DNA from: Glycine soja
Taxonomy: Eukaryota > Streptophyta > Magnoliopsida > Fabales > Fabaceae
Direction: 5' to 3'
Length of the DNA stretch: 64,000 bases
NCBI RefSeq assembly: GCF_004193775.1
Contig: NC_041018.1
Location: 34,726,913 to 34,790,912, forward strand
Shown here: positions 1 to 64,000 of the stretch, in pieces
Layout of the letters: each line of letters begins with the position of its first letter
Numbering within the stretch: the first letter of the stretch is position 1
Translations under genes and position numbers: made by a program
The notes under the pieces: model-generated
Database searches by the model: none
Seen by the model: the letters and a program-made list of their open reading frames with translations, nothing else
Told to the model about the DNA's origin: nothing

Positions 1-1340
1 AAGAAACCATATTTAAGAAGAAAAGATCTGAAACAATCAAACCAAGCTCGAGGTGCTTGTTTAAGGCCATAAAGAGCCTTTTGAAGCTTGCAAACATGGT
101 TGGGGAACTAAGGGTCAGCCATGCCAGGAGGTTGCTCCATGTATGTGTTCTTAGAAAGCAAACCATGCAGAAAGACATTTTTTACGTCAAGTTGTCGAAT
201 GGGCCAATTCTTAACGAGGGCTATAGTGATGATTAACCGGATGGTGTCTGGCTTGATTACAGGAGAGAATGTTTCAGTATAATCTACTCCATTAACTTGA
301 TGATATCCCTTTGCAACAAAGCGAGCTTTGAGACGATCTAGGGACCCATTAGGTTTGAGTTTTGATTTGAAAACCAATTTAGAGCCAATAACATGCAAGT
401 CACGAGTGCGAGGAACGAGTTCCCAAGTTTTATTTTTATGTAAAGCCTCAAGTTCTCCGCACATGGAAGCCTTCCATCTAGGATGAGCTAATGCAGAGCA
501 AATATTATATGGGTTGCATGGAATGTCTGGAGATAACATAGTGATTAAGGCATACTTAGGATTAGGCTTTGTAATTCCGTGTTATGAGCGTGTAACCATG
601 GGATGAGTAGGTACAACATGTGGAAGTTGAGTCTGGGTAGAAGAGGTAGATTCAAGTGGTTGTATTGAGGTAGGAGGCCCAAGCTCAAGGTCTGACTCAA
701 TTGGTGAGTGTTGTGACTCAAGGTTCTCATGTTCAGACAATGAGGGTTGTTCTGGTTGACCAAAAGATGCAATAGGAAGTTGTAAGGCAGGAGATTGCAT
801 TAAAGGATTTGAGCATGGTGGAACGGAAGCAAAAGCTGTTGTTATTGCTGTTAGGTCTGCACAAGAACTGGAGTTAGTATGAGGTAGCCAAGAATCAAAT
901 ATGCTAACTACATGCTGTGTAGGAGAAGAAATCGTATGATGACGATTAGTCTTATATGGAAAGAATGACTCGTCAAAAACATGTCATGAGATAAAAATTT
1001 TCTTACTAGAAAGATGAAAGCATTTATATCATTTATGTATATCACTATATCCAACAAACACACAAGGAAGGGTTTTAGGGTCGAATTTGTTACGTCGTGT
1101 ATCCCAAGTGTAAGGAAAACATTTAGTAAATTTTGGAATAAATTTTTTTGTTTTTGTTGTGTCATTGGAATTTGGTGTCGTGTATTGAAGGGGGGCTGGA
1201 TCATCATTCGTAAGGTGACCAACCAAGTCTTGACTTTCTACTAATGCTAAGGCTTGTTCACGTCATAGTGGGTAGTTTGTAGGGGTGAGTTTGAGAGTGG
1301 TGAAATTGCCAATATTTAGAGAGAAGGAAGTCATGGTGTG
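1..1340 (-). pseudogene. Ty1/copia gag-pol remnant with internal deletion, runs off the window
   Basis: Read on the minus strand, an ATG near 1334 opens a gag-like N-terminus (MTSFSLNIGNF, then TNYPL). This runs in frame into the end of an integrase region (FVGYSDIHK, about 1029-1060), the variable linker (545-960) and the first half of a copia reverse transcriptase (108-539; KARFVAKGY, VDYTETFSPV, RQLDVKNVFLHG). RT continues past a stop at 106-108 as [12 protein letters not shown] and leaves the window at position 1. Most of gag, the protease and the integrase core are missing. A stop replaces an expected Trp in the gag motif YPLW. The order gag, integrase end, RT follows from what is visible; the clade is not resolved. 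This is a dead fragment. Confidence 0.85.
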
Positions 1341-1356
1341 ACAAGGTGTTCACAAA

Positions 1357-1370
1357 GGCTCTAGATACCA
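1357..1370 (-). other. Primer-binding site of the copia remnant
   Basis: On the minus strand the sequence reads TGGTATCTAGAGCC, one insertion away from the usual copia site TGGTATCAGAGC, which is complementary to the 3' end of initiator Met tRNA. It lies just 5' of the gag ATG and just 3' of the LTR, where a primer-binding site belongs. Confidence 0.75.
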
Positions 1371-1371
1371 A

Positions 1372-1763
1372 GAAGAAAACTGATAAATTGTATAACCTTT
1401 TGAAATGTGAACACTCAGCATCGATACAAGAGAGACAAGGGATACTTATATAGCATAGTGTACACTGATTCTGCATAAAGTAATTAAATGTGAATTGATT
1501 GCAGATTAGGAAATTCTAAATATAGAATAAGTTTCCTAAATATGGTTAGCTGCAATCTGGTTTATTTGCCAGATTGATTTGTGCCACTTAAACCAGATTA
1601 GTCTTCCAATAACTTTCCATTATCAGTAGCACAATCACAGGGATCTGTTTCCAACGGCTCTTTGTTTCCTTTTTTGCATGATTGTCATTATTAGTAGCAC
1701 AATCATAAGGATTTTTTTCCAACGGCTCTTTGTTTCCTTTTTCTGCATGATTGTCATCCAACA
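1372..1763 (-). repeat. Single copia LTR shared by flanking remnants
   Basis: On the minus strand the LTR begins TGTTGGATGACAATC at 1763 and ends near 1372-1380, just before the primer-binding site. The inner end is uncertain by about 10 bases. Inside it a block of about 65 bp is tandemly duplicated (about 1627-1692 and 1694-1758; both contain CCAACGGCTCTTTGTTTCC). RNase H coding sequence abuts its upstream side and gag its downstream side, so it works as the 3' LTR of one copy and the 5' LTR of the other. Confidence 0.7.
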
Positions 1764-2288
1764 GCTGATTATTGTTAATATCCTCCCTCAAACAAGGCCG
1801 AGGTTGAAGGCAAAGTTTGGTCCAAAAATGCATGAGAGTAGCTCTGGACACGAGCTTAGTGAACAAATCAACAACTTGATCATTGGTAGGAATGTGGTGA
1901 GTGACAAGATGGCCAAGAGCAACTTGTTCACGAACATAGTGATATCCCAATTCAATGTGCTTGTTGTGGGCATGAAATACTGGATTGATGGTCATGTGAA
2001 GAGCACTAAGATTATCATAGTATAACAGTGGAAGGGATGCTAGTGAAATGCAAAGGTCTTGCAAGAGAAAGGTAAGCCATGTGAGTTCAGCGACAGTGTT
2101 TGCCATGGCCCTATATTCAGCTTTTGTGCTGGAGCGAGAAACTGTTGGTTGTTTCTTAGCACACCATGAGATAAGATTTCCTCCAAGATAGATACAATAA
2201 CCGGTGGTGGAGAGTCGAGTGGTGGGACAACCTACCCAATCTGCATCAAAGAGCACATACTCATGAGAGAAGAGAGAAAAATCTAATT
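1764..2288 (-). pseudogene. Ty1/copia pol 3' end (RNase H)
   Basis: The minus strand encodes the RNase H end of a copia polyprotein. It starts near 2288 with a DADWVGCP motif, then RSSTKAEYRAMA, YYDNLSALHM and HNKHIELGYHYVRE, and reaches LVSRATLMHFWTKLCL near 1810. A purine-rich tract (TTTGAGGGAGGATA, about 1780-1793) sits between the coding end and the LTR and is a plausible polypurine tract. Upstream of 2288 the similarity stops abruptly, so RT is absent from this copy. Its position 5' of the LTR, while an RT fragment lies 3' of it, shows that at least two element copies or a recombined tandem are present. Confidence 0.85.
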
Positions 2289-3437
2289 TGGCGCCAAAAT
2301 GAAAAAAAAAATGAATTCAAAGTTCTATGACTAGTTTTGTTTTCTATTATTTATATAGAATTAAATTATAAAATTCGTGGACTATTATGGTCCAATAGAA
2401 AGATCTCTGAATAAGCTTTCTAAGGAGATATCATATGCCCAATTTGGGTTTAAAATAAGAGAGATAACCTAAATCTAATGAGGTCTAGAGATAGTAACTT
2501 GACGCACAAAATTGACCCTCATAACGTGTGAATTGGCCTGAGCTTATGAGAGGCAAAGTTGTAGATCTATGTCTTATCTTTTCATAGATCCATGGATCAT
2601 CCAAAAGTGAGTTCTACAACCGAAGATATTGTAATGAGAAAAAAGTTCAAAAAATGAACTAAAATTAACAACTAAGCCCATTTAAGCCCAATATTCCAAA
2701 AAAAAACTAGGCCAATGCGTCAATATTAAGCTCAAATATATGTCAATTGAGTCCACAATTGGTCACAAATAAATGTCTTTAAAATGTTCTATCAATAATC
2801 ACCCTAAGTGAGAGAGGGAGGTCACAAGATTTACAAGTTTGTTCAAATTTTTTTTATGAGGTTGTTGATGTAGGTATGGAGAGTCGAATTGCATTAAATA
2901 AATTTGTGATCTTTTCATATTTTATTTATGATGTTGTCTTTTAATTTTATGGTGTATTGTCTCATTATTGTGCATAATAAAGAGGTGTATGATTTTCCCC
3001 CAACAACTTTTATGAAATAATGGACAAAAGTCCATGTTAAACATTTTTTACACACACATTCTCTTTTCATGAAGTGGTGGACTTTCAATCTTTCATCTCC
3101 TAACATGTACTTTACATCCTTTTAATATCAACTAAATGATTTAACAAATAGTAATTAAATATCATAAATCAATTCCAAATATATGAATTTTATGTTCAAA
3201 ATTCAAACATGCTCCTAATATCTATTTGATATATCCTCGTATACTTTTAATATCAATTGAAATATTTAACAAGTAAATTAAAACCAACATAATATAAAAT
3301 TTTCAAAATATATTAAAATATGGATTATTTGATTACATTTTTATTATTATTTAATTTTTAAAAAAATTGATATTGACTATCTTGATGATATCTGGTATAA
3401 TTCGATTCCTCCTCTCTCGCGTGCGCGCGTGCACGCA

Positions 3438-3536
<99 letters not shown>

Positions 3537-4198
3537 TTAAAATTTAAATACTCTTCTAACATGATATTTAATATTTAAAATTTAGCTAGGTCATGTTCAA
3601 CGTTATTTCTTAGAAGTGTTGTTTGAAGGTAAACAACTTGTTTAACAAATTTTACCATTAAAGTGCATGATCTAACATTGTTTATACAAATATCATTTCT
3701 TGTATAAGTAACATTGCTTAAGATTTGTTAAGAATATTTTTTCAAAAAAAATTAGGAATAAAAAATGTTATTTTAAACTATAATAGAGGAAAATTAGCAG
3801 ATTGTGAGACCTCCAAAATTAATTTTTTTTAGGGAGTCCACAAAATTAAACACTCATTTTAATAGTCTTAAAATTTAAGAGATTTTATATAAAATAATTA
3901 ATTAAATTTATGTAAGATTATAGGATTTACAAAATGAAGATAAACAACTCATTTGATTTAGCAATCATGAACCATGCATTGTGGGTATGAATAGAGATAT
4001 GTTGAGATTTTATAATTGTTAGCACAATATTATTGCACTTATTATTTTTTTTTATCTCTATTCACATTATATTATTTATTATATTTATATTATTCTCTTT
4101 TTTTTTTCTCTTTTGTTTGTCTGTATATAATTGAATTAGACATGGGAGATATCCATCATTTTTTATTCATATAAGATAGCAGAAATTAAGAAGACAAA
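2289..4198. other. AT-rich stretch without recognisable genes
   Basis: I see no credible coding sequence here. Open frames are short and of low complexity. The only distinct structure is the dinucleotide tract at 3418-3536. Confidence 0.7.
3418..3536. repeat. Alternating purine-pyrimidine microsatellite, (GC/GT)n then (AC)n
   Basis: About 119 bases alternate pyrimidine and purine without a break. A GC/GT/CA mixture (3418-3447) is followed by about 43 AC units (3448-3533) and a short AT end. An uninterrupted tract of this kind is a classical candidate for Z-form DNA. Confidence 0.95.
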
Positions 4199-4512
4199 TG
4201 ATGGAGACGTTAGGGCAGCAGACACCATGAACGTAGAAGCTATCACAGAGAGGCCACGAAGGAATGTTTCGAAACCTAGATACTTAGGTGATTACATATG
4301 AATAAGCTAGCATGACCGTTAGTTAGTTAGAGGGCCGTTAGTCCGTTATAACCACTTGTAATTAGTTACGTACAAAGCTCATGCATGAAACACGTTGTAT
4401 ATAAGGGACCTTCCATGAATGAATAAAGTGCAGAACATTTGAGTAAAAGCTTGACCCTCAGGAGGGACCTTGACCTCGAAACAAGGCATTCACTCTTCTT
4501 CTTCCTTATCCC
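4199..4512 (+). repeat. 5' LTR of a chromovirus-type gypsy element
   Basis: The start TGATGGAGACGTTAGGGC at 4199 recurs at 8907 downstream of the integrase, which defines the LTR start. The end near 4512 is inferred from the position of the gag ATG at 4540 and is approximate. A TATA-like TATATAAGGG lies at about 4397. The first ~100 bases still read as the C-terminal tail of the polyprotein (ERPRRNVSKPRYLGDYI then stop, ending about 4301), so the pol reading frame overlaps the LTR. Confidence 0.75.
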
Positions 4513-4539
4513 ACAACACTGGTCCGACCTGCCTCATCC

Positions 4540-6142
4540 ATGGCAGAGCATGGAACTCGTCGAACCACCACGGACCGCCTCGAGGAGGCCATAGCCGCCC
4601 TGACCGAGAAACACTCCGACTTGGCTAACAAGTTCGATGCCATGTGTGAGTGTCTCTCTCACATGTCGTCTTCTGCTCTGCCACCTCCTCCAGTTCCGCG
4701 ACCACCAGTCAAACTCGACGTCCCGCGGTTCGACTGCCACGATCCACTTGGGTGGATCTTCAAAATCTCAGTTTTTTGATTACCAAGGAACTCCAAAAGA
4801 CGATCGTATCATGGTAGCTTCCTTTTACCTAGACGGCGCTGCATTAAGCTGGTTTCAGTGGATGTTCCGAAATGGATTCATCACTTTATGGCCAGCCCTT
4901 CTCCAAGCCACTGAATCTCGTTTTGCTCCCTCGATCTACGACGACCCCCGTGGAGCCTTATTCAAGCTCACTCAACGAGGCACCGTCACAGAGTACCTAA
5001 CGGAATTTGAGAAACTCGCGAATCGCATCACAAGCCTGTCCCCATCAGTCCTTCTCAGTTGTTTCATCTCCGGCCTCAGCCAAGAGATACGCCGGGAGGT
5101 ACAGGCTTTTCAACCCGCCTCCCTTCCAAAAGCCACAGCTCTTGCTCGTTTACAGGAAGATAAAATTAATGACCTCCGTAAACACACCCGTACCCCCTTT
5201 ATCCACCCATCACCAAACACTACCTCCTTTAACCCTCACTCAACACAACCACCTCGACCAAAAGCCCCGTTTGTCCAGAGAACCCAAGAAGACATGGCAT
5301 ATAGACGCGAGAAGGGGCTCTGTTATAATTGTGATGAAAAATGGAGCTCCTCCCATCGTTGTAAAGGGCGAGTTCTCTTCTTCATTGCTAACTCCGACGA
5401 GCCTTCATCACCAGAGTCAAGCCCTTCAGAACCTTTGTCTCCTTCAAAGACTGAACATGACCAAACAATGCTCGAAGTTACCCAGCCTTTCGACCCCGCC
5501 TCACTGCAACCCCATATCAGTCTCCACGCCATGGCCGGTGTACCCGCCACAGACACCTTCAGATTGTACGGCCTCATCAACAACACTCGTGTCACCATTT
5601 TAGTAGATAGCGGCAGCACTCATAACTTCGTTCAACCTTGGGTTGCGAAGTTCCTCAATCTTCCCTTGCAAGATACAGTGCCTCTCAGGGTCATGGTAGG
5701 CAACGGTTCGATGTTGGATTGCCAGCAGATGATCCCTGAAACCACGATACTCATCCAGGATCACAGCTTCGTGGTCACGTTGCCCGTTTTGCCGTTAAGC
5801 GGAGCCGACGACGTTTTTGGAGTAGAATGGCTGAGAACATTGGGCCCGGTCATTATTGACTACGCCGATTTTACTATGAAGTTCACCCTTTTTGGAAGGC
5901 CCATCCATCTTCGTGCAGATGTGCAAGTTGACACCAACCCAGTTTCGGCCCATCAGGTAAAGCGCCTCATATCCACTAACTTTACTTCGGGCCTCTTCCA
6001 CTTATCACTACAACCCATTTCCTCACCCGAATTACTAAACACTACACCCCACCCCGTCCCCGCCATTGATGAGCTTCTACTCAAGTACCAGTCCCTATTC
6101 AACCAACCCACAAGCCTTCCCCCCCACCCCTCGCCAACATGA
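4540..6142 (+). pseudogene. Chromovirus gag and protease region
   Basis: Gag begins at the ATG at 4540 (MAEHGTRRTTTDRLEEA) with a coiled-coil-like start. The frame shifts near 4770, and capsid-like sequence follows (FYLDGAALSWFQWM, EYLTEFEKLANRI). A zinc knuckle CYNCDEKWSSSHRC lies near 5320-5362, and an aspartic protease motif VDSGSTHNF near 5603-5629. The knuckle form and the later chromodomain fit plant chromoviruses. The same frame runs to 6142, where a second frameshift leads into RT. At least two frameshifts make this copy non-functional. Confidence 0.88.
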
Positions 6143-7727
6143 TCACCAAATAAACCTCATCCCTTCAGCTCACCCTATTAACGTTAGACCATATAGATAC
6201 CCGTGCTTCCAAAAGACTGAGATAGAAAAACAAGTATCAGCGCTTCTCGATTCCGGTTTGATCCAACCTAGCAGAAGCCCATTTTCTTCCCCAGTATTAC
6301 TGGTAAAGAAGAAGGACAGTACATGGCATATGTGCGTGGATTACAGGGCTTTAAACTCCATCACGGTCCGCGATAGATTTCAATTACCAACTATCGAAGA
6401 GCTCTTGGACGAATTGGGCCATGCTTTGTGGTTTTCGAAGCTAGACTTAAGACAGGGCTTCCATCAAATTTTAATGGCGGAGATTGATGTACCGAAGACA
6501 GCTTTTTGGACTCATCAGGGCCACTATGAGTATAGGGTCATGCCCTTCGGGTTGTGCAACGCCCCATCGACATTTCAGGCAGCCATGAATGCCTTACTCC
6601 GTCCGTTCTTAAGGAAGTTCACGGCGGTGTTCTTCGACGACATACTTGTCTACAACGCCTCCCTTCAGGACCATCTACACCACTTGGAATGCGTTTTCAA
6701 CTCCCTGTCCCAGGCCCAGTACTTCCTTAAGCGTTCCAAATGCTTGTTTGGGCAGCGTCAGCTTGATTATCTAGGTCATGTGGTCTCCGGCGAAGGTGTG
6801 CAACTAGATCCTTCCAAAGTACAGGCCATACTCGATTGGCCCCAACCTAGCTCCCCGAGAGACCTTCGTGCATTCCTGGGTCTCACTGGATTCTACCGGA
6901 AGTTTGTGAAGTGATATGCATCCATTGCGGCGCCATTAACACAACTTCTTTGCAAGGACACGTTCAGATGGAGTGAGGAGTCTCAGGAAGCCTTCGATGA
7001 TCTGAAGAAAGCTATGACGGCTGCACCAGTGCTAGCCCTTCCTGATTTCTCCTTACCTTTTTCACTAGAAACAGATGCATCAAGCTATGCTATGGGTGCG
7101 GTTCTTCATCAACGAGGACACCCCATAACATTCTTCAGCAAACCACTAGGTCAACGTCTTCAACATGCATCCGTGTACGTCTGTGAGCTACACGCTATTG
7201 TCGCCGCCGTCCGCAAGTGGCGACAATACCTACTGGGCCACAAATTCACCATCTATACAAATCATTACAGCCTCCATGAGCTCGTATCTCAGACCATCCA
7301 AACCCCGGAGCAGCAGTTCTACCTCGCCAAACTACTTGGATTCGATTACGATATCCAATACAAGGCCGGAACTTCGAACGTGGTTGCTGATTCCCTTTCG
7401 CGTGTGGGTGAATCCACTCAAGGACAATGCTTCATCCTCTCAGTCCCACACCCCGAGTTCCTACACCTGCTAAAGCAATCATTACTCGAGAGCTCAGAAT
7501 TCCAAAGACACCGCAAAGCAATCCAAACTGCATCCACAGACCACCCTGACTTCTCCATCTCGGGTGATTTCATTCTATTCAAAGGAGCAATCTGGATTGA
7601 TGAAAAGAATCCATTAATTCCAGCGTTACTGCATGAGCATCACGCTACCCCACTCGCGGGCCACTTCGGCGTTAAGAAAACGTTCCATCGCCTTCGTCCC
7701 AATTTTCAGTGGACCAACATGCTCTGA
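6066..7727 (+). pseudogene. Chromovirus reverse transcriptase and RNase H
   Basis: RT motifs appear in order: VDYRALN (about 6340), KLDLRQGFHQI (6440), MPFGLCNAPSTF (6541) and the catalytic FFDDILVY near 6632-6655, followed by LDYLGHVVS. An in-frame stop at 6912-6914 breaks YRKFVK just before the RNase H connection. RNase H follows from about 6990 (ETDASSYAMGAVL, ITFFSKPL, ADSLSR) and the frame ends at a stop at 7725-7727 inside the integrase N-terminus (AGHFGVKKTFHRL). The reading frame is constant over this stretch apart from the two stops. These enzymes would copy the element RNA in cytoplasmic particles, but this copy is broken. Confidence 0.9.
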
Positions 7728-8906
7728 GATGTTAAGACCTTCGTTCGCAATTGCCACACCTGTCAACAAGTAAAGCCCATCATGCGCAAGAGTGCTGGCC
7801 TCTTACAACCCATTCCAATACCTTCAAGCATCTGGGAGGACCTCTCCATGGATTTCATGACCCACCTTCCAAGCTCTAGCGGATTCACGACTATCCTCGT
7901 AATCGTTGATAGGTTCTCCAAGGGAGTTCACCTTGGAGCTTTACCTTCCCACTACACGGCCTTTAAGGTGGCCAATCTTTTCCTTAATATCGTATGCAAG
8001 CTACATGGGTTTCCCCGGAGCATTATTTCCGACCGAGACCCCATTTTCGTTAGCTCCTTCTGGCGAGAGCTTTTTCGGCTAAGTGGAACGACGATGCGCA
8101 TGAGCACGACTTATCATCCTAAAACGGATGGCCAAACCAAAGTGATGAACCACACGAATGAGCAATATCTTCGTTCTTTCTTTCATCACAACCCAGCTGA
8201 GTGGTATAAGTTTATGGCTTTAGCTGAATGGTCCTATAACACGTCTCAACATTCCGGCACCAAGTTCACTCCCTACGAGGTCATCTACAGCAAGCCTCCT
8301 CCTACTATCTCAGACTATCTCAACTCAAGGGCTCATCGCGAAATGATGCAGTCGACACCATGTTAGTCACGCGGAGTGCCATCTATACTTCACTCAGGAA
8401 GAAGCTTTTAAAAGCCCAGGAGAGTATGAAACTCCTCACGGACAAGAAACGTCGTGATGTTCAATACAGCGAGTGGCAGATGGTCTACGCCCGCCATCGT
8501 CCTCATCGTCAGCTTTCCTTACGAGATCAGCCCCCTAACAAGCTCGCCAAACGTTACTTCAGACCATTCCCTATCCTTGAATGCATTGGAACGGTGGCAT
8601 ATCGGTTGCAACTCCCGGAAGCATCTAAGATCCATCCCGTCTTCCATTGTTCCATGTTACGACCCCACCACAGTCCCTTGGAACTTCCGGTTTCTGCCCT
8701 CCCACCAGACGCAGTCCAAAATCAGCCCATATTGAAGCCCTTGACCATCCTCGATTCACGCATGGATTCCTCTACTAACCCCCAACTCGGCTTGTTTTGG
8801 TACAATGGGTTGGCTTAGCACCCGAAGATTCTACATGGGAGCCGTGGGATGACATTCGCCGGTTTCATCACCTTGAGGACAAGGTGAGTTTTCCAGGGCG
8901 GGATGA
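7728..8906 (+). pseudogene. Chromovirus integrase and chromodomain-like C-terminus
   Basis: After the stop at 7725-7727 the zinc-binding pair CHTCQQVK completes the HHCC domain. The catalytic core follows with DFMTHLP, VDRFSKGVH, the Asp of SDRDPIF and YHPKTDGQT, where the usual Glu position (QTE) reads QTKVMN, so the third catalytic acidic residue appears changed to Lys. Frameshifts occur near 8350 and 8790. The C-terminus has IHPVFHCSMLRP and a chromodomain-like VQWVGLAPEDSTWEPW (about 8800-8848). Chromodomains are thought to guide integration to marked chromatin. The tail reads on into the LTR. Confidence 0.88.
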
Positions 8907-8969
8907 TGATGGAGACGTTAGGGCAGCAGACACCATGAACGTAGAAGCTATCACAGAGAGGCCACGAAG
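8907..8969 (+). repeat. Truncated 3' LTR of the chromovirus
   Basis: About 63 bases match the first 63 of the 5' LTR at 4199 almost exactly, then similarity stops after GGCCACGAAG. The rest of the LTR and any target duplication are lost. Confidence 0.85.
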
Positions 8970-11664
8970 AAATTCCTTATGTTTTATAAGAAAATTCTAA
9001 GGCCTCCTAAATGTTGTGTGGGATGCTTGCCTCATTGATACCTTTCGAGAATAAATTTTTTGTGTAGATCTTCTTCTAGCTAAGAAGAGTGGTTGATAGA
9101 TCAAGAATCCACTCTTTCGATCCTTTGGTGCTTTCTCCTTATCTTCAAATTGATGTTAGGAGACTTCTTTCCACTTAGTTAGCTTTTGCTTTTGTTTTTG
9201 TTTTGACTTGAGTTACTAAAATCTATTTAAAAAATAATTAATTTCTCTTAATAGATATTTTTTATATATAGACGATTTAAAATCAAATCTTTATGATCAC
9301 ATCTTTAAGGGAAAAGTTTATTTATAAAATAGTATCAAATCATTGTACTAACAAAAAAAATATTAATATATACACATAATTTACAAGTATGTTGTTATTT
9401 TTATTATGTAAAATTTGACTAAGTTAAGAGAATCATGTGTCGATATACTTGTCTCGAAATGAGTAGAAAAATCTCTTCAAAAGTGATTAAAATATGGTCT
9501 AAATTTTGAGAAGTTGATTGTATAATCGAAGAGAGTTATTTCGATTAAGATTTATGATTTCATTAAAGTATGTGAGATTGAAAAGCGTTCAAAAGTGAAA
9601 TCTTTTTCGTTAATCAAATTGTCAATTGACATAGTTGCGAAAAAGTTATACAACGACAATAACTAATATCAGATTAATGTATTTAGGAATATCGTTGTAC
9701 ACATGTCAAAATCTTATAATTCGATCATTTGTATTAGATGTCTATCAATAAAACTGTTGAATGTCAATTTTCGAGGGTTGAAATACTATCACTTAATTCT
9801 TCAAACACGAACAACACCTATCATCTAAAATTGGTTATGTCATCATGTATGTATTCAATTCTCATCTTTTATGAATTTATGTCTATTTATTTTACTGTGT
9901 ACATTTTCTAACCTCTTTACTCTTTTCAATCTTTATTTTTTCTTAAAGCTTTTGCTTTTTCTAATCCCTACTTATTATTATTGAAATTATTATAAAACTA
10001 ATCATTAAATCGAAAATATTTTTATCAAAGTTTCGTTATTATCTTATAAACTATGATATTATTATAATAAAAATGGATATATTTATCGAAATTATAACTG
10101 TGATTTGCATTAAGTACTAAGCAGTTTTCTAATAAGTTAAAAATCATAAAATTAATTGTTTAATAAAAAAGAACATATAATTGATAATAGATTTTATGTC
10201 TTATCTTTAAAAATTTATTTTATAACAGAATTATTAGTAAAAATTATTTTGTTATTTCAAAAATACTTTTCTTTTGATAAATAAATATAATATAATTTTC
10301 ACTATTCACATGATAATTAATATCAGATACTATTCTACTTTAAATTACACCTACCATTTTATCTCTTGTTAAATCTAAGTTAATATTCATAAATCTTTGT
10401 CCATACTTATTTAACTTTGCCTTGGTTTTTGTGTTGAATATACACACATGATGTACAGACGTGTATAATCATTAAAGCAAGATATAGTTCTACATTAAAT
10501 TGCATCTACCATTTTGTCTCCAATATTAAATCAAATTTAGTAGTCAAAAGCGTTGTAGCATGTCACATTTAACTAAGCTAATGCACAAAGCATTGCAGCA
10601 GCACGTTAGTTCATGAATGACGTTGTGTAAGATATGATAAGTCTCATATTAAATAAGAATTAAAAGATTAAATATTATATAAGTAAATATAAAACTCATA
10701 AACTTGAGTGTTAAATTTTTAATTAAAGTATAATGTTAAATCTCCTCTTTATTTATTACTCGCTTGGTTTCACAACAAATGACAAGCACCAGATCAAAGA
10801 TATGTGTATTCCTGATCCTAAAGAAGCAGAGGCATGGGGCTTATAAAAAGCTTTGATATGGGCAAATTTACTTGGTTTTCAGAACATTATTTTTTAATTA
10901 GATTGTAAATCTGCTGGCTTATACAAAGCTTTGATCGATATTGGGCAAATTTACTTGGTTTTCAGAACATTATTTTTCAATTAGGTTGTAAATCTTCTAG
11001 CTGTTGATAATCTCAGTAATAATGTCATTGGTCACTCAAAGATGGATCATACTTTGACCACTTATAAACATCATCTTGATAGTTTTCCAAAACTCCGATC
11101 CTTTGGTAACTTTTGTTAGGATGCGAGTGAATTAATTATGTCAGCTTATAGGATTATTTGCTTTTTGCTAACAATCATACTTTTGATTGTATACTGCATA
11201 AAAAAAATACTTTTAATTGTATTCCTTCTTCTATTCATTTTGTTATTATGAATGAAACGGAATAGCTACTTTTTCTCGCACAAAAAACTGCATTAGTATC
11301 ATCAGTTAATTGTTAATAAAAAAATTATAATAAAAATTTAAAATATCATAAATATATTCAAAACAATAATAAAATGTTGATTAATATTTAATTGATAAAA
11401 AATATTATATTATAATTTCAGAAAATGTAAAATGAATAAATATAAAACTAAGAATGTTATAAAAAAAATACTAATACAAATTTCTACCAGATCTAAAAAG
11501 TAATAGTATTAAAATAAAAAAGGATAGTAAATTGTTTTATAGTAAAAATAATAAATAATAAAATAATGTTATTTATTTATATATTAAATAAATTATACCC
11601 GTACATAGATGTATGAAATCTAGTTTTTCTTTTCTCTAAGGAAATAGTTAATTTGTAGTATTAT
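8970..11664. other. AT-rich gene-free interval
   Basis: No coding sequence, RNA gene or transposon end is recognisable. The sequence is AT-rich with many short homopolymers. It contains one short direct duplication at 10838-11000. Confidence 0.65.
10838..11000 (+). repeat. Tandem duplication of about 80 bp
   Basis: GGCTTATAAAAAGCTTTG opens a block at 10838 that repeats at about 10917 with a few substitutions. Both blocks include TTTACTTGGTTTTCAGAACA and end near GTAAATCT(G/T)CT. Confidence 0.85.
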
Positions 11665-12120
11665 CACTACCACAAAAACAAGCTTCTACATCGGTGGAAA
11701 ACCAGTATCTACGACGGGCCCAACACCATCTTTGTTCCAGGTGTCGTTGTATATCGACAACAACGACATCGGTCAACTAGCACCCGTCTTTGTAATGCAA
11801 CAATACAACGTCAGTGGCTACAAAAGAACAGACGTTATAAATAAGGATTCAACGACGCACATTATGAAGAACCCGTCGTTGTTGTGATCCATTTCAATGA
11901 CGGGTAGCCCAAAACACGTCGTTGTTTTGTCCCATTTCAATGTCGGGTAGCCCAAGACACGTCGTTGTATGCTTCCATTTCAACGTCGGGTTAGAAAGGC
12001 CCGACGTTGTTTGCCAGTATGTCAACGTCGGTGTCCCTAGCACCCGTCGTTGTTGGTAAATAACAATATAAAGACGGGTTTAAAGGACGACCGTCGTTGA
12101 AGTATTTTGCCTGCTGACGA
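11665..12120 (-). repeat. CACTA transposon end with subterminal repeats
   Basis: CACTACCACAAAAACAAGC at 11665 is a typical CACTA terminal inverted repeat. The next ~430 bases are packed with short repeats in both orientations built on ACCCGTCGTTG and CAACGTCGGG. Such subterminal repeats are, in the En/Spm family, the binding sites for the TNPA-type protein. The possible 3 bp target duplicate on the left is TAT (11662-11664). The transposase genes to the right run toward this end, so it is the 3' end of the element. Confidence 0.85.
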
Positions 12121-12650
12121 AATTTGTGTTATGCCATTCAAATTTCAAAAACAAAGCTACATTTATATACAACAAACATATATAAATACATGCATGCATG
12201 CATGCATTGTTTATATATATATGAAAACAAAAAGAAAACCAGAAAGGATACTTCAGGTCATACTAGCAAATGGAATATAGTTCTTATAGTATCAATCCTA
12301 ATTTGGGGTTCCATATATTTATATAAGTAATGAAGGGTGTAATAGTTAATGTTTGGATCAATATATGACAACGACTACAGCTCCAACCTGAAAGAGTGAA
12401 GTCCCATTACTATGACAATAGCTCTAATGACCCTGAAATCAACTGCAGATAAATCCACTGTTTCAAAGCTATAGCTCTAATGACTATAGCTTTTTAAGAT
12501 TGTGATGTTTCAACTTTTATGTAAGAAACACCAAACTTTTAGTTTATGATACAAGAGTGAGTCAATTAAAACGTTTAAGCTTCTTTCTTTGTGCCTAAAA
12601 CAAGATATGTTCATTGGGAGTGAATATGAGTATTGAGTACTTACCCTCCA
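12121..12650. other. Spacer between CACTA subterminal repeats and WAT1 fragment
   Basis: No gene is seen. An ATGC repeat (about 12189-12206) and a short TA tract are present. Confidence 0.6.
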
Positions 12651-13679
12651 AGATATATTTTTTCTGCAAGGATGAAGGCACCCATGATGGCTACGATAAT
12701 CATCATCAAAGGGCTGAAAGCAGTAACGAAAACAGGCCCTTTTTTCTGCATGACAATCCCTTGAACATAGTAGGTGATACCTGATTATATTATTCCCTAG
12801 TTCAACAACAAATACACAGAAAAATAGAATAAAAATTATTGTATATTCCGAGACTAGGACATGCCTATAATCTTGACTCCTGATCAATTTTTATGTCATA
12901 GGTAATTGAGGTTTCTTTTAATTTTAAAAAAATAATTAATAAAACTCGATTATGTGTTACTTAAAAATTAATTGGAATCAGATGATCTTAGACCATATAT
13001 ATATAATAATTTATCAGATAGATCATAGATGGATAGACAAATAGAGAGAGAGTGGCTTACAACATAGGCTGCAGCAAAGTGTACCTAAGGCACACACAAG
13101 TGCTGTGAGGGAGAGCTGAACAGTGTATTTCCTTAATGTCACTGCCTGCATTAATCATAAATAATGTACACAAGTCACTCTCATTAGACCAACAATCAAA
13201 GTAGTAAAGACTTAATTACTTGCCTGAAGGATGAAGAAGCCCATGAAAGGGTGGCAAGTACGAGAAGAACAGAACCCTTGAACCAATCCTTTTCACCAGA
13301 ATCAGTGTTGTTTTCAGGTACATAGTTTGTTGGGTGATGCATGTACTTAGACCCGAAGAAACTGATTACTTGCCCTTTGTACAATGTCATCAACATGGCC
13401 CCAACAACTGTTACTACAGTTCCAATCACCTTTGGTTGGCATCTTACTTTTCTCACGTTTAACTTCTCCATCCTAATCCATCCCAAGCAGAGAGTAAAAC
13501 CATGTTATCTCAAAGCAATACAAAAAAAAATGTACTAATAGTAACAAATGAATAGAATTAAGATTAAGATTAACATTAACTGATTATGCATTTAAATTTA
13601 CCTGAAAATAGCAGCCATGACAAATGTCATAGTAGGGAGCATGTTGCTTATCGCACATGACAGCACAAGTCTGAGGAAA
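12651..13679 (-). pseudogene. WAT1-related (nodulin MtN21/EamA-type) transporter fragment
   Basis: Four exon-like blocks on the minus strand match this ten-helix transporter family. They are 13602-13679 (SNMLPTMTFVMAAIF), 13224-13473 (MEKLNVRKVRC, VIGTVVTVVGAMLMTLYKG, KGSVLLVLATLSWAS), about 13065-13146 (VTLRKYTVQLSLTALVCALG) and about 12651-12795 (GITYYVQGIVMQKKGPVF, then AFSPLMMIIVAIMGAFILA). Splice junctions are visible: IFR joins MEKL across GT...AG, and the last block ends at a GTAAGT donor. The second block is shifted by one base near its end, the third joins ALGT directly to a later AAYV, and the N- and C-terminal parts are missing. Introns are kept, so capture was at DNA level. It lies between the CACTA end and the Ulp1 gene. 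Confidence 0.85.
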
Positions 13680-13689
13680 CTGAAAATCA

Positions 13690-14390
13690 GGAGCCTGTTT
13701 GACATAAGGAAAATATTTTCTATTTCTATTTTCACTAATAACTACAAACACCATTCCTAAACAGAGAAATGCTAGCAACACTGTCTCTAACACATTCTCT
13801 TGAACACACTCTTTATTGTTGGCTCAAATTTCTTAAAAATCACAAATTTGGCAGGTCCCACTAGTCATTTGATGAGTCATTCTTCTGATTTTATAATTAT
13901 CAATAAATTTCAAACACCAGTGGAGAGTGTGTTAAAAAGAGTGTGTTAAAACTCTAATAAGATTTATATATAAAAGTCTATATATATAGTGCCTCTTCTT
14001 AATAATTATACCTAACACACAAGAAATCTTATTAGTTAATAACATGTACCTCTACCAAGCAACCATCCAATGATTGTGGACACTTCATTTGTTCACTTAA
14101 CTGCTGCAGTGCCAAGCTTGGTGGTACTATAGCTGCACTAAATTGTTGTTGTGGTAATCAAATGCAGATGCAATGCAGTAGAAGGGGGTAAAGACAATAT
14201 ATTACTACAATTATATGAAATTGAGTTGGTAATACTAAGAACAGAAAACCATTGCACGCAATCACCATTATAGGAATTGTGATTCATTATGAATCACAGT
14301 AGCATGACCGAAAATAAAATAGTCGCTGTGTAAAATAACATAACAATTGTCTCAAATATAGGAAAAAAAAATACTCCTACGCCATCATTA
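13690..14390. other. Spacer without recognisable gene
   Basis: I see no coding sequence. The stretch separates the WAT1 fragment from the 3' end of the Ulp1-like gene, and its origin is unclear. Confidence 0.5.
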
Positions 14391-14394
14391 GCCG

Positions 14395-16365
14395 TTTTTA
14401 CTTATTGCTGTCTTTAAAAAAAATGTTGCCCATTTCTTTCGAATTGTGGTGATGATGTCGATGTCCAACGGTGTGTCATTAGCAAACCACTGCAAGTATT
14501 CATAATTGTAAGTTAGTACTGCAAATATAAAAATTCAGTTCCAATTGCACTGAAGTTTATGCATACCATGGACCAGTCACTCTTTATGTCGCTGGTTATG
14601 ATGTTCCAGATCCAATGCATTACGTAATATCCACATTCATAACAGCCGGTTTAAACGTGACTCTACATATGGAAAACATTTGAACATCGTATACATTACA
14701 TAATTTCATGACTTAACTAGACAACAATAACGCATGGTACATAGCTGACTTACCTTTACTTCAATCCACTTAGGTGCAACTGCCTTAGTTTCAGGAGACA
14801 AGGTCGTCTTCAATTTTGTCATTACACTGCTTTTAAAAAACCACATCAACGCATATACAACAACATGTCAATCAATAATGACCATTAAAGAAGGCTTGTA
14901 AAAATTTATATGGTATGAGATAACCTATTAATTGTATCTTTGATATGCATATCAGGTTTCCTACGCAAGGAACAGAACCAAACAACAACATGTTGCCTAG
15001 GACACAAAACTACGAGTTGCCAATGTGCCCTGCATGTCATGCACATTAGATACAAATACACCCAAACATCATTTGAAGTATGTTTGTTAAATAACACTTA
15101 CTAATGGAAGTAAGGTCCAACGTACACCTCTCAGTCAGATTCTTTAAGCCATCTTTGAAGATATTGTTCGCATTCGCTGCGTCTATCCTTTGAACAAACC
15201 AACGACTGTGGCTCAAGGAATGCATACATGAAACCTTGACTGAATATCTGACTCCACTCATGCATATACCTATTCACATGATTTGAAAGTATTGTAGTGG
15301 ATCATGATATAGAATGAATGAGGAATAAATAAATGAAGGATTTCACTTACATTAACCATAATTGTATGACAGATATGTTCAGACTTTTGTCTCCTGCTAT
15401 TATTTCACTAACATCTGAATATGTGATGAATATCGATGCAGATGCATCTACAATTCCAAGAAAGCTCCCATCAAAGTTGATTTCAAGTGGGTTGTCGTAA
15501 ATATCGAAAATGTACTTTATCAATCCACGCAACGGATCATCTGCGTCCTCATTAGCCGACTTCGGCACATGTGCATCCTCGTTGTGTGGAATACTTTGTG
15601 GATCCTACATGGTTAATGAAAGTGGGTGAGTATTTGTACTGTAATGTATGAATGTTTTACTTTATGTATGTCAAATCAAACATGTTACCTCATCTAATAC
15701 AACTTTCACAAGGTGTGTGGGCCAAGCTACAAATGAATCGACGACCTGCTTCACATATTGTATTTCTGAGGTGGCATAGGAGACCTCAGCCTCAGGATCA
15801 ATAACTGTTTCTACACTTACCCTGACAACATCATCTGCATATGCCACTGTGTGTATGATTGAATCCCCCTCCATTATTTTCCCCATGGCCACCAACCTTA
15901 AATGAACCATAAACAAAGCAAAAACTAATGCATATAAAACACAAACTAAACGATGAACAAAACACAAACCAAACCCAACAATTACAGCTGCAAGAAAAAA
16001 CAAAAGTCCGATTAAATTGTAAGGTAATATTTCTACAAACCTTGTTGTACCATCCTTAAGCTGCACATACAGTCCCATCAATGGTATGGCATTAGCATGA
16101 TGTTCTTGTGAAGCCTGGACATTGGTAACAACATTACTTCCCTGTGTGCTGACACGCGCACCTACTTGTTGTATGTCCGGCTGAATTTGGAGTAGCTCTG
16201 GGGATCCTTTATTTGGCAACTCTTTTTTAATAGCCTCTTTCAATGCATTGGTCATTATTTCCAAGCTCCTTTTATTTTCCTCTTCTAGCTGAGTCCTCAA
16301 TTCTTCCTTAATTTGAGTCCTCAATTCTTCCCTAATCTGCCCAGTCATGTCTTCCTTAAGCCTTG
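14395..16365 (-). pseudogene. CACTA second gene, C-terminal part with Ulp1-like (C48) peptidase domain
   Basis: Minus-strand exons, in order, are: up to 16365-16040 (coiled region IREELRTQIKEELRTQLEEE, then GLYVQLKDGTTR); about 15895-15690 (GKIMEGDSIIHTVAYADDVV); 15605-15360 (DPLRGLIKYIFDIY); 15265-15110 (YMHEWSQIFSQGFMYAF); 15030-14935 (AHWQLVVLCPRQHVVVWFCS); about 14815-14755; 14662-14565 (CYECGYYVMHWIWNI); and about 14490-14395. HWQL and YECGYYVM match the His and Cys boxes of Ulp1-type peptidases commonly carried by plant CACTA elements. A stop at 15131-15133 lies in the fifth exon block. Another at 14651-14653 falls where the family has the oxyanion Gln. The gene is cut by Ogre at 16365 and continues at 35579. 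Exon ends are approximate. Confidence 0.82.
16361..16365. repeat. Target-site duplication CCTTG, left of Ogre
   Basis: CCTTG directly precedes the LTR start TGTCATACC and recurs at 35574-35578 directly after the 3' LTR. Confidence 0.95.
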
Positions 16366-17977
16366 TGTCATACCCTAATTTCGTCCGGGGATTATAATTT
16401 GATGATACACAACCTTTGATTGGCCGCTTCGAGATATTTGGCACCCTTTGTTGCACAATATGTGAAGTCCCTAGACGTGCCGAAAATCAAAAGGAAGCAG
16501 GCTTACGCAATCCGTAAAAATTCCGTAATGTGACGGAAATCAAAAGGAGGTGTTTTTCGCAATCCGTGAGTTTTCGTAACTTCTTCAAAAGCTAAAAAAG
16601 AGTAAATACATAATCCGTAAGGATTCGTAACCTTGCGGAAGGAAAATAAGTATCGTTACGAAATTCGTAAAGTTTCGTAACGTTACGGAAAAGAATTACC
16701 AAAAAAAAGTAGAAGGGGGGTGCATTTAGTAAAAAGGGGGGTACAAATAGCAATCAGACACACTTGGGCCTTCCAGATTCTTCCTCCAGAAGGCTGTTGC
16801 TTCTGGAGGAAGCAACCTTGCTCGCCTGGGCGAGCTGGGTGGCAAGCTCCTCCCCTATTTTGCTATAAATAGGGGGAGGAGTGAAGGGAGAAGAGGTTCA
16901 GCCTTCTTGGCACTTCTTATTCTCTCGAAATTGCTGAGGAAAATTATTTCCGTGAAGAAAATTCAAGCCGAGGCACTTCCGTAACGTTTCCGTAACGTTT
17001 CCGTGAGTAATTACGCGAAGATTCTCGACCGTTCTTCCACATTCATCGTTCGTTCTTCGTTTTCTTCAGTCTTCAACGGGTAAGTACCTTAAACCGAGCT
17101 TTTCAATTCATTCTATGTACCCGTGGTGGTCCACATTTTGTTTCATGTATTTTTATTCTCACTTTCATTCGCTTTCTATACCCGCTTTTGACGTGCTTAA
17201 GTCATTTATTTAAGTCATTTCTCGCCTAATCTAAAAATAAAATAAATTTCCACCGATCGTTTGAATTGTATCATCCGTTAATTTCGGTTAAAATGAATTC
17301 CGACCGTTTGGTCGTTCCGTAACCACGTTGGAAATAAAAAAAGAGGTAAAATAATAATATAATAATCAAAAAATACCTTTTAGTAAAATAAAGCGAAAAA
17401 TCAATCGGACGTTTTCTCTTTGGGATTCCTCATTCTTAAATGAATTGGCTAATAACTAAAGTGAAACTAAGGCTAAAATCAACTCGCCTAGTCAAGCTCG
17501 TCCACAAAAATAGGATTTGAAAGTTTATCATTTCAATTTCTTACCAAGTAAAATGGATCATTTTTAAGGTCCAACGCCTTAAAATGATCACCTTTCAAGT
17601 AAAAAGAATCACTTGATTCACGCATAAGAAAGAACTACGTAGGTTTGATTTCCTCTTCGATGGAGGGTACGTAGGAGCAAAAGCCCCGCTTTTGTCGACC
17701 TCAAAAAATAAAAAGAAGTAAAAGTAAAGGTAACACAATTTCCACAATTCTAAAAAATAGGCTGTTGTCCTTTGAGACAAACGTGAGAGGTGCTAATACC
17801 TTCCTCAAACGTAAATACAACTCCCGAACTTAGAATTTTCATTTTGACCGGTTTCCTTCGGTTTTCCCGACGTTTTCCACAAATAAACGTTGGTGGCGAC
17901 TCCGTGCATCTTTCCTCCTTTGGAAAGCGCACCCGTGAGCCTCGCCTTCGCTCGCCCGCGAAGGGCACGTTGCGACA
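16366..17977 (+). repeat. Ogre 5' LTR
   Basis: The LTR runs from TGTCATACCC to TTGCGACA, 1612 bp. It contains the palindrome at 16820-16835, a TATA box at 16864-16870, repeated CGTAA/TTACG-rich blocks in U3 (16490-16690) and a splice-donor-like GTAAGT at 17080. The 3' LTR differs by small indels, including an extra half-copy of the palindrome. Confidence 0.95.
16820..16870 (+). promoter_or_regulatory. Ogre LTR promoter: palindrome plus TATA box
   Basis: The inverted repeat GCTCGCCTGGGCGAGC (16820-16835) is followed 28 bases later by CTATAAATAGGGGGAG (TATA at 16864). This is the likely core promoter of the full-length RNA. In the 3' LTR the palindrome is at 34407-34422 with a degenerate second copy right after it. 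Confidence 0.75.
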
Positions 17978-18684
17978 GTTGGCGACTCCACTGGGGACTT
18001 TTTGTGAGTTAGGCCTATTTTAAGGAATTGTGGATTTGTGAAACTTCGTGTGTGCATTTGTTGAACTGTGTAAAATGTAAAAAAATGTTGTCTATTTCGC
18101 ATTCTTTACACTGCATTCTAAGCACCCACGGGTTTGAGTAAAGAAAAAAGGGGCCCTACACCCGGGTTCATGGGAATTTAAGGAGTGGAGGTGAATCTAT
18201 CATCATGCTAGGTCTCCGACTTGCTTGATAATAGTGAAACCTCGTCTAGAGCTTTCTCTCTTTATAATGTGTTGTCGCTGGTATTCCATACCGCCACAAT
18301 ATTATTATCTTGAGTGATGATACCTCTAGAAAACAGCCGTGTGAGTTATTAATTGTTGGGGAGTAGTTATTAGAGACCCCTAGATATTGTCCTATAGGTT
18401 CCCAAATAGGGGCAAAGAGCAAACACGCTCTGTGCCATTCACCCTCATGCATTTTTTTGGTAAATAGCACCAGTTTATAGTTTTGCTAGTGATGTTTGGT
18501 TTCTTTAGAGTAATACGTAACCTTTTTAATGCTACGTCGAGGCGCCATCATGCCCAAACGTAGCATTAAAGTTGGATCCCTGCGGTCTCGTATGTGTGAA
18601 TTACCCCTTTGTGTTGTTTTCTTTCCGTTTCATGCATACGCATTGCATCATTCATGTCGGAGTCTTGATCCACCCCTTTTTTAG
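17080..18684 (+). other. Putative 5' leader intron of Ogre (LTR donor to ORF1 acceptor)
   Basis: A strong donor, CAACGG|GTAAGT, lies in the LTR downstream of the TATA box. A pyrimidine-rich acceptor CCACCCCTTTTTTAG ends at 18684, six bases before the ORF1 ATG. Splicing would remove the rest of the LTR and the leader. The donor is also present in the 3' LTR (34675) and in the related lone LTR (51143). This is inferred from consensus sites only. Confidence 0.5.
17980..17998 (+). other. Ogre primer-binding site
   Basis: TGGCGACTCCACTGGGGAC begins two bases after the LTR end, and TGG at this position is the usual complement of a tRNA CCA end. I cannot name the tRNA from sequence alone; Ogre elements are reported to use tRNA-Arg. 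Confidence 0.75.
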
Positions 18685-18689
18685 GTAAA

Positions 18690-20558
18690 ATGATGGGGAC
18701 AAATCAAAACGGCAAAAGGTTTTATCAAGTCAAGGTTAAAAGTCTAGATGTCACTAGCCTCAAGGAATTGGGACGATTGATGGGACCTCTCCAAAGGCAA
18801 GCCTTCCGCAAAGTGTACGGGAAGATTCTAGATCTGACCGCAGCGGAGGTATTTACGGAAGCTGTTGTATCCCTCGCCCAATACTATGACCAGCCGTTGA
18901 GGTGTTTCACGTTTGGGGACTTCCAAATGGTACCAACTATTGAAGAGTTTGAGGAAATATTAGGATGCCCTCTTGGGGGGAGAAAACCGTATCTTTTCTC
19001 CGGCTTTCTTCCTTCCTTGAGCAAGATTGCAGCTGTGGTTGGAGATTCAGCAAAAGAGTTGGATCGCATGAAGCAAACTCGGAACGGCGTAGTGGGCCTG
19101 CCTCGGAAATACTTGGAAGGCAAGGCAAGGGATATGGCAAGCCAAGAGAAGTGGGGCCCGTTTGCGGATATTTTAGCTTTGTTGATTTTTGGGGTTGTCC
19201 TCTTTCCGAACGTGGACGGTTTGGTGGACTTAGCCGCCATTGACGCCTTCCTCGCGTATCACCACAGCAAAGAGAGTCCAGTGGTGGCTATCTTGGCAGA
19301 TTTGTTTGATACCTTTGATCGGAGATGTGAGAAAAATAGTGCACGGATTGTCTGTTGTTTACCCGCTCTCTCTGTGTGGTTGGTTTCACACTTATTCCAA
19401 CAAGACACAAGACACCCGTGTTCGCTTCAAAGCTATCGCTCATGCGCCGAAAAAGGAAGAGTCGATTGGGACCAACATTTGGCTGGGATAGGGGGTAGCG
19501 CAATCAATTGGTTTCCTCGTTGGAAGGAAGGCAAGGAAAGAGTTCTTTTCTCGTGTGGGGACTACCCTAATGTTCCATTGATAGGGACTAGGGGTTGTAT
19601 TAATTATAATCTCGCACTCGCCATAAGACAGCTAGGGTACCCCATGAGGGGAGCGCCAACCGAAGAAAGTCTCTGGCCTTTCCTTGTGAGGGATCTAGGC
19701 GCGCAAAGTCTCAAGGTTATACAAAGAATCCACAAGGCGTGGAGGAGTCCGTTGAGGAAAGACAAGGAGCTTAGGGGCATCCGTAATGGCGTCATCGGAG
19801 GTTATCATGGATGGCTAAGAATTCACACGCGAGGGTTAGATTGGCTCTCCAAGTTGAAAGTTATCGATGAGGAGAACTTTGAAGCTCCGGAGGAAGATGA
19901 AGAAGTCCGAGCTCTAAAATTGGAGCTAGGGAAGGCAAGACTCGCCAAGGAGAAGTTCAAATCAGCTGCTACACACATCCGGAAAGAGTGCACCGAGTTA
20001 CAAGAGGAAAACGCGGCCACTGCAAGAGCCCTTGAACAAGAAACTAAAAGGGCCCGCAAAGAGGAATATGGCCGAGAGAAATTCCGAGGAGCATTGTGGG
20101 GTAGCAACAGTGAGCTCAAGCTCCGAAGAGAGGAAAGAGACCGGTCACGGGTGCATGGCATGATCTTAAAAGAAGAGTTAGCTGCGTGCGCAAGATCCAA
20201 GAGGAGTTTGGCTTAACACTTGGAAGCCACGGAGCAAAGCATGCTAGCTATCATAGGGCAATACAAGGAAGAGTTGAACCAGTCTGTGGCCCATGAACAA
20301 AAGCTAGTGGAGGATTTTGCACAAGTGTACGCCGAAAAAGAAGCAAGAGGGAGGGTGATTGATGCATTGCATCAAGAAGCGACTATGTGGATGGATAGGT
20401 TCGCCTTGACCTTGAATGGAAGTCAAGACCTCCCGCGTCTATTAGCCAAAGCAAAAGCCATGGCCGAAGTGTGTACGGCCCCCGAGGAGATTCATAGGCT
20501 AATCAATTACTGTCAACACATGATAGATTTGATGGCCCACATAATTAGAAACCGTTAG
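18690..20558 (+). pseudogene. Ogre ORF1 (plant-mobile-domain-like protein with coiled coil)
   Basis: One frame of 622 codons is broken only by a TAA at 20214-20216, probably from CAA. The N-terminal ~370 residues carry FTFGDFQMVPTIEEFEEILG and WGPFADILALLIFGVVLFPN, the style of the plant mobile domain-like proteins found in Ogre ORF1. The C-terminal ~240 residues are highly charged and helical (EKFKSAATHIRKECTELQEE), probably a coiled coil. ORF1 precedes gag in Ogre elements and its function is unknown. A consensus splice acceptor ends at 18684, which favours the ATG at 18690 (a second ATG follows directly at 18693). No catalytic motif is seen. Confidence 0.82.
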
Positions 20559-20798
20559 GTTCTCTCGTAACACCTTTGTATAATCTTGGCTAGATGAAAG
20601 CTTTGTTCTTTTTATAAAATGAGAAGTTTTGAACTCATCATGTTATCTAAAAAACCCTTGGGGTGGATCCAAGTGTTCCGATCATTCATTTGCATATTCA
20701 TGTTTTGGTGGCATACTCACCATTGTTTATCTCTTTAGGAATTTCATCATAACTAAGAAAACACCAAAGCACCCCTATAACACTCGATCCAGAAAAAT

Positions 20799-23700
20799 GG
20801 ATAATGAAGAGGGCGTGCAGGAACAGATGAAGGCCGATCTATCGGCTTTAAAAGATCAAATGGCTTCCATCTCGGAGGTCATGTTAAAACTCTAGAAAAA
20901 TATAAAGGATAAAACCACGGCAACCGCCTCCAGTACGGTTAGGGAAGCGGAGCCGGTGCTGCAGCCCGTCTTAAATTCGGGCCGAGACAGAAACATAACC
21001 GTGTTTGGTCGAAGGTATAGTCCGCAAGCTTATCCTTATGGCTTGCCTCCGAACTTCACCCCCCGTGCCACCCCGGAAGATTTAAGCCAAGCCCCTACTT
21101 TCGAGGGGCAACTCCTACCTTATGACGACTATCCCGGGCAAGACGATGAGGAAGGAGATACCCATCTTGGCCCCCTGCTCCACCTCAAAGATTCGTCCCC
21201 CCATGAACTACCCCAACCGAACATAGTCCGCCATATCCCGGCTTCCCCCACACCCGTAAAGGAATCTGTTCCCTTCGCAGAAGATAAGGGAAAGATTGAG
21301 GCGCTTGAAGAAAGGTTAAGAGCAGTCGAGGGCCTTGGCAATTACCCATTCTCGGATTTGGCGGATTTATGTCTCGTACCCAACATCGTCATCCCTCCCA
21401 AGTTCAAAGTACCAGACTTTGATAAGTACAAAGGGACGACATGTCCAAAAGGGCATCTCCGGATGTATTGCCGAAAGATGGGGGCGTATTCTGCGGACGA
21501 AAAGTTGTTGGTCCATTTCTTTCAAGACAGCTTGGCCAGAGCAGCTGTAGCATGGTATACCAATCTGGAAGCTTCCCAGATCCGATCGTGGAAAGACTTG
21601 GAAACTGCCTTCATTAGGCAGTACCAGTACAATACGGACATGGCTCCAGATCGGAACCAGCTTCAGAGTATGACTAAGCGAGAGCATGAGTCCATTAAGG
21701 AATATGCCCAAAGATGGAGAGATCTTGCAGCCCAAGTCATACCGCCCATGACGGAGAGGGAGATGATCACAATTATGGTAGATACGTTACCCACGTTCTA
21801 CTATGAAAAGCTGATAGGCTACATGCCAGCTAACTTTGCGGATCTCGTCTTCACCGGAGAAAGGATTGAATCTGGACTACGAAAAGGCAAGTTCGAATAT
21901 GCTGCCAATATGGCCCCCAACAACAACAGAAGAGCCCCAGTAGTGGGCGCAAGGAAAAAGGAAGGAGACGCCCACGCGGTCACCACCACCCCGACGTGGA
22001 TGAAAGTACCCCAAAATATCCAAAGCTCATACCAACCCAATCCCCCAAATTTTTTAATCCGAGCCGAGAATTCCCTCTCGACTCAAGTAAAAGGAACACC
22101 CGCAGCAGAAAGAGCGCCGGCCCAACGCACAGCTCCAGCCGCTCCCCGGCCAGTTAATAATACAGCCCCCGACGCGACTTATCAATATGCACAGCACCCG
22201 CCCCTGAAAGACAACTTCCCTCCTATTCCCATGGCATACTCCGAGTTATGGCCTTCATTATTGGAGAATCATTTGGTGGTGGCCATACCCGGGAAGGTCC
22301 TCCAGCCACCCTACCCCAAATGGTATGACCCGGGTGCCAAGTGTGCGTACCATAGTGGAGTTCCCGGACACAACATTGACTCCTGCCTCCCGTTCAAATA
22401 TAAGGTACGACACCTAATCAGTGCCGGTTGGCTATCGTTTCAAGAGGAAGGCCCAAATGTTAAAACCAACCCGCTAGCTAGTCATGGAGGGGCTAGCGTG
22501 AACGCCGTCAAAGAGGATGGGCCATTGCGGGCAAAGAGATTAGGAGAGGTAGCTACTTCTAGACGCTTCATCTATCAATCACTGCAAGCGGCGTGCATGG
22601 TCTCCCGTGGCGGAGGCGAAAGGGACGAATGTTTGTTTCACCTCGGGGAGTCGCACGACATGGAAACCTGTCCCGCGGTAGAAGAATTGCTTCAGCGGCT
22701 CATGGACTGGGGGCAGCTTGAAGTGTCCATAGGAGGGAGGGAAGAACCACAAATTTGCATGCAGTCGGCAGAGAAGAAGGTTCCTCTAACCCCCAAGGCT
22801 CTAGTGATATGTTTTACTAGAAAAGGGACCGGCTCCACACCCATATACCCCCGGGCGGCGCCCAAGCCAACGCCATTTGCATATCAAAGTAATAAGGCTG
22901 TTCCGTGGAAGTATACCCCTCCCGCGTCCAGCGAAAGAGTTGCAACCGAAGTTGACTCCCTATCAGCTAAGGTAACCAACATCACCGGCCTCAGTGGCGT
23001 AACCCGCAGTGGTCGGGTGTTCGCTTCCCCTCACCCGGCGGAATTGCCCTCCAAAGGGAAAGCGTCCATGGTCCAAGAGCCCACAGACATAGCCACCCCC
23101 TCTAAAAAAGTAGATCCTCCAATGGCAAGGGGGGCTGAAAAGAAAGAAGGTCTTCAAGGAAAAGCAGTGACTTTGGAAGAGGCCCATGAGTTCCTCCGCC
23201 TCATCCAGCAGAGCGAGTTTAAGGTAGTCGAGCAACTGAATAAAACTCCAGCAAGGATCTCTTTGCTTGAACTACTCATAAACTCCGAGCCTCATCGTGC
23301 ACTGTTGATGAAGGTCCTTAACGATGCCCACGTAGCACATGATATCTCAGTAGAGGGTTTCGAGGGCATCGTTAATCATATAACCACCAACAATTATATC
23401 GCGTTTACGGAAGAAGAGATTCCCGTTGAGGGGAGAGGACACAACAAGGCTCTACATGTGTCGGTGAGATGTATGGACCACGTTGTCGCAAAGGTACTTA
23501 TCGACAATGGATCAAGTTTAAATGTAATGCCGAAGACCACTTTGGAAAAGCATCCTTTTAGTGCGTCACGTTTAAAACCGAGCTCGATGGTGGTGCGAGC
23601 CTTTGATGGTACTCGGCGGGAAGTGATGGGGGAAATCGACATTCCCATTCAGATAGGCCCCCACACTTGCAATGTGGTGTTTCAAGTAATGGATATAAAT

Positions 23701-24332
23701 CCTGCCTATAGCTGCCTCTTGGGAAGACCTTGGATTCATGCCCTAGGAGTGGTCCCTTCAACGCTTCACCAGAAATTGAAGTTCGCAGTGGGTGGACTTT
23801 TAGTGATAGTGTCGGGTGAAGAGGATATGTTAGTGAGCTGCCCCTCCTCCGCATCGTACGTAGAAGCGGCGGAAGAATCATTGGAAACGGCTTTCCAATC
23901 CTTTGAGGTGGTGAGCTGCGCCTCTGTGGAACCAAGTCCGTCGCTACCTTCTCTCTCCAAAGCGGCCATAATGGTGGCGCTTGTTATGCTCAGGAACGGA
24001 TTTGAGCCCGGAATGGGTCTAGGCAAGGGCTGCCTCGGGAATGCCGACGTGGTCGATATCAAGGGAAATCCATACAAGTATGGATTAGGGTATGAACCCG
24101 GGATGCCGGGGAGGAGGAACGTGCCGTCAAGATTTCGGGCGGATAGGGTATGGCCCGGCCGTATTAGCCAGTGTTTCACCAGCGTTGGAATGGTGTCCGA
24201 GGAGGAGGTGGCCGCAATAGAAGAGGAGTTCCCTCAAGACCCACCAAGTTTTGTGCAACCATGCCACCCCGATTCCCAAGTGGGGAACTGGCGCGTGATA
24301 AGCCAGTCAGAAGTCTATACCCCTGATTCAAT
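20799..24332 (+). pseudogene. Ogre gag-protease with G-patch
   Basis: The frame is open upstream from 20629, but the likely start is MDNEEGVQEQ at about 20797-20799, just after HPYNTRSRK; a possible acceptor (TTTATCTCTTTAG) ends near 20739. A stop at 20893-20895 interrupts it. Capsid sequence follows (FDKYKGTTCPKGHLRMYC, AAVAWYTNLE, EYAQRWRDLAAQV), then a zinc-finger-like CAYHSGVPGHNIDSC and a second CLFHLGESHDMETC. The aspartic protease motif is VLIDNGSSLNVMP (about 23497-23535). Near the end comes a G-patch (GFEPGMGLGKGCLG, about 24000-24040; YGLGYEPGMPG). Only the G-patch-bearing exon end at 24332 joins pol, through the intron described separately. Confidence 0.88.
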
Positions 24333-24484
24333 GTAATTAGAGCCTATAGATTTCCTTTTTCTTTTGTTTTGTGAAACCTACCTTATTAAATAAACAAAGA
24401 GATCTTGTTTCATCTGTTCTTGCGGCTCCACCTTTTCTCATATCATTTTGCATGTTTTTGTTTCTTTTGTCTTGTTTGGTATAG
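24333..24484 (+). other. Ogre intron between protease and reverse transcriptase
   Basis: GTAATTAG at 24333 and a pyrimidine-rich acceptor (TTTGTCTTGTTTGGTATAG) ending at 24484 define a 152-base intron. Gag-protease is in one frame and pol in another. Removing exactly this stretch joins a split codon and puts YEGRFFEDP in frame with the protease-side exon. Unspliced RNA stops two codon positions after the donor, at the TAA at 24334-24336. This arrangement is a known Ogre feature. Confidence 0.85.
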
Positions 24485-27400
24485 ATATGAGGGTCGATTC
24501 TTTGAGGATCCTAACAACGAGGGTTTGACAATCGATTTCGATCGAGATATAAGCCAAACCATAAATGAGGAAGAGGAAGAGGACGTCCTGTCACCAGAGT
24601 TGGAGAGGTTGGTCGCTCAGGAAGAACGTGAAATGAAACCTCACCAAGAAGAAATCGAATTGGTAAACTTGGGGACCACGGAGGAAAAGAAAGAAGTAAA
24701 GGTAGGAACCGGTATGACCGCGCCTATCCGCCAAGGCTTGATAACCCTTCTTGAAGAGTATCAAGATGTCTTTGCATGGTCATATCAAGACATGCCCGGT
24801 CTAGATTCCGACATTGTGCAGCATAAGTTGCCTTTGAATCCTGGGTCTTCCCCGGTTAAGCAAAGGTTGCGAAGAATGAGGCCCGAGATGTCTTTAAAAA
24901 TTAAAGAAGAAGTAAGGAAGCAGTTTGATGCAGGTTTCTTAGCTGTGGCGCAGTACCCGGAGTGGGTGGCCAACATTGTCCCAGTCCCGAAAAAGGACGG
25001 CAAGGTTCGAATGTGTGTAGACTAACGGGACTTGAACCGAGCCAGTCCTAAAGACAATTTTCCCCTGCCACACATTGATATATTGGTAGATAATACAGCC
25101 AAATTCGCCCTTTTCTCATTTATGGATGGTTTATCGGGGTATAATCAAATAAAGATGGCACCCGAAGATGTAGAGAAGACCAATTTCGTCACCCTATGGG
25201 GGAAATTCTTCTATAAAGTGATGGCCTCCGGGCTGAAAAATGCTGGGGCAACCTATCAGCGTGCCACGGTGGCATTGTTCCATGATATGATGCATATGGA
25301 AATAGAGGTCAACGTAGATGACATGATTGCCAAGTCTCGGACTGAGGACGAACACCTTGTCAATCTGCGTAAGCTGTTTGGAAGGTTGCGGAAATACCAA
25401 TTAAAACTAAACCCAACCAAATGCACCTTTGGGGTAAAGTCGGGGAAGTTGCTAGGATTTATCGTAAGTCAGAAAGGGATAGAGATAGATCCCGAGAAAG
25501 TGAAGGCCATCCTTGAAATGCCGAAACCACACACGAAGAAGCAGGTTCGGGGTTTTTTGGGCAGGTTGAATTATATCGCGAGATTTATCTCGCAACTCAC
25601 CCCTACCTGTGAGCCCATTTTTAAGCTATTACGTAAGAACCAGGCGGTCCTGTGGAACAGTGACTGCCAAGAGGCCTTCGAGAAGATCAAACAGAGTCTC
25701 GCAAATCCTCCGGTGCTCATGCCACCTGTAACAGGAAGACCTTTTTTCCTGTACATGACCGTGTTGGACGAGTCTATGGGGTGCGTGTTGGGTCAGCACG
25801 ATGATTCTGGGAAAAAGGAGCAAGCCATCTACTATCTAAGCAAGAAGTTTACCGCATGTGAGATGAATTACTCAATGCTGGAAAGGATGTGTTGCGCTCT
25901 GGTATGGGTATCACATCGGCTTAGGCAGTACATGCTCAGCCATACCACGTGGCTTATTTCCAAAATGGATCCCGTGAAATACATCTTTGAAAAATCGGCC
26001 CTCACAGGATGAATCGCTAGGTGGCAGGTACTATTATCTAAATTCGATATCGTTTACGTCACCCAAAAGGCGGTAAAGGGAAGTGCCTTAGCGGATTATT
26101 TGGCCCAGCAACCCCTCCAGGATTATCGGCCGATGCACCCTGAGTTCCCAGATGATGATATCATGGCCCTGTTTGAAGAGAAGCGGACGCACGAGGACAT
26201 AGACAAATGGATTGTTTGCTTCAATGGGGCATCTAATGCTTTGGGCCACGGAGTAGGGGCGGTCCTTGTATCCCCGGATGATCATTGTATTCCTTTTACG
26301 GCTAGGCTAGGTTTTGATTGTACCAACAATATGGCCGAGTACGAAGCATGCGCCCTCGGGGTTCAGGCGGCCATTGATTTTGATGTAAAACTACTCAAGG
26401 TGTATGGAGACTTAGCTTTGGTGATACGCCAGTTGAAAGGAGAATGGGAAACTAGGGATCCGAAGTTGATACCCTATCAAACTCATATCTTGAGGTTAGC
26501 CAAGTACTTTGACGACATTTCTTTCCACCACATACCTCGGGAAGAGAATCAAATGGCTGATGCATTAGCCACCCTGGCATCCATGTTTCAACTTGCCCCA
26601 CACGGGGATCTGCCGAACATCGAATTCAAATCTCAAGGCAGGCCGGCAAATTGTTATGCAATAGAGGAAGAGCGGGATGGGAAACCGTGGTATTTCGACA
26701 TCAAACAGTATGTTGAGTACAAAGAATACCCACCAGGGATTTCTGACAATGACAAAAGGACGTTGAGGAGATTGGCTACAGGTTTCTTTGTAAGTGGTAC
26801 CATCCTGTACAAACGAAACCACGACATGACCCTCATACGATGCGTAGATGCCAAAGAGGCGAACTTCATGATTGAGGAGATCCACGAGGGTTCCTTTGGA
26901 ACACATGCCAATGGGCATGCTATGGCCAGAAAAATCCTTAGGGCCGGTTATTATTGGCTCACCATGGAAAGCGATTGCTGCGCTCATGTAAGGAAATGTC
27001 ATAAATGTCAGGCATACGCGGACAATGTCAATGTTCCGCCACATCCTCTGAATGTTATGTCCGCCCCTTGGTCTTTTTCCATGTGGGGGATAGATGTCAT
27101 TGGGGCCATCGAACCCAAAGCGTCGAATGGTCACCGCTTCATTCTTGTGGCGATAGATTACTTCACCAAATGGGTCGAAGCAGCTTCTTATACTAATGTC
27201 ACAAGGAATGTGGTAGTTAGATTCATAAAGAAGGAGCTGATTTGTCGATACGGACTCCCCAGGAAGATCATTACTGACAATGGCACCAATCTGAACAATA
27301 AGATGATGCGGGAAATGTGCGAGGACTTCAAGATCCAGCATCATAACTCTACCCCTTATCGGCCAAAGATGAATGGAGCTGTAGAGGCTGTGAATAAGTA

Positions 27401-27935
27401 TATTAAGAAGATTTCTCAAAAGATGATAGTGTCATACAAAGATTGGCATGAGATGTTGCCTTTCGCCCTGCACGGATACAGAACCTCGGTGCGAACTTCT
27501 ACTGGGGCAACGCCGTATTCCTTGGTTTATGGGATGGAGGCAGTACTCCCATTTGAGGTAGAAGTTCCTTCTCAGAGGATAATAGCAGAATCCGGCCTAG
27601 AAGAGTCGGAATAGGCTCAAGCACGCTACGACCAACTCAACCTCATTGAAGGTAAGCGTTTGACAGCCATGAGCCATGGGCGTCTGTATCAACGAAGAGT
27701 AAAGAACGCATTCGACAAGAAGGTACGTCCGCGCAAGTTCAACGAGGGGCACCTCGTGCTGAAAAAGATGTCCCACGCTGTTAAGGATAGTCGAGGCAAG
27801 TGGGCCCCGAATTATGAAGGACCTTTCGTGGTGAAAAGAGCTTTTTCTGGGGGTGCTCTGATACTCACCAACATGGATGGCGAGGAGTTGCCCTCGCCCG
27901 TGAACTCCGATGTAGTTAAACGATATTACGCTTGA
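24485..27935 (+). pseudogene. Ogre pol: RT, RNase H, archaeal-type RNase H, integrase
   Basis: A single frame is broken by three stops (25023-25025, 26010-26012, 27612-27614). RT begins near 24700 (LLEEYQDVFAWSY, VPKKDGKVRMCVD), with the first stop replacing the Tyr of VDYRDLN. The catalytic box reads NVDDMIAKS (about 25312-25338), where the family has YVDD. RNase H follows (YYLSKKFTACEMNYSMLE), then a second, archaeal-type RNase H (NNMAEYEACALGVQAAI, IPREENQMADALA, 26320-26580) typical of Tat/Ogre. Integrase has HHCC (HVRKCHKCQAYAD) and a core with GIDVIG, ITDNGTNL and NGAVEAVNK. The tail includes WAPNYEGPFVVKRAF. The enzymes would act in the particle and nucleus; this copy is dead. Confidence 0.92.
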
Positions 27936-28620
27936 AGTCTGGGGCAATCGAGAGGACCGCTGCATGTTTTTATTTCCGAGTTTTTCTCGTTCTTCTTGGT
28001 TTCCTCTAGGGATTCCCATTCACTGTATTTGTCTCGCTTCTTTGAAAAGAAAAGATGGGCGAGGTTTCAGTCCTCCCTTTGGTTTCAAACCTTGTGTTTT
28101 AGATTTGTTTTAACTTGAGCCCTCTTCGCTCGGTGTATGGGGTGCCCCAAACGCTTATTTAAAATTGAATCTAACCAGCCCTCACTAAAAGAAAGTCATC
28201 GCGTTAGGAACATTCATACATGCACATACACATGCATATTTTGTGGTAACAGGGGCAGGGCCTTCTTACGTCACGGTTAGAAGTCGAGACAAGTTAACTA
28301 CGGAAATCAACCAAGGTAAGACGATGACCGGACACAATTGACCATGGATTTTTGTTTCCTACTTGCAGGTACATAGGGACGGATGCAAGTGGGGATAGGG
28401 TTACGACCGACCGATCGTTGCCCCTTCCCGGCGCTAAACAAGCAGAGAACGTCGCTGCAAGGCAGCCCAGTATCCTTTGCAATTCGTAGTTTCTTTTACT
28501 ATTGTTTTGTTTTAAATAAGTAATCGACACCTAATTCTAATTTAAGTAGGTTCAAGTAGGCAAACGCTAACCTATAAGGAAGGAGGAGACATGGTTAAGG
28601 TTCCCCTCAAAAAAAAAAAA
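27936..28620. other. Region between Ogre pol and internal promoter-like segment
   Basis: No coding sequence is seen. The stretch runs from the pol stop to an A-rich run at about 28607-28620. Confidence 0.6.
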
Positions 28621-28631
28621 ATGGCAGGTTA

Positions 28632-28671
28632 GCTCGCCTGGGCGAGCAACCCCTGCACCCAAATTATAAAA
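28632..28671 (+). promoter_or_regulatory. Internal LTR-like promoter before the Ogre 3' ORF
   Basis: GCTCGCCTGGGCGAGC at 28632-28647 is identical to the palindrome of this element's LTR (16820-16835). It is followed 17 bases later by a TATA box (ATTATAAAAATG, TATA at 28665), then by a purine- and C-rich leader and a splice donor at 28823. The same order (palindrome, TATA, leader, GTAAGT) occurs in the LTR. Promoter activity is inferred. Confidence 0.6.
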
Positions 28672-28822
28672 ATGAGGGAGGGGAACGTTTTTTGTATCCA
28701 AAAAACTTCCCCCCCCCCTCATTCAAAAGATAAAGAACACGAAGGCTTGCGTTTTTGGCTCCCCTAAGCCACTTTTGATCGCGTTTTGCTTTCGTTTTTG
28801 GTGTTTCTATTCACTCCAACAA

Positions 28823-29854
28823 GTAAGTATTCAACCCTTGATGTTTTTAGCTTCCCATTGGTATATTTTCTTCATCTTTTGGTACTCTAAATTGTGAGAA
28901 TGTGCTTATATTTGTGGGGCAGTTTTGGGTTGTTTTTATGCTTGATTTTTTTGAGTTGGGGATTTGAATGAGAAGGCCTTAGGCCTATGTTGTATTCTGA
29001 AGCAATGGGGCATGCCACATTGCCCCCATTCTCTGGCAATTTATGTCCAAACATGCGCCCATCAAGTGCTCGGTGAAATGCCCCAATGATATATGAATGT
29101 GATTTTGCAAAATTGGGATGGTGGGGCTGTTTTATGTATGTAGAGACAGCATAGGAAAGTTAAAATAGACGCCCAAATGCAATCCCAAGCTTAGGAACCC
29201 AAACTTTTTAGCTTCAATGCAAGAAAACATACTCATGACTAGGAACCCAAAATTTGGTTTTAGAATTAGAAAAGCATGAAAATAGGGACTTGCTTGTAAG
29301 AATTTGGGCTGCCCCATGATTGGTACTTTGCACCTAAGTAACGTGGGAAATGCTTTTCAGTGGTGTGTAGATATATGTGTAAATATAAGGGGCATAAAAT
29401 TCCTCGCCAAGTATGAATAATTGTTTTCCTAAATGAATGTATGATAGCGTGGAATGCCCATTTGAATACAAATATGTGCAGGATGTAATTAGCTTTCCAA
29501 TATGCATATAAATAAATATGAGTGAAACAATAAAAATTTGTATGGTGTACTTCAACTGTATGTAGGTAGTTTGTGATAGCAAATGTTTAGGATATAAATT
29601 AGGTGTAAAGTTTGACGCAACACCTTGAGCATGAAAGTGTGTTTTCTTTTTCAGAATGTATATAGGTGTATGGCAATTAGAATATGTTAGATGTTCTTGT
29701 ATGTTGACATGAGTAATAGGATACTTTCTACACATGCGCGTGTGCATAAATGGATTACATGAGTTTGGTCTAAATCAGAGGGGTTAGCACAACATTTTTG
29801 CGTTAAGATAAGCATTATCTTGTAAAACTAACTTTCAAATGTTTGTTCTCGCAG
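28823..29854 (+). other. Putative leader intron of the Ogre 3' ORF
   Basis: A donor ACTCCAACAA|GTAAGTATT at 28823 and an acceptor AATGTTTGTTCTCGCAG ending at 29854, three bases before ATG 29858, frame a 1032-base intron that is T-rich and free of long frames. It would place the ATG directly behind the leader that starts below the TATA box at 28665. Confidence 0.6.
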
Positions 29855-29857
29855 GAG

Positions 29858-31117
29858 ATGGCCCGGAGGAAACTTGCTTCAAAGAGATCCAGGAAGGATA
29901 AAGCGGCCGAAGGAACCAGTTCCGCTCCCGAGTATGACAGTCACCGCTTTAGGAGCGCTGAACACCAGCAGCGCTTCGAGGCCATCAAGGGATGGTCATT
30001 TCTCCGGGAGCGACGCGTCCAGCTCAGGGACGATGAGTATACCGATTTCCAGGAGGAGATAGTTCGTCGGCGGTGGGCATCACTGGTTACCCCCATGGCC
30101 AAGTTCGATCCAGACATAGTCCTCGAATTTTATGCCAATGCTTGGCCTACAGAGGAGGGCGTGCGAGATATGAGGTCCTGGGTGAGAGGTCAGTGGATCC
30201 CGTTTGATGCAGATGCTATCAGCCAGTTCCTGGGATACCCTTTAGTGCTGGAAGAGGGTCAGGAGTGCGAGTATGGCCAGAGGAGGAACCGGTCCGATGG
30301 GTTCGATGAGGAGGCCATCGCCCATTTGCTATGTATACCGGGGCAGGATTTTGCCCGGATTGCTGCCGGGAGACGGGTGCGGATCATGCGCACCAACATG
30401 ACCACCCTGACTCAGATCTGGATGACTTTGCTGCTCAGCAACATCCAGCCCAGCGATCATAATTCCGACCTCCCCTTGCCAAAGTGTCAGCTGGTGTACG
30501 CAATCCTGACACGGATGAGCATTCACGTGGCTCAGTTAATCGCTGATGCCATCTATCTATTTGCAGGTATGGCACCTACCAGGCACCCTTTGGACCCGGA
30601 TAAGTCCAACAGGGCCCTGGGATTTCCCGCCTTGATCACAGGACTCTGCCAGTCATTCAGAGTCCCCGTCGCACCTAGCAAGGTGATTCGACCGCCCATC
30701 ACCCGAGCTTTTATTGAGAAGTATTGCACACAGAGACAGGCCCAGGGGAATGCTCCGCAGGCCGCTGACACGCCGCCACCTCATCAGGCTAGTCCAGCTG
30801 GATCGTTTGATACGGAGCAGTATTTGCGGCATTTGATTCGCTAGCAGGCGGCCAACCGCCGGGCTCATGTACAGACCCATGATTGTCTTTACCAGATGAG
30901 CCTCAGCCTGCAGTGCCAGGGTTTTACTTCTTTTCCGTGCCCTACTCCGGACCAGTTCAGGGCAGAGGTCGCATGGCCTGGAGATTGGCCTGAGGCCCGG
31001 GCGGGAGAGGCGCCAACAGAGGCACCAGCAGAGGCTCCCGACGAGGCAGATGAGGCCCGCGAGGACGAGGAGATGACCGATTTACTTGATTTCTTAGGAG
31101 GGAGCGAGGCCACATGA
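29858..31117 (+). pseudogene. Ogre 3' accessory ORF (putative plant transposon protein domain)
   Basis: The frame runs from MARRKLASKRSRKDKAA to 31117 (420 codons) with one TAG at 30842-30844, probably from CAG. The N-terminus is basic and nuclear-signal-like. The core (FEAIKGWSFLRERRVQL, MAKFDPDIVLEFYANAW, WIPFDADAISQFLGYP, LPKCQLVYAILT, LGFPALITGLCQSFRVPV) looks like the domain called putative plant transposon protein. The C-terminus is rich in Ala, Glu and Pro and ends in an acidic tail (DEADEAREDEEMTDLL). There is no signal peptide or clear membrane segment, so an envelope role is not supported. The ATG at 29858 is chosen because it directly follows the acceptor; an earlier ATG at 29843 lies inside the intron. 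The Sire element carries a similar ORF at 54743-55879. Confidence 0.78.
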
Positions 31118-33022
31118 TTGGGAGATCCCTTGATCCATATTTCTTTTTGTTTCCATTTTTCCTGTTATATATTTTTGTTTGACTAAGGGACTAACGTTTG
31201 TTTCATGTTGATTGGCTTTTGTTTTGTACATACATATCGTTTGAGTTGTTACGTCGGTACTTGTTTCGTTATTGTCGATAATGTTTGTTGAAATTCCGGA
31301 ACCGTGTAGAGTTTTTCATTTAGGAACGTCGTCCTAAAAAATAAAATGAACCAAAAATCCTAATAAAAAGAAAGAAGCGTTGTGAATAAAAGTCATGTTC
31401 GTAAAGAAAAGAAAGAGGTTTTTATTTATATATGTGTAAAAGGAAAGTGTGTATAAAAGGATTCTTGTGTGTAAATGATGCGTGGAAAGGAATTCTTGTG
31501 TGTGTGAGCAACGAGTGTACATGAAGAAACTTTTGTATGAAACATAAGGGTGTTGGGAAAAATGGAAAAATCTTTGAATGTAAATAGGATTAGTATATAG
31601 ACCGTGTGACGTAAAGAGAAAGAGTTCCAATGCGCGTATAGAAAAAGTTTGTCATGTATAAGAATGTAGATGTACAAAGAAAAGTTTTCCTCATAAAGGA
31701 CCACAGGTGTATAATTTTGTGAATATATAAAGATGAAAGAAAAAGGAAAAAGAAAGAAAGACCGCGAAGGTCGATGTGTTATAGTTAAGAAGTATAAATC
31801 ATTCGTAAAGAGCAGACGTATCTTCTGGAAACAAGGGACTGATGCTAAGAGTTTATTTTCCGGAAAAACCGAGATAAGAATGGATGAATTCATTGAACTG
31901 ATTAAAGAACATAATTGGGAAACGTTGGGTCTGTTTGTGTAAATTCCCAATCGTAGTATCACAATGCCATAAACGGGATGCTTGAGTGCCCACCTGGCTG
32001 TAGCCATGACTAATTTTGCACGTTGTTTTCAAATCATCATCGTCATGCGTGCCTTATGGAATAATATGGAAGTTCGGCCCGAAATCGACACCTTGACACC
32101 CAAATTTGTTTCGCCCCAGATATCAAGATTGGGTTCCCACGATAAAAGACCCCATTGAAACACAACCTCAGACCTTTTTGAACCTTGTCTTGTAAAAAAG
32201 AATCCTCATTCCTTCCCCGAAGCAAAGGACAGCGGAATCTCCTCAAGGGAGAGCGAATAAAATGCTAAAACCCAATTTCCCAAACAAAGGGATGGGGAAG
32301 GAGAAGTGAAAAGAAAGAAGAGGAATAAATGGAAAGAAAGAAAAAGAAAAAAGATGACAATAAAGAAAAGAACAATAAAAAGAAATAAAAGGAAGGATTC
32401 CCAGTTAAAGGTCGAAAAGAAGTAAAAAGGGAAAAGAAGCAATTCTCGATCAATGAAAGAAAGAGAATGGAAAATCTTCAGATCAGATAAATTCTCGGCA
32501 AGGTAAGTGACTGCCGGCAAAGGGAAAACCATTTTTGGTGTCTCTTCCCTTCAGATTGCCATTCAAAGTCGTTCTCGACTGGCATATCCCACCCCACCTG
32601 AACAAAGAGGAAAAGACCGAAACACCCAGCTTCCTCTCCAAAAACACCACCCTCGAGAAAATCCTATTGGTCCGTGATCGTACATTTGATCTTTGATTCG
32701 ATAGGAAATCGTGTGCAAAATAAAGTCATGGTGCAATTATGGTTTGGGAATAGGATGAAACACTTGCCTGTGTGAGTTTTATACACTATGAGTGATTTAT
32801 TTTCAGCTTAGCCCGATGTTTCCCCTGCATGTTCATTTAAAAGCTAAAAGTTGACATCCTGCCCTTCATTCTCGGTTACAAGGAAGATTACCCTTGGCAC
32901 AAGTATATTGTTTCTCTAAGATATGGTGCTCTCGCGAATGATTTATTTTTCTTTACAAAAAGCATGTTTGCCTTTCAGGGAGAAAAACCCGATGGACCGT
33001 TCGGTCCTGCCAACCCTTTTTC
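31118..33022. other. Ogre 3' untranslated region, purine-rich, no gene
   Basis: The stretch has long A/G-rich segments (31330-31800 and 32280-32470) and no credible protein. Short frames here are low-complexity shadows. Confidence 0.65.
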
Positions 33023-33712
33023 GGAGCCCCATGAATTGCGTTTTCGTTCATGCGTCCTCCACCTTCGAGTTTGGAGCTATGTTTCATGATTGCCTAAGTG
33101 CGGACCCTCAAGGCAATCCTCCATTCTCCCCCCCTTTTTTTTTGGAGCCCCATGAATGTTATTGCCTAGCGCTGTTCATGTGTCCTCCACCTTCGAGTTT
33201 GGAGCTATGTTTCATGATTGCCTAAGTGCGGACCCTCAAGGCAATCCTCCATTCTCCCCCTTTTTTTTTTGGAGCCCCATGAATGTTATTGCCTAGCGCT
33301 GTTCATGTGTCCTCCACCTTCGAGTTTGGAGCTATGTTTCATGATTGCCTAAGTGCGGACCCTCAAGGCAATCCTCCATTCTCCCCCTTTTTTCGGAGCC
33401 CCATGAATGTTATTGCCTAGCGCTGTTCATGTGTCCTCCACCTTCGAGTTTGGAGCTATGTTTCATGATTGCCTAAGTGCGGACCCTCAAGGCAATCCTC
33501 CATTCTCCCCCTTTTTTTGGAGCCCCATGAATGTTATTGCCTAGCGCTGTTCATGTGTCCTCCACCTTCGAGTTTGGAGCTATGTTTCATGATTGCCTTA
33601 GTGCGGACCCTCAAGGCAATCCTCCATTCTCCACCTTTTTCGAAGCCCCATGAATGTCATTGCCTAGCGCTGTTCATGTGTCCTCCATTATCAAGCGCGG
33701 AGCCTCTGGTGA
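33023..33712 (+). repeat. Tandem repeat, about 124 bp unit, five full copies plus a partial
   Basis: Units begin at about 33023, 33144, 33271, 33395, 33519 and 33642 with GGAGCCCCATGAAT. They contain TGTCCTCCACCTTCGAGTTT and end with a C-rich then T-rich run of variable length. The first unit is the most diverged and the last is cut short. Satellite-like arrays in the 3' region are known in Ogre elements. Confidence 0.95.
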
Positions 33713-33940
33713 CTGGGAAATATGTTATTCTGTAATTTTCCGGGTCGGTTCCTTCGCCAAACATGTGTATATGTGTATATGTATATTATATTCGTTGTTC
33801 TTGTTGTTGTTTGTATTTTGTTTTGTGTTGTACAACAAAAAGGAAGGAGTAGAGACGAGAATCGTCATCACGGAAAGGGCAGGATGGACGAAATCAGTGT
33901 CTTATCTTTGCTTTCCTCTTATCTCCGATGAGAGGTAAGT

Positions 33941-33953
33941 AAAGAGGGGCAAC
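33941..33953 (+). other. Ogre polypurine tract
   Basis: AAAGAGGGGCAAC directly precedes the 3' LTR start and is the expected primer for plus-strand synthesis. Confidence 0.8.
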
Positions 33954-35573
33954 TGTCATACCCTAATTTCGTCCGGGGATTATAATTTGATGATACACAA
34001 CCTTTGATTGGTCGCTTCGAGATATTTAGCACCCTTTGTTGCACAATATGTGAAGTCCCGAGACGTGCCGAAAATCAAAAGGAAGCAGGCTTACGCAATC
34101 CGTAAAAATTCCGTAATGTGACGGAAATCGAAAGGAGGTGTTTTTCGCAATCCATGAGTTTTCGTAACTTCTTCAAAAGCTAAAAAAGAGTAAATACATA
34201 ATCCGTAAGGATTCGTAACCTTGCGGAAGGAAAATAAGTATCGTTACGAAATTCGTAAAGTTTCGTAACGTTACGGAAAAGAATTACCAAAAAAAGTAGA
34301 AGGGGGGTGCATTTAGTAAAAAAGGGGGTACAAATAGCAATCAGGCCCACTTGGGCCTTCCAGATTCTTCCTCCAGAAGGCTGTTGCTTCTGGAGGAAGC
34401 AACCTTGCTCGCCTGGGCGAGCTGAGCTCGCCTGGGCAAGCTGGGTGGCAAGCTCCTCCCTTATTTTGCTATAAATAGAGGGAGGAGTGAAGGGAAAAGA
34501 GGTTCAGCCTTCTTGGCACTTCTTATTCTCTCGAAATTGTTGAGGAAAATTATTTCCGTGAAGAAAATTCAAGCCGAGGCGCTTCCGTAACGTTTCCGTG
34601 AGTAATTACGCGAAGATTCTCGACCGTTCTTCCACATTCATCGTTCGTTCTTCGTTTTCTTCAGTCTTCAACGGGTAAGTACTTCAAACCGAGCTTTTCA
34701 ATTCATTCTATCTACCCGTGGTGGTCCACATTTTGTTTCATGTATTTTTATTCTCGTTTTCATTCGCTTTCTATACCCCCTTTTGACGTGCTTAAGTCAT
34801 TTATTTAAGTCATTTCTCGCCTAATCTAAAAATAAAATAAATTTCCACCGATCGTTTGAATTGTATCATCCGTTAATTTCGGTTAAAATGAATTCCGACC
34901 GTTTGGTCGTGCCGTAACCACGTTGGAAATAAAAAAAAGAGGTAAAATAATAATATAATAATCAAAAAATACCTTTTAGTAAAATAAAGCGAAAAATCAA
35001 TCGGACGTTTTCTCTTTGGGATTCCTCATTCTTAAATGAATTGGCTAATAACTAAAGTGAAACTAAGGCTAAAATCAACTCGCCTAGTCAAGCTCGTCCA
35101 CAAAAATAGGATTTGAAAGTTTATCATTTCAATTTCTTACCAAGTAAAATGGATCATTTTTAAGGTCCAACGCCTTAAAATGATCACCTTTCAAGTAAAA
35201 AGAATCACTTGATTCACGCATAAGAAAGAACTACGTAGGTCTGATTTCCTCTTCGATGGAGGGTACGTAGGAGCAAAAGCCCCGCTTTTGTCGACCTCAA
35301 AAAATAAAAAGAAGTAAAAGTAAAGGTAACACAATTTCCACAATTCTAAAAAATAGGCTGTTGTCCTTTGAGACAAACGTGAGAGGTGCTAATACCTTCC
35401 TCAAACGTAAATACAACTCCCGAACTTAGAATTTTCATTTTGACTGGTTTCCTTCGGTTTTCCCGACTTTTTCCACAAATAAACGTTGGTGGCGACTCCG
35501 TGCATCTTTCCTCCTTTGGAAAGCGCACCCGTGAGCCTCGCCTTCGCTCGCCCGCGAAGGGCACGTTGCGACA
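33954..35573 (+). repeat. Ogre 3' LTR
   Basis: The LTR is 1620 bp from TGTCATACCC to TTGCGACA and collinear with 16366-17977. It has an additional degenerate palindrome copy (34424-34441) and lacks one CGTTTCCGTAA unit present at about 16980-17000. CCTTG follows at 35574. Confidence 0.95.
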
Positions 35574-35578
35574 CCTTG
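35574..35578. repeat. Target-site duplication CCTTG, right of Ogre
   Basis: This matches 16361-16365. With one copy and the Ogre element set aside, the CACTA reading frame is continuous. Confidence 0.95.
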
Positions 35579-36445
35579 CAACAACTTCATCTAGTTGTTG
35601 TTGGCTGGTGGATGTGGACGAGCTGCTGCATGTCCTTGATGCCCTTCCGTAGTACTGAGTAATAGTCACACCTGAGCCTGCTGCCCGAACGCGACCCCCA
35701 TGGTCAGGTCGGCCAATGGCAGTGTTCAGTATGTCTTGCCGACCATGGGGTACAAACGAACCCTGTGTTACCTGCTCTTCTAAGGAGTCCTACACAAAAC
35801 AAGTGACACAAAAATACACAACATGCAGTCATTGTCATTACAAAATACTTAAACATATGAACATTGCAACATATTGGTGAACCTACTATTTTATCTGCAA
35901 TTTCCTGTGCGGACTCAGATGTCATATTGCCAACAGCCCTGGTCCGAGCAACCTTCCACTTAACATGTCTTTTTATTGGAGATGGGGGTTCACTCAACAA
36001 TGCTTCCTCTTGTATCCTTTTTCGTTTCTGGTCTAACAATTTCTTCTCAAGCAAATCATATCCCCCACGTGAAAGTACGTGGGGGCAGTCGTTGTGTTTT
36101 TGAATTGATTGTGCTCGTTTCCTAATACCCTGTAATGTGGCATACATAATTGCGGAGACTTTTTCCAAATTAAAATAATCAAATTGGTAAACAAATATTC
36201 ATTTTAAGTTACGATAAACAGATTCAACTAACCTCCCAGTTAGGTGTGAGCCGGGTTTCTTCAAATTGTTTCCATGCTTCAGGATCTAGTCCATATTTTG
36301 TCACAACATCCTGCGTTTGTTGACCTTCACTCTTAGCAAACACAAATTTGCTAGTCAATGTGGACTTAAATTGCCACCATCTCGTCGCTACTGTTGACAT
36401 AACCTTCGTCTTCACCTTCGTAGCTTCTGCGATATCAAACTTTGC
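35579..36445 (-). pseudogene. CACTA second gene, middle exons (Transposase_24-like)
   Basis: Minus-strand exons are about 36440-36230 (STVATRWWQFKSTLTSKFVF, KYGLDPEAWKQFEETR), 36165-35885 (LQGIRKRAQSIQKHNDCPHV, LSRGGYDLLEKKLLDQKRKR) and 35790-35574 (VPHGRQDIL, TSTSQQQLDEVV). These are typical of the plant En/Spm Transposase_24 (TNPA-like) proteins thought to bind subterminal repeats. The last exon runs in frame into 16365 on the other side of Ogre. The N-terminal exon is at 40706-40990, beyond the intron that holds the LINE and the HSP90 fragment. Confidence 0.82.
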
Positions 36446-36997
36446 CTACATAAATACATTAGTCAAAATAAAGGGTTAAAGGCAGCCAAATGTATATCAT
36501 CATACAATACTAGCAATCAACAAGTAGTCAATGATAATGTTCTGCCACAATACACCCAGTAAAGCAAAAGCATGCAATCAGCATATAATGTAAGTTTAGC
36601 ATGCAATGACAGCCTTCAAATTTAACATCCAAATTGAAGAAATAATAAATGAAATAAAAAATTTTGTCAAACTGATAACAGTTATTTTACCCCTAACAAT
36701 CTTAGAAGTAAATATAGACCATGTTTTTACGCCATAGCCTTATACTATTGTGATTTACATATTAACAAAAAGAAACAGCAAAGTCTGAAAGGACAAATAG
36801 TTAACAAAGTTGTTCATTAGCTGCAAATTTCCTTCCCTCCTCAAGTGCAAGCTTCTTGCGTAGCCCCTCTTGGTGCTCAGAAAATCCCAAAAACAAATCC
36901 CTCTTATTACTAGCTATTTTGAATTCTTTAGTTCCTGAATGTACAACTTTCAAATTGTTGCTCGTTCCCCTCTTTGTTTTAGGCTAAAAATCAAATC

Positions 36998-37008
36998 AAT
37001 ATCAAACA
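36998..37008. repeat. LINE target-site duplication AATATCAAACA
   Basis: AATATCAAACA ends at 37008 and recurs after the poly(A) at 38428-38436. The first two A bases are ambiguous with the tail. Confidence 0.85.
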
Positions 37009-38427
37009 GGTTTTTCCAGCAGAGATTTTCAGAACCTATGCAGTGCAGGCCACAACTGAATGGGATATCCTTCAGTAACATTGGCCAGCAGCAAAATCAG
37101 ATGTTGGTGCGTAATTTTTATGAGTAGGAAATAAGGGCTTTCAACAAGGCACTACTTGGAAAATGGAGGTGGGAGATGCTTCAGCAAAGTAACAAGTTAT
37201 GGTCCAAGATACTGGATTCCAAGTATGGTGGATGGAGATCATTGGTGGAAGGCAGTAGAAGGAATAATGAGTCAGGTTGGTGGAAAGACTTAATGGAGGT
37301 TACACATGACCAACAGATGAATTCTATCCTCCAAGATGGCACTACTTGGAGGGTGGGATGCGGGGATAAAATCAAATTCTGGGAGGACTCATGGGCTGGA
37401 CACAGACAGGCTCTAAAGATGAAATACCCAAGGTTGTATAGGATATCTCTTCAGCAGCATAAACTCATTCAGCAGGTGGGAAGTTTCAATGACTCCTCAT
37501 GGGAATGGAACCTCTCATGGAGAAGGTCTTTGTTCGATAATGAAATCGCATCTGCTGCAGGTTTTTTGGAAGAAATTTGTCAGATTACAATCCGGCGACA
37601 TATAGCAGATTGTTGGAAGTGGGAAGCAGAGCCTAATGGTTGCTACTCTACAAGGAGTGCATATAACATGTTACAAGAAAGTTCAGTGGGAGCAAATCCG
37701 GATGAAGCACTGTAGAACCTTTGGAAATTATAAATCCCATCCAAAGCTGCAATTTTTGCTTGGAGACTCATCAAAGATCGATTGCCGACTAAATCTAATT
37801 TGAGAAGGAGGCAAATAGAGATAAATGACAGCACATGCCCGTTTTGCAGAATTCAGCAGGAGGATGCAGCCCATCTCTTTTTCAATTGTACCAAATCTCT
37901 AGCCTTATGGTGGGAATCCTTAGCGTGGACTGGAATAGTTGGGGCATTCCCCATAATCCCTAGGTACCATTTTCTGCAGCACCAAAATGGGATGAATGGA
38001 GGGAAAAGAAACAATAGGTGGAAGTGCTGGTGGGTAGCCTTAACGTGGTCAATGTGGCAGCATAGAAATAGGATCCTATTCTCGAACAAACCATTCAATG
38101 CTACTAAGCTGATGGATGATGCTTTGTTTTTACTTTGGTCTTGGCTTCGAGCATCAGAGAAAGACTTCACTATGCACTTTAACTATTGGTCTACCAATAT
38201 GTTTTTCAGTAGATTATGAGGGTTCATTAGCTGTGGTTTTTGTATTTTAGGAGGGCTCACAAGCCATGGGGCTTTGATGATGTATTCTTTTATATAGGGT
38301 GGTTCATATCAATCTGAAAGTAACTTCACATGAGGATCCACTAGGATTTCTTTAAAACTTTGTAATTATAGTACCCCTGGTACTCTTATATTTATATACA
38401 TATCATATTTTGCTGATAAAAAAAAAA
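37009..38427 (+). mobile_element. 5'-truncated LINE with zinc-binding RT C-terminus
   Basis: This is the 3' end of an L1-type ORF2. Frames at 37143-37715 (LWSKILDSKYGG, IKFWEDSWAGHRQ, CYSTRSAYNML) and 37782-38219 (LPTKSNLRRR, CPFCRIQQEDAAHLFFNC, WWVALTWSMWQHRN) give the RT zinc-binding (zf-RVT) region. Two stops around 37713-37733 break it. The RT and endonuclease parts are missing. A 3' untranslated region and a poly(A) run (38418-38427) follow, with flanking target duplications. It sits inside the large intron of the CACTA second gene. Confidence 0.9.
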
Positions 38428-38582
38428 TATCAAACAAAACATGGATACAATTGTCATCATGATTATTACTTGAACCATAACGAATAACATCTAAAAAAGT
38501 ACTTTAAAATGTAATTTTTTTATTTTTTGGTATTTTTTTAATTACAATTTTACTTCAATAAGTAATTTTTTCATGTACTTAG

Positions 38583-38895
38583 GTGGAGGATGTTGACGAA
38601 GAGAAGGACAAGGAAGAACAAAATAAAAAGAAGATTAAGGAAGTGTCACATGAATGCTCCTTGGTGAACAAGCACAAGGCCATTTGGATGACAAAGCCTG
38701 AGGAGATCACAAAGGAGGAGTATTCTGCTTTCTACAAGAGTCTCACCAATGACTAGGAAGAGCATTTGGCTGTCAAGCACTTCTGAGGTGAGGGACAGTT
38801 GGAGTTTAAGCCTATCCTCTTTGTTCCTAAGAGGCCACCTTTTGACAAGTTGACACAAGGAAGAAGCCTAACAATATTAAGCTTGGTGTGATTTA
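38583..38895 (+). pseudogene. Cytosolic HSP90 middle-domain fragment
   Basis: A plus-strand exon begins after an acceptor-like TTCATGTACTTAG. It reads [80 protein letters not shown], then after a one-base shift DTRKKPNNIKLGV. This is the charged linker and start of the middle domain of cytosolic HSP90. Stops at 38754-38756 (expected Trp) and 38784-38786 break it. The splice acceptor suggests capture of genomic DNA rather than a retrocopy. It lies opposite in strand to the CACTA genes, inside an intron of the second gene. Confidence 0.9.
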
Positions 38896-40640
38896 AAAGT
38901 TGGGATGAGTTAAGAGTTAATTGACAAGAATACATCATCAATTGGAGAGGAGTAGATTGGCTCCAAGCTTTGTTCTGTTCCTTCCCCTCACTTGCAACTG
39001 TAGCTTTTTTTTGGATGTTGCAGGTTTTGAACTGAAGACTTGAGGCTTGTGACATTTAATTAAACAAGGAAATAACTAAAGACTTGCAAGTGTAATATAA
39101 ATCTTCATCTATTTTATGTTAAAGTTGTTGACAATGTGCATGCCACAATAAACAAGGAAATAACTTCTGCCTGCTGGTACAAACCTTAACAATATTTTGG
39201 TTTTTTATTTCCTATTTTCCTAAATAATTATCATCTTGTGTACAGTTTATTTCTGACCTTCAAAGATTTGTATAAAAAATGGTGAAAACAACCAAGTTCA
39301 TGTCACATTTTAATATTTCTTTGCGAAAACACAGAGTGAAAGCAGGAAATCTGGTAGGAAATATTTATTTTATCAATTAGAAACTAAATTGAGAAATTGA
39401 AACCTTTTTTATATTATGTTGGGAATAGCTAATCAATCACAAGGTAATACTTGGAAAAGTAGTTTATCAATGACAAGTTAAAATTGTTAGAACTTCAACC
39501 TGAAGAAAGACCCTTCTGGTCTTCTTTGTCCATCATTATTTCCAAACTCAACAAAATAATAGAATAAGAAATTGGAAGAAATAGAATTTTCATTTCATTG
39601 GCAAGGATTAAACCTGCGTGGAAAAAAGGATCTGATACCTGATTTTGTGTAGAAAAATAACGAAGTTGAAAGAGGAAATTGGTAGTGGTCCAGATATGCA
39701 AGAGACTAGAGAGAGTGACCACTAGCACGTGGTGGTGGCGTGGGTGTGACAAACTGAGACAGAGATAGAAACAGAACACTTTCCAGAAACATTTAACGTT
39801 GCCTTGAAATTGAAATATGGCAAAAGAGTAAAAGGTAAGAAGTGATACCTTAAATTTGACACTATTGCATAATGTCAAGGATTGAACTAGTGATTGAGGT
39901 TTGATGTGGGGCAAAAATGCCTTTAGAGATTAGCATTAGAAGGTGCTATTCTTCCTTCCCAGACTTATCTCAACATGTTCCACCGCTAGTAGTGGATGTT
40001 TGGACCACTATAAAACACACACAAGTACACCCATTTTACTATCCACTTATTTCCCAATTCAACCATTTCTCACTCTTTCTCTTTTTCATTTCATCAATCA
40101 ATTCCTACATTACTCAATCAATACTGATCCATCTTCCACGTATAAAGAACACTTTACAGAAACATTTACCTTATTCAAATAAAATTACTTGTGTAAATTC
40201 TGCTTATATAAACTAAATCAGTTAATAATAGACTGTCTACTACTACTGTTCAAGAAAGAAAATCAAAGTTGCTGATATTTTAGCAAAACACTGTCTACTA
40301 CTACTGTTTTACAATTTTTGACATTGTTCCTTATTTCATTGCTATTCTGCTGTTAGCATATACATGTTTCATCCACGTGGTTTAGTTATCAATTTAAATT
40401 TGTGAAGTTATTATACACATGATTTGTTCTGTTCTCTATCTTTGATCTGCCAATATTTGTTCTCTACCTCATCTAACTAACTAATATTCATATTTAAAAT
40501 AAAAACTGCCCTTGTGTCGTTCTTTACAAATATAGGAGTCTAGGATATCAAATCAACTATTCAAATAAAGGACAAGTCAATTAAAATAAAGGGCAGCAAA
40601 CACGTGTAGAGATTATAAAGGACAAATATTTGTTATCCTC
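38896..40640. other. Intron interval with a promoter-like segment, no clear gene
   Basis: No protein family is recognised. Around 40008 CACTATAAAACACACACAAG is TATA-like and is followed by a C/T-rich, leader-like stretch to about 40180. It could be the start of another captured gene, but no coding exon follows. Confidence 0.4.
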
Positions 40641-40705
40641 AATTATGTTTTTAACAGAAAAATTGATGGGGAATTCAAATATACTATTTGGTATGAAGGA
40701 CTTAC

Positions 40706-40990
40706 TAGAATGTCATTCCACACTATGTCCTCTAGCGTTTCAGGTACGTCTTTCCAATTATTGTGGATAATGGGAACCTTTTCTCGCGCCACTACGCCTA
40801 GGTAGCTGTGGAACTTTTCACGCATCGGTCCCGATGCTCTCCCGGTAGCGGGATCCACATAAACTGCCGGTCTGGGCTGATCCACGGTTCTTAATGTCAA
40901 TGTTCTCAGCCGTGTCGTTGTTCTACTCCTCTTGGAAGTCGCCTTTGATTGACCATCGGACTGCGGGGGAGACGTCGGATCTGTGGCCAT
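40706..40990 (-). pseudogene. CACTA second gene, first coding exon
   Basis: ATG at 40990 begins MATDPTSPPQSDGQSKATSK, a basic Ser/Thr-rich start, then YVDPATGRASGPMREKFHSY and KVPIIHNNWKDVPETL. The exon ends at a GTAAGT donor (40706). This is the usual N-terminus of CACTA Transposase_24-type proteins, and the next exon is near 36440. An alternative upstream ATG at 41011 adds seven residues. Confidence 0.78.
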
Positions 40991-41111
40991 GATCCTGTAA
41001 AAAAAATACACAATTAATATTAATCTTCAGATTCACAAATTAACCAAAGCAAAGGCGTACTAGTAAAATAATCATTATATTTACACATTAAACAAAGCAT
41101 TACTTTCGCAC

Positions 41112-44100
41112 TCAGCCTGTAGGAATGTTTTCCCATAGACCTTCATCATGATCTACACGATTTGCATGTCCATCATCCACTTCATCAGCTTCATTCATTG
41201 AAGGCAATTGTTTTGAAAAACCAGACATTTGACCAATGTCAAGGGTTGACTCATCATTATGGTAATTCATTCCACTTGGTCTTCCTTGCAGAACCACACA
41301 CAAACTTGAATTACATGGATCTTGTACATAGAAAACTTGTCTGGCTTGTGCTGCCATGATGAAAGGTTCCTCCATATATGCCACCTTACTAAGGTCTACC
41401 AAAGTAAATCCCAATGGATCTTGAAACACACCCGTTGTCCCGTTGACCCACTGACACTTAAAAATAGGCACTCTAAATGCTGTATAATCAACCTCCCAAA
41501 TTTCTTGAATGACACCAAAGTAAGACATGGATGCTCGAATGGGGTTGTTGTCCGATGTACTGCAAAAGTGATCCGAATCAGCATCAACACAGACCCCACT
41601 ATTTTGTACCGAACTTTTATCATCTTGGGACTTTGTGTAGAATGAATAATTTTTAATGTCATACCTCTTCCATGTAGGGACATTCAGATTTGGGCCAATG
41701 GCTAACAATGTCAGTCTTCTGGAAACAGTTTTATCAGCAAGTATTGTTTGTCTAAACCAATTTATGAAAGTTTTGTTGTGCTCTTGCAATACCCTCATCA
41801 TGTTCATTTTGGGGTGACTATCTCTAACATGTTTTTTGTGAGCCTCTATGTACGGAAACACCTCTGTTGTGTTGTTTAATATATACAAATGTGCTTGTGA
41901 CACGTCATGTCTAGTCATTGTCACAACATTGTATCCACGAGTACCCTTGCCGGCTTTTGGCTAGTCATGCCGGGATGCAGGAACACCGACAGGTTTCAAT
42001 GAGTCAATGTACTGTGAGGCAAACTCAATGCATTCTTCAGCAACGTATCTTTCCACTATTGAGGCCTCTGGTCGATGTCGATTCTTCGTATAACCCTTTA
42101 AGACCTTCATGTACCGCTCAACTGGATACATCCATCTAAAATACACAGGACCACAAGACCTTATTTCCCTTACCAGATGAACAACTAAGTGTACCATAAT
42201 GTCAAAAAATGAAGGAGGGAAAAACATCTCCATTTGACAAAGGACAATGGCAACCTCATCTTCCAAAGCATCCAACTGTTTAGGGTCAATGACCTTCGCA
42301 CATATAGCATTAAAAATGAAACACAAGCGACTGATTGCAACACAGACCTTCTCAGGCAATGTTCCGCGGATTGCAACAGGCAAAAGTTGTTGCATTAACA
42401 CATGACAATCATGCGATTTCAAGCCAACCAACTTAAGCTCATTCACAGACACAAGACTCTTGATGTTTGAAGAGTAGCCTTGTGGGACTTTCATATTACG
42501 CAAGCATTCACAAAAAATTCTCTTTTCAGCTGTTGACATTGTATAACAGGCTGGGGGCAGATATGTCCTGGTACCTTTTGAGATAGGATGCAAAACCTGA
42601 CGTATACCCATGTCAACCAAGTCTTGACGACACTTGAAACCATCCTTTGTCTTGCCTTTCATGTTTAGGAGGGTCCCAATTAAAGAATCACAAACATTTT
42701 TCTCGACATGCATCACGTCTATACAATGCCTAACATGATGATCAGACCAGTACGGAAGATCAAAGAAAATAGACTTCTTTTTCCACATGTTTGAAGTGGA
42801 TGATGGTTTTTTTTGGGACTTGCCGAACATATTTTCGACATCCTTGACCCGCTGATATACTTCATCACCAGTTAATGGATTTGGCGCGGTTTCATGTTCT
42901 TGACTTCCATTGAATGCCTTCTTCAATCGTCGATACGGATGAAACTGTTTGAGAAATCTTCGATGCCTAGTATAGACAGTCTTCTTTCCATGTTTAAGTT
43001 GGCGGAAACTTGTATTTTGCTCACATATAGGACATGCGTGATGTCCTTTGACACTATATCCACTTAAATTTCCGTAGGCTGGAAAGTCATTTATGGTACA
43101 AAAAACCATTGCACGCAACTTGAAAGCATGCTGCAAATTTGCGTCCCATACATCAACCCTTTCATCCCACAATTTCCGCAAATCGTCAATTAAAGGTCTT
43201 AGATATACGTCGATATCATTACCTGGTTGTCTTGGACCAGCTATCATCATACTCAGCATAACATACTTTCGCTTCATGCACAACCACGGAGGGAGATTAT
43301 AAATGAAGAGCAAAACGGGCCACGAGCTATGGTTAGTAGTTAAGGTTCCAAATGGGTTCATTCCGTCTGTTGCAAGACCAAGCCTTAAATTTCTAGGCTC
43401 GGCCCCAAAGTCAGGATACAGACGATCAATTGCCTTCCATTGCGGGCTATCTGCAGGATGTCGCATCAATCCATCTGATTTTCTGGTATTTGCATGTCAC
43501 ATAAGGTTTTTTGCATCTTCCCCATTAGCAAACAACCGCTTAAACCTTGGTATTATTGGGAGATGCCAACACACCTTCGCTGGACGGCGGTTGGCAGCAG
43601 ATACTAGTACAGTAGAATCTCCGTTGGTTGTTTTGTACCTTGAAACCCCGCACACAGGGCAGTAATCTAGTTCAGCAAATTCATCTCTGTACAAAATGCA
43701 GTCATTACAACATGCATGAATTTTTTCGTACTGCATCCCAAATGAACATAAAATCTTCTTTGCTTCGTAGTGATTCTTTGGCAACACGTTATCAGCAGGA
43801 AGAATTGTTTTCAACAACATCAGCAACTCACTAAAACTCTTGTCACTCCACCCAAATCGAGCCTTCAAGTTAACTAGAGCTAACACAGCAGACAACTTTG
43901 TGAAAGATGTGCAGCCGGAATACAAAGGCATTTTTTAATCAACTTCTATGTTGTCATCCAACACTGCATGTGCCTCTTCAAACCCCTCTTGCCCAAGATC
44001 GCGAATCATTTCTTCTATAGGATTTCCACTGGCTGCAGTAACATCGTCAGGCTTTGACATGTCAGTAGTATCGAGGGATTCCCCATGCCATATCCACTTT

Positions 44101-44306
44101 GTGTAGCTACGAATTATTCCCTCACAAATAAGATGAGTTCTTATGTCATCAATTGTTTGGCGCCTCCCATTTCCACACTTCACACATGGACAAAAAAATT
44201 TCCCCCACATAGGTTCCGCTTTACTTTGAGCAAACTGCAAAAACTCTTCAACACCATTCTCGTACTCTTCAGTTATACGTGATGTGTTCATCCAACTTCG
44301 ATCCAT
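41112..44306 (-). pseudogene. CACTA transposase TNP2 (Transposase_21 family)
   Basis: One minus-strand frame of about 1064 codons from ATG 44306 (MDRSWMNTSRITEEYENG) is broken by three stops at about 43935, 43497 and 41961. The N-terminal transposase-associated zinc region has FFCPCVKCGNGRRQ (about residues 33-50). The TNP2 core follows with CCNDCILYRDEFAELDYCPV, DSPQWKAIDRLYPDFG, LRLGLATDGMNPFG, HACPICEQNT and HCIDVMHVEKNVCDSLIG. The C-terminal part has VEVDYTAFRVPIFKCQW-like sequence. TNP2/TNPD is the catalytic partner that cuts the element ends. The stop at 43497 replaces an expected Trp. Except for the stops the frame is uninterrupted, so the gene decayed recently. Confidence 0.92.
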
Positions 44307-44309
44307 GTT

Positions 44310-45680
44310 ACACCTTCTATGTCAAACGTTAGTGGCTTAGGGATTACTTGACATGCATCACAATAATAGAGCACCAATTGCAGTAGAAAACACAGCAGCA
44401 CTGCACCTTTTGTACAAAACGCTGCATTACAAAACACAGTAGCAAGTGCAGTTAGTTGGACCAACAATGCTAACAAGTCAAATGGTGCATGGCTGTTTCA
44501 AGGGATTTGGCATTTTTCAGTTTGTTGGCCTCTATTCTACACCTAAGGTCAACGATGGTCAAATTTGGAGGTTGTCAAACTCATGAAAGACAGCATAAAG
44601 GGTTCTTTTACCAATGCTTATAAGAAAAAATCAACAAAAACTGCAGAAACGACAGCATCGAAATTGAATGACGAAAGTGGTGCAATTCAAATTCAGCTTC
44701 ATTTTTCAAACATTTATAAAATATCAAATCAGCTGAAATTGGGAAAAATAGTCTGTGTCAAACACAATTTTCGTAGTTACCAAATTTATTGGGGAATTAG
44801 AATCTATTTATAGAAAGGTTTGAGGGGTGATGTGATTGTGGTCCTAGCTGATGTAGTGTATAGGGTTTATAGACTAATGCAGATTGCTTCGCAATCATCG
44901 TAGACTTCGAAGTTATAAAGCCTGCGTTACTGCAATTTATAATGTAATTTTCACTTATATTGGGGTGATTTGGCTTTCCACAAATGTACTGAGTACATAA
45001 CGTAAGATGTATCAAACTCACCCGACCGTAGCTATTTCCCTATGGATATTGAATTTTTCTATTAATTAATTTATGCTGTATAGTATGGGATGAGTTACTA
45101 ATCAGATAGAAAATTATGGAGGCAATTGTTGTATTTAGAAGTGAGATACCACTTCATAGGATGAGGGACTGCTAGCTTAGCTCCAATTAGCTGGATTTCC
45201 AGGATGTGGAAAGCTCTGTTTGTTTAACCGAGTCCTGTTTAGAAGATCGTGCTTACAGTTTTCCTTGTCCAACAGAGCTGCAATTGGAGTAATTAAACTT
45301 GAGACATACCACTTCTTCAATAGTTATTCAACTTGAATGCTCTTCTCCCCCATTAAGTTTGTGCAGATTTATGTCCATTAAAAGCAGCCTCCTTTAAGTA
45401 GACTTTTCATCTTAGTAATAGGAAATGAAAAGTCCCATTCGTAATGACATTTGGAAACTATTACTTTTGTATTTGGAGATTAAGATTATATTTTTCATGT
45501 TATCTTCTTCAGACATTTCTAATAGAATGCAATTCCCATACAATTTTTGTAGTCTATAATTGCCTCTAGGTTTCTAATTGGGTTAGGTAGAAGTTTTTAT
45601 GAAGTCTTACATGCAGCCTTAGGGTGTTTTTTCCCCTTAAGTATTACATGTAGGGTTTGTTAGCTCACTTGCTATTATTG
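44310..45680. other. Upstream of TNP2; no gene, no CACTA terminus seen
   Basis: This should hold the TNP2 promoter and the 5' end of the CACTA element. I searched for GTAGTG with the inverted repeat and for the CGTCGTT-type subterminal repeats and found neither. Confidence 0.5.
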
Positions 45681-45689
45681 ATAATTTTT

Positions 45690-46075
45690 GTTGGCTGTTG
45701 GGGCAATCCATTACATCTGTTCGAATCATTGTTTGAGGGCAATTATCGTGGCAGAGGTTCCAGAGGTTCTTGGAATGGAGCAAATGATTCTAAACATGAG
45801 TATTACAGTCTTGTTTTCAACTTTAAAGAAGCAGTTTTTCGCATAGAAAAATAGATAGAGATACGCCGATTAGATAGTTGTGGAACTTGCAATGGTTCAG
45901 GGGCTAAACCAGGGACTACACCATCCGTATGTAGCAGTTGTGGAGGTCAAGACCAGGTTGTCTCATCAACGAGAACTCCATTAGCCATCATCCAGCGGTC
46001 AATGACATGCTCTGCATGCAAGGGGACTGGAGAAATTTGAACAGCTTGCAATACATGTTCTGGGGATGGTCGGGT
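45690..46075 (+). pseudogene. DnaJ (Hsp40) type A fragment with zinc-finger repeats
   Basis: The plus strand reads NPLHLFESLFEG, RGSRGSWNGAN, EYYSLVFNFKEAVFRIEK, then after a stop at 45852-45854 [43 protein letters not shown], a second stop and CNTCSGDGRV. These are the four CxxCxGxG zinc-binding repeats of type A DnaJ proteins, and the sequence resembles the organellar plant members. The J domain and the C-terminal substrate-binding domain are missing. It lies upstream of TNP2 and opposite in strand, and is a captured fragment if the CACTA element extends this far. Confidence 0.88.
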
Positions 46076-46079
46076 AAGG

Positions 46080-48690
46080 AAATAAAAAGGCGGAGATGAA
46101 GAGATTTATTGTAGCCTACTTCAGTACACCTAGTACTGAATTTTATACATAATATATTTGATTTTTGCCGTGCAAAAAAAACAACAAAGGAAGGGTAAAT
46201 GCTGAGACCTCTTCCAAGAGGTGCAGCATACATGTACTTAAGTTATGGGCTATAGCTGGTCCACAATACCATCCTCTAATTTCATCTTTTGAACCACAAT
46301 TGTGTTTAAACTATACTTGTACCTATAGTACCTGTGGTACTCTGGTAATTGTATGATATTGGCACAAAAAGACATAATAAACATCATACTAGACAGCTCA
46401 AAAGAACAATTACACCGCATGAATATCAAGGCATTAAACGCATACATGTTTTCAGGCATCATACATGTTTGTCATTTGTGGAATTTAAAAAACATATTTT
46501 AAACTATTACTACAAACAATAAACACACCTGCAAATAATTAAAAGAGTTCTTTGGTGATTCTTTGGTGCCTGATTCAGCCTGAAAAATAATAAGACTTTC
46601 GTCAATCAACCGCATCTATGACAAACATTTGTGTAATATGTAGAAAATAATTTGTGGCAATCAACTTCATATTATAAAGAATTAAATTGCAAGTGGCTCA
46701 CTAATGTTTGCTTCTATAATTTCTTCTCAATTGTAAGGTTCTTCCCCAGTTTTAATAACCTTGAATTCAGCACATGGTTGACTTCAAATTTCAGAGGTCT
46801 ATTTTTGCATGTTTCATATCAGGCCTTGCTGTATATGTATAATTTTTTTAAAAAAATAAACCTATCCACCACATTTAATGATATGATAAATTGGGAAATA
46901 CGTAGTGGCACACATGGTTTTCGTAAAAGGAAGGACCCCATGATGGCATACTTACTTGAAAAAGTATCTGTGTTTGTCTGCTTGACAAATATAGATAGAG
47001 TGATAGACCCGCTGAGATATGTTCTAAAGTTTGACTAATGACTTGAATATATGAAAGGACTAATAAAGAATAAACTGAACCAATACGAAAAAAAACTGCA
47101 AATATAAACTGTAACTACTAAAAACTAGTCAGACAGGTTTCGATTTTTTTAAATAAAAAGAATTTACTCAGACAACGCCATTTTACAATACTTTTTCAAG
47201 CGGCTAAATAACATTGTTGTAAATAATGTCATGTGTGAACTTAATTTTGAACGTAATTATAATGGTACAAACTTGTGAATGGAATGTCTATTACTGATAG
47301 TGTGTAATGTTATTATATAATTTGAGTATAAGTGAATATCACTTTACTAGTTCGACTACTATTTGTGTAACTTTTTAAATTTTTTAGCATATAATGTAAT
47401 ATAAATTACTTAATTTATATCTATAAATTTCATAATAGTGGTTATTCCACTATCTACTATCCTACTATACCAGTTATGGGGTCAAATGCTCTGCATCAGT
47501 ATTGAGGAATTGATAATGATGCTACAACTCTCATTGACCATATTAGCCCAGAAAGGGAGCTTGGACTAGCCTAGCCTGACTCTAAAGGGTGAAGGTTCCA
47601 TCTCATGGGGTTAAACTGCTGGTATATTGATGGAAAATTTAATGGGAGCTTAAATTGTGACCAGTCCTGATATCAATTGGTGGGAGGTATTGGTTTGATT
47701 GAGTTTGGGATATTGTTGAAAATCAAACTATTGTTCTTATGGAATTAGAGGTCAATTTGCTTTGTTAATAGGGAAGAAACATTTATCAGGCTGGAGGGGT
47801 AGACAAGTGAATGTGCAACGGGATGGGTTGAGGTTGAGTATATTTTGGATTCTATATCCAAATGATGCAAAGCCCCAAGCTGTTTACTCAACAGAGGCAA
47901 TGGAGCCTCATAGGGGGCACATCAGGTTTGACTGAGTTATATCCGAGTGCCATGGTACACAGTCCTTGAAGCTCTGAACTCAGATGGAGCTTCATAAGGG
48001 GCCATATCATGCTTAGTCAAGACATATCTGGACGGTACACTAATCAAATGGTTTTTTTCCCTAAAATACCAGAGAATGGAGTTCTTGCTCATAGTAATGC
48101 TACCACGAATAAGAATCCAAGGAATGTAATTAGAAACCTTGAAACAAACACCCCCTTAGATCTTGGGAAAAAACTGTAACAAATGAATGAAATTAGAAAT
48201 CAAGGAATGTCTATTTTTCCTTGATTACTAATATCAGCCTCTATTAAATAAAATTTGATTGCATCATGCAAAGAAGGATTGGTGTAACAGAGAAGTGCAA
48301 GAAGGAAAGCTTTTAGAACCAAATTGTCATACAAGGATGTGAGAAAATGGGCTTGAAAGTAGAGTCTGTGGCTATAAATTCCTCAGCAGATCGCTTGAAA
48401 AAGAAGTGGTTAGGAGTGATTGTTGCAGCAAGTTGGAGGACTAAGGTAACAAAGAAACTCCAAATTCAATACAAGGTAACCATCTCAGCATGTGGCTCTC
48501 TCAACACTCGTCCTCTAATGATTTCTACTGGACTAGTATGCTACGAAGACATAATTTGCACCAACAAAATAATTAACTAGAAAGTAAAAGTTTCCAGTGC
48601 AAACCTCCTATCATTTATGCTAAAACACAGTGCATGATCCCATCTTCGCCATCAGTCCGTGACAACTAAGAATCCAACGAGCCTGAAGGT
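46080..48690. other. Unassigned stretch
   Basis: Several short open frames exist (for example 46652-47038 and 48347-48580) but none resembles a family I know. The stretch could be CACTA 5' region, captured DNA or host intergenic DNA. Confidence 0.4.
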
Positions 48691-48693
48691 GTT

Positions 48694-49978
48694 TTGGGCC
48701 CTAAGGTTATGGGCCGATCTGAATCTGTCACAAAGGTCTATGTTAGAAGAAAAGTGGTGCTGGCTAGTAGGGGACAGGCCCAATATCCTAAGAGTCCAAC
48801 TGTGAACTCAGTTACGGGCTTACAATCTGTTTGCATACCTTCAGATCAAGAAGAGGAACTGGAAAGGCAATATGCCCTGGTAAAAGACCTGGAATTGACC
48901 CATGGGGGTGCTGCTTCGAAGGTCCAGCAGTTCATGAAGGACATGGACACCAGAGATAACAAAATGGCAGTTGAGATGGGCATTAAAAAGCAGCTGTTAT
49001 GATCATCCTTTCTTATAATTCAAGAGGTTTGGGGATAAAGTAAATTTCTGGAAAGACAAATGGCTAGGGGAGGATTATACTCTCCAACAGAAATACAATC
49101 AGGTCTTTGTCATCAATGAACAACAAGCTGATCTCATTTCAATGATGGGGAATTTTGACCAGGACAGGTGGAGGTGGAACTTCAAGTGGCAAAGGAATCT
49201 GTTTGATTATGAGAGTGATCAAGCTGTGAATTTTATGGAGGAGATCAATTCCATACACATTCAGAGATATGTTAAAGATGTCATGTTATGGAAAGTTGAC
49301 CCTAGTGGGGTGTATACCACTAAGTCTGCTTATAAATTACTGATAACACCTTCTACACCAGCCTCGGATAGGAGAACATCACAATTACTATGGCATATGA
49401 AAATTCCTCCAAAAGATGCAGTTTTCACTTGGAAGCTTTTAAGAGACAGACTCCCCACTAGAGCTAATCTCAAAGGAGAGGGGTGATCATTCAGGATATT
49501 GCTTGTCCTTTATGTGGTGATGAACAAGAGGAGGTGGGCATCTATTTTTCAATTGCAAGAAGATAGTAGGGCTATGGTGGGAGTCCATGAGCTGGATTCA
49601 GGCTATGGGACCTCTCCCAGCTTCTCCAATGGACCATTTTCTTCAATTTTGTGATGGTTTTGGAGCAGAGAAAAATCATAGTACTTGCTGTGGATGGTGG
49701 GTTGCTTTGACAAGTACTATATGGAAGCATAGGAACTTCCTCATTTTCCAGGACAAACCTTTCGAGCCGCAGAAGGTCATGGAAGATGCTATGTTCTCAA
49801 TTTGGTCTTGGTTAAAGGCTAGACAAAAAGGCTACAACATCAGTTTTAACCATTGGTCTTCCAACATCTTGGAATCCTTTGGTTAACCTGTATGGGATAA
49901 CCTTTTTAGTTGGGATAGCTTGGGCTTTTTGGAGGGCAGCACCACTGGTGCCTTGTATTTCCTATATCTAGTACCAAC
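48694..49978 (+). mobile_element. Internally deleted LINE fragment (zf-RVT end)
   Basis: A frame at 48694-49002 (VTKVYVRRKVV, EEELERQYALVKDLELTHGG) looks like a LINE N-terminal region. It is followed almost directly by RT C-terminal sequence: KFWKDKWLGEDY in shifted frame near 49040, WRWNFKWQRNLFDYE, GVYTTKSAYKLL, KDAVFTWKLLRDRLPTRANL (49142-49486), then WWVALTSTIWKHRNFLIF (49587-49886). Endonuclease and RT are absent. It is a different copy from 37009-38427. The 3' untranslated region ends abruptly where the LTR begins at 49979, without poly(A). Confidence 0.82.
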
Positions 49979-52041
49979 TGTCATACCCTAATTTCTTCCG
50001 GGGACCATTGTTTGATGGCATGCAACCTTCGCTTGACCGCTTCGAGGAACTTGACACCCATCGTTAAGCAATCCGTGAAATTCTGCGACATGTCGGGAAT
50101 CGAAAGGAAACATTATTGCGCAATCCGTAAAGTTCCGTAACATTCCAGAAGCCGAAGAGGGGGTTGTTGCGTAATCCGTAAAGTTTTGTGACATTACAGA
50201 AAGAAAACAAGTATCGCTACGTAATCCGTAAGGTTTCGTAACGTTACAGAAAAAGAATCAGCAAAGAAGGTGGGGTGAACTTATCAAGATAGGGGTGTAA
50301 ATAGCAATTCGAATATAGGCCCTTCCGAAACATTTTGGAAGTTGGGTTGCTTAAGGAGGAAGCAACTGGGCGGCAAGCTCCTCCACGTTTTTGAAAAATG
50401 GTTTTCGGGGCTTCCGTGGCTTCCGGGGCTTCTGTAATGCTTCCGTAAAATTTCCGAAAACCTTGGGTAAGCATATTCCACTTAACATTGGTGAAAGGGA
50501 AGAGAAAAAAAAGATGAAATTTAAGTCATATATGCTTCCGTAACTTTTTTGTAAATTACGAAAGAAGGTGGGGTGAACTTATCAAGATAGGGGTGTAAAT
50601 AGCAATTTGAGTGTAGGCCCTTCTGGAACATTTTGGAAATTGGGTTGCTTAAGGAGAAAGCAACAGGGCGGCAAGCTCCTCCACGTTTTTGAAAAATGGT
50701 TTCCGGGGCTTCCGTGGCTTCCGTAATGCTTCCGTAAAATTTCCGAAAACCTTGGGTAAGCATATTCCACTTAACATTGGTGAAAGGGAAGAGAAAAAAG
50801 ATGAAAATCAAATCCGAAACACTTCCGTAAGGATTCCGTAAAATACGAAAAGGGGGTGAACTTAGTAGTTCGGGTGCACTTAGAAATCTTCTTTATTAAG
50901 TCTTTGGGCGGCAAGCACCTCCCTTTTTTCCTATAAATAGGGGAGGGGGGAGCTGTTTCAAAATGTTCAAGACCCCTTGGCTATGCATTTCGGCTATTTT
51001 GGGCAAAAAAACACGTTTTCGTGAAGAAAAATCGAGTCGAAGTGCTTCCGTAACGCTTCCATAAGCGATTCTGTGGAAATTCTTCATCGTTCTTCATCGT
51101 TCTTCACCGTTCTTCATCCGTTCTTCGTTCGTTCTTCAACGAGTAAGTTTTCGAATTCGAGACTTTCAATTCATTTCTTGTTTTGTGTACTTTCACTTTA
51201 ATTTCGTTTACTTTCAGTTTTCTTTTATTCTGTTTCTAACGTGCATTAACCGTTTATTTAAGCTGTTTTCTCACCTAATAAATGATAAAATGAATTTCAA
51301 CCGATCATTTGTGTTGTAATCTCGTTTAATCACTATTAAAACAAAATCTAACCGATCGTTCACGTTGTAACCACGGTTAAACCAAAAAAAAGCAAAATAA
51401 TAATAAAATAATCAAAATATCCTGAAAAATAATAATAAAATAATCAAAATATCTTCGAATAAAATAATCAAAAAAATCAATCGGACGTTTTTCTTTGGAA
51501 GTTTCCTTGAATGAATTGACTAATAACCAAAGTGAAACTAAGGCTAAAATCAACTCGCAAATCAAGTTTTGTCTGCAAAAATAAAAAAAAAAACTGTTTT
51601 AAGGTCCAACACCTTAAACGGTCCTCTTTGCTTTTATCGGTTAACATGGACCGTTCAAAAGCATAAAATCAACACATCACTTTACTGCCTTTTGAAAGAA
51701 CTACGTAGGTCTGATTTCCTCTTCGATGGAGGGTACGTAGGAGCAAGAGCCCCGCTTTTGTCGACCTCAAAAATAAAAAAGAAATAAAGGTTTAAATACA
51801 TAATTTCACACAATCCTAATCTAAGGCTGTTGTCCTTTGGGACAAACGTGAGAGGTGCTAATACCTTCCTCAAACGTAAATACAACTCCCGAATCTGGAA
51901 TATTCTTCATGACCGGTTTCCTTCGGTTTTTCCGACGTTTTCAACAAATAAACGTTGGTGGCGACTCTGCGCATTTTCCTCCTTTGGAAGACGCACCCGT
52001 GAGCCTTGCCTCGCTCGCCCGCAAAAGGGTAGGTTGCGACA
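49979..52041 (+). repeat. Lone LTR related to the Ogre LTR, no target duplication
   Basis: It starts TGTCATACCC and ends TTGCGACA like the Ogre LTRs and shares their blocks (ACTACGTAGGTCTGATTTCC, CTCAAACGTAAATACAACTC), but it is 2063 bp and clearly diverged. Part of U3 (about 50262-50562) is repeated at 50563-50815. A TATA box (CTATAAATAGGGGAGG) lies near 50931 and a donor GTAAGT at 51143. No gag-pol adjoins it. The flanking 5 bp differ (CCAAC left, ATACT right). Confidence 0.88.
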
Positions 52042-52653
52042 ATACTGTCTTTTTTCCATGTTTAAGTTGGATGAAGCTTGTATTTTTCTCACAGATAGGA
52101 CATGCGTGATGTCCTTTTACACTATATCCACTCAAATTTCCGTATGCTGGAAAATCATTAATGGTACAAAAAACCATAGCACGCAAGGTGAACATTTGTT
52201 GCACATTCGCATCCCACACATGAACCCCGTCTTCCCACAGTTTTCTCAAGTCTTCAATCAAGGGAGCAAGATAGACGTCATTATCATTCCCTAGCTACCT
52301 TGGACTAGCTATTATCACACAAAGCATAATGTACTTTCACTTGATGCACAACCAATGGGGGAGCTTGTAAATCATCAACAAAGCATGCCATGAACTGTGG
52401 TTAGTGCTTAAGCTACCAAAAGGATTCATTCCATCCAAAGCAAGACCAAGCCTAAGGTTTCTTGGGTCTCCACCAAAATCAAGAGACAAATGATCGATTG
52501 CCTTCCATTGTGGAGAATCATCTGGATGTCGAAGAATTCCATCAGTTTTTTTGCCATATGCATGCCATGTAAGGTTTTTTTGCGTCATCTGCATTAGCAA
52601 ACAATCACTTAAACCTTGGTATGATTGGAAGATACCAGCAGACCTTTGCTGGA
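52042..52653 (-). pseudogene. Second CACTA TNP2 fragment
   Basis: The minus strand matches the TNP2 segment at about 42970-43590: DSPQWKAIDHLSLDFGGD, LRLGLALDGMNPFGS, YGNLSGYSVKGHHACPICE. It differs enough to be another copy. A stop and a frameshift occur near 52300-52600. It is cut on the left by the lone LTR and on the right by an LTR start at 52654. Confidence 0.88.
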
Positions 52654-52827
52654 TGTAACGACCCGCCTCGTCGCTACGATATCACCACTCTAAACCGCAA
52701 GAATTTTAATTTTTAAATGAAAACTCCATTAATTTGCTTATGAAAAATGAAAGTAATTTTTTTCTCGATCTACATTCACTAAACAACGCACCATTACTTA
52801 AGTGAATACATACATACATACATATAC

Positions 52828-52860
<33 letters not shown>

Positions 52861-53761
52861 GGTATAGTAACTCAGTACACATCATTCACATAATGGAAAG
52901 TAAATTTGTTCATAAATATAATTAAATTTATGATTTACATCCTTAATTCAACAAAAAGAATTATGGAACCAACTATGGAGGAGTTGATTAACAAAACACA
53001 ACTCTCTCCCAAAATAATCCCAATGTCATCATGTCGGCTCGGGGGCTCCACAGAAGAATCTCACTTCTTGACCCTACTGTTGTCATTCTGCTCCCACGAA
53101 TAAAGGTTCACGATCATCACAGGTACCAACCACATGATACAAAAATTGCGAGGGGTGAGTTTATTATAAAAGAAATTAATACAAAAATCAAATAACCACA
53201 AACATTAATAAATATCAAAAGCTTACACAAGCATTCATTAGTCCAACACACACTCAACAAATAGTCTTCATCCATCCATAGTTCCAATCAATCATGCTCA
53301 GTATGATGCATGCACCTAACCTCAACTCTCAAATGCAATGTGGTACCATCCCCAAGGAAATAGCCTAAGCGTGTCCACACGACACTCTCACTTAGGAAAA
53401 CTAGGCAGTAAGTGTCGAGGTCACCGTGTCGCGCACAGGCAACTCTCCCCCCTCCCCCACAGTGATTAGCCTAAGTCTCAAGGGAGTTCCAATCCGAGTG
53501 ACATGCCCCCAAGTACAAGTATTCCTCCTCATGAGAAACTACAAGTACTTACTGACAAAGTTTATACTATTTTCATGTCATATGAAGTATGAAACATGGG
53601 AACCATCAATGCACTGACCATGGATAATTAAAGATTCTAAGTCATCCCCTCCAGAGATACTTAAAACTCTTTAACCACTATATTTGCCCCACCAGGGATA
53701 TCCAACAAGGTCACTGCACCCCCCATGTACATACACAACATGCATCATCACTATGACATTT
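52654..53761 (+). repeat. Start of a TGTAACG-type LTR (gypsy-like), interrupted by Sire
   Basis: TGTAACGACCCGCCTCGTCG at 52654 is a familiar legume LTR start. It interrupts the TNP2 fragment. A compound TA/CATA microsatellite lies at 52806-52860. The LTR is split at 53766 by the copia insertion and resumes at 61775. No coding region of this element lies in the window, so the superfamily is uncertain. Confidence 0.65.
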
Positions 53762-53766
53762 CCAAC
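53762..53766. repeat. Target-site duplication CCAAC, left of Sire
   Basis: CCAAC precedes the left LTR edge and recurs at 61775-61779 after the right LTR. Confidence 0.93.
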
Positions 53767-54277
53767 TATTAAACAAGTGGCCTCAGATATCTTAAGAAGG
53801 GGGGTTGAATTAAGATATTCCAAACCCTTTGAGAAGTTGTGACTCTTAGAAAGATTTTTCTAAAAATCTTGTCTGGTAATTGATTACAAGTTTTGTGTAA
53901 TCGATTACAGCTTCTTAAAATTTGAATTAAAACGTTTATTAACTGCTGGTAATCGATTACCAAAATTGTGTAATCGATTACACAGCCTAAAATTTAAATT
54001 CAAATTTTTAGTAGCTGTTGTAAAGCATATTTGGCCACTGTTAATCGATTACCAGAGAGTAAATTCTTTAAAAAACACTTTTTAATTTAAATTACTTGGC
54101 CAAACCTTTTGCTAATTCAATTAGGAATTCCCTTCCTAATATACTAGTGATCATCTTGATGTTGTGACTTGTATTCTTGAAGTATTGTCTTTAAGTTAAA
54201 CTTGAAAAGCCCATTTGCATCAATTGCATCATATCATCATGATCATCATCAAAACACCAAAGGCATTTGCATCTACA
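53767..54277 (-). repeat. Sire 3' LTR, internally deleted
   Basis: It is 511 bp against 1090 for the 5' LTR. It lacks the counterpart of about 60745-61302, including the TATA box, with AAAC at both deletion edges. A second, ~20 bp loss joins two neighbouring GTAATCGATTAC copies near 54041. The terminal TG has become TA at 53767. Confidence 0.9.
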
Positions 54278-54293
54278 ATCTCCCCCTTTTTGA
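54278..54293 (-). other. Sire polypurine tract
   Basis: On the minus strand CAAAAAGGGGGAGAT abuts the 3' LTR start TGTAGATGC. Confidence 0.85.
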
Positions 54294-54742
54294 TGATGAC
54301 AATACAAGTCCTGAAATCAAGATTCAAGAGCAAGCAACAAACAATTGTATATATATAAAATTTACGTTTACTCCCCCTATGTTTTGGAATTTCTGATCAC
54401 TTGAGATCACTTGATTTCAAAGTTTGTTAAGCTTTTCTACACCCCATTTTTCTCCCCCTTTGGCAACATCAAAAAACCAAAGAACTCGGGAATCAACACA
54501 AATATAATAATGGAGTAGAAAGATATAAATATCAGAGTACAAGGCATAACCAACCAAACTCACAAATAAGAAATAACCAAACCAGAATCCAAATAATTCA
54601 AAAACTTCAAAACCACATAATGTCAAAGCAGAAAAGTCTAAAATCCAAATACTAAAGTACTTAACATAATAATTTAAACTTCTAAAAGACTGAATAGCCA
54701 AAATACACGGCTTAAAAGAGACATATAATTAGAAACTAAAGT

Positions 54743-55879
54743 CTAAGAAGGCGGAGGTGGTGGTGGAAGATCGAAACTCTGACGAATGTAACCTACATCC
54801 TCTTCAAGCTGTGTGAGGCGAATGTCTATGCCGGCAAAGCGTGTATCTAATGAGTCGAAACGGTCACCAACATAAGAACGAAGACCTCGTAATTCAGAGA
54901 GAACTTCATTCATGAGTGCTGAATCATCGCGCTGAGGAGGAGGTGAAGGAGTACGTTCATCTTGAGGAGGGAGTGCATCCTTCTTCAGCCATTGACCATT
55001 CCGATCTTTACGGTACCCAAAGGAAGTCACGGCACCAGCACCAATTGCAAAGGAACGCTTGACTTGAACAAATGGTTCATCATCAAGTGGAATTTGAAAA
55101 TAACGCAAAAACAGAGTAATCAAATGTGGATAAGGGAGAGGTGCATTGGCTCGTAATGCCTTATGCATTCGGTACCGAACCAAATGGGCCCAGTCGATCT
55201 GACGACCGGTAAGAAAAGTCCACATAAGAATCAAATCCTCCTCAGAGGCCTGTGCTAAATTTGAAGACCGAGGAAGCAAAATTCTAACAATTATATAGTG
55301 CATGATGCGATTATCAAATGTTAATGACCCGGCCAGCAATCTACCGGTCATTTCAGTCTGATCATTGCAGACCATACGGCGAGCATCATGACTCGAATAA
55401 TCAAATTTCCAGTCATCAACAATGGTGCCCTCAAAAGGTGCACCTTGACTGGGTAAATGAGTCAAAGAAAAGAACAATGACTGATCAATGACCATAGGAA
55501 TACCATGCACCTCAAAGATAATAATGCCATCCTGAATTTTTAAATTGCAGTAGAAGACCTTTACAAGTTCAGGATAATATGGCAATTTTAATGACATGAA
55601 ATCAACAAGGCCAGAATTTTGAAACACTTGATAGCAATCAAACATTTCATCATTAAAGAATTCTACGTCTAGGTACTTAGGATCTAAGATGATTCTAGAA
55701 GAAAACTGAGAAAGGTACCGTAGACGCTGATCATCGGAAGAAAACAATGTGGATGATCTTGGAGATGATAAAGATGGATGAATAGGTGTTGTGGATGCTT
55801 CAGATGGTCCGTGGCGGCGATGGGCAGCAGCAGCAGCGGTGGAGGATGATCCCTTTCTCTTCTTCGATGGCTCTGCCAT
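54743..55879 (-). CDS. Sire 3' accessory ORF (putative plant transposon protein domain)
   Basis: This is an intact frame of 378 residues from ATG 55879. The start is basic and Ser/Ala-rich (MAEPSKKRKGSSSTAAAAAH), with KKRK as a possible nuclear signal. The core includes ILDPKYLDVEFF, LPYYPELVKVFYCNLKI, EEDLILMWTFLTGRQIDWAH, LVRYRMHKALRA and LPYPHLITLFLRYFQIPL. The end has a short coiled coil (LSELRGLRSYVGDRFDSLD) and a polyproline tail (FDLPPPPPPS). No signal peptide or clear membrane span is visible, so I do not support an envelope function. It resembles the Ogre ORF at 29858-31117 in size, place and core pattern. The function is unknown. An apparent promoter lies just upstream. Confidence 0.85.
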   Translation of the reverse strand: MAEPSKKRKGSSSTAAAAAHRRHGPSEASTTPIHPSLSSPRSSTLFSSDDQRLRYLSQFSSRIILDPKYLDVEFFNDEMFDCYQVFQNSGLVDFMSLKLPYYPELVKVFYCNLKIQDGIIIFEVHGIPMVIDQSLFFSLTHLPSQGAPFEGTIVDDWKFDYSSHDARRMVCNDQTEMTGRLLAGSLTFDNRIMHYIIVRILLPRSSNLAQASEEDLILMWTFLTGRQIDWAHLVRYRMHKALRANAPLPYPHLITLFLRYFQIPLDDEPFVQVKRSFAIGAGAVTSFGYRKDRNGQWLKKDALPPQDERTPSPPPQRDDSALMNEVLSELRGLRSYVGDRFDSLDTRFAGIDIRLTQLEEDVGYIRQSFDLPPPPPPS

Positions 55880-56060
55880 TTGATGAAGTTTTAGTGGATT
55901 TTAATCGGTGGAAGTGAAAGAGAAGTAAAAAAGAAGAAGATTGGGCTTTACGGGACGCGATTTGGTGAAGATTTGAGTAAGATACGAAGTTTGGAAGATT
56001 TAGGTATGGAGGAGACGTGAGGGGAGGCTGTGGCTGCGCAGCAATTCTAATTTCGTGAGT

Positions 56061-56213
56061 ATTTATAGACGAGGACGAGTTGTAATCGATTACAGGGATT
56101 GGTAATCGATTACAGGACCAATAAGCCTTCTGGTAATCGATTACAGAATGTTGTAATCGATTACAGGCTGCCTGTTCATATGTAATCGATTACACTGGAT
56201 GGTAATCGATTAC
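56061..56213 (-). promoter_or_regulatory. Six GTAATCGATTAC palindromes plus TATA box upstream of Sire 3' ORF
   Basis: Exact GTAATCGATTAC copies occupy 56082-56093, 56102-56113, 56133-56144, 56153-56164, 56182-56193 and 56202-56213. On the minus strand a TATA box (GTCTATAAATACTC, 56060-56070) follows the last copy by about 14 bases, and the ORF ATG is about 180 bases further. The 5' LTR has the same two parts: six copies at 61353-61549, then GTCTATATATATG near 61270. Promoter function is inferred. Confidence 0.65.
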
Positions 56214-56432
56214 TAGAGCCTATCCTAGGCTAGTTTCTTAAGAGAATATCTATGTTTATGCTAAAACACATCCAATATGATTAAATATCACTACTAATGC
56301 ACTTTATTCAATCATTCAATCATTACATACACAAGAAATCATAAATTCTATCATAATAACAAGAATTCAAACAAGATCAATCAAAATAATCTATAAACAA
56401 TCAATCATAAGAGTAAATTAATCAATCAATCC

Positions 56433-59400
56433 TTATTTTTCTAAATCTCTAACATCTAAGAGGCCTAATTCTCTTCTAATAGAGAAGAATACTTCCTTGG
56501 GGAGAGGTTTTGTGAAAATATCAGCAAGTTGATTCTTAGTATCAACAAACTCTAATACACAATCTCCCTTTAGGACATGATCTCTAAGAAAATGGTGTCT
56601 AATCTCTATATGTTTAGTTCTAGAGTGTTGAACTGGGTTTTTGGATAGATTTATGGCACTAGTATTATCACACTTAATAGGTATGCGATCAAGAAGGATG
56701 CCATAGTCAGATAATTGTTGCTTCATCCATAAAATCTGTGCACAACAACTACCGGCAGAGATATACTCCGCTTCAGCAGTAGATAAAGCAACACTGTTTT
56801 GTTTCTTACTATGCCATGAGACAAGAGCCGATCCAATGAATTGACAAGTTCCACTTGTGCTTTTTCTATCAGTTTTAGATCCGGCAAAATCAGAATCAGA
56901 ATATCCTATTAAGTTACATATTGAATTCTTAGGATACCATAATCCTAAATTGATTGTACCTAATAGATATCTCATGATTCTCTTTACTGCACTTAAATGT
57001 GATTGTTTGGGGTTGGATTGAAACTTAGCACACATGCATACACTGAACATAATATCAGGTCTACTAGCAGATAAATAGAGAAGAGATCCGATCATACCTC
57101 AATATTGTTTTATGTCTATAGACTGACCAGATTCATCTTTATCTAAGTAACAACTAGTGCTCATCGGTGTAGACATGTGTTTTGCACTTTCCATCCCAAA
57201 TCTTTTGATCAATTCCTTGCAGTACTTGGATTGATTGATGAATATACCTTCTTGAGTTTGCTTGATTTGTAATCCCAGAAAGTACTTTAGTTCTCCCATC
57301 ATTGACATTTCAAATTCACTTTGCATATCAAGGGAAAACTCCTTGCACAATGAATCATTAGTGGATCCAAAAATTATATCATCAACATATATTTGAACCA
57401 ACAAAATATCATTATGCTTTCTCTTTATGAACAATGTGGTATCCACTTTACCTCTAGAGAATTCTTTTTCTAGAAGAAAATTGCTTAAGCGTTCATACCA
57501 CGCCCTAGGGGCTTGTTTCAAACCATAAAGAGCCTTTTGTAATTTATAAACATGATTTGGTTTATTCGGAATTTCAAAACCAGGGGGTTGTTCAACATAT
57601 ACCTCTTCTTGAATTAAGCCATTTAGAAAAGCACTCTTAACATCCATTTGATAAAGTTTAAAATCCATTATGGATGCATATGCCAAAAGCATTCTAATGG
57701 CTTCTAATCTTGCAACAGGAGCATATGTTTCTTCATAGTCTATTCCTTCTTCTTGATTATACCCTTTTGCTACTAATCTGGCTTTATTTCTAATAATTAT
57801 ACCATGTTCATCTAATTTATTTCTAAAAACCCATTTTGTTCCTATGACAGGATAATTTTCAGGTTTTTCTACTAATTTCCACACATTGTTTCTTTCAAAT
57901 TGATTCAGTTCTTCTTGCATGGCAATGATCCAGTTATCATCTATTATGGCTTCTTTTATATTTTTAGGTTCAATCATAGATACAAAAGCCATATTATTGC
58001 ATAAATCTTTAAGAGAATGTCTAGTTGTTACCCCTTTTGAGATATCACCAATAATGTTATCGAGGGGATGATCTCTTGAAGCTTTCCATTCTCTTAGAAG
58101 TTCATCATTGGATTTGACTTCTTCTGGAGGATCTTCATTGTTTCCTTTATCATTTCCTTTGGAATCTTGTTCATGAATATTCATATGTTCTAAAGAATCT
58201 GCAATATCATCTAGCATATTCTTTCTTGACAAGATAGCGTTAGATTCATCAAAGGTAACATGAATGGATTCCTCGATATTCATAGTTCTTTTATTATATA
58301 TCCTATATGCTTTGCTTTGTAATGAATATCCAAGAAAAATACCTTCATCAGATTTTGCATCAAATTTTCCTAGATTATCTTTACCATTATTGAGCACAAA
58401 GCATTTGCAACCAAAACCATGTAGATGAGAAATATTAGGTTTTCTACCATTATATAACTCATATGGGGTTTTCTTTAAAATGGGTCTTATTAAGGCCCTA
58501 TTCATGATGTAACATGCAATATTGACCGCTTCAGCCCAAAAATACTTTGGAAGAAAAGTATCATTTAATAAAGTTCTAGCAATTTCTTCCAATGACCTAT
58601 TTTTCCTCTCAACAACTCCATCTTGTTGAGGGGTTCTAGGTGCAGAAAAATTGTGTTCAATACCATGTTCATCACAGAATAATTCAAAATCTTTGTTTTC
58701 AAACTCACCCCGATGATCACTTCTAATGGATGCAATCTTAAGATTTTTCTTGTTTTGTATGACTTTAGCAAGTTTTCTAAAAGCTTGGAATGCATCACTT
58801 TTATGTGTAATAAATAATGTCCAAGTATATCTAGAGAAATCATCAACTATAACTAGGGCATAGTAATTTCCTCCAAAACTCATGGTTCTAGACGGACCAA
58901 ATAAATCCATATGCAATAATTGTAAGGGTTGAGTGGTTGAAACAACATTTTTAGGTTTGAATGAGACTCTTGTTTGTTTGCCCTTTTGACATGCATCACA
59001 TAGTTTATCTTTTTCAAATTTCAATTTAGGCAAACCAACTACTAAATCTTTTGAAATTAATTTATTTAAGTGATCCATGTTTATGTGAGCAATTCTTTTA
59101 TGCCATAACCATGGATCATCATCTTTGCTAAGAAAGCAATGATTGTTTTCTAGTTTTATGCTTAAGTCTATCATGTAAACATTATTGACTCTATGTCCTA
59201 CATGCTTTATATTAATGTCATGCTTATTTTCTATAAGACATTTCTGAGAATCAAATGATACTAGATAGCCTTTGTCGCATAATTGACTAACGCTAAGCAG
59301 GCTATGCTTAAGGCCTTCAACAAGTAGAACATTTTCAATGGAGTTTGAAGAATTTGTACCTATTTTACCAACTCCAAGGATTCTACCTTTGTTGTTGTCA

Positions 59401-60632
59401 CCATATGTTACATGCCCGCTTTTCTTTGGAGAGATATGTGTAAAATTTGATGCATCTCCAGTCATATGTTTTGAGCATCCGCTATCTATGTACCACTTCT
59501 TCCTCAAAGACACCTCTTCATCACTTTCATAACTTTTAGCCATAAGGCAGAGATTTATCTCTTCATTTTCTGAATCTTCAGAAGATTCCATATCGTTATC
59601 ATCCCATGTGATGTATGCTTTCTTCAGTTTCTTTTCACTAAGATTTTTCTTTTCAGATTTCTCCATCTTTTTCTTGAAGATGGGACAATCAACCCTCAGA
59701 TGTCCAGGTTGATTGCATTCAAAGCATTTTAAAGTAGAGGATGAAGTTTCTGTCCTTCTCTTTGATTTAAAATTGGGTCGCCTCTGATTTCCTCTTACTT
59801 TAAGAAACTTGTTGAATCTTTTTACAAAAAGACTTAGATCATCATCATCATCTGGATAATTTTCCTGATCACTTTCTTCTTGAATTGAGGATGATGCTTT
59901 AAGAGCAATTCCTTTCTTTTTCTTGTCATTTTCTTCATGTTGATGTAATCTCAATAATTCCATCTCGTGTTCCTGCAACTTTCCAAACAAAGTGACAAGG
60001 GACATGTTAGACAAATCTCTTGATTCAGTAATGGCCGTTACTTTAGGTTGCCATTCTCTACTTAAACATCTTAACACCTTGTTTATGAGATCCTCATTTT
60101 GAAATTCTTTACCTAAGGCTGCTAGATGATTTACTATATGTGTAAATCTCTTTTGCATGCTTTGAATATTTTCATTTGCATTCATTCTAAATAGTTCATA
60201 CTCATGAGTTAGTGCATTTATCCTAGATCTTTTAACATCTGTAGTTCCTTCATGTGTTAATCGAAGAGTGTCCCACATTTCCTTAGCACTCTTACAATTT
60301 GAAACCCTGAAATATTCATCCATTCCCAGGGCAGATGTTATTATGTTTTTGGCTTTTAAATTGTATTGTACTCGTTTTCTATCCTCTTCAGACCATCTAT
60401 CTCTAGGTTTTTCTATTGTTATACTTTCACTTGATGAACTGCCATCTATTGTAACTCTTTCTACTATGGTGGGTATATAAGGCCCTATTTCTATGGCTTC
60501 CCAAATATTTAGGTTTATTGCCTCAATAAAAATTTGCATTCGGGTTTTCCAGTAGTGGTAACCCTCTCCATTAAAGATTGGAGGTCTATTGATAGAATTC
60601 CCTTCTGGAAATAAGGAGTTTGCTGAGGCCAT
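56433..60632 (-). pseudogene. Sire gag-pol polyprotein with one stop
   Basis: The start [12 protein letters not shown] at 60632 is the likely one; the frame is open upstream to 60683 but that part overlaps the primer-binding region. Gag (about residues 1-310) includes [20 protein letters not shown] knuckle [14 protein letters not shown] is followed by protease [12 protein letters not shown], integrase ([46 protein letters not shown]), RT ([27 protein letters not shown]) and RNase H (SKKQNSVALSTAEAEYISAG, KHIEIRHHFLRDHV). A TGA at 57096-57098 interrupts QYRGMIGSLLYL at the expected Arg codon (CGA). All catalytic boxes look intact otherwise, so this copy is nearly coding-competent. Confidence 0.93.
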
Positions 60633-60670
60633 CTTTTTCTTGAAGCTTCTAAACTTTATACAAGAATGAA

Positions 60671-60682
60671 GCTCTGATACCA
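60671..60682 (-). other. Sire primer-binding site
   Basis: On the minus strand TGGTATCAGAGC follows the LTR by two bases and is the standard complement of initiator Met tRNA. Confidence 0.93.
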
Positions 60683-60684
60683 CT

Positions 60685-61774
60685 TGTTAAACAAGTGGCC
60701 TCAGATATCTTAAGAAGGGGGGGTTGAATTAAGATATTCCAAACTACTTCCCCAAAAAAAACCTATTTCACTTTTTATTTAAGTTATAAATTTCCTTAAC
60801 AATGAACTTCTTAAATATTGATTCAAATAAAACAATTTGAATATGAATATAAAGCAATAACAAATAAAGGAGTTTAAGGGAAGAGAAAGTGCAAACTCAG
60901 ATTTATACTGGTTCGGCCACACCCTTGTGCCTACGTCCAGTCCCCAAGCAACCCGCTTGAGAGTTCCACTATCTTGTAAATTCCTTTTACAAGTTCTAAA
61001 CACACAAGGGCAATCCTTCCTTTGTGTTTAGAATTCTTTTACAACAAGAGACCCTCGGTCTCTTAATCCCTTAGAGAATTAGAATGAGAAGAAGAATGAA
61101 TCTCTCTAGAAAGATATAGATTTTACAGATTGAGCACTCAAATAATTCCTTAATGAATTGCAATTGAATTGGCCAAGGAATTCTTAAGAGGATAAAATGA
61201 TTTTGCTCTTTGAGAGGATAAACACTTGTTGTTCTGAAAAACTCTTAGCAAATTTGTGTTATAAGTCACATATATATAGACCATTGGTGGTCATGAAAAA
61301 ACCCTTTGAGAAGTTGTGACTCTTAGAAAGATTTTTCTGAAAATCTTATCTGGTAATCGATTACAAGTTTTGAGTAATCGATTACAGCTTCTTAAAATTT
61401 GAATTAAAATGTTTATTAACTGCTGGTAATCGATTACCAAAATTGTGTAATCGATTACACAGCCTAAAATTTAAATTCAAATTTTTAGTAGCTGTTGTAA
61501 AGCATATTTGGCCACTGGTAATCGATTACATCCTCTGGTAATCGATTACCAAAGAGTAAATTCTTTGAAAAACACTTTTTAATTTAAATTACTTGGCCAA
61601 ACCTTTTGCTAATTCAATTAGGAATTCCCTTCCTAATATACTAGTGATCATCTTGATGTTGTGACTTGTATTCTTGAAGTATTGTCTTTAAGTTAAACTT
61701 GAAAAGCCCATTTGCATCAATTGCATCATATCATCATGATCATCATCAAAACACCAAAGGCATTTGCATCTACA
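60685..61774 (-). repeat. Sire 5' LTR, complete
   Basis: It runs from TGTAGATGCAAATGCC (at 61774, minus strand) to CTTGTTTAACA at 60685. U3 holds six GTAATCGATTAC copies (61353-61364, 61374-61385, 61426-61437, 61447-61458, 61518-61529, 61538-61549). A TATA box (TATATATA, about 61270-61277) follows. Confidence 0.93.
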
Positions 61775-61779
61775 CCAAC
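61775..61779. repeat. Target-site duplication CCAAC, right of Sire
   Basis: This matches 53762-53766. Confidence 0.93.
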
Positions 61780-64000
61780 ATCATCAACATCTCACCTCAA
61801 TATCATTATCTACATCAACATTTCCTCATCTCATCTCAATGACATTATCAACAACAGCAACATCATATCATATTAACATAATCATCAATAATAGCATCAA
61901 CTTATATCAACGTAATCATCAATGACAACATCATCTCACATCAACTAATATCCTCAATAATATTATCATTAGTAAGTCGCATTCTGCATATACATACATG
62001 TATAGTTCATGCCTGAGATTCACACTCCCCGGGTCTTCAGACCATACAAGTTTAATAGAAACAATAATGTTATTCATCAATAATAGATATATCGCATCCC
62101 ATTAGTAAAAAAACATTGCTTTCTTGAAAACCAACATGCAACAGGGATAGGCATACATCCTCATAGTTAGGTTCCCTGACCCCCAACTATGGTATCAAAA
62201 CTATAAATGATAATAAACTCCCTTCACCTATCGTGAGTTCTCCACCAATTCCTCTTTGCGTTGCTCAGAGGTCTCTCTCGTTCACGCTCGTCAGTCCAAA
62301 CGCAAGGTACTATATATCAAATTGAAGGCAATTTAGTATAGATTTCAAAAGCAAGGTTAATAACAATATTCGAAGTTAAATACCCCTGTCAAAACATAAA
62401 GGGTTGAGGGGTGTTTCGGATTCTAGTAAAAGAAGACGTCATTTTGAAATTCCACTCACGCCAATGTGATCGGGGTTCAGTGAAGGTCACGAAAACAACA
62501 TCAATGTTATAAAAGGATAACTTTACAATGTCTCATTCTCAAGGGTTTTTCAAAGGAAGTGTAAAAACACCCTATTACAGTACCCAAAACACAAAAGACA
62601 CTAAGACAAACTCAAACTAACTAAGAGAAAGGCTTAGAAGTCAAGATTACCTCAAAGAAGCAACAAAAGGAAGGATTGAGGTAGTTTTCTTCATCGAATC
62701 ATTAAGGAGGATTCTGAGGATTTTGCTCTGATTACAATGTTCTTCTTGGTGTAGAGGTTCGACGGCAAGCAACAGTGGCTCGTGGTGGCCACCGATAATC
62801 GTGGGTGGTGGAGAAGGAGGTGTTAGGGTATGGGTGGCATTTGGAAAGGAGGAAAGGGGGGAAATCGTGCTTTTCATGCATAATGATGTATTCATAATCA
62901 TTAGTCTTCATTTACGACTAACTTTTGTATAGAAAAGTTTTACAAAATGTATATATTTTCCCCAATTTATGGTTCTTTTTGTAGGATTATAAATATTGCT
63001 TGTTTAGTTCTTATCTTTGCTCAGTAGAGGCTCTCCGCATGGAATTAATGTAAATTTCACTTCATTTTTAGGTAAAAAGGAGAAAAAATTATGAAGGCTA
63101 GCTATTGGTGTCTCGCTAACCGAGGCTTATGCGCTTAGCGAGACACTCAACCGCTTAGCGAGTAAGAAGAATTTGGAGGAGAATCTGAGAAGCATATGCG
63201 CGCTCAGCGCGTCCTGTCTCTTCCTGCGCTAAGCGTGCCTAGCTCGCTCAGTGAATATCCACTTACTCACGCTAAGCACACCTTCGAGGTCAAGGGAGAA
63301 TTCAGAGTCTTAGCCTGAGAGAAGAGTGTGCTTACGTGAAAAAGGCAAGGGAGCACCAAAGACCCAAGCTTTTAGGAGAATTCTAGGTTTTAGGGTATTT
63401 TGTAGGTTCATAGAGGTGGAGGAGACATCCCTACAGCTTTGTAATCTGTATTGTGTTTTCTAAAACCTTTTTGTAGCTGAAAGGTGATATCTTGCCATGG
63501 AAGGCTAAGCCCCCACAGTTGGGGAATCCTGCTGAGAACTTGATGTAAATTCTTATCCTATCTATTTGAAGTTGTTTGTATGTGCTCAATGTTTCTATCT
63601 GTGCTTAATCTATGCATGCTTGTGGCTTGATCACCCATTTGAATGTAAAGTTAGGAGCCTTAGCATTGGAAAATGTATTGCATCCTTAGAACTTGATAGA
63701 ACGGGCTAGGTTATCATATTTCTGGACATGAAGTGCAGTAATTTAGTTTTATTATGCTGTGACCTTAATGTTGTTCGGTTAAGCTAAGTTCGACGAGACA
63801 TCCGAGAACGAAGTTTAATTAGAATTACCCCTTGCATACGAGACATTGATGTTTGGGAATATTGTCCTTATCATAGAACACATGAACATCTTTAAATAGA
63901 GAAAAACCCATAATTACAGCAAGTAGCTCAGTAGGAGGACCCAATGCTTTTAATTATCTGTTTGAACACCCACTTGCTCACATTCTCTGTAATTAATCAT
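61780..64000 (+). repeat. Continuation of the interrupted TGTAACG-type element, no coding region
   Basis: Directly after the Sire duplication the sequence resumes as CATCATCAACATCTC-type repeats. The interval 63110-63290 is dense in GCTTAGCGAG and CGCTAAGC motifs in both orientations. No gag or pol is seen. Whether all of it is LTR or partly leader cannot be decided here, because neither the LTR end nor a primer-binding site is recognised. Confidence 0.5.

Follow-up and report, generated by a model that had tools for sequence, protein, structure and literature searches.

A candidate LTR-like internal promoter with a leader intron upstream of ORF3 in a GmOgre-type retrotransposon of Glycine soja

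The expression of extra sense genes in plant LTR retrotransposons is an old open question, to which the answers put forward include an internal promoter, splicing and stop-codon suppression (PMC2829016). The closest precedent for the case described here is found in Sireviruses, whose LTR palindromes are met again ahead of the env-like gene (77 of 79 linker copies), which their authors took as support for the internal-promoter hypothesis, the promoter itself not being conclusively identified (PMC2829016). Maize Grande is, like the element described below, a plant Ty3/gypsy element with an extra gene in the interval from pol to the 3' LTR; its gene23 has a promoter upstream but runs antisense, whereas ORF3 of the soybean element GmOgre is sense (PMC7264820). 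Sunflower Athila 14 carries an extra sense ORF, ORF(+), which shares with ORF3 a partial Transposase_32 (PF20167) similarity, but it belongs to the Athila lineage and the available part of its description covers neither promoter nor splicing (PMC11728184). Foamy viruses, which are animal retroviruses and are likened here by layout and not by sequence comparison, have a second, internal promoter besides that of the LTR (PMC7828637). The pericentromeric soybean family Gmr9/GmOgre comprises more than 3,200 intact copies (PMC3305785, PMC6431247), and the legend of Figure 1 in PMC3305785 already names ORF3, as a protein of unknown function.

The window analysed here is the whole 64,000-nucleotide stretch of Glycine soja DNA, in which an LTR retrotransposon spans 16366-35573. 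Over 1600 aligned positions its LTRs of ~1.6 kb show only 23 differences, and the insertion is therefore a young one. A domain search identified ORF1, gag-protease, reverse transcriptase with RNase H, a second RNase H, integrase and a 3' ORF (ORF3). RVT_3 lies after RT_RNaseH and before Integrase_H2C2 and rve, hence the extra RNase H of the Ogre lineage is present, which REXdb defines by this additional RNase H between RNase H and integrase and also by an intron between the gag-pro and RT ORFs (PMC6317226); these two ORFs are separated here by 785 nt (24337-25121). A 124-base minisatellite lies between ORF3 and the 3' LTR. The order ORF1, gag-pol, sense ORF3 and minisatellite is that published for Gmr9/GmOgre (PMC3305785, Figure 1 legend), in which gag-pol has two exons with an intron and the minisatellite precedes the 3' LTR (PMC3305785, PMC6431247). 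By its gene order and encoded proteins, and not by DNA identity to the family sequence, the host element is a Glycine Gmr9/GmOgre-type copy. Since the published order already lists ORF3, neither the element nor ORF3 is new.

The protein searches agree with this assignment. The best match of ORF3 overall was an ENA protein with 97% identity, while the best named relatives were Glycine max and Glycine soja proteins (94% over the full length; another 95% over 91%), with several full-length Glycine relatives at 90-94% identity; ORF1 was 95% identical to a Glycine protein over its full length. A protein named as Enterobacter (P0232) showed 89% identity over 71% of the soybean Ogre ORF1 and probably stems from plant DNA that contaminated a bacterial assembly. 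At the DNA level, no relatives were confirmed in viral contigs or in bacterial and archaeal genome contigs, and no matches were found in plasmids, E. coli genomes or phages. The fold predicted for ORF3 had a mean pLDDT of 35 (29-row alignment) and was not usable. An origin of ORF3 as a duplicate of ORF1 was considered and rejected, as a profile comparison of shallow alignments (29 and 20 sequences) returned a probability of 0.2% and there was no sequence support. The coordinates of the main features are collected in Table 1.

Table 1. Features of the GmOgre-type element and of the proposed ORF3 leader, in window coordinates.
Feature	Position	Strand	Remarks
5' LTR of GmOgre-type element	16366..17977	+	target-site duplication CCTTG at 16361-16365 and 35574-35578
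Palindrome, LTR copy	16820..16835	+	exact
LTR TATA box, TATAAATA	16864..16871	+	followed by G-rich GGGAGG
LTR leader donor GTAAGT	17080..17085	+	also in 3' LTR (34675) and divergent LTR (51143)
Proposed acceptor before ORF1	18683..18684	+	weak, rank 57 in element; ATG at 18690
ORF1 (DUF7745, PF24924)	18690..20216	+	in-frame stop at codon 509; frame goes on to 20558
Palindrome upstream of ORF3	28632..28647	+	exact copy of the LTR one; corresponding site encodes peptide in P0043
TATA box of proposed internal promoter, TATAAAAA	28665..28672	+	motif
Inverted repeat / hairpin around expected start site	28671..28723	+	-28.8 kcal/mol, z -5.6
GGGAGG after TATA box	28676..28681	+	common to three LTRs in the window
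Proposed exon 1	28695..28822	+	start put ~30 nt after TATA; no ATG; homologous exon in P0043
Proposed leader intron	28823..29854	+	1032 nt, GC 0.36, 46 ATG
CTAAC branch-point-like site	29828..29832	+	~20 nt before acceptor AG
Exon 2 with ORF3 (PF20167, Transposase_32)	29855..31117	+	ATG 29858; in-frame stop at codon 329, after 328 codons; same frame then open to 31117
3' LTR	33954..35573	+	palindromes 34407-34422 and 34426-34441; TATA 34470; donor 34675

A preliminary description of this locus had placed a TATA box at 28665, a GTAAGT donor at 28823 and an acceptor shortly before ATG 29858, and every one of these coordinates proved right, the acceptor AG (29853-29854) being followed by GAG and then the start codon; the intron of ~1.03 kb that it implied measures 1032 nt. 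The motifs themselves, and their rarity in the window, could be observed directly. TATAWAWR was followed by GGGRGG within ~20 nt at only four of 107 sites (both strands, whole window), the GGGRGG motif having been chosen after inspection of the sites, and one of these four was the site at 28665, the other three being LTR TATA boxes, namely those of the element's own two LTRs and of a divergent related LTR at 49979-52041. When TATAWAWR sites were paired with donors of score 8.19 or higher lying 100-250 nt away, five pairs resulted, three of them with ATG-free intervals, namely both LTRs of the element and the ORF3 leader, compared to a mean of 0.05 and a maximum of 1 in 40 block-wise shuffles. 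As 8.19 is the score of donor 28823 itself, this count is partly after the fact. Lowering the donor threshold to 6.5 gave six ATG-free intervals (shuffle mean 0.78, maximum 8), relaxing the TATA motif to TATAWA at 8.19 gave three (mean 0.50, maximum 2), and relaxing both gave ten (mean 2.12, maximum 6). The lack of an ATG in exon 1 is weak on its own, as 44% of shuffles were likewise ATG-free. Within 16300-35700, Rfam showed no match at gathering score. Judged from sequence statistics, the layout upstream of ORF3 is real and non-random.

Splice sites were scored with approximate Arabidopsis-like base frequencies. On this approximate scale, acceptor 29854 was the fourth strongest of the element and donor 28823 the fourteenth, while LTR donor 17080 ranked seventh and the ORF1 acceptor 18684 was far down the list. 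The top two donors of the element, 32503 and 33935, both lie downstream of ORF3, and one of them adjoins the polypurine stretch before the 3' LTR; a further good acceptor at 20738 (score 8.14) is found ~60 nt before ATG 20798, upstream of the listed gag ORF. The proposed intron is poorer in GC than ORF3 (0.36 versus 0.57), and due to its many ATGs an unspliced leader would hardly permit scanning to ORF3.

Relatives of ORF3, many of them annotated in Glycine genomes, were then compared as proteins. Among the 120 matches listed of 327, 55 start at the Met of ORF3, 29 are extended upstream and 36 are without that N-terminal motif. A glutamate (E) directly precedes the Met in 25 of the 29 extended relatives among these 120, as would be expected if exon 2 opens with GAG-ATG. 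Some of the 25 are unspliced genomic read-throughs (e.g. P0011), from which it can at least be seen that other copies have a similar intron end. The most informative relative was P0043, the annotated Glycine max gene GmHk_19G054514, which is compatible with exactly the 28822-29855 junction: its residues 6 to 70 align to 28626-28822 of the window, up to the last bases before donor 28823, with the palindrome read as the peptide SSPGRATP, and after this exon-1 part the protein runs straight into E-M. The alignment scored 92 against a shuffle mean of 23 and a maximum of 33 (60 shuffles), and still 66 with the palindrome scrambled, so that exon 1 is directly seen to be homologous to a stretch of an annotated gene, albeit by protein-level evidence that fits either an intron in the locus or an intron missing from the DNA. 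A protein database search with exon 1 of P0043 recovered only P0043 itself among 28 candidates. The TATA box is not kept in P0043, the sole informative relative; however, TATAA holds a stop codon and a gene model in frame needs a change there, which makes this loss a biased count of one.

Extensions of at least 10 residues were found in 20 relatives among the 120 matches listed, and 16 of these map upstream onto the element; P0011 and P0056 (read-through or unmapped) and P0015 and P0098 (no clear mapping) were not counted. Donor 28823 is used by one of the 16 mapped gene models (P0043). In the other 15, the upstream part ends at ~28470 (P0022, P0037, P0044), just past 28478 (P0036, P0081), at 28594 (P0014, P0064), 28628 (P0018) or 28642 (P0017), inside the proposed intron (P0023, P0069, P0082, P0096), in pol (P0071) or in gag-pro (P0066). 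The recurrence of the acceptor is thus observed directly, and because the gene models share the acceptor and differ in the donor, acceptor 29854 is well supported and donor 28823 only moderately.

The LTR had been said to show the same series of elements, with a palindrome at 16820, a TATA box at 16864, a donor at 17080 and an acceptor at 18684 before ORF1, and this was found to be so; the leader exon of the LTR is likewise ATG-free. When the ±60 nt around the LTR donor were compared with the ORF3 leader, none of 616 control windows scored as high, and four of 616 did for the whole LTR leader. For the divergent LTR, 22 of 616 controls scored as high in the donor region and 89 of 616 over the leader. 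Aligning the segment with the LTRs therefore gave a mixed result, in that the core motifs match while similarity beyond them is weak: the ORF3 leader shares the core motifs of the LTR, and its wider sequence may be built on the LTR as well. The divergent LTR at 49979-52041 is of GmOgre type, with a TATA box at 50932 and a donor at 51143 but without the palindrome, and its flanks ACCAAC and ATACTG form no obvious target-site duplication. If the leader intron of the LTR (17080-18684) is used, it removes the primer binding site stretch (17978 on) and would set the ORF1 mRNA apart from genomic RNA. It would also be an intron upstream of gag, of which a 2005 paper on soybean Diaspora stated that none had been reported for any LTR retroelement (PMC1142308).

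The explanation I favour, for which the chances appear evenly balanced, is that ORF3 is read from its own LTR-like RNA polymerase II core promoter and with a leader intron. The TATA box at 28665 and the G-rich element would form an active core promoter laid out as in the LTR, RNA would start near 28695, and a short ATG-free exon would extend to 28822. The leader intron would be spliced out in the plant, joining exon 1 to GAG-ATG at 29855, and ribosomes would then reach ORF3 by scanning, avoiding the 46 intron ATGs. A wider version, which is put forward tentatively and on balance would not be expected to hold, is that GmOgre carries two sense modules of one design, LTR/ORF1 and internal/ORF3, in a foamy-virus-like manner and independent of Sireviruses. 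Each module would consist of TATA and GGGRGG, an ATG-free leader exon, a GTAAGT donor, a long ATG-rich intron and an acceptor just before the start codon. In the preliminary description the 3' ORF was said to look like a self-contained transcription unit on the LTR pattern. What stands of this are the TATA/G-rich combination otherwise confined to LTRs in this window, the ATG-free exon 1, the strong donor and acceptor with CTAAC, and a Glycine max gene model that fits the same junction; what does not carry over is the role of the palindrome, which is dispensable in the LTR, and the wider LTR similarity, which is weak.

The palindrome needs to be weighed separately. Its 16 bases, GCTCGCCTGGGCGAGC, occur exactly at 16820, 28632 and 34407, and once more with a single mismatch at 34426, which bears out the claim that the LTR palindrome recurs exactly upstream of ORF3. 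Searching both strands with up to three mismatches returned eight rows, four of which are the same sites counted on the opposite strand, against 0.04 expected from shuffles. With a probability that falls a little short of even, the palindrome is a short repeat module of soybean, unrelated to the promoter and without a role in it, a reading that is compatible with any of the others. In agreement with it, a 19-base unit containing the palindrome is in tandem at 34407-34443 in the 3' LTR, while it is single in the otherwise near-identical 5' LTR, the same unit appears in a table for the Rps1-k locus of soybean (PMC2330051), and P0043 implies a tandem pair before its ORF3 with a spacer identical to that of the 3' LTR pair; this shared tandem pair may have come about by exchange between the copies in the LTR and the internal ones. 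Moreover, the divergent LTR has kept TATA and donor but lacks the palindrome, so the palindrome is a non-essential part of the LTR and looks like a later addition. The 16-mer alone is also not specific in a large database, as 48 viral contig stretches contain it and none of these matched the window in blastn at E 1e-5. Against an unrelated module speaks the placement, since from the first base of the palindrome it is 44 nt to the TATA box in the 5' LTR and 33 nt to the one upstream of ORF3, and so does the fact that Sireviruses pair LTR and pre-env palindromes likewise, with the palindrome before the LTR TATA and before a sense gene that lies after pol and ahead of the 3' LTR (PMC2829016). The likeness to Sireviruses does not extend much further: they are Ty1/copia elements with CpG islands, each carries 8-32 copies of the palindrome, and the core is CGG-CCG in 12 of 13 (PMC2829016), whereas the present element is Ty3/gypsy, has one or two palindromes per site with a CGCC..GGCG core and is low in CpG, with no CpG islands around the palindromes (observed/expected CpG 0.21-0.43). 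None of the Sirevirus hallmarks (eight or more copies, a CpG island, the CGG-CCG core, Ty1/copia) is thus seen here, while the soybean element has a TATA box and splice sites in addition to the pairing.

A second alternative is an env-like mode of expression, in which RNA arises from the 5' LTR only, splicing joins donor 17080, or one further downstream, to acceptor 29854, and the TATA box before ORF3 is incidental. I regard this as the most serious rival, though as less likely than not, and several observations fit it. The donor of the LTR is a strong one that three LTRs have in common, the leader exon of the LTR has no ATG, there are further strong sites before ORF3 (acceptor 28368, rank 2; donor 28316, rank 4), and varied upstream exons are joined to the ORF3 acceptor in the gene models, including those from gag-pro and pol. 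It leaves unexplained, however, why the TATA and GGGRGG of the LTRs recur in the window only before ORF3. An LTR-derived exon 28368-28822 would furthermore bear ATGs at 28383, 28591, 28621 and 28672 before ORF3, which a direct splice from 17080 to 29854 would escape. Finally, a fossil layout, with ORF3 and its upstream region silent and the gene models being predictions on dead copies, is improbable: ORF1 and ORF3 are both stopped in frame here, the pol region is broken into pieces and the gene models fuse unrelated neighbours (P0017 starts in an antisense LTR), but the insertion is young and 55 of the 120 matches listed of 327 begin at ORF3's own Met.

In the PMC-archived texts consulted, neither a promoter nor a leader intron was found to be mentioned for ORF3 of GmOgre. 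While ORF3 itself is known already, the LTR-like second promoter and its leader intron, as read here from the DNA, are likely to be a new proposal, and for a high-copy soybean family the exact nucleotides of a candidate internal promoter and leader intron can now be named. If ORF3 does have a separate promoter, it could be made without genomic RNA, from mRNAs that could not be copied as genomes, and the family could leave thousands of dispersed promoters across the soybean genome.

Other mobile elements were found in the same window. A Copia-type element lies on the minus strand at 53822-61774, with an open polyprotein of 1177 aa and flanking repeats that are 97-98% identical. A transposase of the tnp2 family (Transposase_21) is encoded at 41961-43466, and the stretches 42976-43275 and 52044-52343 are 81% similar to each other.
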